From contig NC_134846.1 in NCBI RefSeq assembly GCF_965363235.1, positions 4,965,001-5,029,000 on the forward strand: 64,000 nucleotides of DNA. Reading direction: 5' to 3'. Under the pieces are notes generated by a model, which saw only the letters and a list, made by a program, of their open reading frames with translations, was not told the origin of the DNA and ran no database searches. Positions 1 through 64,000 of the stretch are shown here, piece after piece (position 1 is the first letter of the stretch; every line of letters begins with the position of its first letter). The position numbers were made by a program, and so were the translations under genes. The stretch comes from Mytilus galloprovincialis (taxonomy: Eukaryota; Mollusca; Bivalvia; Mytilida; Mytilidae).

Positions 1-20
1 TTTATCTCTTTGATTTTTAG

Positions 21-81
21 TGTCCCTTGATTGGCCCTACATCTGGGGACCCAACACTGCCTGCACATACACCGGCACATC
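21..81 (+). CDS. Gene A exon: proline-rich linker (CPLIGP type)
   Basis: A pyrimidine-rich acceptor ending TTTTTAG at 20 and a GTAAGT donor at 82 bound a 61-base exon, phase 0 to phase 1. It encodes CPLIGPTSGDPTLPAHTPAH. The same exon type occurs at 7957, 33283, 39735 and 44262. At 7957, 33283 and 39735 the preceding exon ends in CPPTN, and at 44262 it ends in CPPAE, so a CPPEP-type exon probably lies just before this window. Confidence 0.75.
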
Positions 82-3000
82 GTAAGTAAAGATCAAACAT
101 AGATCGTTTAATGGTCTTGTGAATTATATATTAATGATTGTGGAATGCTAAAAGTCAATACAAAACCAGTTCTTACAAATATAATGCATTCATTATTACT
201 ATGTGTTTAAAAAATATTTTGTATACTTACATAAATTAGGAACGACCTTTCATTGAAATTATTTATCGACACTTCTAATAATTTTCAAAGTGATATTTGC
301 AAAACAAAATGATCTGTGTACGCATCCGGTCTCCTACGTTTGTATTTTAGCACTCTATCTCTTTTGTTTTGTGTGTATTAACTTGATTTTATAAGAGTAA
401 GACATCGGTAAACAAATATTAACTTAATTTCATATGAAATTAACTGCATTATTCAGAAATACACTTATTATGTTTAACATGACTGCCGTAAGAGAAATGT
501 AAAAATAGTTAGCTTATATTATTTAAGGAATATGTCCTCAGTATGCACCTCCAGCACCAGGTGTCTGCACTAAACCAGGTCAACCTAGAATCGTTAATGG
601 TAAAAAGTGTCCTGGTCCACCAGAAGTTATTCCGTGTAATAAAGGTAATCAATATTTTTTAAGAAACAAAAGAAAATAAAAACAAATTTTTATAAAATCG
701 ATCGTCCCAAAAACAGGAACAGTACATTAAATTTTAACATGAACATAACGTGACGTGATATGTTTGCCAATAAGACAAATATCCACCACCGTTCAGGTAA
801 ACTGAATGATATCAATTATAGGCAATATAATGGCCGAATCAATAAAAAGAACACAAAGTCATACTGATAGTCGGCTTCAAAATGACCGGACATTTCAAAT
901 ATGAAATAATTCAAGTGAATAAAACTAATGGTCTAATCCATACCAAAACAATTTATCAAAAACAAAATGACAGATATAACCAGCACCAACCATTACACTA
1001 AAGTCTCCTACCTACACACAGGCACATTTAACATATGGCTGGGTTAAATAAGTTTTCAGGCGCCAAACCCTCCCTTTAGCTGGGAAGGTGGTGTTACAAG
1101 ACAACTTAAAAACTATAAATATCAGTTTAAAAGGGCTTTACTCATCAGATCGATACAAAGGAGACAAAATATTAAAAAAAACACAGACCGGATGTGGCAG
1201 AATATTTATACAACCTACAAGATAAATAAACTCATTATAGGTACCAGAACTAAAATTTGTATATAGGCCAGACGCGCGTTTCCTCTACAAAAGAGTTATC
1301 AGTGACGCTCGAATCTCAATAAAAGATCATTAGAACAGATCTGCAGGTACTCACTAACTGCTTTATCAAAACTGAACAACTAGCAAAAAAAATCTTCCAT
1401 TTACTACGTTAAACATGACATATGAAAAAAGGCCAGACATGTGTAATGCTATGCCTTAGAAGGCATGTATAAAAAGTGTTGTTTTATTCTCCTCGATTTC
1501 AGTTTACTAATAGTTATCAAGTACAAGAATTATAAGTTAATACGCCAGACGCGTGTTTCGTCTACATGCACATAAGACTCATCAGTGACGCTCAGATAAA
1601 AAAAGTTATAAAGCCAAACAAGTACAAGGTAGAAGAGCATTGAGGACCCAAATTCCAAAAAAGTTGTGCCAAATACGGCTGAGTTAATCTATTTTTTGGG
1701 ATAAGAAAATCCTGCAAAGTTTTGTAACAGGAAAATAAAAATGACCACATAATTGATACATGATACATGATCGATGCTTTCAAAATAGATATTCTCGGTG
1801 AAAAAGCATCAGAAGTACAATGTTTGATGAAAATCATAAATACTGCAATGTTTTCAATTATTTTTCAATTCAGGCATTAAGTTTTGTCTATTTACGATAT
1901 TCTTATCTCCCGAATAATTTAAAAGAAAAGTTATTAAAGAACTAACCCACCTCAACCATGTCAACTTTTAAATTCATATATTTAAAACCAAACTGTTCAA
2001 TTTTATCAGCACTTGACATATTTCAGCCTGATTTTTACAATTTTCCAGATTGTCTTTTGCAAAAAGAAGCAGGACCTTGTATATCAGGAATTACTCGATA
2101 CTACTACGATATCAAAACGATAAAATGTCGACCATTTGTATATGGTGGATGCCAAGGAAATGCAAACAATTACCTTACGCGAGAACAATGTCAGGACAAA
2201 TGCAAACTTCGACAAGGTAAAACGTAATTACAATGATGTCAATATTATACGTTCGTCTATACATAGAACTCAGCGTTTAATTGCATTTTATTCGTTCATT
2301 TTATAATAGTTTAATGTTGACAGAGACAAAGAATTGTTTGAATGTTTGCTTTATTCGGAAGATTCAAAGTAGCACATCTAAATAATACGGCTGACTCATC
2401 ATGCTCATGATCAAAATGTTTTGCGTATTTGAACGTTCAAACAGCTCTATCAAATATCTACATCAGTATTTGAATACTTAAGCCTATCTATCTTTTATTG
2501 TCAGGCTTTGGTCGATCGATCATAATGACGAATCCTGGCTAAAATCTTGAACTTTAAATTTAAGGAATATCATGATTATTCATACCTAAGGTATTGTCAA
2601 ACTGAAATACATTAGTTATGGTAGAATATGTGTATAAAGATTTTTATGTGTATGAATATAATTTCAATACAGCTGCAGACGAAAAACCCGGTGAATGCCC
2701 TGTTGTGAACCGTGCTGCTTTAAGTTGTCCAAGGCAGGAATTGAGAAGTCATAAATGTAGTGGTGATGGAAGCTGTCCTAGAGTACTAAAATGTTGTTAC
2801 AACGGCTGTTTTAGCGATTGCATAATCCCAGGTATTTAGAGACAAAAATAAATAAGTGAGGCATGTTCGGATTTCAGTAACCTGTGAGAATTAAATATTA
2901 ACTGATTTGTAATTAATCACTTTCATTTGAATGAAAACTTGTAATACAAATCTGCCATGAAAATCTCAAATTCATCTCGGTATTTCTCAGTTTTAGGTTG

Positions 3001-6000
3001 ACTTTTCTCATTTCCAATGAACTTTTTCAACTCAAAATAATTTAATAACTTATTTCGTGGTTGACTTTTCTCCTACAGAAAATCAGATTTCAATTTATGA
3101 GTTAGAAATGTCAACATTGTAATACCAAAAACCAAATAACAAAAACCCTCTTTCTCTGTCTTAAGCTTGTGTACACCATCGGATTGAGATATTTCGTGAG
3201 AAAAACGTTTCAATGTATTGCGTTTGCATACACGTTTTTTTTTGGTTATTTTTGTGTGTACAAACATCATTCCCTGAGTGTTTTAAAGAATAATGTACTG
3301 TAATATGGTGCTTGTTTCTCTTGATTTTATCTTAAAAAGGAATGTTAAAAGATGGCCGAATAGTATGTATGTCCTTGTCGTATAATAGTAATACTATCAC
3401 AAAATTGATATAAGTTGAATACATTATCGAGAATCAATTAATAATAGATATCAATGGTACCAGGATTATTATTTAGTACGCCAGAAGCGCGTTTCGTATA
3501 CATGAGACTCATCAGTAACACTCAGATCGAAATAATTATAAAGCTAAAACAAGTATAAAGTTAAAGAGCATTTAGGACCCAAAATTCCAAAAAGTTGTTC
3601 CAAATACGGCTAAGGTAATTTAATAAAACATGGATAATAACACCCAACAAAATGAACTTTTCCCCCTTGAAAACTCGTGTGTAATTTTGTTTTCACAAAA
3701 ATACAATTTGGAACATGTTTTATGCACATACTTGTATGTTGAAATGATTATAATAGAAAAGGTTAAATGAAAATATCGAACACCAAGATAAATTTAAGAA
3801 AGGAAAAGTCCATTAAAGCATTCAAAATTATCTCTAGACTTATCAACAAACGGAAAGAATGGAAGACAGATGTAATATTCTGAATTTAAACTAAGAAAAT
3901 ATGGGGCTCTCGCATCATGTACAATTCCACGTCATATTTGAATATATATTTTAACTCACGTGTAAATTTTTTTACTTTCTTATAGTTCCTGTTGAGAAAC
4001 CTGGTTATTGTCCATATTTTAACTTAGCAGCTACAAGGTGTGCATCTACATCGAAGCAACCTCTGAGATTTGCATGTTCAAATGATGCACATTGTCCCGG
4101 AAAACAGAAGTGCTGTCGGGCATGTTCTATGACCTGCAGAGATCCAGGTATTCATGTTTATCTCGTTGAATAAGTGCTAAAGTTTCACATGTGAAAGGTA
4201 TAGAACCATGAATTCGTGCTCGGTTGGAAAGAAAATAGAAGAAAGTAATGCATTTGTTTAACAAAATAGTTCCTATGCATAGAAGTGGTAGTGTTGGTAT
4301 CAAATAAAATATTTCGGATAGTTTTGGTATCAAATAGAATTTAGTGGACTTAGGGTCACTGTAAAAACCTTGTTGAAAGTTTCTTTTGGAAAAATGAAAA
4401 AAAATATATTTGCAATTATAATAGGAGGGCACACTTACCCTGTTGTTCACATCAGAAGTACCTATTTTCGTACCAACATACTTTCGGGACCCAGTACGCT
4501 CTTCTATTCAATGAAAGGTATATCAATATTTTCAGCACAAGGATACAGTGTAATATTGACATTAAATGACTGCTTTATAATTTGACATGTTTGAGCATAC
4601 GACCAAGCACCTCCTAATATTTGAAATTACATTAATTAACATAAAAAACAACGGGGCTTTTGTTTTTGATTTAATACCTTAAATGAACAAGGTACGGCAT
4701 GAAATCAAAAACTATTATGTTTCAACTTCTGTGTATTTGTTTTCATGTCTACCCGAATTTTTATATATCCGATCAAATACAAATTTCGCGATATGTTGCT
4801 CATGTTGCTATTTAAAACTTATCATTGTTCGTTTCCTTAAATAATTGTGACACCTTTCTTTCATTTGAAAACTTATCTCTTTTGTTGTATTTATAATAGA
4901 TCAAACGATCAGAACATTTATAGATAGACACTTACAATTTATTTCAACAGAAAAGTGTTATTACTGTAATCGACTTCCTGCTAATTTTATTGAGTTAACA
5001 GTAGCTTCCCTATGTTTACAAATGTACAATGAAACTGTATGATTGCATATGATTGCAAATGATTACTTAATTACAATAAGCAGTATCTCTTCGAAAATTA
5101 ATACATAATGTAGAACCTATTAAATAATTTTGTAGACATTCAACGCAAACAGATAACATTCGTATTTCATATATCTAAGTCAAATGGCAAGCATATTCTA
5201 AAGTAGTTTTATATATACGTTGTGGTGTAGACAGTCCATAAATGCAGTAAAACTTGTAGTCTCGTTGAGAAAAACTACAATGACTCAAGCTGGCAATATA
5301 GCTTAGTACTAGAACTGTTGTTTCGAATATAAATTATCATGATTTAACATACTGAAGACCTCACCAGTTAGATTTTACCACCATTAATTTGCGAATGCTT
5401 GACAACCATGTCCAACATGATATTTTCGATGATTTTTTAATTTATTGGCTCCGTTGATAAGGAGGTATTGAACAATATGAAATTGAAGTTTTATGTAGGA
5501 ATTTTTTGTTATCACTTTTATTTTGTTCAACTTTACAAAATATAAGAGCTGCGTCGGATAGAAATCGACTTTATGCAAGTGCACGTATACATGTACATGT
5601 ATAATACTTTGATTGAACTTAGAACAATCATTTAAAAACAAAAAGTCTTCAATGAGTGTTGTTCTGTTTTGTATGATTCTAATTACAACACAACTCAATT
5701 TTTAACCGGATTTTTTGTGACAAAAATGTCGGTTATTGATTTGGGAATGTTCGGCGGTCGGGCAGCGCCAAATTTTGTCCGTGCATTTACTCATGAACCG
5801 TTCAACCAAAGCTTTTAAACTTTTAATATGTTGTTACTGACAACGAAATGGAGGTCAAATTCAATAATAACGATTTTGATTTTTACCGTTCAGGAGTTAT
5901 GGTCATTGAAAGATTGAAAAATTGCGTTTCCAGTCGAATCCGTACATTTACTAATGAACTATTCGACCAAAGCTTTTAAAATTCTAATATGTTGTTACTG

Positions 6001-9000
6001 GCAACACAGTGGAGGTCATAATGACGATTTTGACTTTTACCGTTCATGAGTAATGGTTCTTAAAAGAATGAAAAATTGTGGTACCAGTCATGTCCATGTA
6101 TTTACTCATGAACCGTTTAACCAAAGCTCTTCAAATTTGAATGTGTTGTTATTTATGACAAAATTGAGGTCAAGTTCAATAATGGCGATTTTGACTTTTA
6201 CCGTTCAGGAGTTATGGTTCTTGAAATATTGAAAATTTGTGTTACATGTACCAGTCAACTTGTTGCATTTACCCATGAACCATTCAACAACCAAAGCTTT
6301 TCAAATGTTAATATGTTGTTACTGATGACAAAATAAGGATCAAATTTGATGTTGACGATTTTCACTTTCACCGTTCAGCAGTTATGGTTCTTGTGATATT
6401 GAAAAATGGCAGGACACAAATAAATATTAATAAATCCGGTTTGCTGTCGGTCTGACAGTCTCTTGTGAAACAGTTACATGCTTTTAAGAGCGATTTTTTT
6501 TTAAAAATCGAAATAGGTTAACAGACGTATTGTTATTCATTAGCTAAGGTCGGTGTATATTTGACGCAGCTTATATTATATTTAAGGCAATCCTTGTCCA
6601 CCAGAACCTCGATGTCGATCCTCACCTGTAGGTCCTGGAGGATGCGAACCAAAGTGTGTCTTTGAATATTATACATTTGAAAATGGAGCCAGATGTAAGA
6701 TAAGATGTAATCGAGTATCCGGCCCTAAACATGAAAGAGGACAACCATGTCCACCAACAAATGTAAGTATAAACATACTTTATTCATACTATTGAATGCA
6801 TTGATTGTGCTCAAAACTAAAAATTAGAAAAACTGAATTGCATAAAGAGTATAAAATACCAAAATACAAGACGAAACATGCGCATTCAGTGGATAACCAA
6901 CTAATTAAAAAGATTAAACATCGGTAGACTTCGAGAACTAAACAATGTGTAGGAAAAAGTGTCATATTTTGCTTTTTTAGGTCTTGACATAATTTTTTAT
7001 GATCGGCAATAATTGAAACTGGTCAAAGTAGATCTCATTTCACATTATCAATTGATTCTTAGGAAGGTATATATAAGCTATTTTTAGTTATGATGGATTA
7101 GTTTCTTGTTTTTGTCTTTCATAATGGTTTTTTTTCTTGTTGTTTTTCAGAACAAATTCGAAATAATTTGATATGTATAAGAATATAATAGTTAAAGAAT
7201 ACCAAATCAAAGAATTTAAAAAGAGAAAAATATTCAGCAAGAGACATTTATTCACGAATGCTCGACGCATTCTTTTTCTACGCATTTACAATTTGTTTTG
7301 ATCCGACGTTATAGACAACGTCTTGACAACTTCTTGAAAACGTCTTGACAACTTTTTGACAACGTCTTTTGGTGTATGACGTCAGAGAATGAAATAAACA
7401 CTTTTATTTCACATGGGAAATTATTGGTTTTTATTTCACTGGGACATCAATATAATTAATTGCAACCAATGTAATAACTGAAATGACACATTTGTGGAAG
7501 AAAAAACTTGTGTAATCTATATATATATAGCTATGTACGTTGAGTAGATTGGAAAGTTTATTCATGGTTATTTGAAAATTTATATATCATGTATATGTGT
7601 CTAATTTTGGATATCATTTAACAATATATATGTGTTCCTGTGACTGTTGCCAGATACTTCATCTAATATGCAGATATATTCCCCTGATTTTACGTTTGGT
7701 GTAAAGAATACGAACAGTCATTAATTTATTCTGAGTTTAATTGCCAAGGAACTAATTGAACAATGCCACATCTACGTTCCAGATCATGTACCTTAAAAAA
7801 TTTAAATTGTTTCTTGTTCAAAAGACATTAGGAAATTATTGGTATTTATAATTAACTTTTAATTTGTTGGAATTTAATATGACCGGAAATGTAATAGAAT
7901 ACTTGATAAAAACATTAAAATTATTATATATTGTTCTTGATATATGTGTTATACAGTGTCCTTTGATTGGCCCTGTTGAACCTAGGCGTAGACCAATAGG
8001 ACCACCTGCTCCAGCACCAGTTCCACGTAAGTCTTCAAAAAAATTTTATTTTCAGTCTTAATTCGAATTCACTCGACATTTTGGAAAACTTATCGATACT
8101 GATACTTTCACCTATACCTATGACGACATGTAAATTGTTGGTCTCCAGGTGTACACAGCGATTTATAAAAAATGTATTTTTTCAAAATCCTATTGTATAT
8201 ACTGTATAAACATGATATACAAATACTTTCAATGATTTTTTAAATTATTGGCCCTTTTGACAAGTAGAGATTGATCGATGACATGATTACAATCCTAACA
8301 TGTTTGTTGTATTTTTTTTTTAAACTAAAGTGTACCAACCAGCTGTATGGCATAAGGCATTGTACTTTTAGGCATTTTATTAATTACACACCCTCTCCTC
8401 AATCTTATTTTCCTACTTCTTTAAATTGATAATAATGCATGTGCACGTTATATTTAACTTGCTGTTTCAGCTCCATCACAGTGTCCGCCTGTATGTGCCA
8501 TATTTTGTCAATTTGGTAACGTTCTAGATGAGAATAACTGTCCAACATGTGAATGTAAAACAGGTAAAACCATCAAATTGTGGTATTCTTTTTCACAACG
8601 TTTGTTTTGTCAATTGGTTTGTTTAAGTCTTCGATGATTTTACCATACCATTAGTCAGTTATAATTAATCACTGGGTTCTGGTAAAAATTCTATATCATT
8701 TGAATGTAATGCAAGTAGGAGGTTTGGCTAGTTATAAACAAGGTCAAATCAACTATTTTCCATGCAAAATGTATGTTTCAAGTTAAGAGTATAATAGTTC
8801 TTTTTCATGAGTTGGTTTCATTAAATGTTTGAGTAAGTAAAATCATTGACTTGATACTATATAAAGACTGTCTTTTTTTATATACCCTAAAATTCAGTAT
8901 GTTTGTTAAATTTTTCTAATTGAATGCTCTCTTATCTTTTTAACAATTTACGAATAAAAATATCATAGTGGTTCAATGCTCATGTACAAATTGCCATTTA

Positions 9001-10500
9001 TATTTATCTTATTGTATTTAGAACCGAAGGTCTGTGCAAGATGTTGTGGACCTCCACCTTGCTGTAGCTTCTGTTTAGGTAATAAAGTGCTTTATAAAAC
9101 TAAATCAACGAACTTTTACAATTTCCATCAACATTGAAAATTAAACAATTTGATGTGTATCCCTAGCTAGACTCGATAATGAATGCATGGTACCACCCAT
9201 GATAATCTAAAATTTCTCCCGTTTTTATGTTTTTTCGACTCACTTTTTTATTATTTATAGGAAAAAAATGACATCCTAGAAAACAACATTTTAAAGGTAC
9301 ACTTGTAAACATGACATGTCTTCACCGTCAATATTGTTTACTTCTTTCAATCATGTTTGTAAAAAAAGAAATATATATAAAAGCGTCATATTGGGTCAAT
9401 CACAGTATATGCATATCAATTTAACACGTTTGCATCGTCTGTACTTGTTGATATGTTTAACATTCATCACTTTATAGATTGCGAAATAGGAAATCCTTTG
9501 CCAAATCTTTATTGTGGATCGATTGATAGAGTCTGTCCAAAAGGTTACTACTGCAAGACTAATCCACAAATCGGCAGATTGGGAGTTTGCTGTAAAGGTA
9601 GGACGTATATTCCATTGATAGAGCTAATATAGTAAACAGAACTACGATTATCTGCGACATGGATAACTCATGTTGAGCTATCAAATCCTGATGACATCCG
9701 AAACACTATCAGACCATAAGTTGTGTACTGACATGCTAGTCTTAGATGCAAGTTTATTTTCCGGTAAAAAATAGTCATGGTTTTGATCTATCTTTATGAA
9801 ACTGTACTCTTAAATATATTATTTGTGTCTTTTTGGTCTATTTAGTGGTTTTGGCTGCTCTGTATCCATCTGATGATTTAAACTTCTGAACTGAATTTTT
9901 TAGTTTAAAATTATGTTGTACTGTACCAGATTAGGGAAAAGGTTCGTCACCTGCGAACATATTTGACCCTGACACGTTCTGTTTATACCTGTCCAAAGTT
10001 AGGAGCCTACCATTTTGTTGTTGTAATTTAATGCTATATAACATATTTATTTTCTGTTCATTGTTTTGTAAATATACCAAGCAGTAAGTTGTTTTCTCTT
10101 GTAAATTGTTATACAAATGTTGTTTCGAAATTAGTTATAGATTGATATGCGGTTTGGTTTTTACTCATTACGAAAAACCCAATGGTACCATAGTGTTGCT
10201 AATTTCTACGTCATTTGGTCACTAGTAAAAAATTGCCTCAATGACAATCATAGTATATCTTTTTTTTAACAACATCAAAAATAAATATAACATTTGTTTT
10301 CTACAAATTTATCCTTTATCATTTCAGGTACAAGACCCCAGAAATGTCCTGCAGACCATTTTCAATATAGGAATTGTTATGGAAAGTCTATACGATTATG
10401 TAAAAGTGATGATAACTGTGCGCCAAACAAAAAATGTTGTAAACAGGGTTGCTTTCACTATTGTATAGATCCTGTGTTGTATGAATGGTATATGTGGTAA
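21..10500 (+). CDS. Gene A: multidomain secreted Kunitz/WAP/antistasin/lustrin protein (3' part, 5' end outside window)
   Basis: Eleven exons join in one frame: 21-81, 528-644, 2049-2216, 2673-2831, 3986-4147, 6587-6762, 7957-8026, 8471-8563, 9022-9078, 9478-9597 and 10328-10500 (stop TAA). Every junction has AG/GT signals and matching phase. The cysteine spacings mark a six-Cys Kunitz domain, three eight-Cys WAP domains, an antistasin-like domain and a lustrin-type cysteine domain. Two further modules (CPQY and CPPEP) and Pro-rich linkers are not assigned to a named family. Kunitz, WAP and antistasin domains are known inhibitors of serine proteases, and lustrin/WAP mixtures are known from mollusc shell and extracellular matrices. 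An extracellular inhibitor or matrix role is therefore likely but inferred. The last six exons match the last exons of gene B downstream, so the two genes are tandem paralogues. The first exons and signal peptide must lie before base 1. Confidence 0.85.
528..644 (+). CDS. Gene A exon: CPQY cysteine module
   Basis: A 117-base phase-1/phase-1 exon encoding 39 residues with four cysteines: CPQY, GVC, KKC and IPC, rich in Pro and Gly. Two relatives lie in gene B (25977 and 27392). The repeated core is CPQY-GP-PGVCT-PG-P, then KC-GPP, then IPC. I do not recognise a named domain. The acceptor is AAG at 525-527 and the donor is GTAATC. Confidence 0.7.
740..1335. repeat. Dispersed mussel-type repeat ending in a hammerhead-like repeat copy
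   Basis: Bases 740-1235 are a non-coding, CA-rich repeat body containing GGCGCCAAACCCTCCC and ACAGACC-GATGTGGCAGAA motifs that I know as abundant in mussel sequence. Bases 1236-1335 are a copy of the hammerhead-like repeat (GCCAGACGCGCGTTTC, then CTCTAC, then ATCAGTGACGCTC) with a changed core. Confidence 0.6.
1510..1720 (-). repeat. Hammerhead-like repeat copy
   Basis: A copy of the dispersed repeat family, on the minus strand when read in the ribozyme-like sense. The CTGATGA and GAAAC boxes are intact, and the stem II loop is longer than in other copies because GTGCA-like bases are inserted. The tail contains the GAGCATTGAGG and CCAAATACGGCT motifs shared with copies at 3448, 12650, 43996 and 55912. 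Confidence 0.75.
2049..2216 (+). CDS. Gene A exon: Kunitz/BPTI inhibitor domain
   Basis: A 168-base phase-1/phase-1 exon holding one complete Kunitz domain. Six cysteines have canonical spacing (DC-LL, AGPC, IKC, GGC, EQC, DKC) with the hallmark RYYYD and FVYGGC-GN-NNY. The residue after GPC, which is P1 in the family, is Ile rather than Lys or Arg, so classical trypsin inhibition is unlikely. Elastase- or chymotrypsin-like targets are possible (inference). Gene B has no counterpart. Confidence 0.92.
2673..2831 (+). CDS. Gene A exon: WAP four-disulfide core domain 1
   Basis: A 159-base phase-1/phase-1 exon with eight cysteines in WAP order: KPGECP, LSC, HKC, GSCP, KCC, NGC and SDC. A second acceptor six bases downstream (CTGCAG at 2673-2678) would drop two residues. 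The upstream one was chosen because sister exons begin with a Pro/Asp/Lys stretch of similar length before KPGECP. Confidence 0.9.
3448..3625 (-). repeat. Hammerhead-like repeat copy
   Basis: Shares TACCAGGATTATTATTTAGTACGCCAGA and the CCAAATACGGCTAAGGTAA tail in parts with the other copies. Core bases are partly changed. It lies in the gene A intron between the two WAP exons. The remainder of that intron (2832-3985) shows nothing else. Confidence 0.7.
3986..4147 (+). CDS. Gene A exon: WAP domain 2
   Basis: A 162-base phase-1/phase-1 exon with all eight WAP cysteines (KPGYCPYFNLAA, RC, FAC, HCPG, KCC, RAC, MTC). The usual Gly before the seventh Cys is replaced (RAC instead of NGC). The acceptor is TATAG at 3985 and the donor is GTATTC. 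Confidence 0.88.
4195..4585. repeat. Dispersed intronic repeat N, copy 1
   Basis: About 390 bases resembling 35853-36225 in gene B: AGAACCA, GCTCGGTTGGAAAGAA, TTGGTATCAAAT, AGTACGCTCTTCTA and TTTTCAGCACA occur in the same order. No coding potential is supported. Its class is unknown. Bases 4586-5700 hold nothing that I recognise. Confidence 0.6.
5703..6440. mobile_element. Repeat element with four internal ~155-base tandem copies
   Basis: Four diverged units begin near 5787, 5947, 6100 and 6260. Each contains TTTACTCATGAACC, CAAAGCTTTT, ATGTTGTTACTG and TTTACCGTTCAGGAGTTATGG variants. The block is bounded by AACCGGATTTTTT at the left and AAATCCGGTTT at the right, which are inverted. It is non-coding and probably a non-autonomous DNA element. 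Confidence 0.65.
6587..6762 (+). CDS. Gene A exon: CPPEP cysteine module
   Basis: A 176-base exon, phase 1 to phase 0. It begins GNPCPPEPRC and contains C-EPK-C, then FEYYTFENGARCKIRC, and ends GQPCPPTN. Eight cysteines fall in pairs once the first Cys of the next exon is counted. Sister exons are at 32119, 38790 and 42623. The central ENG-xx-CKIxC resembles the second half of an antistasin repeat, so it may be a diverged antistasin domain (inference). Confidence 0.8.
7312..7372. repeat. Short direct repeats (ACAACGTCTTG type)
   Basis: ACAACGTCTT, GACAACTTCTTG and AAAACGTCTTGACAAC variants repeat about five times in 60 bases. The rest of the 6763-7956 intron is AT-rich with no other feature seen. 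Confidence 0.6.
7957..8026 (+). CDS. Gene A exon: proline-rich linker
   Basis: A 70-base exon, phase 0 to 1, encoding CPLIGPVEP followed by a Pro/Ala-rich tail (PIGPPAPAPVP). The acceptor is ATACAG at 7956 and the donor is GTAAGT. It always follows a CPPEP exon and is likely a flexible spacer. Confidence 0.8.
8471..8563 (+). CDS. Gene A exon: antistasin-like domain
   Basis: A 93-base phase-1/phase-1 exon encoding CPPVCAIFC, then a QFGNVLDENNC core, then CPTCEC. This is the antistasin-family pattern. By alignment to antistasin (C-R-V-H-C), the P1-P1' pair would be Ala-Ile, which suggests an elastase- or subtilisin-like rather than trypsin-like target (inference). Confidence 0.85.
9022..9078 (+). 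CDS. Gene A exon: CC-PPP-CC mini exon
   Basis: A 57-base phase-1/phase-1 exon encoding EPKVCARCCGPPPCCSFCL. Six cysteines in 19 residues surround GPPP. It is almost identical to the gene B exon at 45110. No named family is recognised. Confidence 0.8.
   Translation, partial: NRRSVQDVVDLHLAVASV
9478..9597 (+). CDS. Gene A exon: lustrin-type cysteine-rich domain
   Basis: A 120-base phase-1/phase-1 exon. GNPLPNLYCG, then VCPKGYYCKTNPQIGRLGVCC matches the lustrin cysteine-rich repeat (C, G-P, C, CP-G-xC, GVCC), known from mollusc and other invertebrate extracellular proteins. Confidence 0.85.
10328..10500 (+). CDS. Gene A last exon: C-terminal WAP domain
   Basis: The acceptor is TTTCAG at 10327. 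The exon encodes a full WAP domain (RPQKCP, NC, RLC, NC, KCC, QGC, YC) and a short tail ending in EWYMW and TAA. The gene B last exon is the same with EWYKW. No clear AATAAA is seen in the next 300 bases. Confidence 0.92.
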
Positions 10501-10859
10501 CCGTCATGAAAGTACTTTATATCTAATTCAATATTTAGCTTTTGCATAGCCTGTTTGTATTGAATTTATTTTTGACAGTAAAAGTAATTGCTAAGATCGA
10601 ATATATGGTTTCATATGAGAAACAAATGGTTTATATGGTGCCGTTCCATTGATCTAATTTGTTCAAAATGTTTTCGAACATTGGTGTCATTTTGCTGGTT
10701 TTACCTCAATTTACTTCTTAGTGATCACTAATTTTTAAATAGAAAACAAACAACAAAAACAATGTTCTTTTGGTGTATTCGATCACTGTATGATTATTTG
10801 TGAACTTTAAATAATAGTAGAAAAAGTCCAGTAAAATTGTTTTAAAATTTTTAAGGTCT

Positions 10860-10985
10860 TCTACTGTTTTGGTTCTTAAACATCATTGGCTTTCAAATAT
10901 TTACGGCTTCGAGCATTCCTGGTGAAGGTAAATCAGGAAAAGTGCCAAGGACACCTACATTTTATAACGTGTCGTGATTATTTTT
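10860..10985 (+). repeat. Degenerate hammerhead-like repeat copy
   Basis: TTGGCTTTCAAATATTTACGG then TTCGAGCATTCCTGGTGAAGG aligns with the start of the copies at 21300, but the core is lost. Confidence 0.4.
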
Positions 10986-11379
10986 TTATGAATGCATTTA
11001 GAAAAACTAGCATTATCTTTTCAGGGAAAATGATAACTTTTATAAAGATATTGAACACATCAGTTGACTATGACAGGTGTTTAAACGTTAGTTGCAAATA
11101 TTGGTTGGGACATAAACTATTCTGTATTATGCTCTTCAAACGACTCAACATTGACGCTTGAACGATAATAAAAAAAAAGCAGAAGGTCACGTAAAGCTCA
11201 ACGTTGAAGAGCATTGTAAACCCACAATATCGAACGGTTCTGCAAAATAAACCTCTAATTAATGATTTCTTTTTAGCATTTATATTATATATAGAACCAA
11301 ACCAGGAGCCTGTAATCCAGTTTGTTCTTTGTTGCTGTGTTACATTTTTAGTATTCATTATTTTGAACATGAATAAGGC

Positions 11380-11545
11380 GGTTAGTTCTCACATTTGATT
11401 TGTTTAACATTTGTCATTTCGGAGCCATTTATAGCTGACTATTCAGCATAGACTTTGATCATTTTTGAAAGGCATATGATGACTTATAGGTGTGGATTGT
11501 CTGTGTCATCTGCTCGCTTGTGAAGATATGTCGCATCTGCAATCA
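11380..11545 (+). repeat. Dispersed repeat G copy
   Basis: Contains CATTTCGGAGCCATTTATAGCTGAC and GATGACTTATAGGTGTGG in part. The same family is at 29890-30115, 61540-61870 and 63610-63800, and reversed at 49560-49760. In other copies the 3' side carries GAGTTGTCTCATTGG. Confidence 0.55.
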
Positions 11546-12469
11546 TAGCACATTTTCTTTTTTTATAAATCAAGTGTACATTTCCACTACGCTATAGAAT
11601 AATGTTATTTAAATCGTGTATCATGCGTAGATCTACGAGGAAAAGCGATAAGCATATTATGTTAAAAAGAGAAAACTATAGACATGATAGATACGATGTT
11701 CTACACAATTCTTTTAGCTGGATGAAAAATACCCAATTTAGGGTAAAAAAACACTAAAAATTCATAAAGTCATTACAGAGAGAACAAAAATTGAGCCATC
11801 AAAAAACGAGGGACTCCGAAAAATTATGTAGTTACTGCCCACTGGTGTGTTTATCATGCAAGTACAAATACGGTGACCAATCTCACGTGGAGGAAATTTT
11901 TAAGTTGTTTGTCGTCGATAGAGGACATGCTTGAAGTACCCTGCGACTAGGATTTTCAATAAAGACATTATCGCGTTTCTAAATATCGACAATTTACTGA
12001 ATATAAAAAAAAAGAATAGACTCCAAATTCAACAAAGATGTTTCTAAAAACATAACTGAAGCACACTGATCACTTGTTCTTCTGTGAGGCATGTTTTATC
12101 CTTTTCTTTACTAAAAAAGATACTTAAGCGTATAGTATAAAAAAAACTTTGCACAGCACTGATGATAATTTCTTCAAGACAGGTTTTTAGTTTCAAATAG
12201 TTATATACAGTGTTGAAAGGTAAAAGTAAAAGATCGACATTTAGAGTAATCAAGTTTTTTTTTAGTTCATTATATGGTTTATCATGATAATAACACAGCA
12301 TGAGTAAATAGCGCATAGTGAAAACTATCGTCAACTTCGGACAGAGTTACTGTCAATCGAATCGACAATCTCTTTGTAGAACCTGCAGATGAGTCGGCAT
12401 GAACCTTTGTACGGACTTGTTGGATACAAACAAGGAAATATCTCATATTTGAAAAAAAAACAAACTGGT

Positions 12470-12650
12470 GGGTGGAACCTGGTTTTGCGGCTGGCCAAAC
12501 CTGGCGATTTCATGGCAATGTTAAAAATAAAACTAAAATGACAACATTACATGACAGGACTACAGTACAAAGAAATGCACGGACATTTAGGACAGATAAA
12601 TACACAAATAAACATTACAATAGGACATTTCGACATGCTAATAGTTATCA
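12470..12650 (-). repeat. Dispersed repeat T (3' end GTTGCCTTTATT family), partial copy
   Basis: GGTGGGTGGAACCTGGTTTTG, CTGGCCAAACCTGG and ACATGACAGGACTACA are shared with 14800-14910 and, in reverse complement, with 22140-22260 and 59390-59480. It abuts the hammerhead-like repeat at 12651, as it does at 14981. Confidence 0.6.
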
Positions 12651-13140
12651 ATGATAATTAATGTCAGCACAAAAGTGCTGACTACAGGGCTTGTGATACC
12701 CTCGGGGAAATAAATCTCCACCAGCAGTGGCATCGACCCAGTGGTTGTAAATAAACTCATCATAGATACCAGGACTAAATTTTGTACATACGCCAGACGC
12801 GCGTTTCGTCTACAAAAGACTCATCAGTGACGCTCGAATCCAAAAAAGTTTAAAAAACCAAATAAAGTACAAAGTTGAAGAGCACTGAGATCCAAAATTC
12901 CTAAAAGTGTTGCCAAATACAGCTAAGGTAATCTATGCCTGAGGTAGAAAAGCCTTATTATTTCAAAAAATTCAAAATTTTGTAAACAGTTAATTTATAA
13001 ATATAACAATATCAATGATAATTCATGTCAGCACATAAGTGCTGACTACTGGGCTTGTGATACCGAAATAAATCTCCACCTGCAGTGGCATCGACCCAGT
13101 GGTTGTAAATAAACTCATCATAGATACCATGCTTGAAATG
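12651..13140 (-). repeat. Tandem hammerhead-like repeat: one full ~365-base unit plus a partial second unit
   Basis: Unit 1 runs from AATGATAATTAATGTCAGCAC near 12650 to about 13014. Unit 2 restarts with AATGATAATTCATGTCAGCAC and stops near 13135. On the minus strand, 12789-12827 carries CTGATGA, a GTCT/AGAC stem, GAAA, then a CGC/GCG stem and TA. The unit also holds a GTCAGCAC/GTGCTGAC hairpin. Confidence 0.75.
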
Positions 13141-14175
13141 CTTGTACAAAGTCAAAAAGTTAAAGTAGTGTGTAATTATTTTCCATTCTTTGGCTGTCTT
13201 TGAGTGTATGATTTTGTCATTATACAAAAGAATTATGGTTTTTGATAACCTTTGGAGAATGGTATTTTTGTTGTTTTACTTTTCCACACAGTTGTTCACC
13301 TTATTCATCGACGTTATATCAGATACCCGATTATTTTGATCGATGGTCTTCATTGTGGCACACTACAATAAGTATGCGTTTAAATCATGACATAGAAATG
13401 CAATAAAATCATGACTGCTTCCGCAATTTTGCCGGAAGCACTCTAAAAGAATTTAGAAAAATGCACAATTGGAATATTTAAATCATTTGTCGTAAAGTTA
13501 AGTTTTCAACTGACTCACTTATTTGTTGCATGTTGCGATATAAAGTACATCTAAGTCATATTACATTGGATGACCTATAATATAACATACTAAGAGTGTA
13601 TGTACTTTTGAATGTTTAACTAGCCATAATGAACCTATTATTAAAATCTACATTTCCTAATGCAGTAAGCTCAAATAGTAACTGACAATTTTCTTTTATG
13701 GTAATATGTAATTGATATTTGAAACGCAACAACCATGTTCATACAGTTCCAAGTTCAGATTCAAAATATTCATTATTGAGCATATTCAACAATGCATTTC
13801 TTCTTGTTTCAAACGTAAAGTTTTAGGTCATTCGAAAAAAACAGGCAATCGTATTTCATTTTACAACGAATACTATTATACAACAATAAGTTTGCCCTAT
13901 GCTTAATTATTTCAAAAGAGACAGCTGGTGTCATATGTATTATATACGGTCTTCCACTACACGGAAAATATATGTTGATCATATTATTGTTCATGGTAAA
14001 TTTCAAAATCCGCTTACTTTTTCTGCCTAGTCAATTTGTATAAAATTAAACCAATTGTATCTAATTATTGTGTGCACAATATGCTGCTTAAATTTATATA
14101 TTATTAGTGTGTTTGAAATGCACTTTTACGTTTGATTAACTGCAAATTATAAACATTTTACTTCATGTTTAACCT

Positions 14176-14183
14176 TATAAATA
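14176..14183 (+). promoter_or_regulatory. Candidate TATA box for gene B
   Basis: TATAAATA lies 118 bases upstream of the gene B ATG (14301). That would place transcription start near 14205-14210 and leave about 95 bases of 5' UTR. This rests on position and consensus only. Confidence 0.4.
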
Positions 14184-14300
14184 AAACTGTTACAAAATGA
14201 GGATATAATATTATACATAGTGTTAGAACATTAACTAAATTTAACGATAAGAGTTTCTGCGTCGGGAAAGCGACTATAGAGTGACCTTTCACAATTAGAC

Positions 14301-14348
14301 ATGTTGTTGGTCTTAGTATTGCTGACTGTTTTATTTACTAGAACACAG
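14301..14348 (+). CDS. Gene B first exon: signal peptide
   Basis: ATG followed by 16 codons, MLLVLVLLTVLFTRTQ, then a strong CAG|GTAAAG donor in phase 0. The hydrophobic core is typical of a secretory signal. The next phase-0 acceptor (19394) opens a WAP domain in frame. The intervening 5-kb intron carries the Penelope-like element. Assignment rests on phase, hydrophobicity and the upstream TATA-like site; a transcript would settle it. Confidence 0.7.
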
Positions 14349-17300
14349 GTAAAGAATAAACGTTTCTAAATTGTATAATTTGACTTTCTGTTTTTGGTCA
14401 AATGTATTTGCGTTTTTATTTTTTGTGTATATAAAGGCAACAGTAGTATACCGCTGTTCAAAACTCATAAATCCATGGACAAAAAACAAAATCGGGGTAA
14501 CAAACCAAAACCGAGCGAAACGCATTAAATATAAGAGGAGAACAACGACACAACATCGAAATGCAACACACACAGAAACAGACCAATCATCAGACAAAAC
14601 ACCACGAGAATAACAAATGTAACATGAAAACCAAATACATGAATTTGGGATAGACAAGTACCGTGCCACGTCTTATCTCAATATCTCAAAAATAAGAGAA
14701 AACACAAACGACTCAACGTTAAAATGCAACACAAAGAGAAACGAACAATATATAACAATGACCATCTTCCTGACTTGGTACAGGACACTTTTAAAGGGGA
14801 ATAAAAGTGGTGGGTTGAACCTGGTTTTAAGGCATGCCAAACCTCGCACTTTAATGGCAAAGTTAAATATAACATTGAAATGACAACATAATATTACAGG
14901 ACTACAATACAAATAAATAGGAGAACATATTAGACACAGAAAAACATGATTAATAGATAACAAAAAGCATCAGGTTTAAAATTCAATACGCCAAAAACGC
15001 GCCTTGCCCACACAAGACTCACCAGTGACGCCCAGATATAAAAGATCGAAAGTGAAAAAAGTACAAAGTTGTACAGCACTGAAGATCAAAAGTTGAAAAG
15101 GTTTCGCAAAATACGGCATTGTTTTTATGCCCGGGATAAGAACATTCTTATTATATAGAACAATTCATGCTATTGCAAACAGTAAATTTTATCAAATGAA
15201 TATGAAAGAGATATACACAAAGAAACTAAAGTATTTACTAATTACAGAAAACTAAACCTGAATACATAACGCCTAGATATAAAAGATCGAACGTGAAAAA
15301 GGTACAAAGTTGTACAGCACTGAAGATTAAAAGTTGAAAAGGTTTTGACAAATACGGCATTGTTTTTATGCACGGGATAAGAACATCCTTATTATATAGA
15401 ATACTTAATGCTATTGCAAACAGTAAATGTTAACAAATGAATATGAAAGAGATATACATAATGAAACTAAAATATTAACTAATTACAGAAAACTAAACCC
15501 AAGTTTATCACAAAATAGACACACATCCGAATCAGTCCAAGCGTCAACGTAATTAAAAAAATTGTGACGTCACATACGATGGCGAAAAGGCAGAAACGTT
15601 ATGCCACATTTGAATTTATGAAATTTAGAAACAGCATGACGTCACATATGAAAAACTATCATTCAAAAATGAGATAGAATTAGGATTGATTTAGAACTAA
15701 ATACTGATAATTCATTTAAACAAAATACATATTGCAATACTTATTAATAGTAATTAACAGTAATATATATATGTCCAGTTTGTAATGAATCCAACTTCAA
15801 ACGTAAATAATCGTACAAAATTTAATATAATTAATAAAGAGGAGGTGGTTAATTTTTCTATACGTCATACCTAAATATATAATAAGAAGACGTCAACACA
15901 TTTGACAAAATCTGATGAGAATTACAAATATAACATTAAACATGTAAACTAAATACATGAATTTGGGATAAACAAGTACAGAAACACGTCTTATAGTAAT
16001 GCGAATTCACATTCAGCAAAACGGTCACAATCGGGAATAAGTCACGTTTGGTAATTAAAAGATTAGACGACATAATGACAAACCACAATCTACCATGTGG
16101 TAAAAATGTCCTTAGCTAGTTTGGTTAAAGAGACATTATATGGATCAACCAATTCGTGATGGTGTCCATAAAATTTACGGAGTGTCAATTTTAATCTGTC
16201 CTCCTCATAACTTTGTTGGAGCAGTTTCTGCGTAAGGAGCACACTCCTGTATATGAAGTCCGTATAGTGTGAACAAGCACGTGAATAACGTATCAATTGT
16301 GATATGTAAACACCATACGAAGGGGCAGAGGGTATGTTACTGCTGAGAAATGGGAAATTGATAATTGGGAAATTGAAATCGTCCCGTTTATCATAGATTT
16401 TTGTGTGAAGTCGTCCATCTACGTCAATATTGAGGAAAAGATCAAGGTATGAAGCAGTCCTTCTAGTATCAGTAGTATCCTTAATTTCAAGTTCACTGGG
16501 ATATATGAGATGTAAGTATTGGCTGAAGTATGGGTTGTTCAACGATAAAACATCATCAATATATCGAAAAGTAAAATTAAAGAATTTCGCAAGGTGCTTT
16601 TTCTTTTTGTCTTTTAGAAGGTTCTGAATAAATTCTGCTTCATACGAATACAAAAACAAATCAGCCAGCAGGGGTGCACAATTAGTACCCATTGGAATAC
16701 CGACTGTCTGTTGAAATATAAATCCTCCAAACTCAACAAATATATTGTCGATCAAAAAGTCCAGCATTTTAATAATATCATCTTCAGTATATTTTCTGGA
16801 AGATTCAGTGTGATTCTTCACAAAATATGAAGTATTGTATCCCAAAACAAGAAATTTGTATCTACGATTCCCATTTTTATAGAAAAAGCTCTGTTTTATG
16901 AGTTGGTGAAGTCGATCTTTCAACTGAGCATGGGGAATAGTAGTATATAGCGTAGAAAAATCAAAAGTTTTTATGTTGCTGCAAAATTGCAAAGATTGTG
17001 ATCGAAGGTTAAGCAGTAGATCTTTCGAATTTTTGAGAATCCACATCTGGTTAACACCACTGGTAGAATATATCTCCTCACAATATTTTTGAAGCCCATC
17101 TTTAACTGTAGAAAGAATAGTAGTCAATACTTTAGAAAGATGTTTAGTCGAACATTTTGAAGACCCAGCTATGTATCGTTCTTTATATGGAGTTTTGTGT
17201 AATTTAGGTATCCAGTATAATGAGGGCAAGTTTTCTTCGTTTTCTTTGATGTTGATACCAAAAGAAAGAAGGACAGATTTATGATTTATGTTTGCATTAA

Positions 17301-20300
17301 TTCTGTTTTTATCGTCAATTGCTTATACAAATCATCAATCAGTCTATTGACATATAAAATAATTGTAATGCGGGAAAACGTGTTACCTAACACGTCGCGT
17401 TTCAGTTGAAATTTTCAGCATAAATTGTTTGAAAAAAGTGTTAGGTAAACAAAAAATCAATGATTCTGCTCTATGTTTGGGTTGTTGTGTCTTTGACACA
17501 ATCCCTATTTCCATTCTTAATTTTATTGTTCTTGGAATGATACGTCATATTGGTCGTTGATTGTGCAATTGCGGCCTAGAATATCATTCGGCGATATAAA
17601 CATCGCGGAAAAGACGATGATGATTGATATGGGCTAAAGATATTTTATTCTTTCCGAATGAATTTAGGCTGTAGTGGATTTAACTCTTTTTTTATAAACT
17701 GAATCGGTTAATGAACACTTAAGCCGCATCAAAGACTCAATTGTGGCGTTGCAACTGTTCTACATTCATGACCAAGATGATAGTTGTGTTGATTTCCTCT
17801 CAAATTTAGCAAAAACATGCCCATTTTGTTAATCATTTTTCATAGTCTGTTTAGTAAGGAATTAGCCATGAAGAATTTGATTAAATGAACAAAAATATAC
17901 TCCCATAAAACATTATAAATGAAAAGTCCCGAATTATCATAAGTCTGTTACATGTATAGGGGGCTTTGGGATTTAAACAAACGAAGAAATGTCTGATCTT
18001 TCATCACTATACAATATACTACAATCCCATTAAAACATTTTGTAAAAGTCCTTATAAACTTGAACGCACGCCGTAAGATTGCCTATAATTGCTTGCATCC
18101 ACTGAACTGGAACCTTGGTGGATACAATGTAGTTATCTCATTGGCAGTTATATCTAATCTCCTTTTTTATACTATAAGTCTGTCATGGGTAAAACAAAAT
18201 CTCTCTCCAAAGTTTAAAAAAAAGTTTTATCGGAAAGGTAAACCGGACTCCGGAGTTGTAAGTCTGCATACGTATAATCTACGGATGGTGTGCATAAGAT
18301 GGGTACTCAATTTTGTTTTTAAAGTTTTGAAGTTGAGTTGTAAACACGTAAATATAGTCTTTTTTCCTTTTGCAGTAATAATAACACATAACCTTTTCAC
18401 TCTATAGACAAGCACTTTTAAGTTTAAGTCAGTTTGATAGAACTGGTTCAGTGTTGTTTCACCACAAAATTGGCTACCAAAGCATGCATTGAAAAGTTTA
18501 AATCAAATTTTGTCTAAACCACTGAGAAATAAACAAAATGTTCCTTAAAACTGACATTATCGTAATGTTTGATTCCCTAATTGACAGCAAAACATTAGTT
18601 TAGTTTGTGGATTTTAGTTATTTTTGCCTAAACATGCCTTCATTCATACAAAGAAGATCTTATCGGGGTGGCTTTAAGGGAGAATAAAAACAAAACGCCT
18701 ACACTATATGTTAATTTCATTTTCTGCTTTTGATTATGTCTTCCCAGTACAGAATTCGAAACTTTGTTTGCACATATTAACCGCGAAACTTGCAATAAAA
18801 GATACTGCAGTTCCCTTTGACTATGTTACTTATTTTGAATAACATCTTTAAGTTTACTATGGCTGTCGATTTAGATAACAGCTTTATGACAAAAAAAGAC
18901 GATTTCAGCTTTCCTTCTATACATTTGCCTGCTCAGTTGCAATACTGTTGCATAGAAATTAAATTTTATATAAAAAAAGGACGCTAACTATGCTTACATC
19001 ATCGCTTTTTTGGCGTAAATTTGCGGTCTCAACAAACCCTTATGTTCAGTTTCAAAAGATGAGGCCATCTTAGCTGTTTCTGTTGTATCCTTTTATCCTG
19101 ATATCCGGTATTTAAGTCTGCAATCTATCTCATTTCTATACCCACATTATGAATTGTTTATTGCTTTTTCATGTACATACAAATGAAAAACGAATGATAT
19201 AAGTGTTTTCATATTTAAAGACACAACAAGTAATTTATGTATCTACATGAAAGAAAACAGCATGAAAAATTGTTAAGAGCGAATCAACAATTTTTAGTAC
19301 ATTTAGAGATTTTCGAAACTCTATGTTATATAAAAAAAATGAATGCATGCCATTTTAACTATCAATTGATATTACAAACAGTCTCATTTTACAGCAAAAC
19401 CATACAATTGGTGGTTGTGGTGCAGCTCCTGGTCCGGTTGATCCTGTTTTATGTTTGCAAAAGTCACTTGTTTCAAATTGCAAAGTCGACTCCGATTGTC
19501 CAGGTGGTAAGCTATGATACAGTGTATAATATGCGTCATACTTAATTGCACATTTGCACATTATTGCAAATTGATTAAGATGTACAACTGATCTTGTAGA
19601 AAGGATAAAGTCCAATTTTTCTGTAAAAAATGTTTTGTTCATCATAAATATCCAAAGCAATTAAAACGATTTATATACCCATTATAGCTATAACAAAAAA
19701 AATATACAATACACAATAATGTACCAATACGATAATCGCATGCATTAGATAAAATCAGTCTGACGATGCGTTGGGCGCTAGAAAAGCAAACGATTTAAAG
19801 ACAAAAAAACAACAGTATAAGGAACACAGCAATTAAAACAGAACTACGATCTCCACTAAAAATAGGGTTGATCTCATATGCTCATGAAGGTTAAGGAGAT
19901 CCTGCTCCATTTGTAATATCCGTTGTGTATATCAACCAAAAAGACATAACAAGAAAACTTATTGAAATAGACAAGCTCAGTAGTTGCGTTCTGAGTATAT
20001 AATCTTGACGCATTTATCAGTTTGGACGTATGAACTTATTGTTTTCATTTTTATATCGCTGTGTAGATACAAATAGAGTAACAGTCATCAAGGCATACTA
20101 ATCTCAGAAGTCCCTGATAAACTATAATTACGTAAAAAGTAAGGTTTCAACTCCCTGAGGAGGAAAAACTAACCTTAAAAGGATTTGTGTTCATTTCGGT
20201 CATATACATATTGTTAAATTAGTATCCATCTTTGGCATTCAATATTTCTTTTTGAGTTAATGTACACATCACATAAACGGCTATCCAAAATTAATTTATT

Positions 20301-23300
20301 ACTAGTATATTGCTGCATTGCATATGTTTGTTCCATATATTTGGTTTTAATAAGTTTTGTTTTTGTCTTAAGAACACGACAAATGCTGCCTTAGAGAGTG
20401 TAACGTCTTTCAATGTAGAGATTTATCAAATGTAAGTATTTTCATACTACATACATCGATATTTGACTAATAAGAATAAGTAAAAGACGTTTATCAACAA
20501 CCTTCAATCCATTACCCTGCATCAAAAGACGGACACATAAAGTTTATCAAATGTGTTTATTTCGTTCCTCAGATATCAAATAGTCCGGTACGTCTAAAGA
20601 TACGATAATTTTTTGTTATTTTAAGTCAATAATAAAATTATGCATCATTGAAATAGTATATTTACCATTATATCATATCAAGTTATTAACCTTATGAGGA
20701 TACAACAAACGGGAAGTCAATTGAAAAACTTGGTACTCTTTTAAAAGATAGTTTTAACCTTATTTTTTTATCGGTACTTTGATAATTTTTACAAGAAGAA
20801 AATGACACATTTGAATGCACTTTTTTGTTAAACATTGTCGTCAAGTTATTTGGATATTTCTGAATTTACCTTCCCGAAGAATATGCATGTCATACAAATA
20901 TTTAAGTAGGGAAGAAAAAAATAAATTACGCAACGTCATTTACGTCTTATTTTAACATTCTCATTTGTTTGCTATCAACATTGTACTTACACTAGTAACT
21001 CCTTTCTTTATTCGGCAAAGTACATGATACTTGAACAAAAGAGATACATTCAAGTTAGGTATTGATGCTAGACTATGGCATACACTTTTTCTATTCGTAT
21101 GTCAATTTTATTGGCATGAAAATACGGATTTTTTGTGTCATTAAAATTTGCTGTTACAAAATGTTAGAAATTATTAAAGATTAGGGAATGTATCTCCCTC
21201 AAGAAAAGCTATGATTCCTTTCACGGATTTGGCTATACTTTTTGGATCTTTTGGATTATAGCTCTTCATATTTTATATAATCTTTGGATTTCAAATATTT
21301 TGGCCACGAGCATCACTGAAGAGACATGTATTGTCGAAATGCGCATCTGGTGCAGGAAATTGGTACCGTTTATGTTATTACTACCACTGGGTCGATGCCT
21401 CTTCTGTTGGACTTTTAGTCCCCGAGGGTATCACCAACCCAGTAGCCAGTACTTCGGTATTGGCATGACATTACGGATTTTTTGTGTCATTAAAATTTGC
21501 TGTTACAAAATGATAGAAATTATTATAAATTAAGGAATGTATCTCCCTCATGCAAAGCTCTAATTCCTTTTACGGATTTGGCTATACTTTTTGTACCTTT
21601 TGGATTATAGCTCTTCATATTTGATATAAGCTTTGGATTTCAAATATTTTGTCCACGAGCATCACTGAAGAGACATGTATTGTCGAAATGCGCATCTGGT
21701 GCAGGAAAATTGATACCGTATATGTTATTAACGATAATTAATCACCAAGTTCATTTAAATGATTTTAGTTTAAAGCAACTCTATTCGAAGGATTAATTTG
21801 TTTTACAGTTTGATTAAGAAGAAAAATTAACATAGTTAGATAATACTATTAATTACACATTACTAACACACGTCTATATTATTATTTTCTTATCGTCGTA
21901 AAATACATCAAATTATATAATAACAAATCTAATCTCGACTATACCCAATTCGTGTATATTTACCTATGACGTGGCGTTTATACATTCGTGTAACGCACAG
22001 TTCGATATTCTAGTATGCAGTGTTGTGTACTGTCCTAATTTTTTTTTTAGGTATTTGTTGTTATTAAATTATGATTAAAATGTCGCAATATACTGTGATA
22101 TTACATATTTATGTATTTCTCTGTCCTGAATGTTTTTGCATTTATTTTTATTGTATTCCTGTCATGTAATGTTGTCATGTTATCGTTATTTGTAACTTTG
22201 TCATAAAACGTAAGATTTGGCTGGCCACGAAATCCGGTTCAACCCACCATTTTTCTTAAATGTTCTGTACCAAGACAGGAATATGGCATTTCTTATCTTA
22301 TTGTTTGTTTCTATTTATGTTCATTGTTGTTTGTTCTTGTTGTACTTCAGCCCTTCTGTTGTTTCCTTGTTTTCTTCTTATAGTCGACGTGTTTCATTCG
22401 GTAAAGTTCATATAAAAGATTTGTATTCACTCATTGATTTATGACTTTTAAACAGCGGTATACTACTAGCTGTTGCCTTTATTTGTTGTATTATCAGAGA
22501 CATAATATATCTACAATAAGATTCTGAAATTTGTTTTGAAATGTATTTAATGTATTTTATTCAGTTACCAGGAGGACCAGGGGACGTAGGACCAGGACCA
22601 GTGGTAGTACATTTTATCTATATTAATAATGATCAACAATATATATATTTTCTAAATGCTAGTGTTTTTAACTTTTGTATTTTTTTTTTTATTTTGGTAA
22701 AGGCTGTTTCAGTGAACTTTGAAGTCCGTACAGATATACATATGCATATCTTGGTAAACTAATACGACAGATAAGCATGGCTTAACGCTTGCTATACAAT
22801 TAAATATTTTCCATTAGTTGATATACGGAAATCAAAACAACACCATTTGGGTTCTTAAATGATTTGTGTACGGGAATATTACTTAATTCTTCAATATTTT
22901 AAAGTTTCCTCACTTGTTGTACTCATTTAGACGTACACCAGTCAATTAAACAACACACACAATTGATATATGAGATCAGCAAACGTTTTGAAAGACTGTT
23001 TTTTTTTTCTTTAAGGACAGTAGTAAATCAAGACGTTCAACAAAACCAGGTTACTATAGAGTTTTCAAAGTAATGTACATAGGCAGGTCCAGTGTCAGCA
23101 TAGTAGTAAAACCATAGAAACCACTAGTTTCTTGAATGGCCATACCTCATATCATTGAGGAATACTGATAGTGTTTTTAACAAGTCATGTTTATATCTTA
23201 GAATAATGTCTTCAAACAATTTGTAACCACATTTTTTTTTATCTAGTTAGTGTCTTGACTTATTCATCTTAAATAATTTTTCCTTCCCTTTTTTCTTCAA

Positions 23301-26300
23301 TTTTACTTTTGAAAATAAATGCGATTATAGCATTTTAAGTTAGTAAAGATATTATATATCTCAAAAATGGTGTAAACATAGACCCCGTCATGTGAACAAA
23401 GTTTAACTAACATGATATATCAATAAAACACATGTTTCAGTGAAATCGTACAAAATGTTTTCAACTAAATCTACATACATACATTATCGGATACAAGGTG
23501 AGATAGAGAAAAAAAAGGTACATTTTACAAATAGATGACTACCTTTTGTAACGTATACAGTAGTTTTATTATAATGATAATTATATGCATTGTTTATGGA
23601 CATTGTTTTTCTAAATAAGACATCAGACAGTGATGGTGATGAGTCCTTTCTTTTATTCGAACATTTCAAAGTTTTGAAAACCGTTTATTTACATGCATGG
23701 ATATGACCATACTTAAGATATTTAATGTCAACACAGAAGGACTGATAACTTGATGTATTAGAACTTATTTACAAATTTAAAATTGACATGCTTTTTTTTT
23801 AATTATGAACATTAACTCAAAAATTATTCATGCCATAAAAGTTCAAAACACTTAGAAAAAGGCATTCTAAAGAGGTATAGTGCAAGTTTAACATACTGCA
23901 TTTGTTGGCAAAATCTTTTAACAATCTTTGTCTTTCAATATAACAGTTTTAAGAAAAATTAAATTCATATTTTACTAACAGTTTAAACATAGGAACAAGT
24001 TTCATTGACCAGGCACAATAAAATTATGAAAAATACAAGCACAAGATTAAATTGATGATTGTTGAGTTTAATATAGCATATTAATCTATTGTAATAAAAA
24101 TTCATAATATCTAATAAAATTTGTAGATTTAGCTAACAAGGTCCTTATATTTGTATAAAATAACATTTGTTTGTAGTGGAAAGTTGTTTTAACGTTAAAT
24201 AAGCTACAATTAAAAATTGCTTGCTAGTCCCTCTCTGTGATTACCTTTAGAGAACTTTGGTTCATTTCCCAATCAATCTATCAGGAAGGGAAGATAAATA
24301 ATGCGGATTTCAATCATAGTCTTTTTCAAAAATGATGAACGGTTCTTTATATTGGTATGTAATCATTTTAAACGTTTCAAATTTATGAAATTATATTCGT
24401 ACATCAATGTTTTTGATACACCGATAACAAAAACTGAAAAATATTGAATTGATACATTTTGTAACTATTCAAATTATATCAGAAACCTAAACTTAATTAT
24501 AAAATAATGAACCTGTTAAAGGGAGACAATACTCGCATAACTTTTTCGAATTGGCACATAATACAACGGAATGTCACTCTTGCATACAAATGGCACATCA
24601 ATATAATTAATTAACTGTGCAATCGCGCTCCACCTTCAATGAGGATTCTAAATTATAAATATAACCAAAAGTTGTTAATCTATAGATAGTAAAGACTAAT
24701 GAAATCTAACCCACTGTTAAAATATTTCTTTGCATTTTTTTCAAACTTCCTCAGCAAAATGCTTGAGCCACTTGACTTTCATAGCTCATAATTAACGTTT
24801 TTACACAATATTTAAATAAAGTAGCTAAAGATTATTCGCTTCTCAAAGTGTAAGACGCAATAAAAATCGTATGCTTGCACCATCTTACCCAAAAACAGAT
24901 TTAATTAAGTTTTGAACATTTCGACATTTCTTCGTTAAAACCGGTTTTAAACAAATCACAAGTACGTGTTAAGATCCGACTAAATACCCATATCCCGATA
25001 TCGTCAGGTTAATTTGCTATTTAATATGTTTCTACAAATGTCAATCATGACAGAAGCTAAAACAATACAAAGGTTTTCGTTTGATGTATCAAATGCAAGC
25101 ATATAGTTGTTAACCATTATCGGTATGCAACATGACAATGACATACACTAGACTGAGTATTATTATCGTGTACTTTTCAGCTTGTCCCTCTGTAAATTGT
25201 GAATCCGCCAAATGCGAGTTCGGCTTCGAAGTAGATCGTAATGGTTGTAAGACATGTTTGTGTAAAAATAGTAAGTGATTCGTTTTTGATATTGATAAAA
25301 ATCATACATTTATTGATTATTACTCAAATTTTAGTTAAGTATTATTGTTCATAAACATAAATGATATATAAATTTATAAATCAACAACTACAGGCAAATC
25401 CGTTAATCTTTTAAAAAGAACAGCATCCACCTCTTAAGGTTATACATATACATAGTACTAATATTGTATCCATTACTGTTTTTCTAAATGTTAAGGTAAT
25501 ATTACTAAGTAATATAAAATGTTTAAAAATAAAATGAGTAAAAAGTGTAAATGTGTATACATAGGAACTATTAATTTAGCATGCTGTACAAATATTCATT
25601 CTGCTATCGAAGGCATACATTTAGCTATGAGTTCACAATCCGTCATGCATATATTGTGTTATTACCCCGTCTAATGTTTATTGCATTGAAAAAAAACTTT
25701 ATCGCCGTATATCAAGAATGTAACATATATCCGATCAAAGACCAGGAAACACTCCAAGGCCACCAACAGATCTTTCTCAACACCGTGAGAAGATCCCACA
25801 ACAGACGGCGTATTAATCTGTTTCTAAACACAAATGTGTGAATGTTTAGAGAAAATGGACGCTACACTAAACTATGAATAAATGAACAACAATACAAAAC
25901 AAACATACAAAACAAGACTATGCCAGATGCCCCGGACTTGGTCAAACGCAAAAAAAACTGCATTGTTATTTTTTAGGTCCTTGTCCACAGTATGGACCGA
26001 ATCCTCCAGGTGTTTGCACAAGACCAGGTGATCCCATATTTATACGGGGAATTAAATGTGACGGACCACCTGTAACAATCCCCTGTGAACCAGGTAAAGT
26101 AAATAATACAATTAGATCACAGACACAATTGTCATTTCTGATTAAAGGTTCAGTAATACTAGCAATAACACATTTCAATTTATTTCTGAATATTTTAACG
26201 TTAATGCATAGCCATTACTTATTTGATACATACAAGGAGTGTCTTCTCATGTGAATGATAGGTATAATGAGTCACATGTATATAGCACAAAACAAAACGG

Positions 26301-29300
26301 GAAGAGAAAAGAGTTAGGAATAAAAAAAAAAATTTTTGGCAAAATTTTATAGTATTACATGATTATCAACATCATTCTGAATTAGAACATAACAAATTAA
26401 CAACATGTAAGAATTAGCAAACTTTTTAGAAAAAGAACAAATTCAATTGACCAGAACTTTGCCAAATAGTTGCCTTATTTGTACCGTACCACATCTCCTA
26501 CCTTTTATTAATATGAAAAACGTTTGCACATTCTCTATACCATGTTGAATAAAAATATAAAGTATAATATGTTTCTTTCTCTGTCATAAAAGCCTACGTG
26601 TTTTATGGAATGTTAATGTATGATATATTTAAGGTCGAAAAAATACTTCTAGTGATAATCAACTGAAGCTTAATATGTGATATATGTCATAGCAAAACAA
26701 GTACAATAAACTATTATTATTAGCATATATTTTTCAGCATGTCCTATCGTATCTTGTGACAATACCAATTGCCAGTTTGGCTTCCAAAATGATAGAAATG
26801 GTTGTAAGACATGTTTATGTGAAAATAGTACGTAAAAATGACAATAAATGTAAATAACATGTAACATATTGATTCCAATTTCAAGAACATTGAATGATGC
26901 TTACAATCTGACACGAAAATGTCTTTCATGTGACATCTATTTATTGTTTATCTATACATAAACAAAATTAAAAAAAAACTAAATCATTCTAATCTTTAAG
27001 TCTTATATCTGGATACCGTTTCCTTTTTAAGTTTGTAGACATGATTAAGCCGCATCATGTGACATGTAAACCAGTTAACGCATTGCAAAATCTTTAAACT
27101 TCTTAGTATTCATAGATATAAGAAGGACTGACATGTAGACATAAACCAGTTTCTACATTAAAAGGAAAACTTGAAGTTTCAATGTCATAACCGTTAACGT
27201 TTGCATATGTTATGCAATTAATCTATTCCTATATCAATGAAGATTGTTTGTTATCTGTGTTTTAACTTGCTTTTTAATATTTATGTTATCCCAAGATTAC
27301 CGTTTATTTACAAACATCTCGATATATCTTGTTGAAAATACACTACTTTATTTTTTTCAAAGCCAGTGATAACCACAATTAACACTTTTAGGTCCTTGTC
27401 CCCAGTATGGACCTCCTGGACCAGGTGTTTGCACAAGACCAGGTGATCCCATCATTGTACGCGGAGTTACATGTAACGGTCCACCTGTAGAAATTCCTTG
27501 TAAACCAGGTAATAAGTTAGACCTATATTAAGCATTTGGTGTCAGACCATTCCAGTTGTTCCTTAATCACATTTCAAATAATGACTAAAGACTGATTCCC
27601 AACTAGGTTCTTCATTCAGGAATTTTGAAAATATACTCATTATAGATTTTTTTAGTAAAATGTAAACCTACCTGACGCACCCATTTTACGAAGGCCAAGA
27701 TTCAATTACAATATATCTATCTCTATTCTATAGCAAAATAAACAAGCCAGTCCATTTCAATTAATTTTTCATGGTAAAATTTTATAAAATAAAAATTCCG
27801 CGAAATGATGTTATTGTCTTAGCATGGCAACGAAACAAGGTGACGTCACAAATATGTTTCCGTAAACAAAAATTCAAATGTAAATAAACGCCTTAGAACG
27901 AATAAAATTACTTTGGATGAAAATATATAGGCGAACAATGTGATTTAAAAAAAATCATTGAATTATATGATATTACTAATTCTATCAAAATTGGGTAAAA
28001 CAGAACAGCCAAAACAGTATCGTGTGTATAGGGCTTTCACGGTTGACAAAATTACCGAATTTGTCCTATACGAATCGAAACAATTCCACATGTTTCGGAT
28101 TTAGTTCCATAATTTTATCCATCAAATCTAAGAATAACAGAAATTACAGACATGGCTTGTTCTGCCTTACTGTTATACTTATATCTCTAATTTGACCCAA
28201 GTGGTCATCTCAGAACATGAATCTATCACTTACGAGACGGTTATAAACTATAAATAACCCGATCTTAGCAGAATATACAAATTTCACTTGCATTTTTATG
28301 GTATATACATTTCAAAACTGATTTGATATTCTAGAGTTTGCAGCTGCAAAAGATAATTTAGAAAAAATCATCAGTGTCTGAGCAGAAAGTTAATGAGCCA
28401 AATTGCTATGTCATGACCAGCTAACGTCACTACTTTTTTTACTGTCTTTCTTTCTTGTCTATATGTCATTTTGTTTTACTTCGTCATATATTCTTTTAAT
28501 AGTGATTAAGATTATATTACAATGTAGTATTTTATTACACAATTTTTGACATATTTACCTAATAATTGTGTTTGTATTGTTCACATCTTGTTGTCGTTAT
28601 CATGCAGTTTTATTTCATACAAGGTAAAGCTTAGGCTACACAAGTTTAATAAATAGTTATCAAAGGTACCAGGATTATAATTTTGTACGCCAGACGCGCG
28701 TTTCGTCTACATAAGACTCATCAGTGACGCTCATATCAAAATATTTATAAAGTCAGATTTAAAACATCATTTTATACATAATTAGATAATGAAATGTCTA
28801 TATAAAGTCAGTATTATGACAGTAGTTTTTTGGTCGTGTTTGAGCTATAAATTTTTCCATTTTAGTCCAGTATTTTTGTTAATCAACCTGTATTTAATTT
28901 TCAGTTCAAAAACCTGGTAAATGTCCATTTGTCAACCTACCTGCTTTGTCTTGCCCTGGTGGTCCATTACCTAGAAAATGTAGTAATGACAGAGGTTGTC
29001 CTGGATATAAGAAATGTTGCAGGAGTGGATGTGAATTCCGATGTAGAAATCCAGGTATTTCAAGGCTCAATCAATTTATGTACTCGATTGATGCCTATTT
29101 CTGTTTTGATGTTATATTCATGACTGATTCAAGTGTAAAAATAGTTTGCGACGGTACGTGTGAAAAACTGCATCATTGTTATAATGAATTTATTAAATTT
29201 TTTTTACAGATTTGATCATTAAAATTAAAAACAATTTAATATTTTAAATGAATATCATGATGTTAAATAAGCTGTAAGTAGAAAGAGCACGTTTATAAGT

Positions 29301-32300
29301 CTACCTCAAGAATTGTAATAATCTACAAGTAATTACGAACCGATCAGCTTGTGTTCTGCAGGATTTAAAATGTATATTTGTTAATTAGCTGTTTCATTAT
29401 TTGACGTAAGGCAACATATTATCATTAACATGTAACATGCGCTTTTAACACTTTCTGCAAAGTTTGAACACTGCCGAAATATGACATTCCTGTGTCATGT
29501 GTGTTCTTTACAGTTGAGTAATCTTCTATGGTCTTATAAATCAGAAAATTAAAATAAAACATAATTCTATTAATGTTTGATTGCATATGCACATTCATGG
29601 CTCTACAATCGATTTACATTTGCTTTTTACAATTTCGTGATTTTTTTCTGACTTTTTCTTAGTTCTTTATCTTTAATCCATTGTAATTGTTGATACGTCG
29701 TAGACATGTGCTTGATCATTAGTTGCTTTTTGGTTTGAATTAGTTGTCAGTAACTGCAAGTACTCTCAGATCATTATTTGAGGTCTTTTATGTTGTGGTG
29801 ACATATGGATACATGTACCATACCATGTCCAGTTCATGATTTTGTTAGATGTGTTCGTGTTTTGTATCGATCTGATGCGATAAGCTGTTTCAATCTGATT
29901 TGCAGTTTGTTCTTATTTTGTACCATTGGTTGTCGTTCGTATGTCGTACATCATATATAATTTTTGTTCAATGTTTTGTTCATAAATCAGACCGTGTATT
30001 GGCTTATGTAAATTGTTTAACGTTTGTAATTTTGTGGCCATTTTTAGCTGACATTACGGTATGTGTATTTCGCAATGTTAAAGGCCGTATAAAAATTTAC
30101 CTATAAGTGTAAATTTGTGTGACATATGTCTCCAGTAGAAAGTTGCCTTATTGGTAATCATACCATATTATTTCCATATACATGACATAGAAAAAAAATG
30201 AAATAACAAAAATACCTAAATCCAATTAAAGTTAATATCAAAAATAACATACCATCTTTGAATATATAAATTATTTAATGTTACATTAGCATGAACAGGT
30301 TTATATAAACATGACTTTTCTTCATAAAGACATCGTTTATTTACTGTAGGTCATTTAAAAAACAAATGATGTACAACTATATTTTATTATTTCAATTGCA
30401 ATTAAGCTTCACCTGATAACAAGGATGAATGTCCATATGTGAACCTTGCTGCTGTATCATGTCCAGTGCAGAAACTCAGAAGTGATAAATGTAGTGGTGA
30501 AGGAAGTTGTATTGGAGAACAAAAGTGCTGTAACAACGGTTGTTACAAGGAATGCACAGATCCAGGTAGGCAAATGAAAATATATTGTCAGATCTGGCGT
30601 GATAATTTTGAGTTTAAGTATGAAATGTGTATTGAAAAGGATAAAGTGTTTGATAAAACTAAAAGATACAATAGACTTGTAGTAACATCTAAATTGTTAT
30701 TAAAATTTCCTTTTTCCCAACTAACATCCGAGGTTTTAGCATTTTTAGAAACAATAATGATCAGATCCACCTAGAAGTCGAAAATGTCAAAATGTTAATT
30801 CGAAAAATTAACAACAGTTTTTTATTCGGATTCTGACGTTGTTTGTTCTCTTAATAACATGTTTTAGTAGTATTCTTTTATTTGTCTTAATACATGTAGG
30901 TATTACTGATATTGTTTAGTCTGTTTTTGGTGATAAACACTTGACGGGGCTCTGTACTTATGCATCAGTCATTGTGTTATTGTTCTATGATATTTTTTTG
31001 TATTCTCGTGTTTCATTTTTGCTTTTGTACTATCTGCGTTTTTGTTTCTTTTTTAAATATAATATAACAATATTCTTATACATCCCGTCATTGTCTTATC
31101 ATACTATACTAAATTTTTGTATTCGTGCTTTCTAAGTATTTACGTTAGGGTATGTATTTGGTATAGTAGAACGGAAATACAATATAGATAATTACATGGA
31201 ACAATGGTAAGGAAACCAACAAATATTGATCTATTGACACATCGAGACAATTTTCAGTCTTTGTTGATAATTTCTATGTTTCCTACATTAGCTTTGATGT
31301 GACGTCTGATTTCTTTTGCAAGTTTGAAAAAAATACTTCAAAGTACTCTTAAACCAAAGGATAGCATATATGTATAATTCCAAGTCTGAGTAATTTAAAG
31401 TCGCTCAGGCATGAAAGAGGAGTTATTTATAACAGGTATTTAGTGAAAAGATATAATCAGAAGGTGATCCATTACTTAAAGATGTAATTATTTCACATCC
31501 AACATAAAAATCCAAATACGGAATAATGCACTTGTCTGAGAAATACAAATCCATAAATTTTGATGTATAAAACAATTCCGAGTAATCTAAAACTAAGGTA
31601 TATATATAATGCAAGTCTGAGTAATTTTAAAATCTTACATGTATAGGCACGAAAGAGGACTTATCAATGGGGCAAACAGATTTGTAGTGGAAACCTATAA
31701 TCATTACTAAAAGATGTAGTTATTTTCACATACCAACACAAGAATTTAAACATGGAATAATGCATTTGTCTGAGAAATTCAAATTCTTAATTATTTACAA
31801 TGACATGTAAGAACTAAATGTAATTATGACAGGTTACGTATATTAGTATGAATAAAAGTTATTTTCCCGGGTAATTTTGAATGCACATAACTGTTAAATA
31901 TATATCCAGTAAAGTACTATTTTTTTATATTAAAAACGTTAGCACGAATGAAGCTGTCCCTTTTTTCTTAGCTTACACTATAACAATGTCATATTTTGTG
32001 AAGATGATACCGTTATCATTACCATATTTTGAAATTATTGTATTGCTTATACATGTTATATATTATAGATAGCTCACTTAACATTATTTTGTTCAGTCTT
32101 TTTTTTTTTGCATTTTAGGAAATCCTTGCCCACCTGAACCGCGATGTCCACCCTCACGTGGAGGTCCTGGTCCTGGAAGATGTCCAGCTAAGTGTATCTA
32201 TGAGTATATAACAACAGTAAATGGGGCAAAATGTAAGATAAAATGTACTCGGTCATTCGGCCCTCAAGGACCAAGAGGACAACGCTGTCCACCGACAAAT

Positions 32301-35300
32301 GTAAGTAATTCATGTTGTATGTGTGATGAATACGTAATTGTGCTTATAACCTAAATAGAAAAGTATACTGTATATTGTAAAGTATTAAAACCAAGGAAAC
32401 ACGTTTGGGTAACCGACTAATTAATAAAATTTAGGATCGTCAGAACTGTAGAATTAAAAACACGTAAATATAAGAACCATGTATTTCCTGCTTTTGTCTA
32501 ACTATATTTCTTATGATAAGAAAATTACTTAAACAAGAAATCTTATCAAATTGCAAAATTAAAAAACCCAAACATTTCAAACGAATGGACTAAACAATCA
32601 TATTCCTGACTTGGTACATGCCTTTTCGTGGTACAGGTATCTTTAGTTTTGCTAGATTGTTTTTAAACTTTTTGAATTCTCATATGTATATGTTCCGGAC
32701 CATATGAGTATTTGATTATACGCGTACGGTCATAACCGTATGGGTATTATTAGTTACATAGTGTGATAGTGACCTAATCTGATATATATGGGGTCAGTAA
32801 ATTCCATATGGCATGAGAGCGTATGTTTCAAATACTAATATGGTCCTGAACATGTATATATGCATATTGTTAAATATTGATCATGTTGTGTTATGTACAC
32901 TGTTGTTTGATTTTTTTATTTTTTTGCGGGGGGGGGGGGGGTAGCCTTGGTATTTTAGTTTATTTTCGTTTCACGAGTCTGACTGTCACTTGGTTATCTT
33001 TTGTACCTGTTGATGGCACGCATTTTGTACGAATAACTGATTTAAGGCATGGCGTAAAGACATAAACAATTCAATTTTGTTTTAATTAAAAGATATGATC
33101 GATTGTACATAAACTTATCAATGTTCAATTTACGCACCAGATCATATGTCTTTAAGAATCCAAATAAAACTAACTGATTTGTGTCATATTCAAAATGACT
33201 TGTAATAATTAAAGGTGTCTACAATTAACTGAAATATCAAAACATTCAAATTGTATTTATTGTTCTGGATCTATCATTTTAGTGTCCTCGGATTGGTCCT
33301 GTTGAACCTATAGGTAGACCAATAGGACCGCCTGCCCCCGCACCAGCTCCACGTAAGTCAGGATCTTAACAATGTTTATCGGCATGCATCTTTTGAATTT
33401 AATAAAAGATCTTCTTATCGTAAACATAACTTAACTAAAACATGTAAAAAGTAAAAAAGAATTACATCTTTAGTAAAATTAAAAGCATCTTTATTTGATA
33501 ATCAAACTGTATCGTACTGTTTTTAAATGTAAATCATCCAAGGCCAAAGAAAGGTAAACATTTCCCGTACTTGTCTTGTTTCCATTCAGGGGAGATGTTT
33601 TTTTTTAAACTGGAAAGGTAAGTTTTCCATGTAAATTTTGACCTCTTCTGACGGACTCTTTATTCAATTTTCGAATGTCAAAAATCTTGATACATATCTC
33701 CACTTTTACCTTTTGAAAACTCCTTATTGGTTAATTATTTATGAATAAAATATATTTGATAATGAATAAATTGCATTGGATCCTTTTAAACATTTTTAAA
33801 ATGAGTTTTTCTATGTGACTGTTTGTTTACGATGGTATTTTCAGAAATTTGGCCATTTTAATTAGAAATTACATCCCCTATGTACAAAGCTACGATAAAT
33901 TGTCAAAATTTGGCTACACTTTTATTTTTAGGTTTGATCCGATCTTTAGCATTAGTTCAAGTCAAGGATTTATAATAAACTATTGTGTTCGTCTCGAGCA
34001 ATATTATGAGACATTTACAAGTCTGTATACAAAACTGCTGCACGTTTAATATCATTTTATCTTTCCTGTTTTAGCTCCAGCAAAGTGTCCGCCTGTCTGT
34101 GCCATATTTTGTAATTTTGGAAACGTTCTTGATGAAAACAACTGTCCAACATGCAAATGTAAAACAGGTAAAGCAAAACAATACTGTTTCAATTTTTATA
34201 ATATGTTATCGTTGTCTTTTAAGCAATTGGTTTTTTTTTTTGTTTCATATTTATTTTCATTGTTGCCTTTTTTAGCTCACCTGGCCCGAAGGACCAAGTG
34301 AGCTTTTCTCATTACTTTGCGTCCGTCGTCCGTCGTCGTCGTCGTCGTCGTCATCCGGCGTCGTCTGTTAACTTTTACAGATTTTCAGATGAATCGGACA
34401 ACCCGTTGTTAGGTTGCTGCCCCAGAACAAAACAAAAATTTCAAATTCAGGGGCAGCAACCCAACAACCAGTTGTTGGATTCATCTGAAAATTTCAGGGC
34501 AGATAGATCTTGACTTGCAAAACAATTTAACCCCCGTCTGAATTGCTCTTAATGGTTTGGTATCAGAGTTATAAGCCAAAATCTACATTTTACCCCTATT
34601 TTCTATTTTTAGCCATGGCGGTCATCTTGGAAGACTTTTGTAAAAGATTAGAAAAAAATTACGAAAAATTGGTAAAAATTTACTATAAAGGGCAATAACT
34701 CCTTAAGGGGTCAACTGACCATTTTAGTCATTTACCTTATTTGTAGATCTTACTTTGCTGAACATTATTGATGTTTACAGTGTATCTCTAGTTATAATAA
34801 TATTCAAGATAATAGCCGGTATAATTTCCATGAAATTGCCAATTCAGGGGCACCAAGCCAACAATCGGTTGTTCGATTCGTCTGAAAATTTCAGGGCAGA
34901 TAGATCTTTACCTGATAATCAATTTTATCCATGTCAGATTTGCTCTAAATGCTTTGATTTCAGAGTTATAAGCCAAAATCACATTTCACCCCTATGTTCT
35001 ATTTTAAGCGACGACGACGACGACGGACAACGGACGCAAAGTGATGAGAAAAGCTCACTTGGCCCTTCGGGCCAGGTGAGCTAAAAATGAACATACAACC
35101 ATAATAAAACATGGCAAAGTATGTAAGCTACCTCGAAAAACACTGAAGAGATATTTAAGTCGAAATACGGATCTAGGGCATCGTTCATGTTTTAATATGT
35201 TAATTTGTTTTAGGTCCACATAAGTGTCCACCTGTCTGTGCCATATTTTGTCCTTTTGGTAATGTTCTGGATGAAAATAAATGTCCAACATGCAAATGTA

Positions 35301-38300
35301 AACCAGGTAAGCAAACATATAATGTTTAAATACTTGTAATTTGTTATGGAAGTCTTTTTAACAACTTTTATGGTATATTTAGCGGAAAAAACCTATTTAC
35401 TGGTCTGTCCGACAGTCTCTCAATTTTGTGTATAGATAGATAACATGTATAGTTATTTAAAAAAAAACATCCATTTGTAATTGAAATAAGAACGTCTAAT
35501 GTAAATCATTAATAAAATATAGAAAATGCAATGTTTACAGAAATGAAAAATCTGTATCATTGCGAAAATGAAAAGAGGAACATTTAAACTACGAAAAACG
35601 AAACAAAAACAGTCACAAATGACCAAAAATGGCAAACAACAATTACAAAACTTATGACTGTAACCGTTCATGGGATTGAAAGCAGAACTGCGCCTATGGT
35701 GGCTTAAACTGAGCAGAATATCATTACTGGATCGATAGTTCATAAGTAGGTGTTAATTAATTGAAGCAAATGGATGCACAAATATACCTTTTATAGTTAT
35801 CAAATGTACCAGGATAATAATTTATTATCCCAGACGCGCCTTTCTTCTTTCATAGAACCACTCATATAGCCCTGGTCGGAAAGAAGTACAAGAAAGTAAT
35901 ACATATTTAAAACAAAACAGTTTCTACGCATAGCTGTATATTTGTCAATAGTGGAAATATTTGGGTAATTTGGTATCAAATGAAAGCTTGGGGATTCGGG
36001 AACACTTTAAAACCCTTTTTTATTTGGATAATAAAGAAGTATATGCAATTTTAATTTGAGGACTCATTTGGCCTTTAGTTCAGATCAAACGTTTCTGTTT
36101 TTGTACTATCAAATTTCCGAGAAACAGTACGCTCTAATATGCAATTAAAGGTATGCTGATTTTTCGCAGCACAGGTCAAGATAAAGTATAGTTTTGACAT
36201 GAAATAACTGCCACTTTGAACTTAAGATAAAGTAGCCACTAATGCTATATGAATTAGAGGTTTTATACCTTCTACATAAGACTCATTGGTGATGCTCAGA
36301 TCAAAATAATTAATAAAACTCCACGATTTCGCATTTGTTTAGTACAAATTTGAAAATATAAATGATTTTAGGTCAATATATCGAAGATGTTTAAATTGAG
36401 TTAAATAATTAATGTCACCGGACTGGAGCTCCCTCTTTTTATTTGGTTACATTTATTTCTTTAATTATAATTGCATTAATTGCTCTCTTAGAATTTACAC
36501 AAACAAAGAATGCCCCCAAGACTTTATAACTATTTCAACTGTATGTGGGTAAAAATTGCTCACCGCCATTTCGATACGTGGACATACGCTTATACATGAT
36601 CACGAAATGCATGTATTTTGCTGATCAATGGTTTATGTTTTGGCTTAGTACAACATTTTCACAACTATAGTTACTGTTTCAATTGTAGACGAAACACAGG
36701 GTTCGTATGGTCACGTTAGTCGTTAAAAGGTCCGATATCAATTGTGGTATGGATTTCTAAAGTCTTTCAGATATATGTGGGGTCTACACACAACATCATG
36801 CATATTTTGTTCTTAAATCTTGCAGTTTATACATATCTTAGTTTTTTGACACAAAAATGGACAAAAGCAGCACTCCTTTGCCATTAACATCTTGTACATT
36901 TGTTTTATTATTTGATTGTAGCTCCTGTTGACAAACCTGGTGAATGTCCATATGTTAACCTTGCTGTTATAAAATGTGTAGCGAACTCATTTACTACTAG
37001 ATGTTCAAATGATAAAAGTTGTCCAGGTAACCAGAAATGCTGCCACCAAGGATGTTCAATAGATTGCACAGATCCAGGTAATAAGTACAGATATAAAGCA
37101 CGAATAAACTAAAAACGGTCGGTTATGCAGTTTAGTCAGTAAGTCTTTTATCTGTGTACATGTATCATTTTTTCCCGACAAAGCATGACGGGCGTTCGAT
37201 AGTTAAAGAGACTGTGATTTTGAAGCCCGGCTGGTTCACAACTGGTTCTGCTCGGAGTAAGAATAGTGTGACCGGGAAGGGTGACATGTCTGGAAGCGGA
37301 TTTTAGGTGCAAGAGCCCGACCACATAAATAGAGTATGTAAATATACCTTAAGGGACTACATAATACACTGGGAACAACATTTTAAACGGTGTTTAATGA
37401 GCTAAGAACATCGATATATGAAGATATAAGTAAATCAACCATAAATATAAATTTGTGTATCGAAAGATATTATAATTTAGAAGTTAATATGCTTTTCAAT
37501 CGGCAGATGCTACTCGACACGTGACCACAAATTACTTAACATTATGTTCAATCAATATTCTCCAATAGACAATTGTCTTTTGATCGTTGCTAATTGATAA
37601 TTAATGGTGTGGAACATTTTTTTTCAACTTGATGAACGAACAATTAAAATTTTTGATATAACAGTGCTTTCATTTTGTTTTACTATAACAAGAGAAATTG
37701 TTAAATTATCCAAAAAACTCCAATGTCAATGACGCCAATTGTAGAATTATAATTTTATAAAATCGGACTTGTTTCCTTGAAAGTAATTAATCAATTATAG
37801 TGACTTGAGAATATTTATCAATACATATAACAAGTGTTTGTGTTGTCTATTTTATACCCGGCCCGTTGTACCTATAAATCACAAATCGAGTAAGTTTTTA
37901 CAATATCACGGGCAACATGTAAACTTATTTTTTCTCAATTAACATTCAATCAAAATTAAAGTCTAAATATTTAGATTTGATATGAAAATGATTCAAATGG
38001 TATGGATTATACAGCAACTGAATTCTATATTGTAGCTGCGAACTATATATTTACTGCTATTGTACTAGTGTTTCATTGGCCTAGAACAATGTTCACTTTT
38101 CAGCAGAATCCCATATCTGAGAAATTTATTCCAGTTAAGACTGAACCAAAAGTATGAATGCGACAATTTAATATACAAATGGCAGTCAAATAAAGAAGTT
38201 GGTCTCAGTTTCTGTTTTTCGATTGTTACAAAATAACCATAGACTATCTCCTGGAATTTCATTTGAATACCTTCATGTTTCCACTTTTAAGTTTGTTTTT

Positions 38301-41300
38301 TTTTTTTTGTATGTTTTTATTTTATGTAAACAAAGTTTCATATAACAAATCTGATAAATGTTATTCGGCGTCTAAAATAACAAATAAATGAAATGTACAA
38401 TCATTTCAGTTATGGGATCAATTTTATATACTAGAACTAATAATATTACAAGTCAAAGATTAAGGTGGTTTTTTTTTTTCTTTTGTCGTGTGTCTGTATT
38501 GTTTTTTAGTTTGAGTATTGTTGGTTGTTTGATTTGTTTTTTGCAGTTACTTTAACAAAAGTGAACTATTTTTTGGAAATGTATGTACATTTTAGTTTAT
38601 GACCTTAGACAGATGCTATTCAAATGATCCAAAAATTGTGTTAATTTAGGAATATGTATTGTTGTTATAAAATTTAAAAAAAAAACAAAAAAATAATGTA
38701 AACATTATAATTAGTACATGTAGTATGCAAATCAAAACTGTTTATGAATCTTTATTCGTTATCTTTTTTCAAAGTTTTTTGTATTTTAGGAAATCCTTGT
38801 CCACCAGAACCCCGATGTCCACTCCAAGGTGCAGGTCCTCCAGGTCGTCCGGGTGTTAGACATTGTGAATCGCAGTGTATCTATGAGTATATAACAACTG
38901 TTAATGGAGCCAGATGTAAGATAAGATGCACTCTGGCAAACGGCCCTCCCGGTCCACCAGGAGAACCATGTCCACCAACAAATGTAATTTAATACAAATA
39001 TTGTTGTTGTGTAATACATGAAGGATGTTTGCTCCTCTATTTTTGAATTTTAGCTAGATTTTCAGAATCCTCTGGTTTTATCTATATATTACCATTAAAA
39101 AAAATTGCCCACTAACCCCTACTTTTCTTTTCATAATTTTATTACATGAAGTTCAAAAAGACATATTTCAAAATCTTATAAAATCCTTGTTACTTTTTCA
39201 TAGTTTTTGAAACCAAAAGAGTGTCAATGTTAACTTGAAATGTAAGAAAAATCTAAAGAGAATTAGTTCCCGCCAAATTTTCTATGGCTTATATCTCGAA
39301 AACAAGCACACAGACCCTCCATTTTTTCTGCTTTTATTTTTTCTTCATTTATTTACTTTCAATTCATAACAGTCTTTTAAAAAGCTTGTTATTTTTCAAC
39401 AGAATAGCGAACATCCTTAAGTGTACTCAAAACTATAAAACATGAAATACAGAATAGTACATTGTTGAGTATACAAACCATAACGGCTACGAAACACGTG
39501 TGCATAAAGTGGATAACCAACTGATTAAGAAAACAAACAGTCGTTATTTTAAAAAAGGGCATTTTCCATGATACACTCACTTAACGGAACCTTATTGACG
39601 TAGCCAATTATTGTATTAAAAAAATGAAAAGACAGACTAATAATTATATGGCTTGTAGTATTTAAACATATATTTATATTCAACTCAAACATAGATACGT
39701 CTGAATAACTATTTATTGTTTTGTTCTCTTTTAGTGTCCTAGACATAGACCAATAGGACCGCCTTCCCCAGCACCAGCTCCACGTAAGTCTTTATATAAA
39801 CAGTGTTTATCTACATGCAACTTATCATCTTATACATGTTATATATATGTACTCAGCGTAATTTGATAGCACATATTTCTAAAAATAAAATGTGACCCCT
39901 TCCAACAACTTCAGCTAAATCAAATGCATCTTATTCAGATAGTCAAATGTTATCTTACTGTTAAATGTGCTTGTTTCAAAGACGAAGTAATACATTTTTC
40001 ACCAGTTATCAAGTCTTTTGACGGCCATTTTAATCAAGTTTTCGTGCGTAAAATCATGATACAAAACTGCACGTATAGATCATGTTTTTTTCATAATTGG
40101 TTATTGATTCATGAGTAGCATAACTTTGACAATGAAAATAGTTTTTGATCCTTGCAGGTGTGATTGTATTTTTCACAATGAACACAGCAACAACTGGCGA
40201 AATAATTTGATGTCAGAATCTAACAGACCTACACCTTGTCAAAAACACAGCAGCTCGTTTGATTACACATGTTACAAGAAAAAGTAAATTTGACGCCTGT
40301 TTAAACATCGTTACACTGGCTACCCGTTCTTTACCGTTATTTACATGAACTTCTCTGATATGTATACAAAACACAGCATATAACATGTATAAGGATTCTA
40401 GCTACCTTTAAGATTTAGATACGACATGCAAGCACAATACAATGCAAAAGCTAACTCAGGTCGGAAAACAGTATGCTTTTACATCTACCGAATGAATCCG
40501 AACGAAAATCTTAGGCGAAAGAAGTTTTGACAATTCTGTGCCTTCTCTTTGGAATAGTTTACCACCGTCCTTGTGGAGTGTAAATTGTTTAGATGTTTAA
40601 AAAAATAACTGAAGACTCACTTCGTTCAAACAGCTTTTAAGGATTTCTTGTAGATTTAATTTTAATTGACTGCATTAATTTAGAATGTTTTGAATTTTAA
40701 GGGTACATTTTTTTTTATCTTTATCTGCTTTAATTAGTAGTATAATTGGTGGTTTGTATATTTTTGAACAGCAGTATACATGTTGTACTACTGCTGCCTT
40801 TATTTTTTTATCTTTTTTTTTGTATTTCATTCATTTTAATTGTAAAGCCCTTTGAGTAATTATTGCCACATATGTAATATTAATGCGCTTTTTAAATAAT
40901 GTATTATTATTTATAAAAAATACATTTCCCATGTAAAAAGCTCTGGTAATTGTCAGGGTAATGTTACACTGTTTTTTTTACAAATGTTTGCATTGAGCTA
41001 CACTAAAGAAGTATATAAGTCAAATGACGGATCTAGTGCAATGTTAAGGATGTACTTAGGTGAGAATTTGGAATTTATGTCCAATGTTCAGACTTCATGG
41101 TGTTTTCCCTACGATATAATGTAACATATTTTGCCCCATAACACACATTTATCTTTTCATATAAGACTTCAAAGTTCATAAAAGGTCATTTACCAAAATT
41201 TTGGCATTTTCTTGATTTTCGTTCTTTTGATTTGAGACCCAAATAAAACCAATGCAAATATAAGGTAAAAGTCCGTGTCAGCCTTTTCCGCCATAATATA

Positions 41301-44300
41301 ATGTCATATATTTTGAAAGGAGCTCTTTGACCTATATTGAAATCAATATTTTGAGCTTATTTTGATCCTTATCTAATGCTTCTCTTGGTTGTACAAGTTG
41401 TATCAATTTTAAATTCTTGATCTATCTAAAATCACCTAATTACGTCCTTAAAGTCATTATACATTGCATGTTTATTTCTTCGCACTCCTCTAAAGTTTCC
41501 GCCTGTTTGTGTCATATTTGGTAACGTTCTGGATAAATGTACAACATGCAGGTTTCCCCATGGTCACATTAGTGGTCAAAAGGACAGATATCAATTGTTG
41601 TATGAATTTCTAAATTTCTGAGGTATGTCAGATTAATGTATTGTCAAAACACAATAAATAGGATACATTCACGCTTTACATATGCATTATAAAAGCACAA
41701 GTCAACTTGAGTTCCCTCTAATATCTTTCGCCTCTCTTATATACATATATTTGTTTTTATTACAACTATCTGTTTAAAAATATAAACAGTAAACTCTCAT
41801 TAAACTGGCAAATTTTCGTTATTGCAACAAAAATGGACAAAAGCAACACTTCTTTACCGTACACGTCCTGTATATTTGTCATGTTTGTTTTATTATTGTA
41901 TCTAGCTCCTGTTGGCAAACCTGGTGAATGTCCATATGTGAATCTTGCTGCTATATCATGTCCAGCGAATTCTTTTCCTTCTAAATGTTTAAATGATAAA
42001 AGCTGTCCTGGAAACCAGAAATGCTGTAATCAAGGATGTTTAATCGATTGCACAAATCCAGGTATAAGGATACAGATACATCTAACTTAATTTATAAGCA
42101 AAACACTTCATTCAAATCAACAATAAAAGTAAATTTTCACCTGTGTTTGTGCATTAAAAGAAATGTGTTCTTTATGCAACACTAGCGGGAGCTGATTATT
42201 AGAACCAACGGCTGAAACCAAAAGTTTCCAGTCACCATCATTAATTGGATTACATTCGTACATGTGTGTCTCACCTAGGACAGTTCATGGTTTTTGCAAG
42301 CCAACATTTGTAGAAACTAGTATTAAAATAGTAGCATAATCTATATATTTTTAATAACAGGTTGTGTTCTATTGTATTGTGACTGTTGACTTAGAAATAG
42401 CTGCTAACGTCGTGAAGGTGTTCCTATTCTCAATCAATTAACAGTTTATTCGTTCATCATGCGTGCTGTATCGTACCTGTTTTGCTGATTTGTATGCTGT
42501 AGATGGATTTGTGACGTTTTCTGTTGTGTTCTGATCGGTTAATCATTTATGGTTGTTTTGCAATACTATCTGTATGGCCTGTTAATTTAATTGATCATCT
42601 CTCACAAATTATCGAATTTTAGGGAATCCATGTCCACCAGAACCAGTATGTCCGTCATCTCCTGTGGGTCCAGGGGATTGTGAACCGAAGTGTATCTTTG
42701 AGTATGTGACAAGTACAAATGGAGTCAGATGTAAGGTTGCTTGTACTAGGGGTCCACTTGGTCCTCGACCTGGTCCTGATCACCCTTGTCCACCGGCAGA
42801 GGTTAGTAAGGCTGTTACAATATGCCAACAGCACTTGTATGCATCATATCCGCAAACAAAATTGACTAGAATACTATAATAAAAACGAAAAAATGTCAAA
42901 ATAAACGTAAACGGGAACAAAATCAAGTTGAAGTTTTACGCAAAACCAGTTAAGCATCAAGATAGTAAAGGATATTTGTCATTTATGAGTTTGAATTTAT
43001 AGAAAATAACATATAAATTAATTTTAAGAAAGACTTACATTAGTCAACATTCCAGCAGCACCTGCATACGGTGTATATATCTCCCAATTGATCAGATATT
43101 CCCGTGCTTCCTTTCCCTATCATGATTTTCTTGATAGAGGGTTGTTGCTCACAAGGAAGCTATTAAATCAAGAGTTCCAAAGATATTGAAGTTGAAATCA
43201 TCTTTTCGTAAATAACCGTTTCACAAATGATATCAGATATGTTCCTTACGTCGTAACTACAATCCCCTTCCCTTTCATAAATGTGACCTACCGAATTAGA
43301 CTATTAACATGATTTACCAGATTTGTTATCTCATAAGCAACACGACGGGTGCCACATGTGGAGTAGGATCTGCTTACTTTTCCGGAGCACCTACAATCAC
43401 CCCTAGTTTTTGGTGTTGTTTGTATTGTTTGTTCTTTAGTTTTCTATCGTATCTCTCGTCCCTCTTTTACATTAAAATACACTTCATCATGTTTATATCG
43501 TTTTTAGATAACTCTCATTTCAAATTTTTTTTAACTTGCTTGTTTGGAAACAATTATCCTGCTTGACGGTAACCATTATCAAATATGAAATTACTATTAT
43601 CCATTGCACGAATTATACAGATATATTTATACGTATTTAGTTACACATTTGTGTTAAATATCTACATGTATGTATGCTCTGCTTCCACGAGGAGAAGATA
43701 GCAGTTTGTAATAAATTTTCTGTTATCAATATATTTTGACATTTTGGTATCTTCAGTGTGTTAATTTTAAAATACTTTTTGGTGAAAATCTGTTTATTCC
43801 GGGTTGTTTCAAATAAATTGTATTTCCAATAATGCAGCGACTTCAGAAATCTTCAACATCTTAAATTACACATTAGAATCATATTTTATCATTAATCAAC
43901 AAATTTTATCATAACTTTGCACCGTAAAACAAAATATGTTTACAAACCCTCATCCGTTCATACTCCATTTAACATAAGATATATAGATAATAGTTAGTTA
44001 TCAAAGGGACCAGGACTATAATTTAGTACGTCAGATGCGCGTTTCGTCTACATAAGACTCATCAGTGACGTTCATATCAAAATATTTATAAAGCCAAACA
44101 AGTACAAAGTTTAAGAGCATTGAGGATCCAAAATAAATAAATGTCAAGATTATTTATTTCTTGTAAATATTTCTTAATAAAAAAGCTAAGATGAATAAAA
44201 TCAAGACAATGTGAAATAACCAGAGCAATTATTTAGTATGTGACTGATTTTTGTTCTATAGTGTCCTTTAATTGGTCAAGGAGATGACCAGGAAGAAACA

Positions 44301-46888
44301 GCTCCGCCACCACCTGTCCCAATTCAACGTAAGTTTAACATATAGATATTGTATATCTTAAACATATATGTCATTAATGATTTTATGGACGCAAATATTT
44401 CTCAATTTTTTTATCTTAATTTTAAAACAACAACATTTTTCATATTGAACAATACAGAAAATAGATGTGTCCTTTTTGTAAGTAGTGATTATTTTACAAT
44501 TTTATAAATTTCTATATCCTTTTCCATATTGACTCCTATCAATTGGTAATATCCGCATCACAAACTTTTAAACATGCTTTAAATGTAGTTTGCCCTTAAA
44601 CTGTCGGAGGTAAGCCACAATGTACTTTATACCATTTTCGAATGTTTCCTATTTGTGACGTTAACGCGGTTTTTTTTTAATGAAGAAAAATGAGGAGAAA
44701 CATGCTTTTTAATGTCGAATCAGATAACAGAAGTATGTTTTTTTTAAACATTAAAACCACTAAGAACGTATTTAAGACTCATATTGATATTGTCATTCAA
44801 ACGATAAAGTCAAAACTATTACATTACCTGTAGTATGGCATTATAACGGGTTATTGCCCCCTTACATTGATATTGACCGAGGACAAGTTCAGTTTTCATT
44901 CATTCTATATCTTACGTTTAAACAGAAAATGTGGAATAATAAAATTTACGTTGAAAGCAGATGTATCTGAATAAGGTATACACAATAAGGTATACACACT
45001 GTATTTGTATCTCCCTCGTTAATTAAAAACCATCAAAAATCATTTGCCAGGTTAGATTTCAATATTTTTTTTGTCATTTTATAAATATCTACCTTTTTTT
45101 TAATTTCAGCACCGCCACTCTGCGCAAATTGTTGTGGACCTCCACCTTGCTGTAGTTTTTGTATAGGTAATTTAGCACTTCATTATTCGTTATGTTCAAC
45201 ACTGAAATCTTAATAACATAACATAAAACTTGATCGTGATAGAATCCTTCTTTTGGTTTCATTTACTCTTTGTTGATTTCAAAGTTCAAAGTGTTTAATG
45301 ATCTTAATACTTTTTCTTGTTTATTTTGATTTTGACTCGATCGAGTATTGTTTGAATTGCTTATATTCATAGTTCGTGTAACATTGTCTTCCAGCTCTTT
45401 TTAATGACTCATTCACGAGAATACATATTTGGTTTAGACAAAGCCAATACACAAATTTTATATTATAAGATAATTAAAAAAAAAAACCCAAATGTATTAA
45501 AAGGTGCAAAACAAGTAATGGAAAGATGAAGACGAACCAATTATATATCATGAACAACCACTCTATTTCATGAAAAACTAAGTGTAGCAATGTATATGAT
45601 GAAGTGTTATTCAAAATTATGAGTCGGCTGCTTTTCTATTGACATTGCTCAAAGACGTCAAACATGTATATCGAGTAGCTATCATGGAGAAAATAATTCA
45701 TACGGATGAGAACATGCAGAAAATGAATAAGTGTTCATTTGCATTACAGATTGCAACATTGGAAACCCTTTGCCAAATAATTTCTGTGGAACAACTGATA
45801 GAAAGTGTCCTCAAGGTTACTATTGCAAGACTAATCCACAAATTGGCAAACTAGGAGTTTGCTGTAAAGGTACAATAACGTATTGGCTACCAGTTTTTGT
45901 GAATGCTTAATCTTAATATGACATATGATTGAACAGCGGTATATTTGATGTTAGGCTGACGTATATTATTAAACAAAAAGTACCAAATTGAAACCATTTT
46001 CATGCAACCGATAATTTCAACGCTATGTGTATTATGATGAATTTACTTCCTAAAATGAAGCAAATATAAAAATAGAACATTATAACTTGTTAGTCGAGAA
46101 AAAAAATTAACACATGGCTGAAAAGAAAACAGACGAACTCGCAAACAACAGTACACATAAAACATCGTAGAAAGCTAATGAAAGGGCACTACACGGTACA
46201 AACCATATCAAAACTAGAGTTGATCGGATACTTCAGAAGAGTAAGCAGATTCTTAATACTTTTAATGTCAATCAGATGTTCAATAGGATGAATGAATGTA
46301 CTTCCAAAGATAGTGGCAAATATTCTAAATAGACTTTCAAACTTGTAAGTGACGAATGAACTGAAAAAGCATGGCTAAAAAGGAAACAGACAAACAAACA
46401 AACACCATTACACAAAAAAGCTAATAATTTGACAACACGAACATTATCAAAAACAAGAGTTGATCTCTTGGATTATCAGGAAGGGTAAATAGGTCCTGCT
46501 CAACATGTGGCAACCTTTGCGTTATAAAGTATAAGTACTATATACTATACATCTATATAAGAGTAAATTCATATGTCAAGTAATAAACAGTATCAAGTGT
46601 AGTATACAACTTTTTTAAGGATAAGCTTCAAACAAAACCCCAAAACCAAACAGAATAAACAAAAATCAAACAAAAAGACAAAACATTTTATGCTTTAATT
46701 TATAATTGTTTGCAGGTACCAGACCTCAGAAATGTCCTGTAGACCATTTTAAGTATATGAAATGTTATGGAAAATCTATACGATTATGTAAAAGCGATGA
46801 TAACTGTTCGCCAAACAAGAAATGTTGTAAACAGGGTTGCTTTCAGTATTGTATAGATCCTGTTTTGTACGAATGGTATAAGTGGTAA
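14301..46888 (+). CDS. Gene B: long multidomain secreted WAP/antistasin/lustrin protein, tandem paralogue of gene A
   Basis: About 23 coding exons: 14301-14348, 19395-19503, 20373-20431, 22565-22603 (doubtful), 25181-25270, 25977-26093, 26738-26827, 27392-27508, 28905-29054, 30407-30565, 32119-32300, 33283-33352, 34075-34167, 35214-35306, 36922-37077, 38790-38983, 39735-39783, 41906-42061, 42623-42801, 44262-44328, 45110-45166, 45750-45869, 46716-46888. They encode roughly 850 residues. The order is signal peptide, WAP, [antistasin type 2 - CPQY] twice, WAP, WAP, CPPEP, linker, antistasin, antistasin, WAP, CPPEP, linker, WAP, CPPEP, linker, CC-PPP-CC, lustrin, WAP. Phases agree everywhere except between 22603 (phase 0) and 25181 (phase 1), so one small exon is probably missed there. 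A secreted inhibitor or matrix role is inferred from the domains. There is no Kunitz domain, unlike gene A. Confidence 0.85.
14440..14980 (-). repeat. Dispersed repeat T, long copy
   Basis: Begins GGCAACAGTAGTATACCGCTG, which is the reverse complement of the family 3' end ending in GTTGCCTTTATT. It continues through AAATCGGGGTAACAAACC, CACACAGAAACAGACC, CTTCCTGACTTGGTACAGG and GGTTGAACCTGGTTTTAAGG. Reading frames through it are not genes. It abuts the next tandem repeat. Confidence 0.65.
14981..15500 (-). repeat. Two tandem ~240-base units with a decayed hammerhead-like core, 3' of the RT
   Basis: Unit 1 (about 15024-15266) and unit 2 (about 15267-15500) share AGATATAAAAGATCGAA, GTACAAAGTTGTACAGCACTG, AATACGGCATTGTTTTTATG and AATATGAAAGAGATATAC. 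A ribozyme-like box (minus strand, 14985-15026) has CTGGTGA and CAAGG instead of CTGATGA and GAAAC. It lies downstream of the minus-strand RT. Tandem flanking repeats are typical of Penelope-like elements. Confidence 0.65.
16090..17330 (-). mobile_element. Penelope-like (non-LTR) reverse transcriptase, 5'-truncated
   Basis: A 379-residue open frame at 16090-17229 continues in frame upstream to about 17330. It reads LYWIPKLHKTPYKERYI, motif A FDFSTLYTTIPH (about 89-100), motif B GIPMGTNCAPLLADLFLYSYE in two parts (about 177-197), motif C YIDD (about 223-226), motif D ASYLDLFLNID, then ISQLIRYSRACSHYTDF and a terminal FYGHHHELVDPY. This fits the Penelope-like class rather than LTR elements, although class assignment from motifs alone is tentative. 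I see no GIY-YIG nuclease. It sits in the first intron of gene B, antisense to it. Its catalytic motifs are intact but its 5' region is absent. Confidence 0.75.
17331..19394. other. Intron 1 remainder, no feature seen
   Basis: AT-rich intronic sequence with a small GTGTTACCTAACAC palindrome near 17389. Short open frames here have no recognisable product. Confidence 0.5.
19395..19503 (+). CDS. Gene B exon 2: N-terminal half of WAP domain
   Basis: A 109-base exon, phase 0 to 1, with acceptor TTTTACAG and donor GTGGTA. It encodes QNHTIGGC, then VLC, SNC and SDCPG, the first four WAP cysteines. It is completed by the exon at 20373, and this is the only WAP in the cluster split by an intron. Confidence 0.75.
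19755..19930 (-). repeat. Penelope-family 3' tail, degenerate copy
   Basis: Contains ACAACAGTATAAGGAACACA, then GGGTTGATCTCATATGCTC and GGAGATCCTGCTCCA. This matches the tail that follows RT-coding remnants at 43330-43500, in reverse complement. Confidence 0.5.
20373..20431 (+). CDS. Gene B exon 3: C-terminal half of WAP domain
   Basis: A 59-base exon, phase 1 to 0, encoding EHDKCCLRECNVFQCRDLSN. This supplies the KCC, EC and QC cysteines, making eight with exon 2. The donor AAT|GTAAGT is strong. Confidence 0.75.
21123..21735 (+). repeat. Tandem hammerhead-like repeat, two ~350-base units
   Basis: Unit 1 is about 21123-21468 and unit 2 about 21469-21735. Both contain GGATTTCAAATATTTTG, CACGAGCATCACTGAAGAG, a GACA/TGTC stem, GAAATGCGCATCTGGTGCA and TACCG. 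The middle part of unit 1 (CCACTGGGTCGATGCC, CCCCGAGGGTATCAC) is the reverse complement of 12700-12745, which proves it is the same family. The core is diverged (CTGAAGA). Confidence 0.75.
22090..22482 (+). repeat. Dispersed repeat T copy with intact 3' end
   Basis: GTAATGTTGTCATGTTATCG, GGCTGGCCACGAAATCCGG, CTGTACCAAGACAGGAATATG in part, GTTTCATTCGGTAAAGTTCA and a 3' end AGCGGTATACTACTAGCTG then TTGCCTTTATTTG. The conserved T-rich 3' end suggests a retroposed (SINE- or LINE-like) family; class not proven. Confidence 0.6.
22565..22603 (+). CDS. Possible gene B Gly/Pro micro-exon
   Basis: After a TATTCAG acceptor comes LPGGPGDVGPGPV and then GTAGTA. The phase fits exon 3 (0), and the composition fits the linkers of this gene. 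It ends in phase 0, while the next recognisable exon needs phase 1, so either another exon is missing or this call is wrong. Confidence 0.4.
22604..25180. other. Large gene B intron, nothing recognised
   Basis: 2.6 kb of AT-rich sequence. A phase-0/phase-1 exon is expected somewhere here, but no convincing cysteine- or proline-rich reading with splice sites was found. Confidence 0.5.
25181..25270 (+). CDS. Gene B exon: antistasin-like domain, type 2
   Basis: A 90-base phase-1/phase-1 exon encoding CPSVNCESAKCEFGF, then DRNGCKTCLCKN. The antistasin pattern differs from the 8471 type: C-x4-C-x4-C rather than C-x3-C-x3-C. It pairs with the CPQY exon at 25977. Confidence 0.85.
25977..26093 (+). 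CDS. Gene B exon: CPQY module 1
   Basis: A 117-base phase-1/phase-1 exon: CPQYGPNPPGVCTRPGDP, then IKCDGPPVTIPCEPG. Same length and cysteine spacing as 528 and 27392. Confidence 0.8.
26738..26827 (+). CDS. Gene B exon: antistasin-like domain, type 2, second copy
   Basis: A 90-base exon encoding CPIVSCDNTNCQFGF, then DRNGCKTCLCEN. It is a clear duplicate of 25181, including the NGCKTCLC end. The donor is GTACGT. Confidence 0.85.
27392..27508 (+). CDS. Gene B exon: CPQY module 2
   Basis: A 117-base exon encoding CPQYGPPGPGVCTRPGDP, then TCNGPPVEIPCKPG. Closest to 25977, which shows that the antistasin-CPQY pair was duplicated as a two-exon unit. Confidence 0.8.
28650..28765 (-). repeat. Hammerhead-like repeat, short copy with intact core
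   Basis: Minus strand 28724 to 28686 reads CTGATGA, GTCT-TATGT-AGAC, GAAA, CGC-GCGTCTG-GCG, TA. This is the cleanest core in the window. Outer parts (TAGTTATCAAAGGTACCAGG) match 43996 and 56090. Confidence 0.75.
28905..29054 (+). CDS. Gene B exon: WAP domain
   Basis: A 150-base phase-1/phase-1 exon with eight WAP cysteines: KPGKCP, LSCPGG, RKC, GCPG, KCC, SGC and FRC. The reading is clean from TTTTCAG to CCAG|GTATTT. Confidence 0.9.
29890..30115 (+). repeat. Dispersed repeat G copy
   Basis: CGTTTGTAATTTTGTGGCCA, TTTTTAGCTGACATTACGG, AAAGGCCGTATAAAAATTTACC. Same family as 11380, 61540 and 63610. Confidence 0.5.
30407..30565 (+). CDS. Gene B exon: WAP domain
   Basis: A 159-base phase-1/phase-1 exon. 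DECPYVNLAAVSC, then RSDKCSGEGSC, KCCNNGC and KEC gives eight cysteines. It is close in sequence to the gene A WAP at 2673 (RSHKCSGDGSC). Confidence 0.9.
31368..31830. repeat. Tandem duplication, ~232-base unit, two diverged copies
   Basis: AAGTCTGAGTAATTT, CATGAAAGAGGA, TAAAGATGTA-TTATTTCACAT and AATGCACTTGTCTGAGAAATAC recur in the same order with a spacing of about 232. It is non-coding and lies in the gene B intron before the first CPPEP exon. Confidence 0.65.
32119..32300 (+). CDS. Gene B exon: CPPEP module 1
   Basis: A 182-base exon, phase 1 to 0. GNPCPPEPRCPPS, then CPAKCIYEY, NGAKCKIKC and CPPTN, with a collagen-like Gly/Pro stretch (FGPQGPRGQR). Donor AAT|GTAAGT. Confidence 0.85.
32681..32867. 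mobile_element. Small inverted-repeat element (MITE-like, ~187 bases)
   Basis: The left end GGACCATATGAGTATTTGA is answered by TCAAATACTAATATGGTCC at the right. About 35 bases on each side pair, extending to CATATGTATATGTTC and GAACATGTATATATG. No coding frame. Confidence 0.65.
32875..33005 (+). repeat. Penelope-family 3' tail fragment with G-run
   Basis: CATGTTGTGTTATGTACACTG then TTTATTTTCGTTTCACGAG corresponds to the tail at 47930-48015. A run of about 15 G lies at 32927-32941. Confidence 0.45.
33283..33352 (+). CDS. Gene B exon: proline-rich linker 1
   Basis: A 70-base exon, phase 0 to 1: CPRIGPVEP, then RPIGPPAPAPAP. It is nearly the same as 7957 in gene A. Confidence 0.82.
34075..34167 (+). 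CDS. Gene B exon: antistasin-like domain, type 1, copy 1
   Basis: A 93-base exon: KCPPVCAIFCNFGNVLDENN, then CPTCKC. The predicted reactive pair is Ala-Ile, as in gene A. Confidence 0.88.
34269..35087. mobile_element. Long terminal-inverted-repeat element (~819 bases) between two antistasin exons
   Basis: The left end TTTTTAGCTCACCTGGCCCG and the right end CGGGCCAGGTGAGCTAAAAA are inverted. The match continues through GTGAGCTTTTCTCAT and TTTGCGTCCG, with a (CGT)n run at 34325-34352 and its (GAC)n partner near 35010. Inside is an imperfect direct repeat (TTCAGGGGCA, TCTGAAAATTTCAGGGCAGA, AGAGTTATAAGCCAAAATC) in two copies. Each tip also folds on itself. No transposase frame; probably non-autonomous. 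Confidence 0.8.
35214..35306 (+). CDS. Gene B exon: antistasin-like domain, type 1, copy 2
   Basis: A 93-base exon: KCPPVCAIFCPFGNVLDENK, then CPTCKCKPG. It is a tandem duplicate of 34075. Most of the 1,046-base intron between them is one inverted-repeat element. Confidence 0.88.
35785..36315 (-). repeat. Hammerhead-like repeat split by insertion of repeat N
   Basis: 35785-35852 carries TAGTTATCAAATGTACCAGG and CCCAGACGCGCCTTTC. The rest of the repeat (CTACATAAGACTCATTGGTG) resumes at 36272. The insert (about 35853-36271) is repeat N, alike to 4195-4585. Confidence 0.6.
36922..37077 (+). CDS. Gene B exon: WAP domain
   Basis: A 156-base phase-1/phase-1 exon. KPGECPYVNLAVIKC, then TRCSNDKSCPG, QKCCHQGC and IDC gives eight cysteines. 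It is a sister of 41906. Confidence 0.9.
37078..38789. other. Gene B intron, nothing recognised
   Basis: AT-rich except for a somewhat GC-richer patch at 37185-37330. No exon, repeat end or RNA gene could be supported. Confidence 0.5.
38790..38983 (+). CDS. Gene B exon: CPPEP module 2
   Basis: A 194-base exon, phase 1 to 0, the longest of its type. GNPCPPEPRCPLQG, then a GPPGRPG stretch, CESQCIYEY, NGARCKIRC, a GPPGPPGEP collagen-like stretch, and CPPTN. The donor GTAATT is weaker than in the sister exons. Confidence 0.83.
39021..39419. mobile_element. MITE-like element (~400 bases) with short inverted ends
   Basis: AAGGATGTTTGCTCCTC at the left and GAATAGCGAACATCCTTA at the right are imperfect inverted ends. 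It is non-coding and sits just after the CPPEP exon at 38790. Confidence 0.6.
39735..39783 (+). CDS. Gene B exon: shortened proline-rich linker 2
   Basis: A 49-base exon, phase 0 to 1: CPRHRPIGPPSPAPAP. It lacks the IGPVEP stretch of the other linkers. The antistasin exon expected next is decayed (see 41493), so it joins the WAP at 41906 in the same phase. Confidence 0.75.
40190..40650 (+). mobile_element. Degenerate 3' end of a LINE (CR1/Jockey-like) reverse transcriptase frame
   Basis: Reading with shifts gives LHLVKNTAARLITHVTRK, then Pro/Leu-rich WLPV-like bases (CTGGCTACCCGTTC). Near 40540 comes PSLWNSLPPSLWSVNCL, and then an L-K-THF-like end. This is the typical C-terminal end of non-LTR LINE ORF2 proteins. 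It is heavily decayed and 5'-truncated. Confidence 0.65.
41044..41452. mobile_element. TIR element (~409 bases)
   Basis: TTAAGGATGTACTTAGGTGA at the left and TCACCTAATTACGTCCTTAA at the right are 20-base inverted ends with few mismatches. It is non-coding and lies just before the fossil antistasin exon. Confidence 0.75.
41493..41551 (+). pseudogene. Fossil antistasin exon inside a gene B intron
   Basis: The stretch GTTTCCGCCTGTTTGTGTCA, then TATTTGGTAACGTTCTGGAT and ACAACATGCAG, follows the type-1 antistasin exon at 35214. Internal bases, including some cysteine codons, are missing. Flanking intron sequence (41550-41640) also matches 36690-36780. It cannot code for the domain and appears to be skipped. 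Confidence 0.8.
41906..42061 (+). CDS. Gene B exon: WAP domain
   Basis: A 156-base phase-1/phase-1 exon. KPGECPYVNLAAISCPANSF, then SKCLNDKSCPG, QKCCNQGC and IDC. It is the duplicate of 36922; upstream intron bases are also alike (ACAAAAATGGACAAAAGCA in both). Confidence 0.9.
42623..42801 (+). CDS. Gene B exon: CPPEP module 3
   Basis: A 179-base exon, phase 1 to 0. GNPCPPEPVCPSS, then CEPKCIFEYVT, NGVRCKVAC, a GPLGPRPGP stretch, and CPPAE. The donor is GTTAGT. Confidence 0.83.
43049..43500 (+). mobile_element. Penelope-like RT remnant with 3' tail
   Basis: The first part translates to NIPAAPAYGVYISQLIRYSR, then a DFL-RG-LLTRKLLNQ stretch, matching the C-terminal third of the RT at 16090. 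It is followed by the tail (GCAACACGACGGGTGCCACA, GGAGCACCTACAATCACCCC). It links the tail repeats elsewhere to this RT family. Fragmentary. Confidence 0.7.
43996..44140 (-). repeat. Hammerhead-like repeat copy
   Basis: The CTGATGA, GTCT/AGAC and GAAAC boxes are intact on the minus strand (44036-44074). The second stem has one changed pair (GCATCTGACG). The tail AAGAGCATTGAGGATCC is shared with other copies. Confidence 0.7.
44262..44328 (+). CDS. Gene B exon: linker 3 (acidic and proline-rich)
   Basis: A 67-base exon, phase 0 to 1. CPLIGQGDDQEETAPPPPVP is more acidic than the other linkers. The donor is GTAAGT. Confidence 0.75.
45110..45166 (+). CDS. Gene B exon: CC-PPP-CC mini exon
   Basis: A 57-base phase-1/phase-1 exon: PPLCANCCGPPPCCSFCI. 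It is the counterpart of 9022 in gene A. Confidence 0.82.
   Translation, partial: HRHSAQIVVDLHLAVVFV
45750..45869 (+). CDS. Gene B exon: lustrin-type cysteine-rich domain
   Basis: A 120-base phase-1/phase-1 exon. GNPLPNNFCG, then KCPQGYYCKTNPQIGKLGVC and C. It is the counterpart of 9478. Confidence 0.87.
46115..46510 (-). repeat. Penelope-family 3' tail, two partial copies
   Basis: Bases 46115-46260 and 46367-46510 both carry CATGGCTAAAA-like, GAAACAGACAAAC, AGTTGATC and CAGG-AGGGTAA-CAG-TCCTG elements. These are reverse complement to the tail at 43330-43500. Confidence 0.55.
46716..46888 (+). CDS. Gene B last exon: C-terminal WAP domain
   Basis: The acceptor is TGCAG at 46715. A WAP domain (RPQKCP, KC, RLC, NC, KCC, QGC, YC) is followed by EWYKW and TAA. 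Most codons match the gene A last exon, consistent with a fairly recent duplication or conversion. Confidence 0.92.
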
Positions 46889-46922
46889 TCAACTTATAAC
46901 ATGTAAACAAAACTTAACACAG

Positions 46923-46928
46923 ATTAAA
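46923..46928 (+). terminator. Possible poly(A) signal of gene B
   Basis: ATTAAA lies 35 bases after the stop codon. This hexamer is the common variant of AATAAA. Position is the only support. Confidence 0.35.
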
Positions 46929-47689
46929 ATATATAAATTGACATTGTTTGCTTGTATATATTTTTTTACCAATGAGTATTTTGCAATGGTTTAAAAAGCA
47001 ACTTATATAGTGTCACACCATTTATGTGATTTCTTTATTGCCTGCGGTAGTCCGTCCTCACTGTTTATCAACTTGCATTGAATTAATAAGAAAATATGTT
47101 ATTGTTGAGACGGTTCTAGATCTAGAATGAACTTCCTTTCCGGAAAATATAAGTTGCTTTCATATTGCTAAGAGGCCAAATATGTAAAACGAGCATGCAT
47201 TCAAACACATCGAAAATAATAACAACACCATGGCTTTTCAATTCATTATCTGCAATATAATTTGGTCTCAGTGTGAAATTGTTACATTGGCAATCAAACT
47301 ACATCTTTATCAATTTATAAATATTATTTTGGTTCCTTATAGATTTTGTTTATATTTATATATCGATAGCCAATAATATAATTGCATGCATATAGACAAA
47401 CATCAAATGTAAACAAAACGTTACGCAATTAAATTACAAACATTGTGAAAGAAACAAATTATCAACCCAGCTAACAATAAATGTCAATCCTGGTATCTAT
47501 GATTAATGTATTTACAAAGTTAACAACTCCTTGCTTTCAATGCAGTTTAACTTATCAATAATGATTGAAATTGTTTTGATATTAAGACATTTAAAAAATG
47601 TTAGTCTAATCTCAATAACATTATTGAGTGTTAATATTGCGATTTTTGCATGAATATCCGTTTAGTATTGAAGAAACCACTTACATCAC

Positions 47690-48090
47690 ATGTATGTTGA
47701 CTGTTATTAAAATATGTTTCCCAAATAACAACAGATATGTTCCCAATCTTGTAACTATATCCTGGTACTCCTTTCTTAAATAAAAACTGCCGAATAAGGC
47801 TTATCATCGGGTTTGTACTAACACAAGAAATACGACGGGAGACACATGTGGCGCAATTTCTGCTTATCTTTGCAGAGCACCTGATATTAGCCTCGTTGTT
47901 TTTTGGTAGGGTTCAAGGTCTTCGGTCTGTAGTTTACCATGTTGTGTTTTGTATACTGTTTTTGTCTGTTGATAGCCACGGCATTATCCGTCTGTTTTCG
48001 ATTTCTGAGATGGAATGTCCCTTAGGTATCATTCGATTCTCTTTAATTATAAAAGGATTGCATAATACCGTTAATAATTATACAATTTGT
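47690..48090 (+). repeat. Penelope-family 3' tail copy in the gene B / P450 spacer
   Basis: AAATACGACGGGAGACACATG, GCAGAGCACCTGATATTAGC, CATGTTGTGTTTTGTATACTG, AGATGGAATGTCCC. The spacer between the two convergent genes (46889-48674) holds no gene that I can support. Confidence 0.6.
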
Positions 48091-48674
48091 ACATGATGTA
48101 TGAATACATAAATTCTCCACATTAAATCTTAAACATCAGCATCATGTGCCTTTAAAGATTTAGACGATCTAAGTATAATATATTCCAATACACTTATCAA
48201 GTATTCGATGTTATATGGACGATAGAAATTTAAAAAGTGTCTTATAAATGTTCCACATACTAGTACTGCATTCGGAAGTTTCGTACCGTTGTTATCAAGT
48301 ATACAAAAGCATAAAACATTATTATAACTATAAACTACGTTCAGTGTGTCTTTTAGTTGTTTTATTTTCATCCCGTAAGAAAGTTTTGATTTTTAATCCA
48401 GTGGTGTTAGGTCAATTGTGCATGTTCTTTTGTCCTTTCGTATCTTCTTTGGAAGACATCAAACACAAACACAAACATGACAACGAATGTAAGATCTTTC
48501 GACATGGTTAATATATATATATTCACTTTACTACGGTTAGATAAGCTGAAATACTATTACAGATATTTATCTTAACTATTTATAATTCACTAAATTTGAA
48601 ATTGTCCCTTTGAGAAAAAATTGTCCGTTCTCTATTCAAATGCTTGCTTGAAGAGAATTTAATTGTCTCATTAT

Positions 48675-48791
48675 CTATTGACGTTCCACAAAATTCATCT
48701 TTATTTTTTCTGACGGTGTTGTAAAAATCTTCAATGTTGTCTTGATGTCTTTTACATCAGGTGGCATAGAAACACTGAAATTCTTCACAAT
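48675..48791 (-). CDS. P450 last exon
   Basis: After a TTGCAG acceptor: IVKNFSVSMPPDVKDIKTTL, KIFTTPSEKIKMNFVERQ and TAG. This is the expected C-terminal beta strand region in length and character. Confidence 0.85.
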   Translation of the reverse strand: MVKNFSVSMPPDVKDIKTTLKIFTTPSEKIKMNFVERQ

Positions 48792-51700
48792 CTGCAATAA
48801 AAATCAAAACGTTGATTAACCATATTAAAGGCTTGTTTTTTTTATATGTCAAATGCGAGATATACACCAAAGAGCAGCCTATCCAACAACATGTCATATC
48901 AAACCACTTAATCAAGAGGTAAAAGTAATATCGTCAAACATGGCAACTTCGGAATATCCAGTTGTCTCAAAATATATCAGTAAAAAGATACCAAAGGGAC
49001 GTTCTAACTCATATGTCAAAATAAACTGACGCCAAATGGCAAGAAAAAGATAAAACAAAACATTACACAAAATACATTATTAAAATCTAAAGAGTGAGCC
49101 ACGGACCACATCAAAATTCGACAATGGTCCCAGTATAAATCAGGTGCTATGAAAGTTTAGCAGATTCATCTATAAATGTGGCACGTGTTGCTCGTTGTAG
49201 GTCAATCCTTGTGTTATATCAAATTATAAAGGTCATGTTCGGCAAAAAGACAGAATTTGTTGTTACTATAAATGAATTGTCATCTTAAAAAAAAGATATT
49301 CCATAACAGTCAACCAACTTGTGATGACGTAAAATTAAAAAAATAATGATCTGAACAATCCTACTTTTAACCCTTGGTTCAGAATCTTTCTTGTAAGCAG
49401 AGACCCAGGAAGTCATTAAAGGAATTACAAGTCCACTAAGACATACATTTGTCATATGCAGAAGCTACTTTTACAAATGTTTCTATATAGAAAATGGAAA
49501 TATCACAATTGTAGAAACAAACCTATCTTAGACATGTCATTAATATTGTGATTAGATTAAAGAAGGAGTGGAATGAGGACCAATGAGACAACTCTCCATT
49601 CAAGTCAGAATTTGTAAAAGTAAACCATTATAGGTCAAACGGTTGTATCTATAAAAACGAGAAACGAGAAACACTTATGAACCACATCAACAAACGACAA
49701 TCACTGAACATTAGGTTCCTGACTAAGGAGAATTGCAAACAAATGCAGCGGTTTAATACGTTTTGGTAGCTACCAACCTTTACACGTACCTGAAACAATA
49801 GTGTAACATAACAACATAGAAAGACACACTATAACATGTCCTATGAAATAGACTCAATCAAAATACATATAAACAAGTGAACATACACTGAACGAATAAA
49901 TTTGTTCTTTTACACAATGTAAATACAAAATCAATAAACATGATAAATAAAGGGGTGAAACAATTTCAGGAAGACAACTTTCACCTTAGAAACAATGCTG
50001 CCAAATAGAATAATGTACACAGGTAAATGAAACAATTTTTTGTTATGAGGCATACAGTTATTTAGAACGGAAATATGTTTGTGTTCATGGTAAGAGAACA
50101 GAAGTGAAAATTTATAGTTATTCTAAACGCTTATCAAAATTGTTATATATTAGAAATAGAGTGATGAGATTTAATACTAATAAATAAGTTATTATAGGAT
50201 TAAACACATTTTGCTAGAGGTTATTGATGTGTAAACCGGGGCGATTAACTCACAAAGTCAAACTGAATAAAAGTCCGACTTTTATATAAAGTTTGTTAGT
50301 AAGAGCCCCGGTTTACACATCAATAACCTCTAGAAAAAATGTGTTTAATCCTTATAATTCTGAAGCTAAATTTTGATTAACATTTTCTGTGTGAAGGTTA
50401 CTATAATCGCCATCTCATGCAAAACTGACAGGTCGTAACTAAGGAGCTGTCCACCATATTGACTTTCTAAAATCCATAAATGTTCGATAAATGCAAAGGA
50501 ATCTAAAATAAAATTACACCTGCCTTTAAAACCTCATTTTAATGAGATATTATTCGAATTTGAAGCGCACACGTCACGCAATAATATTTCCCTTAGAAGG
50601 TTTCGTATGACGTCGTGTTTTGCCATGACGTAAATTCGCCAAATCCTTCATGAAATTTCGCGGAATTAATTTAAATTTTATTTTATACATTTTTGAAGCT
50701 ATAGTGCGTTTTTATTTTATTTCTTTTTTTGTTTTATATGCATTAGAATAGAAACAACTGTTATATGCATATTTTTTTTTTAATATCAATTTGCTGAAAA
50801 TCAAGTATCCCTGCAAGGATGTGTATCGCGCATGAATAGATTACGAAAGTAGTTTCGGAAACATGGTTTATCGAAGTGTAAACCAAGAGAAAAATTATAA
50901 TTAACCAATCCAATTCAAGTATTTATAGATATGCAAATCATATTAGAATTATAAACAACATACAAAGCATTATAAATTGTATCAACAAGTCCAATCAACA
51001 CAGAATTACGATTTGAGAGTACTCGCAGTTACTGAAAACCATAAACATCAATAAATAAATCATGCATCAAGCTAATACCAAGATAACAGACACAGAAACA
51101 TATAATCAAATCATGTGCATATGAATGAATTGTAATGTACTCTCCAAATAATAAATGCATGTTCAAGAAATATAACATGTGAAACAGTATTTTTAACTAC
51201 AATGTACCGTATACTATCGACGCCTTAAATTCGTTTTTAAAGATATAGTTTCAGCACAATGTAAATATGTAACAGTTCCCACCATGTAATACACAGTATC
51301 CTTGTCGATTGAGCAAGTCAATATAATTGTACATAGAAAAAAAGGAGAAAATAGGTATACTAAAGCTTAGATACAGATGGGTGTTACATACTTGGTTTCA
51401 CTATACACACAAAACTCTAGTTATATGAGAACAAAAACATAGGTGATGCTGAATTTCAGTGTCCATTTTCGGAGTAATTTTAAAATAGTGTTAGCATTGT
51501 AAGACAGATTATTCGCTCTTATATATAACGACGTTTTTTTGCACAATTACGATCACATAACGTACATTTATAAGTCAAAATGAAATACAGGTTGTGTAGT
51601 TGTGTGGACATTATACTTCTGTGTTTATAACATTTTTAAATACCTTTGTTGCCGCAATGAAAATTTCATTTTCAGCAAACCTTTGTCCAATACAGGCTCT

Positions 51701-54700
51701 TGGTCCAAATCCGAAGGGTTTGTGCGCAAACGGAAACTCTTTGCTTTTTGCTATCTCACCAGTTGTTTCTCGTAGCCATCTTTCAGGAAGGAACTCAGTT
51801 GGTCGGTAATAAAATCTATCATCCATTGACATCGATCTATTATTAATCGCAAACATTGTCTAGAAAATATTCAAAGCCATATAAAAACGAAAAACCTGTA
51901 ACGTCAATGTTATGGAATTCAGTGATTCAATGCATGCATACATATCTTTATTTAATAATATTTAATACGAATAAATAATGTACAACCCATATATTTTAAT
52001 TTATTTGCCTGGTCCTAAATTAATTTTTGGTTTTGTTGCCAACGTTTACCGGTCGTGACTTTATGGAGCACGTGAAAAAGGAGTGAGATGAAATGTTTAA
52101 TATAGCGATGTTTATACTTTTTTTATATCAACCATGTGCATGTGTTTCTATTGATTTATCAAACTTTGTCATACAGTCGTTTAATGATTTTTTGTCTGTT
52201 GTTCCTTTGTTTTCCTCCTCTAGCTGATGTGTTTCCCTCGGTTTAAGTTTGTAACCATGATTTGTTTTCTCTCAATCTATGTATGACTTTTGACCACCGG
52301 TATACTACAGTTGCCTTTATTTAATTTCCAAAATCAACCTTCCGGGGCACGTTTGTTTATTTTTTCATTAATCGTATATGCGCAATGCGATGGTTTCCGA
52401 AATTCTACCGAGAGGTATTGTGGGTGAGGTCAATGCATACAAAATAGGATCACAGCAAAACAATTATTTATTCCATAGTATGACATTTCTAAAACGTTTT
52501 CATAAGTTAAATGATTTCAAGAGAACGCACAGACATATCTATAACGAATCGTGGATTAGTATTGTAAGCGGAAGAAGGAAACAAAGAAAGGCAACAGTAG
52601 TATACCGCTATTCAAAACTCATAAATCCATGGACAAAAAAACAAAATCGGGGTAACAAACTAAAACCGAGGGAAACGCATTAAATATAAGAGGAGAACAA
52701 CGGAACAACATTAAATGTAACACACACAGAAACGGACCAAGCATCAGACAAAATCCCACCATGTGCATGGTGAGAGAGGCATTCAAACTAATAAGACAAA
52801 AATTAACTGACAGTTCCATGGATACAAATTAAACAGACTAACAGACAAACAGACAAATAGACAAACAATAGTACACGAAACAAATCATACAAAACTAACC
52901 CCACCAAAAACTTTCAGGTGGCCTCAGGTTCTCGGTAAGTGCGAGCCGATTCTGCTTCATACGTGGTACCTTCTACATGGTAAAGGCACCTTCTACATGG
53001 TAAAGGCGAATAATAATATCATTGCGGTATAAGTGTCTTGTGATAAGTGATTTGTGTGTTTGTTTAAGGGAGGTATTAACACATCTAGTTGTTGGATTAT
53101 GAATTTACTATTGTATCATTCAAATTTATTTCTTCATTTAAATTGTCTTCAGAATCATTCTTTTTTTTTTAATTGCAGTTAAATTGGATTTCATTATGAT
53201 ATTTGAGGATTTGAATACATGTTTACAAAATGAGATAAATTATAAGTGGATTCATATTTTTTGTGTACACACGTTTTGCATATTTATTCTATTATATTGT
53301 GTAGTGAATGTATTATTATTTCCTTTTATCACATACTCTATTGTGTTCTCAAACTTACGTTTTTAGGCATCTGGTATCCTCCAACGACAAGATCAGACTC
53401 TAATATTCGCAATACTCCAAATGATATCGGGAAAATTTTCCTATGAGAAATTTCCATTTAACAACACATTTTACTTTTATATTTACAAACATTTTTTTAA
53501 ATTAGGAAGTGGAACTACAAACAAAGCTTGCAAATATATCTTTATATATCTATATATCAAATATCCTTCAGCTTTTATTTGATACCAATTTCTGAAATCT
53601 GTTTGTTGTACTTAAACCTTTTCTTTGTGTTTAAAAGGCTGATGACAATCACACTTCATGCTAGTAGGTATATATACATGTATTAAAAGTTGTAAGGACT
53701 AACTAAAACAGTTTATATATGGGTACAACACTATTTATGATGGTGCTTTTATATGTAGTTATTAGGATACGTTGTATGATTGCCGAAGATATTTCCATTA
53801 AACTGCGATCAAAACCATGAACCTAGAAATCAATATTATTATATGTATAACATTTTATGATGGTATTGGTTAGTCTTTAAAGTCCATCCATATCCCTTCG
53901 TACATAGTCCAGTCGTCATATTGAATCGATGTTGTTGTAGTTTTCTACAACTATCGTTATTCAAAATACTGTACAAATAATTGTATGGTAACTTTAGATA
54001 TGTAACATAAAAAGATGTGTTGATAATATTAGTAATTTAAAAAAAACTTAAACACATTTTATGCACACGCATGTTGATATTTATGTAGGCATTCAAGAAC
54101 TTCATATACAAAACTTGTGCCGGTATTAATCAGGTAGCTTGTATATATCCAAAAAAAGGAAGAGCAGTTCATTTTCGCATGCTGAATTAAAATACTCTGA
54201 CTGATTTTAACAAATTGAAAAACTTATATCGGTCTGACTATGGCACTCATACAACGTCTTCTTGTGAATACTAGTGGATGAGTTATACAAATTTAAAAAA
54301 AAAATCAATACCACTCAGTTTAACCCTGCGTACCTTTGGGATTCTTTCAAACACGCTTTCAAGTAAGACATCTTTGCTAAATGTTCTTTGGTCAGATGCT
54401 GACTGTCTCCCACTACTTTTTGAATTTCATCATGTAACTTAGCTTGCTTATCTGGATTAAGAGCTAGCTGGGCTAATAGGAAAACTAATGTATTGGCAGT
54501 CTAAAATAACAGAAAACTGCGTCATGTATATTGGAAACAATAAATTTTCCGAACACTAGTTCCGACAAATTTATATTATTATGGTTTTTGTCTTTAAAGG
54601 CGAACATTCCTCCATTCATTTGTTCATGACTGGTATGCGTGCTTTGAAATAAAATGGAACTCTCTTTAAGCTATTTTTTCATGTGAGTACGCGTGTTGAA

Positions 54701-57700
54701 AGGGTTTAAATTGTATTAGTATTTGTGTTTTAATGTTAATACAAAGTAACCTTACTTCCTCGGTTTACTCCGTTCAAGATAGTTTTAGTACAGTAGATCC
54801 CCCGCCTACATGTACCTTGGATGTGGTCATAGTTAACCCATGATATATGGCTACATCAGGATATGTTAACTTAATGCTCTTCAACTTTTTTTTTTTTTGC
54901 CTTTTTATCTTTTTCTTTTAATTCGAGCGTCTCTGATTTTGTATCTATGATAAGTTTATATGCTCAAGTAAAAGCGTTACTTTTCCAATGGTTAGACAAT
55001 ACATGTACATACTGATGAGGGTGTCTTCGTAAGTTAACAATTAATGTGTTGAATAAATCAAACAATGTTTGTACAAAAAGGAACGTCACTCTTATCAAGT
55101 AAAATTTTCGAAAGGACTTGACTGATCGTTTTACTTAAAAATAAAAATTAAGCACAATAATAAAATTAAATTATGATAATTAATAAATATTATAAATAAG
55201 ATATAAAGATGATAAAAAGGGTAAATTAACGATTCTCAAACAGACAATTGAAATTATAGTTTATATTACTATTGATTTAAGACGCGACTTACCGAGTCTA
55301 TACCTGCACCCAACAAATCACTGACAACACTGCTTATCTGGTCCTCTGATAATCTCCCGTCAGCCAATAACGAGTACATGAAATTTGGTTCTTTTTCAAG
55401 ATATTCCTGCAGTTTACCTTCTTTTTTAAGCTTTGTTAAAAAAGCATTCTGATTAGCTGTTTCGGTAGAAACAACTCTGAAAATTGAATAAACTGCACAC
55501 TATTGAATTTTATCATAAACAATTGAAATATTTGCCATTCATCAATAATTTAATTTCGGATGTAACGCTAATTGGCTGACAGTATTTTATTTATCAGCTC
55601 ATAGACATAATTGTGTCATGTGACCGTGACGTTGATAACGTTCTTTACGATTACCCCAGTTTAAATGGAACTTAGAATTAAATTATAAGGAATGACTAAT
55701 ATTTTGTCTCTCTATTCGAATAAAATCAATAAATGGGGTGCACACTTCAAAAAATACTCTACGCGAGTTGTTCAGTGTTCATCACATTTTTAATGTTATT
55801 CTTCATAGACAGAAAAAATATTACATGAATATCAATAATGTGGTCATTTTTATAAATTTCCTGTTTACAAAACTTTGAATTTTTCGAAAAAAAACTAAGG
55901 ACTTTCTTATCCCAGGCATAGATTACCTTAGCCGTATTTGGCACCACTTTTTGGAATTTTGGATCCTCAATGCTTCTCAACTTTATACTTGTTTGGCTTT
56001 ATAAATATTTTGATATGAGCGTCACTGATATGATGAGTCTTATGTAGACGAAACGCTCGTCTGGCGTACTAAATTATAATACTGGTATCTTTGATAACTA
56101 TTTACAGTCATTTTTTTAAACAATTTCAAAACAAACAATTTCAAAGTTTGAAGTCAGTAAAAATTAAGTATTGATTGTTTGATTAAGTATTGTTTTAACA
56201 AGTTTGTAATTGAATAACAAAAATAGTTTTACCACAATTAAATTTTTGAGGCATTTTTTGTACCAGTTTACCATGTTTACCTAATCCAAGACATCGAACA
56301 TAAAATTTGTAATTAATTTTGGGGGTTTTGGTCCAAACTGAGATGGAGAAATTAACACTTTTTGTTATCCTATCAGAAATAATTGTATTATAATACAGGA
56401 TTGCTAAATATCTATTCAAAGCTTTCTTAATTATGGCAAGATAAGAACTAAATATAAATGAAAAATACTAGACGTTTGTAGTTTTAGAACTTGCAGATGA
56501 TATTTAGATCAAACTTACCGTTAAAACCCAAAAATATTTTGCTTTTGAAACAGAAACTGATCAAATCGCATTAATTCCAAAAGTAGCAAAGCAGGGTAAG
56601 AGTCTCCCGCTTTGTTCATATTGCATGTGTCACATCCAAATTCTTGGTAATGACCGTATCAATTATATAGTATTGATTTTAGTCACTATATTTAATACAA
56701 TGCAAATCTGATGGAGCAGTGCGTGTGTAAACACTGCTAATGAAGTAAGTTAAGCATGATCATACACCAGCGTTACGTATTAACTGATAATATGATAGAG
56801 CAGATTCTATGTTACAGCTGAGAAATGAAAAGATGATACTTGTAAAGTTGAAATAATTATGCTAGTAGATATTCTAATTCAAAGTGGTCTATGTGTTTCA
56901 ATATCAACTTATGAAGAAGACCTTCTATATTCGGTAGTTTTCTTAGTTACAAATTCACTTGGTTATATCTGTTAGTAAAATAATATATATACTGCAGCTG
57001 TGCTATTTGAGCAGTCAAATTGCATTGACCGTATATTCATATGTGATATACAGTCACTGACCGTATATCACCTTGTTTATGACGTTGACAATATGTTTCC
57101 GTAGAGTTTTATTTATAACGTCAATAAAACATACAGGTTCGCGAAAATTTTACGTCTTCCGTTGAGAATTAAAAAATGATGTTTTTTACCCTAAATACTT
57201 CATTTTGAACAGTTATAAGAGTTGCAGTATATAAAGAATAACCATACATTGTCTCGAAATATCAATCTGTTATTTGTACTCGGTTCGACACAGGTAGAAA
57301 TGCTTGGCACAGCCTCGCATTTTACCTGTTTCTAAGCCTTGTACAAATAACATTGATATTTCGAGACAATGTATGGTTATTCTATATATATAAAGACCTT
57401 CGCGAGTTGTTTTTACGTTATGTATTTGAGAAAGTTCTGTATGAATTCTGCTCCATATGAACACAAACATGTTAGTAAGTAATATTATACTATAAGCACG
57501 TATTGGAATACTGTCTATCTGCTCCAAACCATTCCATCAACCGTAACAAATACGCTGTCGATCAATAACAAAAAATATAAACATGGAATTTTCTTCTACG
57601 TTTTTGTTATGAAACTTACTCCATAAATTTTCTGGCTTCCTTATGATATCGTTTATAAAATGGTGTCTCGAAGTACAAGTACATTTTTAGAGGCAAGAAA

Positions 57701-60700
57701 AATGACTTTTGTAACATGTCAAATATATTTCTCATTACCACTGCTACTTCAGCTGGACTATCTTTGCCTGCATCTAAACATCCAAGTCGTTTGTTGAAAC
57801 ACAACATACCAACACCTAAAAAATATTTAGACAAATGACATAAAGTCATCCGACATATGTTTTTGTTCAAAACCCTTATGTAAACATGATATATAACCCT
57901 CTTAAATATTCAAACGCACACAAATCTCAGAGAAATACATTTTTGTGGAGATATTTCAACATCTGGGCGTATCGCTTTTCTTTTTTATTGAAGGCGACCA
58001 TTTTACAGACACAAAAAAATACTGTATCAGTAACAGCAGACTTATGTTAATCAAGTGTAATTACTTCAGAATTTATTTCTTATTTTTATAGTACAAAATA
58101 TTGCCTAAGCATTACATGCATTATAAGATATTATATAATAAAAAAAACATATTCAATAGTTAATAAATAACTTAGTCGATTTGGAGAGTCGATTGAAGAT
58201 CTAGAGCTCCTGTATAATATGGGAAAAAGGGCATATTCATGGTCTGAAATAATGCACACATACGAAACATCATTGATCATGGCTTTGTCTAATTTATTAT
58301 TGAACATTTCGAAAGTGATATATTGCTTGAACATCGAGGTATCATCATTAAATCTGGCTGAACAATAACTGTTTTATTCATTTAAGAATGTTATTCATTG
58401 ACCGCGATTGTTCTTCCAATTAGGGACTTTGCTTGAGTTACTGTTGTTCCATCGTAATCTTAATATCTCTATTGTTTTTTGGATTTATTTTCATTTATGA
58501 CTTCGAGTTTAGAACTTTTCTTTTGATATCTACTGGTGCAATTTTCGTTATAATAATTACTAAACATTATTGTATAGTTCACTGGTTTGTATAGAATTTG
58601 CACGTGTTGAGCGATAAATAAATCATGTAAAAGTGCTTCTCCATTCCATGGGAAAGTTTAACACTTCACTGGTTAACTAAACAAAAATAAGCTAGATAAG
58701 TTCTTCCTCATTTATCTAACTTTTCCTCAAAGTTTGTGATATACCTGATTCATTATTAGTTTTGCTCTATCTTAAAGAGCGATACAAAATTGAGCAGTAT
58801 GATATTGACGCAACTATATATCGAGTATTCCATCTTAAAGAGCGTTACAAAATTGAGCAGTATGATATTGACGCAACTGTATTTCTTTAATTTTATTTTA
58901 CAGTGGGGTCTGTCAAAAGTTTTTAGTGATATATTTTCAATCTACATGTATATGAAGTCATTAGTTTTTTTTTCCTGTAAGTTTATTTAAATTGCTTACT
59001 TTCAGTAGTGTAATTATTCAATTCCCATAACAGGTCATCCACTTGTTTTTTCTTCTTTAAGTAGTCAACAAAGTCATTTGTAACTTTTTCAATCAAAGGG
59101 ACATAACTTGCTACAACAGCTGGTCGTAACATTTTTTCCTGTGTCGGTTTTCTCAGATCCGCCCATTCTTTTCCATTTCTGTGGATCATATTCAAATTGC
59201 GATTACTGATTAAAAGTATTAATGCAATAAGCTATACATGATACATTTAAAAAAAAATGTTTTGCTCCGAACAAAAATCTATTTTAGAGACGTTGGTAAA
59301 ATAAAAATGTTGTTCTGCGGTTTGCATGTTGTGTCGACTATTATATTTTTTGTGTGTGTGTTCTAGCGTGTGTGTGTGCTGTATTTCTGTCATGTAGTGT
59401 TGTCATTTCAGCAATATTTTAACATTGTCATAAAAGCGGGAGGTTTGGCTAGCCATATAACCAGGTCTAACTCACATTTTGTTTTTTCTTAAAATGTCCT
59501 GTGCTATATCTGGAATATGGAAGTTCTTATCAAATAGTTTAATTAATTTATGTTGCCGTTTGTTCTTGATGCACTTCCGTATCCTGTTGTTTTTTTTTTT
59601 TTTGTTTTCCTCTTTTAAATGATGTGTTTCCTTAGGTTCTAGTAAGTAACCCGGTTTAACGACTTTGGAACACTGGTATATAACTGTTGCCTTTATTAAG
59701 AAATATATTCAAAATATGCTATATGTGTTTTGTATGAACATTGTATTCTGTATCATTGGTAATTCTTTTTCGTTTGCTTTTTGTTTGTGAATATCTTCTT
59801 TCTTCATGTTCTTATATTGTATATAACCTGTTTTTCAAAATACATAATTAAAACATGTGTTACCAAATTAGGAATATGATAGATGTTATCCATTCGTTTG
59901 GTGTGTTTTAGCTTTCGATTTTGGCATTTGATTACGGACTTTCCGATTTTAATTTTTGTTCTGTACTTTTGTAATTTTATATTTTTACTCACAATAAAAC
60001 TAGTCCTTTGTTTACTTTTTCTCTTTCAGCCCAGGTTTCACTCAGATCAAATGATATTCTTTTGTGTACTTCGTAGTGTGCTTGTAATATTGTTTTTGCA
60101 TCATCTGGGTGGTTAATGTAGACCATATTTTCTTTTCCGAACTTCATTTTGAATGTTTTTTTCTCATGTCAGTTAATAGGTCGTTTATTTCATTTGCCGA
60201 AAACTTTGCTAAAATCATGAAAAAAAAATATAAATAAAAAAAAATAAAAAAGACAGGGACAATAGTAATGGGAAAAAAGCTTAAATAAAATTAGATTTAC
60301 TTGCCTTAAGCTTCTAATAAATAAAACGAGTAAATTAAACATTGCAAATAGAACTGAATGTTAGCAATTTGAGCCTTGATCAACACTTAAGAAGGCATTT
60401 GTTATTGAACTGTGCATCTGGGGCAGTAAACTTTGGACCGTGAATTAATTTTCTTCGTGGTTGCTGTTTTGTATAAGTAAAGATTCGACAAAAGTCGTTT
60501 GAAATGATAACATGGCTTTAAATTGTTGAATAATTATAACTCAAATTTAATGAATTTTAATCAAACTTCAATTTTATACCTTTCAATGTTTTTAGTGTTC
60601 TTATGAGTGCCTTTTGTCATTCACTTATCAAAACTAATTAAAATAAAGGTTGTGAGAAAACAAACAACTATTTTTCCGCCATTGGTCTTAACCAATATGC

Positions 60701-61159
60701 CATGTTAAAAAGGTTTGGTATGTACTTGGTTTGTTTTCTGTTGGTCCTATTCTTTTTTTATATATATTATTCCTAACTGATTTAAATTTTTTACGATTGA
60801 GAGTTTGGTATTTTCAGAATTTTGACGAAAAACCTTTTTTTAATTTTACATGATTGAATATATTTTCAACAAATCTCATTAAACAATCTTATTACATACC
60901 AAATATACAAAGGTATCAACTTACTGAAAGGTTTGAAATGCAGAGCAGCTCCAATGTACGGAACACTGTACAGTCCTTTTGGTCCAGGCACTGCGCTGAA
61001 CGGTTTGATCTCGCTTGGTGATGGGTCATCTCTAACAACAGTTGATGTTGATGCTCTGTGACTTGACCAGGTATTAAAAACCTTTACTTCTTTGTTTATT
61101 AAACCCGGGTATGGTCTGCACAACCGAACCAAAGACATTGCTGTAAACCATTTTCCCAT
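48675..61159 (-). CDS. Mitochondrial-clan cytochrome P450 (nine exons)
   Basis: Exons from the 5' end: 61159-60925, 60208-60016, 59205-59000, 57815-57620, 55476-55293, 54500-54334, 53440-53359, 51859-51644, 48791-48675. They total 1,596 bases (about 531 residues), the usual length for mitochondrial P450s. Hallmarks are an Arg-rich N-terminus, PGPKGLYSVPYIG, the I-helix GAGIDSTANT, the K-helix ExxR as ESQR, the FLPERW region, and the heme loop FGFGPRACIG with the Cys ligand near residue 477. The basic N-terminus and heme-loop style suggest the mitochondrial clan (CYP10/24/27/44-like), which takes electrons from adrenodoxin. Subfamily and substrate cannot be set. Exon 2 has an internal frame conflict, so this copy may be a pseudogene or the assembly may carry homopolymer errors. 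Confidence 0.85.
48990..49200 (-). repeat. Penelope-family 3' tail copy, degenerate
   Basis: AAATGGCAAGAAAAAGATAA, CATTACACAAAATACATTA, CAGGTGCTATGAAAGTTTAG, TGTGGCACGTGTTGCTCGTT. Lies in the last P450 intron. Confidence 0.5.
49555..49765 (-). repeat. Dispersed repeat G copy, reversed
   Basis: GGACCAATGAGACAACTCTC and AAACCATTATAGGTCAA are the reverse complement of 63700-63780. GAACATTAGGTTCCTGAC follows. Confidence 0.6.
50191..50358. mobile_element. Foldback MITE (~168 bases, ~52-base arms)
   Basis: The left arm contains GGATTAAACACATTTTG, CTAGAGGTTATTGATGTG and TAAACCGGGGC. The right arm repeats these in reverse complement from 50304 to 50357, with very few mismatches. The centre carries AAAGTCGGACTTTT-like symmetry. 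In the P450 last intron. Confidence 0.8.
51644..51859 (-). CDS. P450 exon 8: PERF region and heme-binding loop
   Basis: TMFAINNRSMSMDDRFYYRP, FLPERW, then FAHKPFGFGPRACIGQRFAE. FGFGPRACIG meets FxxGxRxCxG, with Cys as the heme ligand. Exactly 72 codons, phase 0 to 0. Confidence 0.92.
52170..52325 (+). repeat. Dispersed repeat T, 3' end
   Basis: GATGTGTTTCCCTCGG, ATGACTTTTGACCACCGG, then TATACTACAGTTGCCTTTAT. A second copy in the opposite direction begins at 52590, so two 3' ends face each other. Confidence 0.6.
52590..52760 (-). repeat. Dispersed repeat T, opposed copy
   Basis: GGCAACAGTAGTATACCGCT, CATAAATCCATGGAC, ACAAAATCGGGGTAACAAAC. Close to 14440-14600. Confidence 0.6.
52780..52945 (-). 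repeat. Penelope-family 3' tail copy
   Basis: AACAGACAAACAGACAAATA, CAATAGTACACGAAAC, AACCCCACCAAAAACTTTCA, GTGGCCTCAGG. Reverse complement of the tail at 43330-43500. Confidence 0.5.
52968..53007. repeat. Perfect 20-base direct repeat, two copies
   Basis: ACCTTCTACATGGTAAAGGC occurs twice head to tail. Confidence 0.85.
53359..53440 (-). CDS. P450 exon 7
   Basis: KIFPISFGVLRILESDLVVG, then GYQMPKN. It follows the ExxR Arg, which is completed across the splice, and matches the conserved beta-sheet region. Phase 2 to 0. Confidence 0.87.
54334..54500 (-). CDS. P450 exon 6: end of helix I to helix K
   Basis: TANTLVFLLAQLALNPDKQA, then LTKEHLAKMSYLKACLKESQ and R. ESQR is the ExxR charge relay of the P450 fold. 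Phase 0 to 2, donor GTACGC. Confidence 0.88.
55293..55476 (-). CDS. P450 exon 5: helices H and I
   Basis: ANQNAFLTKLKKEGKLQEYL, then RLSEDQISSVVSDLLGAGID and S. The last residues begin the oxygen-binding AGxD-S/T-T motif, completed by exon 6. Phase 2 to 0. Confidence 0.87.
55912..56110 (+). repeat. Hammerhead-like repeat, reversed copy
   Basis: CCCAGGCATAGATTACCTTA, GGATCCTCAATGCT, GAGCGTCACTGATATGATGAG, AGACGAAACGCTCGTCTGG. The core has an extra short duplication at CTGAT. In the P450 intron between exons 4 and 5. Confidence 0.75.
57235..57382. mobile_element. Foldback MITE (~148 bases, ~44-base arms)
   Basis: AGAATAACCATACATTGTCT, CGAAATATCAAT and TATTTGTAC at the left return as the reverse complement at 57340-57382. 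The centre pairs again (ACAGGTAGAAATGC and GCATTTTACCTGT), so almost the whole element is one hairpin. Confidence 0.8.
57620..57815 (-). CDS. P450 exon 4
   Basis: SVGMLCFNKRLGCLDAGK, then AVVMRNIFDMLQKSFFLPLK and ETPFYKRYHKEARKFME. The sequence VLC-NKRLGCL is typical of the mitochondrial clan helix E region. Phase 1 to 2. Confidence 0.85.
58767..58882. repeat. Tandem duplication, ~62-base period
   Basis: ATCTTAAAGAGCG, TACAAAATTGAGCAGTATG and ATATTGACGCAACT appear twice with few changes. P450 intron 3. Confidence 0.75.
59000..59205 (-). CDS. P450 exon 3: helix C region
   Basis: NLNMIHRNGKEWADLRKPTQ, then MLRPAVVASYVPLIEKVTND and DDLLWELNNYTTE. GKEWADLR is the conserved WxxxR-type heme-propionate region. 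The acceptor is TAATCAG and the donor is GTAAGC, phase 2 to 1. Confidence 0.82.
59370..59700 (+). repeat. Dispersed repeat T copy
   Basis: TGTCATGTAGTGTTGTCAT, GGAGGTTTGGCTAGCC, GATGTGTTTCCTTAGG, then CACTGGTATATAACTGTTGC and CTTTATTAAG at the 3' end. It is preceded by a short GT run at 59351-59378. Confidence 0.6.
60016..60208 (-). CDS. P450 exon 2: helix A to B' region, with frame conflict
   Basis: The 5' part reads KFSANEINDLLTDMRKK in the frame set by exon 1. The 3' part reads MKFGKENMVYINHPDDAKTI, then LSETWAEREK, in another frame. The switch is at a run of seven A (60158-60164). The exon's 193 bases still match the phase of exon 3, so a second one-base difference near the end (the A run before the donor) is implied. 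Two homopolymer-length differences would explain it, either real or from sequencing. Confidence 0.65.
60355..60450 (+). repeat. Degenerate hammerhead-like repeat copy
   Basis: AACACTTAAGAAGGCATTTG, TTATTGAACTGTGCATCTGG, GGCAGTAAACTTTGGACCG align with 21308-21365. The core is lost. Confidence 0.45.
60925..61159 (-). CDS. P450 exon 1: targeting peptide and proline-rich hinge
   Basis: MGKWFTAMSLVRLCRPYPGL is followed by an Arg/Ser-rich stretch and then IKPFSAVPGPKGLYSVPYIG. The first acidic residue is at 24, consistent with a mitochondrial presequence. A second Met at residue 8 is an alternative start. The donor GTAAGT is in phase 1. Confidence 0.8.
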
Positions 61160-61539
61160 ATTAAAGTATATACAAAAGAATTATAGCAAAATTACCGAAC
61201 TCAAATTGATTTTTGTCAATCTTTACGGACTTCCCCAATTTAGTTCCATATTTTTGTTTTACTTAGTAAATAATACATGCAAGCCATGATCCATGTGTTT
61301 GAAATTTTTACATAGCATTGGCGTTATATTAGAATATTAATCTCAGCGTTAGCGATAGGCTAACAGAAAAAGAATATTTTAGTCAAGATGTACAAGTACC
61401 CTGCCACGTCCACTCTGTGCATTTGTTATAATATAGATGTCTATTCGTTCCCATCTGATGTAATCATTTTTTTCAAATTATTTTATAGTTTGTTCTGTTA
61501 TACCAGCTTAGGGGGGAGTTTTTGGCTACCCGCAGTGTT

Positions 61540-61870
61540 AATATATTGTTTTTGATCATTACTTTGCACATACATTAGGCCGTTATAGTTTTTACGTTTG
61601 TTATTTCGGGGCTTTTTTAATATAGCTGACTATGCGCAGAGGCGGATCCAGTCATTTTAAAAAGGAGGGGTTCCCAACCCTGGACAAGGGGGGGGGGGGG
61701 GGGGGCGGTTCCAACGATATGTCCCCATTCAAATGCATTGATCGTCCAAAAAAAGGGGGGTTCCAACCCCGAAACCCTCCCCCTTGATCCGCCACTGATG
61801 CGGTCTGGGCTTTGCTCGTTGTTGAAGACAGTACGATGACCTATATATCATGTATGTGTCACATTTGCTC
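61540..61870 (+). repeat. Dispersed repeat G copy, interrupted
   Basis: ACGTTTGTTATTTCGGGGC, TATAGCTGACTATGCG, then after the insert ATGCGGTCTGGGCTTTGCTC, GTTGTTGAAGACAGTACGATG and ACCTATAT. Split by the element at 61637-61797. Confidence 0.65.
61637..61797. mobile_element. Inverted-repeat element (161 bases) with 5-base target duplication
   Basis: CAGAGGCGGATCCAG at the left and CTTGATCCGCCACTG at the right are inverted. ATGCG flanks both sides (61632-61636 and 61798-61802). Inside is a G-run (61688-61705) and GTCCCCATTCAAATGCATTG. Confidence 0.8.
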
Positions 61871-63038
61871 TCTTGTGAAATCATACTACATCAATTCTCC
61901 TTTTTTTAAATTCAATCGTAGGACGTTGGATAAGATGATAATGCGCCACGATCATTTCCTAAATTTCGCGGTATTCAAGTATATCTTTTATTTATATACT
62001 TTCTAAGATCTTTTGCCTAAATTCTTTGTGTTATGCTTTAATATAGGAAAAACGAGTTTATAGTTTGTAGTTCAATTTTGAATTATCACAAAATTAAATC
62101 AACAAAGTGTTTGCATAAAGGTTACGTTACATGTTGATTTACGTGGAAGGTAAATAGCTATAAATAGTAACTGTTACCAGTCGTTTATTTGCCCGTCATA
62201 CTAGAATCATTTTTTACTATCTTTTAGAAATCCTCTGTTGACCGAATCAGATGTACGTAGTGCTACATATAATGCATTACATATCACTGTCTTGTTTTGG
62301 TTACATGTAAGCAGGAAGTGAAATGCGAGTGCACTGCAAAGGTATAATTTGTTTTGTGCAACACGTGCTTTTTAAGTTTTTATTTTAGGCATGTTAGGGG
62401 ATAACTTGAACATGTTGAAACTGCAAAACTGTTTGCAAACCAACATGAGATCGACATGCGATATTTTCCATAACATATTTTTTGTATTAAATTTGTTTCA
62501 TTGAAATAAATGTCATGTTAGTCATTCCATGATATCGCAATTTAAGTCGATTTTACAAAAAAATGTCTGTACTATGTATTTAAAATATGTTTTTTTTAAA
62601 TTAAACACTCACCACACATATAGTGTCTTTAATATCCGGTTGTATTCACTTGGATCTATTTAAATAGATTATTATTTACACAGTTGGCGTTATGTACTGT
62701 TATCATTGATCTATTTATATCGATGTATTGCATTATTGAAATGATGAAATAAATTTGTAAATTGTAATCATATTCTTTTCTTTTTTTTTTTGTAAACAAG
62801 GTCATAAGGTCACAAAGTCATTTACCTGTATATACATTATATATATGTAAACTTACTCGAGTGAAGAGGATATTAATGTAAAAACTTTAAAATATCAGTA
62901 CTTTCGTTCACCTTTGAAAAAACATTATGAAAAGTTCTCTTCTTATTCGTCTTTTTTTTTATAATCAAACGCAGAATTTATACTTATATGTTTTGTTTAT
63001 ACCGCAGTCCCACTAGGCCACGATCGCACTACGATCTG

Positions 63039-63523
63039 TAAAAAAATGCAAATTTTGATGATCGTAGTCATTGGTAGTACGATATATATAGTGTAGATCG
63101 CAGTAAGGTCGTATCATGGTCGTGGTGAGGTCTTCAAGATCGTGATGAGTGTGGACAACTTTGAACATGTTCAAAACAATCGTGGTGCTATCGTGGCGAA
63201 AACATGTCGTAGAAGAAGCGTAGTGAGAACGCATTAAGATTGTAGTAAGATCGCAAAGGGAGCTGTACCAACGTATCGAGAGCGTAGCGAAAGCGTGATT
63301 CTATTTGGAGAGACTGCGCTACGATCTCACAGCGACGTTATCTTACGACCTCACTACGACCATCACGTTCTCACCGCGACCTAACTACGCTTCCACTAAG
63401 ACTATACCACGCTGTTCATGACCGTAGTACGATTCTAGCACGCCCTTGCCGTCCTCACTACGCTCTTCTTATGACCTGACTACGTTTATACTACGACCAT
63501 CATTCGTATTGTCATTTTTACAT
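63039..63523. mobile_element. Foldback element made of degenerate ~12-base CGTAGTGAG units
   Basis: The left half (63039-63275) is full of GATCGTAGT, GGTCGTGGTGAGG and GCGTAGTGAGAAC units. The right half (63310-63523) has their complements (CTCACTACG, CGACCTAACTACGC). Outer ends TGTAAAAAAATGCA and TGTCATTTTTACA-like bases pair. Strikingly GC-richer than its flanks. No coding frame. Confidence 0.7.
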
Positions 63524-63609
63524 AAAATATATTATATCTCTCGAGGTTTTGTTTGTTTGTATGTAACTAGGACTTCTTGTCCATTTTCTCTAACGGCTCA
63601 ACCAAGCTT

Positions 63610-63810
63610 CTAGTTTTTATATATATTAAACCGTTGGTTTACGCTAGTAATTTTTGGAGCCCTTTATAGCTTGCTGTTCGGTGTGAGCCAAGGCTCCGTG
63701 TTGAAGGCCGTACCTTGGCCTATAATGGTTTACTTTTATAAATTGTTACTTGGATGGAGAGTTGTCTCATTGGAACTCATACCACATCTTCCTATATCTA
63801 TTGACGCATC
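63610..63810 (+). repeat. Dispersed repeat G copy
   Basis: TTTTTGGAGCCCTTTATAGC, TTGAAGGCCGTACCTTGGCC, TATAATGGTTTACTTTTATA, GGAGAGTTGTCTCATTGG, ATACCACATCTTCCTATA. This explains the open frame beginning at 63671, which is therefore not taken as a gene. Confidence 0.65.
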
Positions 63811-64000
63811 TGTGCCATCTCTGCTATCGTTCACTGAAATATCGTCATTTGAGCTTCATGGACCAGCAATAGGTTGTAATTTAGGTTGGATTGGTCGGTC
63901 CGACATCTTTGCTTGATCAGGATTCGTTACTATCAGAGCTCTGCCTCTACATCAATCCCCCCCCCCCCACGTGTTCTAGTAGATTTTGGTGGCATGACTG

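Follow-up and report, generated by a model that had tools for sequence, protein, structure and literature searches.

Retrozyme copies in the window

The window (C9:4965001-5029000) is 64 kb long and comes from an assembly of 1.385 Gb in 331 contigs. Positions 28650 to 28755 (minus strand) read as a 5′-truncated solo copy of a repeat unit of ∼355 bp (98% identity by BLAST to positions 250 to 355 of the family A consensus described below). The copy contains a type I hammerhead motif (28687 to 28730) with a predicted cut between 28693 and 28692, after consensus position 312; 28650 to 28692 is the stretch between this cut and the 3′ end that the copies share, at consensus position 355. A solo copy such as this one is unable to release a unit alone. 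The letters that the preliminary description gave for minus strand 28724-28686 (CTGATGA, GTCT-TATGT-AGAC, GAAA, CGC/GCG, and TA) are present as described.

The 25-nt core of the motif has five matches in the 64-kb window at three or fewer mismatches, whereas 100 dinucleotide-shuffled versions averaged 0.00. A 20-mer adjoining the core occurs seven times in the window, and an nhmmer search with the 231-nt region as the query gave 11 additional places (E values of 0.00025 or better). The conserved boxes had been described as kept in copies at 12789, 1541, and 44036. This is correct for the 12.8-kb copy, in which the motif (12790 to 12833, minus strand) is intact (RF00163, 32.5 bits); it lies in a longer, more diverged copy (12652 to 13103, minus strand; consensus 2 to 346 and then 2 to 93) that is an exception to the common 3′ end. 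The other two are altered. In the family A copy at 1509 to 1758 (minus strand; motif at 1542 to 1591), loop II is six bases longer and stem III has one change (RF00163, 28.8 bits), and the family A copy at 43995 to 44134 (minus strand) has one stem III mismatch and was not reported by RF00163 at an E value of ≤1. Copies that had not been listed include those at 3.5, 56, 21.3, and 21.7 kb. The hammerhead pairs are partly broken in the family A copy at 3443 to 3622 (minus strand), and a five-base insertion interrupts the catalytic core in the family A copy at 55823 to 56104 (plus strand).

A family B copy of nearly two units occupies 21109 to 21730 (plus strand) and has its 3′ end at the position corresponding to that of family A. 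A pattern scan found a hammerhead motif with all three stems in it at 21310 to 21353 (predicted cut, 21347/21348), and a second motif, 349 bases away and identical in letters to the first, lies at 21659 to 21702 (predicted cut, 21696/21697). Both motifs have intact boxes and stems, and of the copies found in the window only this one could release a unit.

Two other sets of blocks are repeated in the window, at 28889 to 29057, 36912 to 37080, and 41896 to 42064 and at 6572 to 6766, 32104 to 32304, and 38775 to 38987. On visual inspection, both sets resemble exons that were duplicated within a gene for a cysteine-rich protein.

Hammerhead register and predicted fold

No match at the Rfam gathering threshold was found in the window or in six genomic loci. 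With an E-value threshold and a search of 401 bases, Hammerhead_1 (RF00163) aligned over its full length (model 1 to 45 of 45) with minus strand 28730-28687. The Rfam check that the preliminary description had proposed yielded a full-length type I match, with a score of 33.0 bits that is 1 bit under the gathering score of 34. Over the whole window at an E value of ≤1, RF00163 matched three copies (at 28.7, 12.8, and 1.5 kb), and each of three array units in a further locus (L001) also scored 33.0 bits, the best score seen; every match fell at least 1 bit short of the gathering score. Matches to sraA, SNORD78, the L20 leader, RAGATH-1, CRISPR-DR25, and others were below their own gathering scores and were set aside.

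The RF00163 alignment consists of stem I (GCGUCA/UGGCGU), CUGAUGA, stem II (GUC/GAC with a U-A extension), GAA, stem III (ACGC/GCGU), and C. It has the boxes CUGANGA and GAA, an NUH cut site, and the three stems of a type I hammerhead, opened by stem I. The preliminary description had read stem III as CGC/GCG with a seven-base loop, had placed the cut after TA with A as the cleavage base, and had doubted stem I. The alignment replaces the first with ACGC/GCGU and sets the predicted cut at GUC|UGG, with the TA ending seven bases further on; in this register stem I has six pairs. The alternative of a TA cut with a CGC/GCG stem III was dropped, as it leaves no stem I, compared to the six pairs in the GUC register. 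As judged from the sequence, the hammerhead motif is real, its register had been misplaced, and self-cleavage is predicted.

Stem III is an 8-nt palindrome in each of the three families described below, and in a lone family A RNA it is predicted to form two pairs closed by a GCGC tetraloop. The lone RNA is predicted to prefer other folds (−9.2 kcal/mol for the core versus −5.7 kcal/mol for the hammerhead). When dimers were folded, a double hammerhead was the minimum for four of eight cores (one from family A, two from family B, and one from family C) and not for the other four, and dimer fold energies did not beat those of shuffled sequences (of 500 shuffles, 306, 178, and 183 were no higher). 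We infer that cutting is probably carried out by paired hammerheads, which agrees with what the available portions of PMC7761336 and PMC7229834 say about a weak helix III and activity as dimers.

Three families with compensatory changes

A scan for complete hammerheads in the window and the genomic loci gave 28 distinct sequences; overlapping loci were included, and row counts are not copy numbers. The family B hammerhead is GCAUCA-CUGAAGA-GACA..UGUC-GAA-AUGCGCAU-C-UGGUGC, and the family B unit, of 350 bp, is related to that of family A (∼72% identity over 324 aligned positions). Family C was represented by one sequence, with AUCCGGAU as stem III. The scan also gave two long-looped readings of a single place at 35143. 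Within the catalytic boxes, only one position, which we take to be N7, differs among families A, B, and C. The family C sequence belongs to a region of locus L032 (5560 to 6206, minus strand; stem III AUCC/GGAU) with two units 408 bases apart beside a fragment of a GIY-YIG domain.

In nine sequences (eight distinct), 97.3% of cells pair, versus 85.6% in shuffles, and both sides change in 5 of 14 pairs (shuffle mean, 3.3); further pair types were not in excess (10 versus 10.3). In a larger set of 135 matches (95 distinct) gathered with a sequence-only model, 93.3% of cells pair, versus 89.4% in shuffles, and 35 cells have changes on both sides, versus 6.5; relatedness of the copies inflates these covariation figures. 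Changes on both sides were present in 4 of 92 cells for the third pair of stem III and in 1 of 91 for the innermost pair; in a lone hairpin, the bases of these two pairs would form the tetraloop. Better evidence of covariation comes from the contrast between families, which indicates that hammerhead pairing is retained by compensatory change among the three families. The pairs that covary between families and the RF00163 matches to three window copies support the initial reading of the dispersed mobile repeat as carrying a type I hammerhead motif.

Genomic abundance and tandem arrays

The exact 25-nt core of family A occurs 11,708 times in the genome (5,650 + 6,058), and that of family B occurs 3,422 times (1,609 + 1,813); the reversed control gave 0 in both cases. 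Many of the family A cores among the matches listed lie head to tail, ∼355 bp apart, and L001 contains 2.7 units of 356 bp at 98%. The 355-nt family A consensus was derived from 11 array segments and opened after ACTATTTA, and its G+C content is 0.389. A type I hammerhead in tandem repeats of ∼150 to 450 bp with a G+C content below 50% is the layout of metazoan non-LTR retrozymes, and the unit has all of these features.

The longest stop-free stretches in the consensus are 50 codons on the sense strand and 86 codons on the other strand, and two 80-codon antisense frames in L001 that begin with TTG were not taken as genes. The unit appears to be without a protein gene, with no plausible one of its own. 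No SINE head derived from a tRNA or small RNA (tRNA, 5S, or 7SL-like) was found in L001, where ARAGORN reported 0 genes and Rfam at an E value of ≤1 reported only RF00163. A 20-nt exact search of viral contigs gave 0 matches.

Five overlapping loci (L002, L003, L007, L027, and L029) were left out of the placement of copies on the consensus, the identity comparison, the counts of 3′ ends, the analysis of 5′ ends and insertions, the unanchored flank test, the domain alignment, and the set of 135 matches. L042, which repeats L041, was left out of all of these except the first and last. The 3′-end counts and the 5′-end and insertion analysis also excluded L051 to L070 and L091; the domain alignment excluded L052 to L070 and L091; and the set of 135 matches excluded L052 to L070 (overlapping).

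Identity was 0.934 within arrays (14 pairs) and 0.893 between arrays (421 pairs), reaching 0.986 in some arrays; this comparison does not separate a circular template from a multimer. The mismatch rate was 0.029 in the core versus 0.061 in the rest, a difference that is biased because the loci were fetched by the exact core.

Some arrays have histories of their own. C1:433303-448387 (L051 to L070) contains 44 family B cores spaced exactly 350 bp apart with a common variant, ATATATTG, and the four fully read units of L051 are all identical (4/4); this array is probably the result of DNA amplification of one unit. L041 (C1, 7.12 Mb) and L042 (C1, 7.33 Mb) have an identical 1,110-nt retrozyme array, with flanks, in opposite orientations ∼200 kb apart, which is a duplicated segment. 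Family B cores at C1:2395148, 2401363, and 2407577 are ∼6.2 kb apart with family A 3′ motifs nearby, and they mark a larger tandem repeat with both families.

Common 3′ ends and scattered 5′ ends

The 3′ ends were counted for chains with an identity of ≥80% and a length of ≥25 nt. In the loci retrieved with the core, 46 of 59 such chains end at consensus positions 346 to 355, as do 42 of 49 at ≥88% identity and six of eight chains in the window; a uniform spread would place <3% there. The exceptions are 13 of the 59 core-fetched chains and 2 of the 8 window chains. The common 3′ end lies ∼40 nt beyond the cut and adjoins a conserved domain. The equivalent end was found within about two bases in all three family B copies examined (window position 21730, L051, and L082), just before (C)TACCACTGGGTCGATGCC, where family A has CACCACTGGGTCGATGCC.

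The 5′ side is different. Testable 5′ ends, pooled over all sets (n = 85; chains of <80% identity or <25 nt left out), range from position 1 to 328, and the fullest bin, 221 to 240, holds 14 of them. A cluster of 5′ ends at family A consensus 219 to 244 raises the question of a reverse transcriptase stop. Twenty loci that were retrieved with the 3′ motif are uninformative about the 3′ end but sample the 5′ side independently of the ribozyme: 17 extend past the cut, one begins exactly there, and two are shorter. Among complete insertions, 18 of 64 are longer than one unit, up to 1,199 nt.

Flank-to-flank matches averaged 4.05, compared with 3.54 in shuffled pairings (0 of 200 as high). Matches of ≥6 bp were found in 7 of 64 insertions, with 3.6 expected, and matches of ≤5 bp in 57 of 64; target duplications of retrozymes, when present, exceed 4 bp. 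An unanchored test gave no clear excess of flank matches (28 of 300 as high); it covered chains of ≥80 nt that reached position 346 and began more than 40 nt away from the edges of their locus.

The domain after the common 3′ end, aligned as 32 nonredundant rows (rows of <85 nt, identical rows, and rows at least 95% alike left out), has a hairpin at columns 69 to 86. Three of its pairs vary, with T-A or C-G at one, A-T, G-T or G-C at another, and C-G or T-A at the third. The consensus energy is only −4.35, so that one hairpin is supported and the rest of the fold is weak. A common 3′ end combined with scattered 5′ ends is possibly a new insertion anatomy for retrozymes; no report of a common retrozyme 3′ end, or of internal initiation on retrozymes, was found in the available text of the open-license papers searched.

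Passage through the cut junction

Exact 28-mers beginning just after the cut number 5,966 in the genome, and 4,789 of them follow an intact GCGTC. Another 283 follow a base other than C; 150 of these keep GCGT, and among the other 133 are sequences with several changes as well as 5′ ends that fall exactly at the cut. The same count at a control boundary five bases further on, with a shorter 23-nt anchor, was 152 (408 − 256). Thus, these genome-wide counts gave no pileup of 5′ ends at the cut relative to the control boundary. There is no sign that copies stop there preferentially, and the template appears to have been closed at the cut junction, as either a circle or unprocessed RNA.

Linear units released by hammerhead cutting were considered as the main template and rejected. 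They predict 5′ ends at consensus position 313, which are exact in only 2 of 85 cases (L018 and L075), and the genome-wide counts have no excess over the boundary five bases on. A copy in L038 (2969 to 3057, minus strand) has its 3′ end exactly at the cut, at consensus position 312, and is joined to an inverted copy; it is possible that cut RNA served as the template in this case.

Proposed cycle and alternatives

We consider it likely, with a probability of roughly 0.8, that the repeat is a 5′-truncated insertion of a non-LTR retrozyme that was moved by the following cycle. Tandem arrays would be transcribed, and neighboring hammerheads in the transcripts would cut at GUC|UGG, probably paired as a double hammerhead via the palindromic stem III. 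The units would form circles, as others have reported in M. galloprovincialis. A borrowed reverse transcriptase, perhaps Penelope-like, would initiate at one internal site, immediately 5′ of the conserved ACCACTGGGTCGATGCC domain and ∼40 nt past the cut, and copying would cross the closed cut junction, at times for more than one round. Variable stops would then yield the common 3′ end and the scattered 5′ ends. The two kinds of ends, the copies longer than one unit, and the lack of a 5′ pileup at the cut suggest a single internal site at which reverse transcription began, on RNA that was either closed or unprocessed. The more specific proposal that a Penelope-like reverse transcriptase starts at one internal site of circular RNA, set by the conserved structured domain ∼40 nt past the cut, is tentative, and we would put it at somewhat below even odds. 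If it is true, the common 3′ end provides genomic evidence on the machinery that moves metazoan retrozymes and on the circle as its template.

Passage through the cut is equally expected if an unprocessed linear multimer is copied back and hammerhead cutting plays no role in transposition, with the same element and motif. In the Penelope-like assay from Anolis, it was mainly unprocessed RNA that served as the substrate (PMC11167929), and the higher identity within arrays than between them (0.934 versus 0.893) also fits. However, according to the available text of PMC7229834, the great majority of retrozyme RNA in mussel tissue is circular, and pairing in the motif has been kept across families. 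A multimeric template seems unlikely, but it is a serious competitor. Spread or array growth at the DNA level, through rolling-circle transposition or unequal crossing-over, would make the common 3′ end the end of a DNA transposon. The absence of clear target duplications is in its favor, and the 44 cores at exact 350-bp steps, with identical fully read units, resemble DNA amplification. Nevertheless, reverse transcription is what usually leaves copies with a shared 3′ end and scattered 5′ ends, and the end of the copies is not the CTRR of Helitrons, which makes movement of the repeat as DNA quite improbable.

The stem and core defects in the window copies, the RF00163 scores under the gathering score, and the lack of a folding advantage over shuffles could all be accounted for if the repeat were a fossil with functionless, inherited hammerhead-like letters. 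This is very hard to reconcile with compensatory changes between families, with thousands of exact cores, with arrays young enough for their units to be up to 0.986 identical, and with the cleavage of a mussel unit at ∼0.1 per minute given in the available account (PMC7229834). Retrotransposition of a retrozyme by the cycle proposed above remains the preferred reading.

Comparison with known systems

Both the hammerhead motif and this kind of element are already known. The available text of PMC7229834 describes ∼5,000 type I hammerheads in M. galloprovincialis, in two similar families with repeats of ∼350 to 390 bp, slow self-cleavage, and abundant circular RNA. Because a retrozyme of this layout has been described in that species, the question of whether the repeat was already in the catalogue is most likely to be answered yes. 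The element studied here is likely identical with the published one, as compared by description; literal unit strings did not occur in the text of the papers searched. There are differences from that description, as far as it is available: exact cores number 11,708 and 3,422 here versus ∼5,000 by another counting method, a third family (C) was seen here, and a common 3′ end is absent from it. Like the axolotl retrozyme hammerheads in the same source, those in the mussel have a weak stem III with a palindromic tetraloop, and the two stem III pairs predicted outside the tetraloop agree with what is described there for axolotl family 2 and invertebrates. Dependence on dimers was measured in axolotl, whereas it is inferred here.

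According to the available text of PMC7761336, metazoan retrozymes have no conserved motif that helps to deduce an autonomous partner. GIY-YIG domains are plentiful in the mussel genome, with at least 147 matches (150 scored of 1,001 candidates) in frames of up to 911 codons, and the GIY-YIG fragment in L032 was confirmed with Pfam. Comparison of the unit with one Penelope-like 3′ region (L091) gave only matches of 9 to 15 letters (E values of 1.9 or worse). At 331 to 370 of L091, downstream of the Penelope-like frame, there is by eye a degenerate minimal hammerhead-like motif, in a place where Rfam reports no hammerhead.

A Penelope-like enzyme initiates internally in vitro, within an AC-rich stem-loop that lies downstream of its hammerhead, and does so at AT-rich targets; hammerhead mutants had no effect on insertion in that assay (PMC11167929). 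The retrozyme shares several features with Penelope-like elements: tandem copies, AT-rich targets, and a hammerhead upstream of an internal site where reverse transcription starts (a predicted site in the retrozyme). However, the distance from cut to start is roughly 85 to 92 nt as calculated from the numbers in PMC11167929, compared to ∼40 nt here, and Penelope-like elements carry a reverse transcriptase and a GIY-YIG domain, whereas the retrozyme unit has neither gene and no long frames. The layout is similar; such an enzyme is a candidate partner, and any kinship with these elements is putative. Because two diverged families share an internal 3′ end, with copying through the cut junction, the question of the partner becomes testable with a purified mussel Penelope-like protein and retrozyme RNA.
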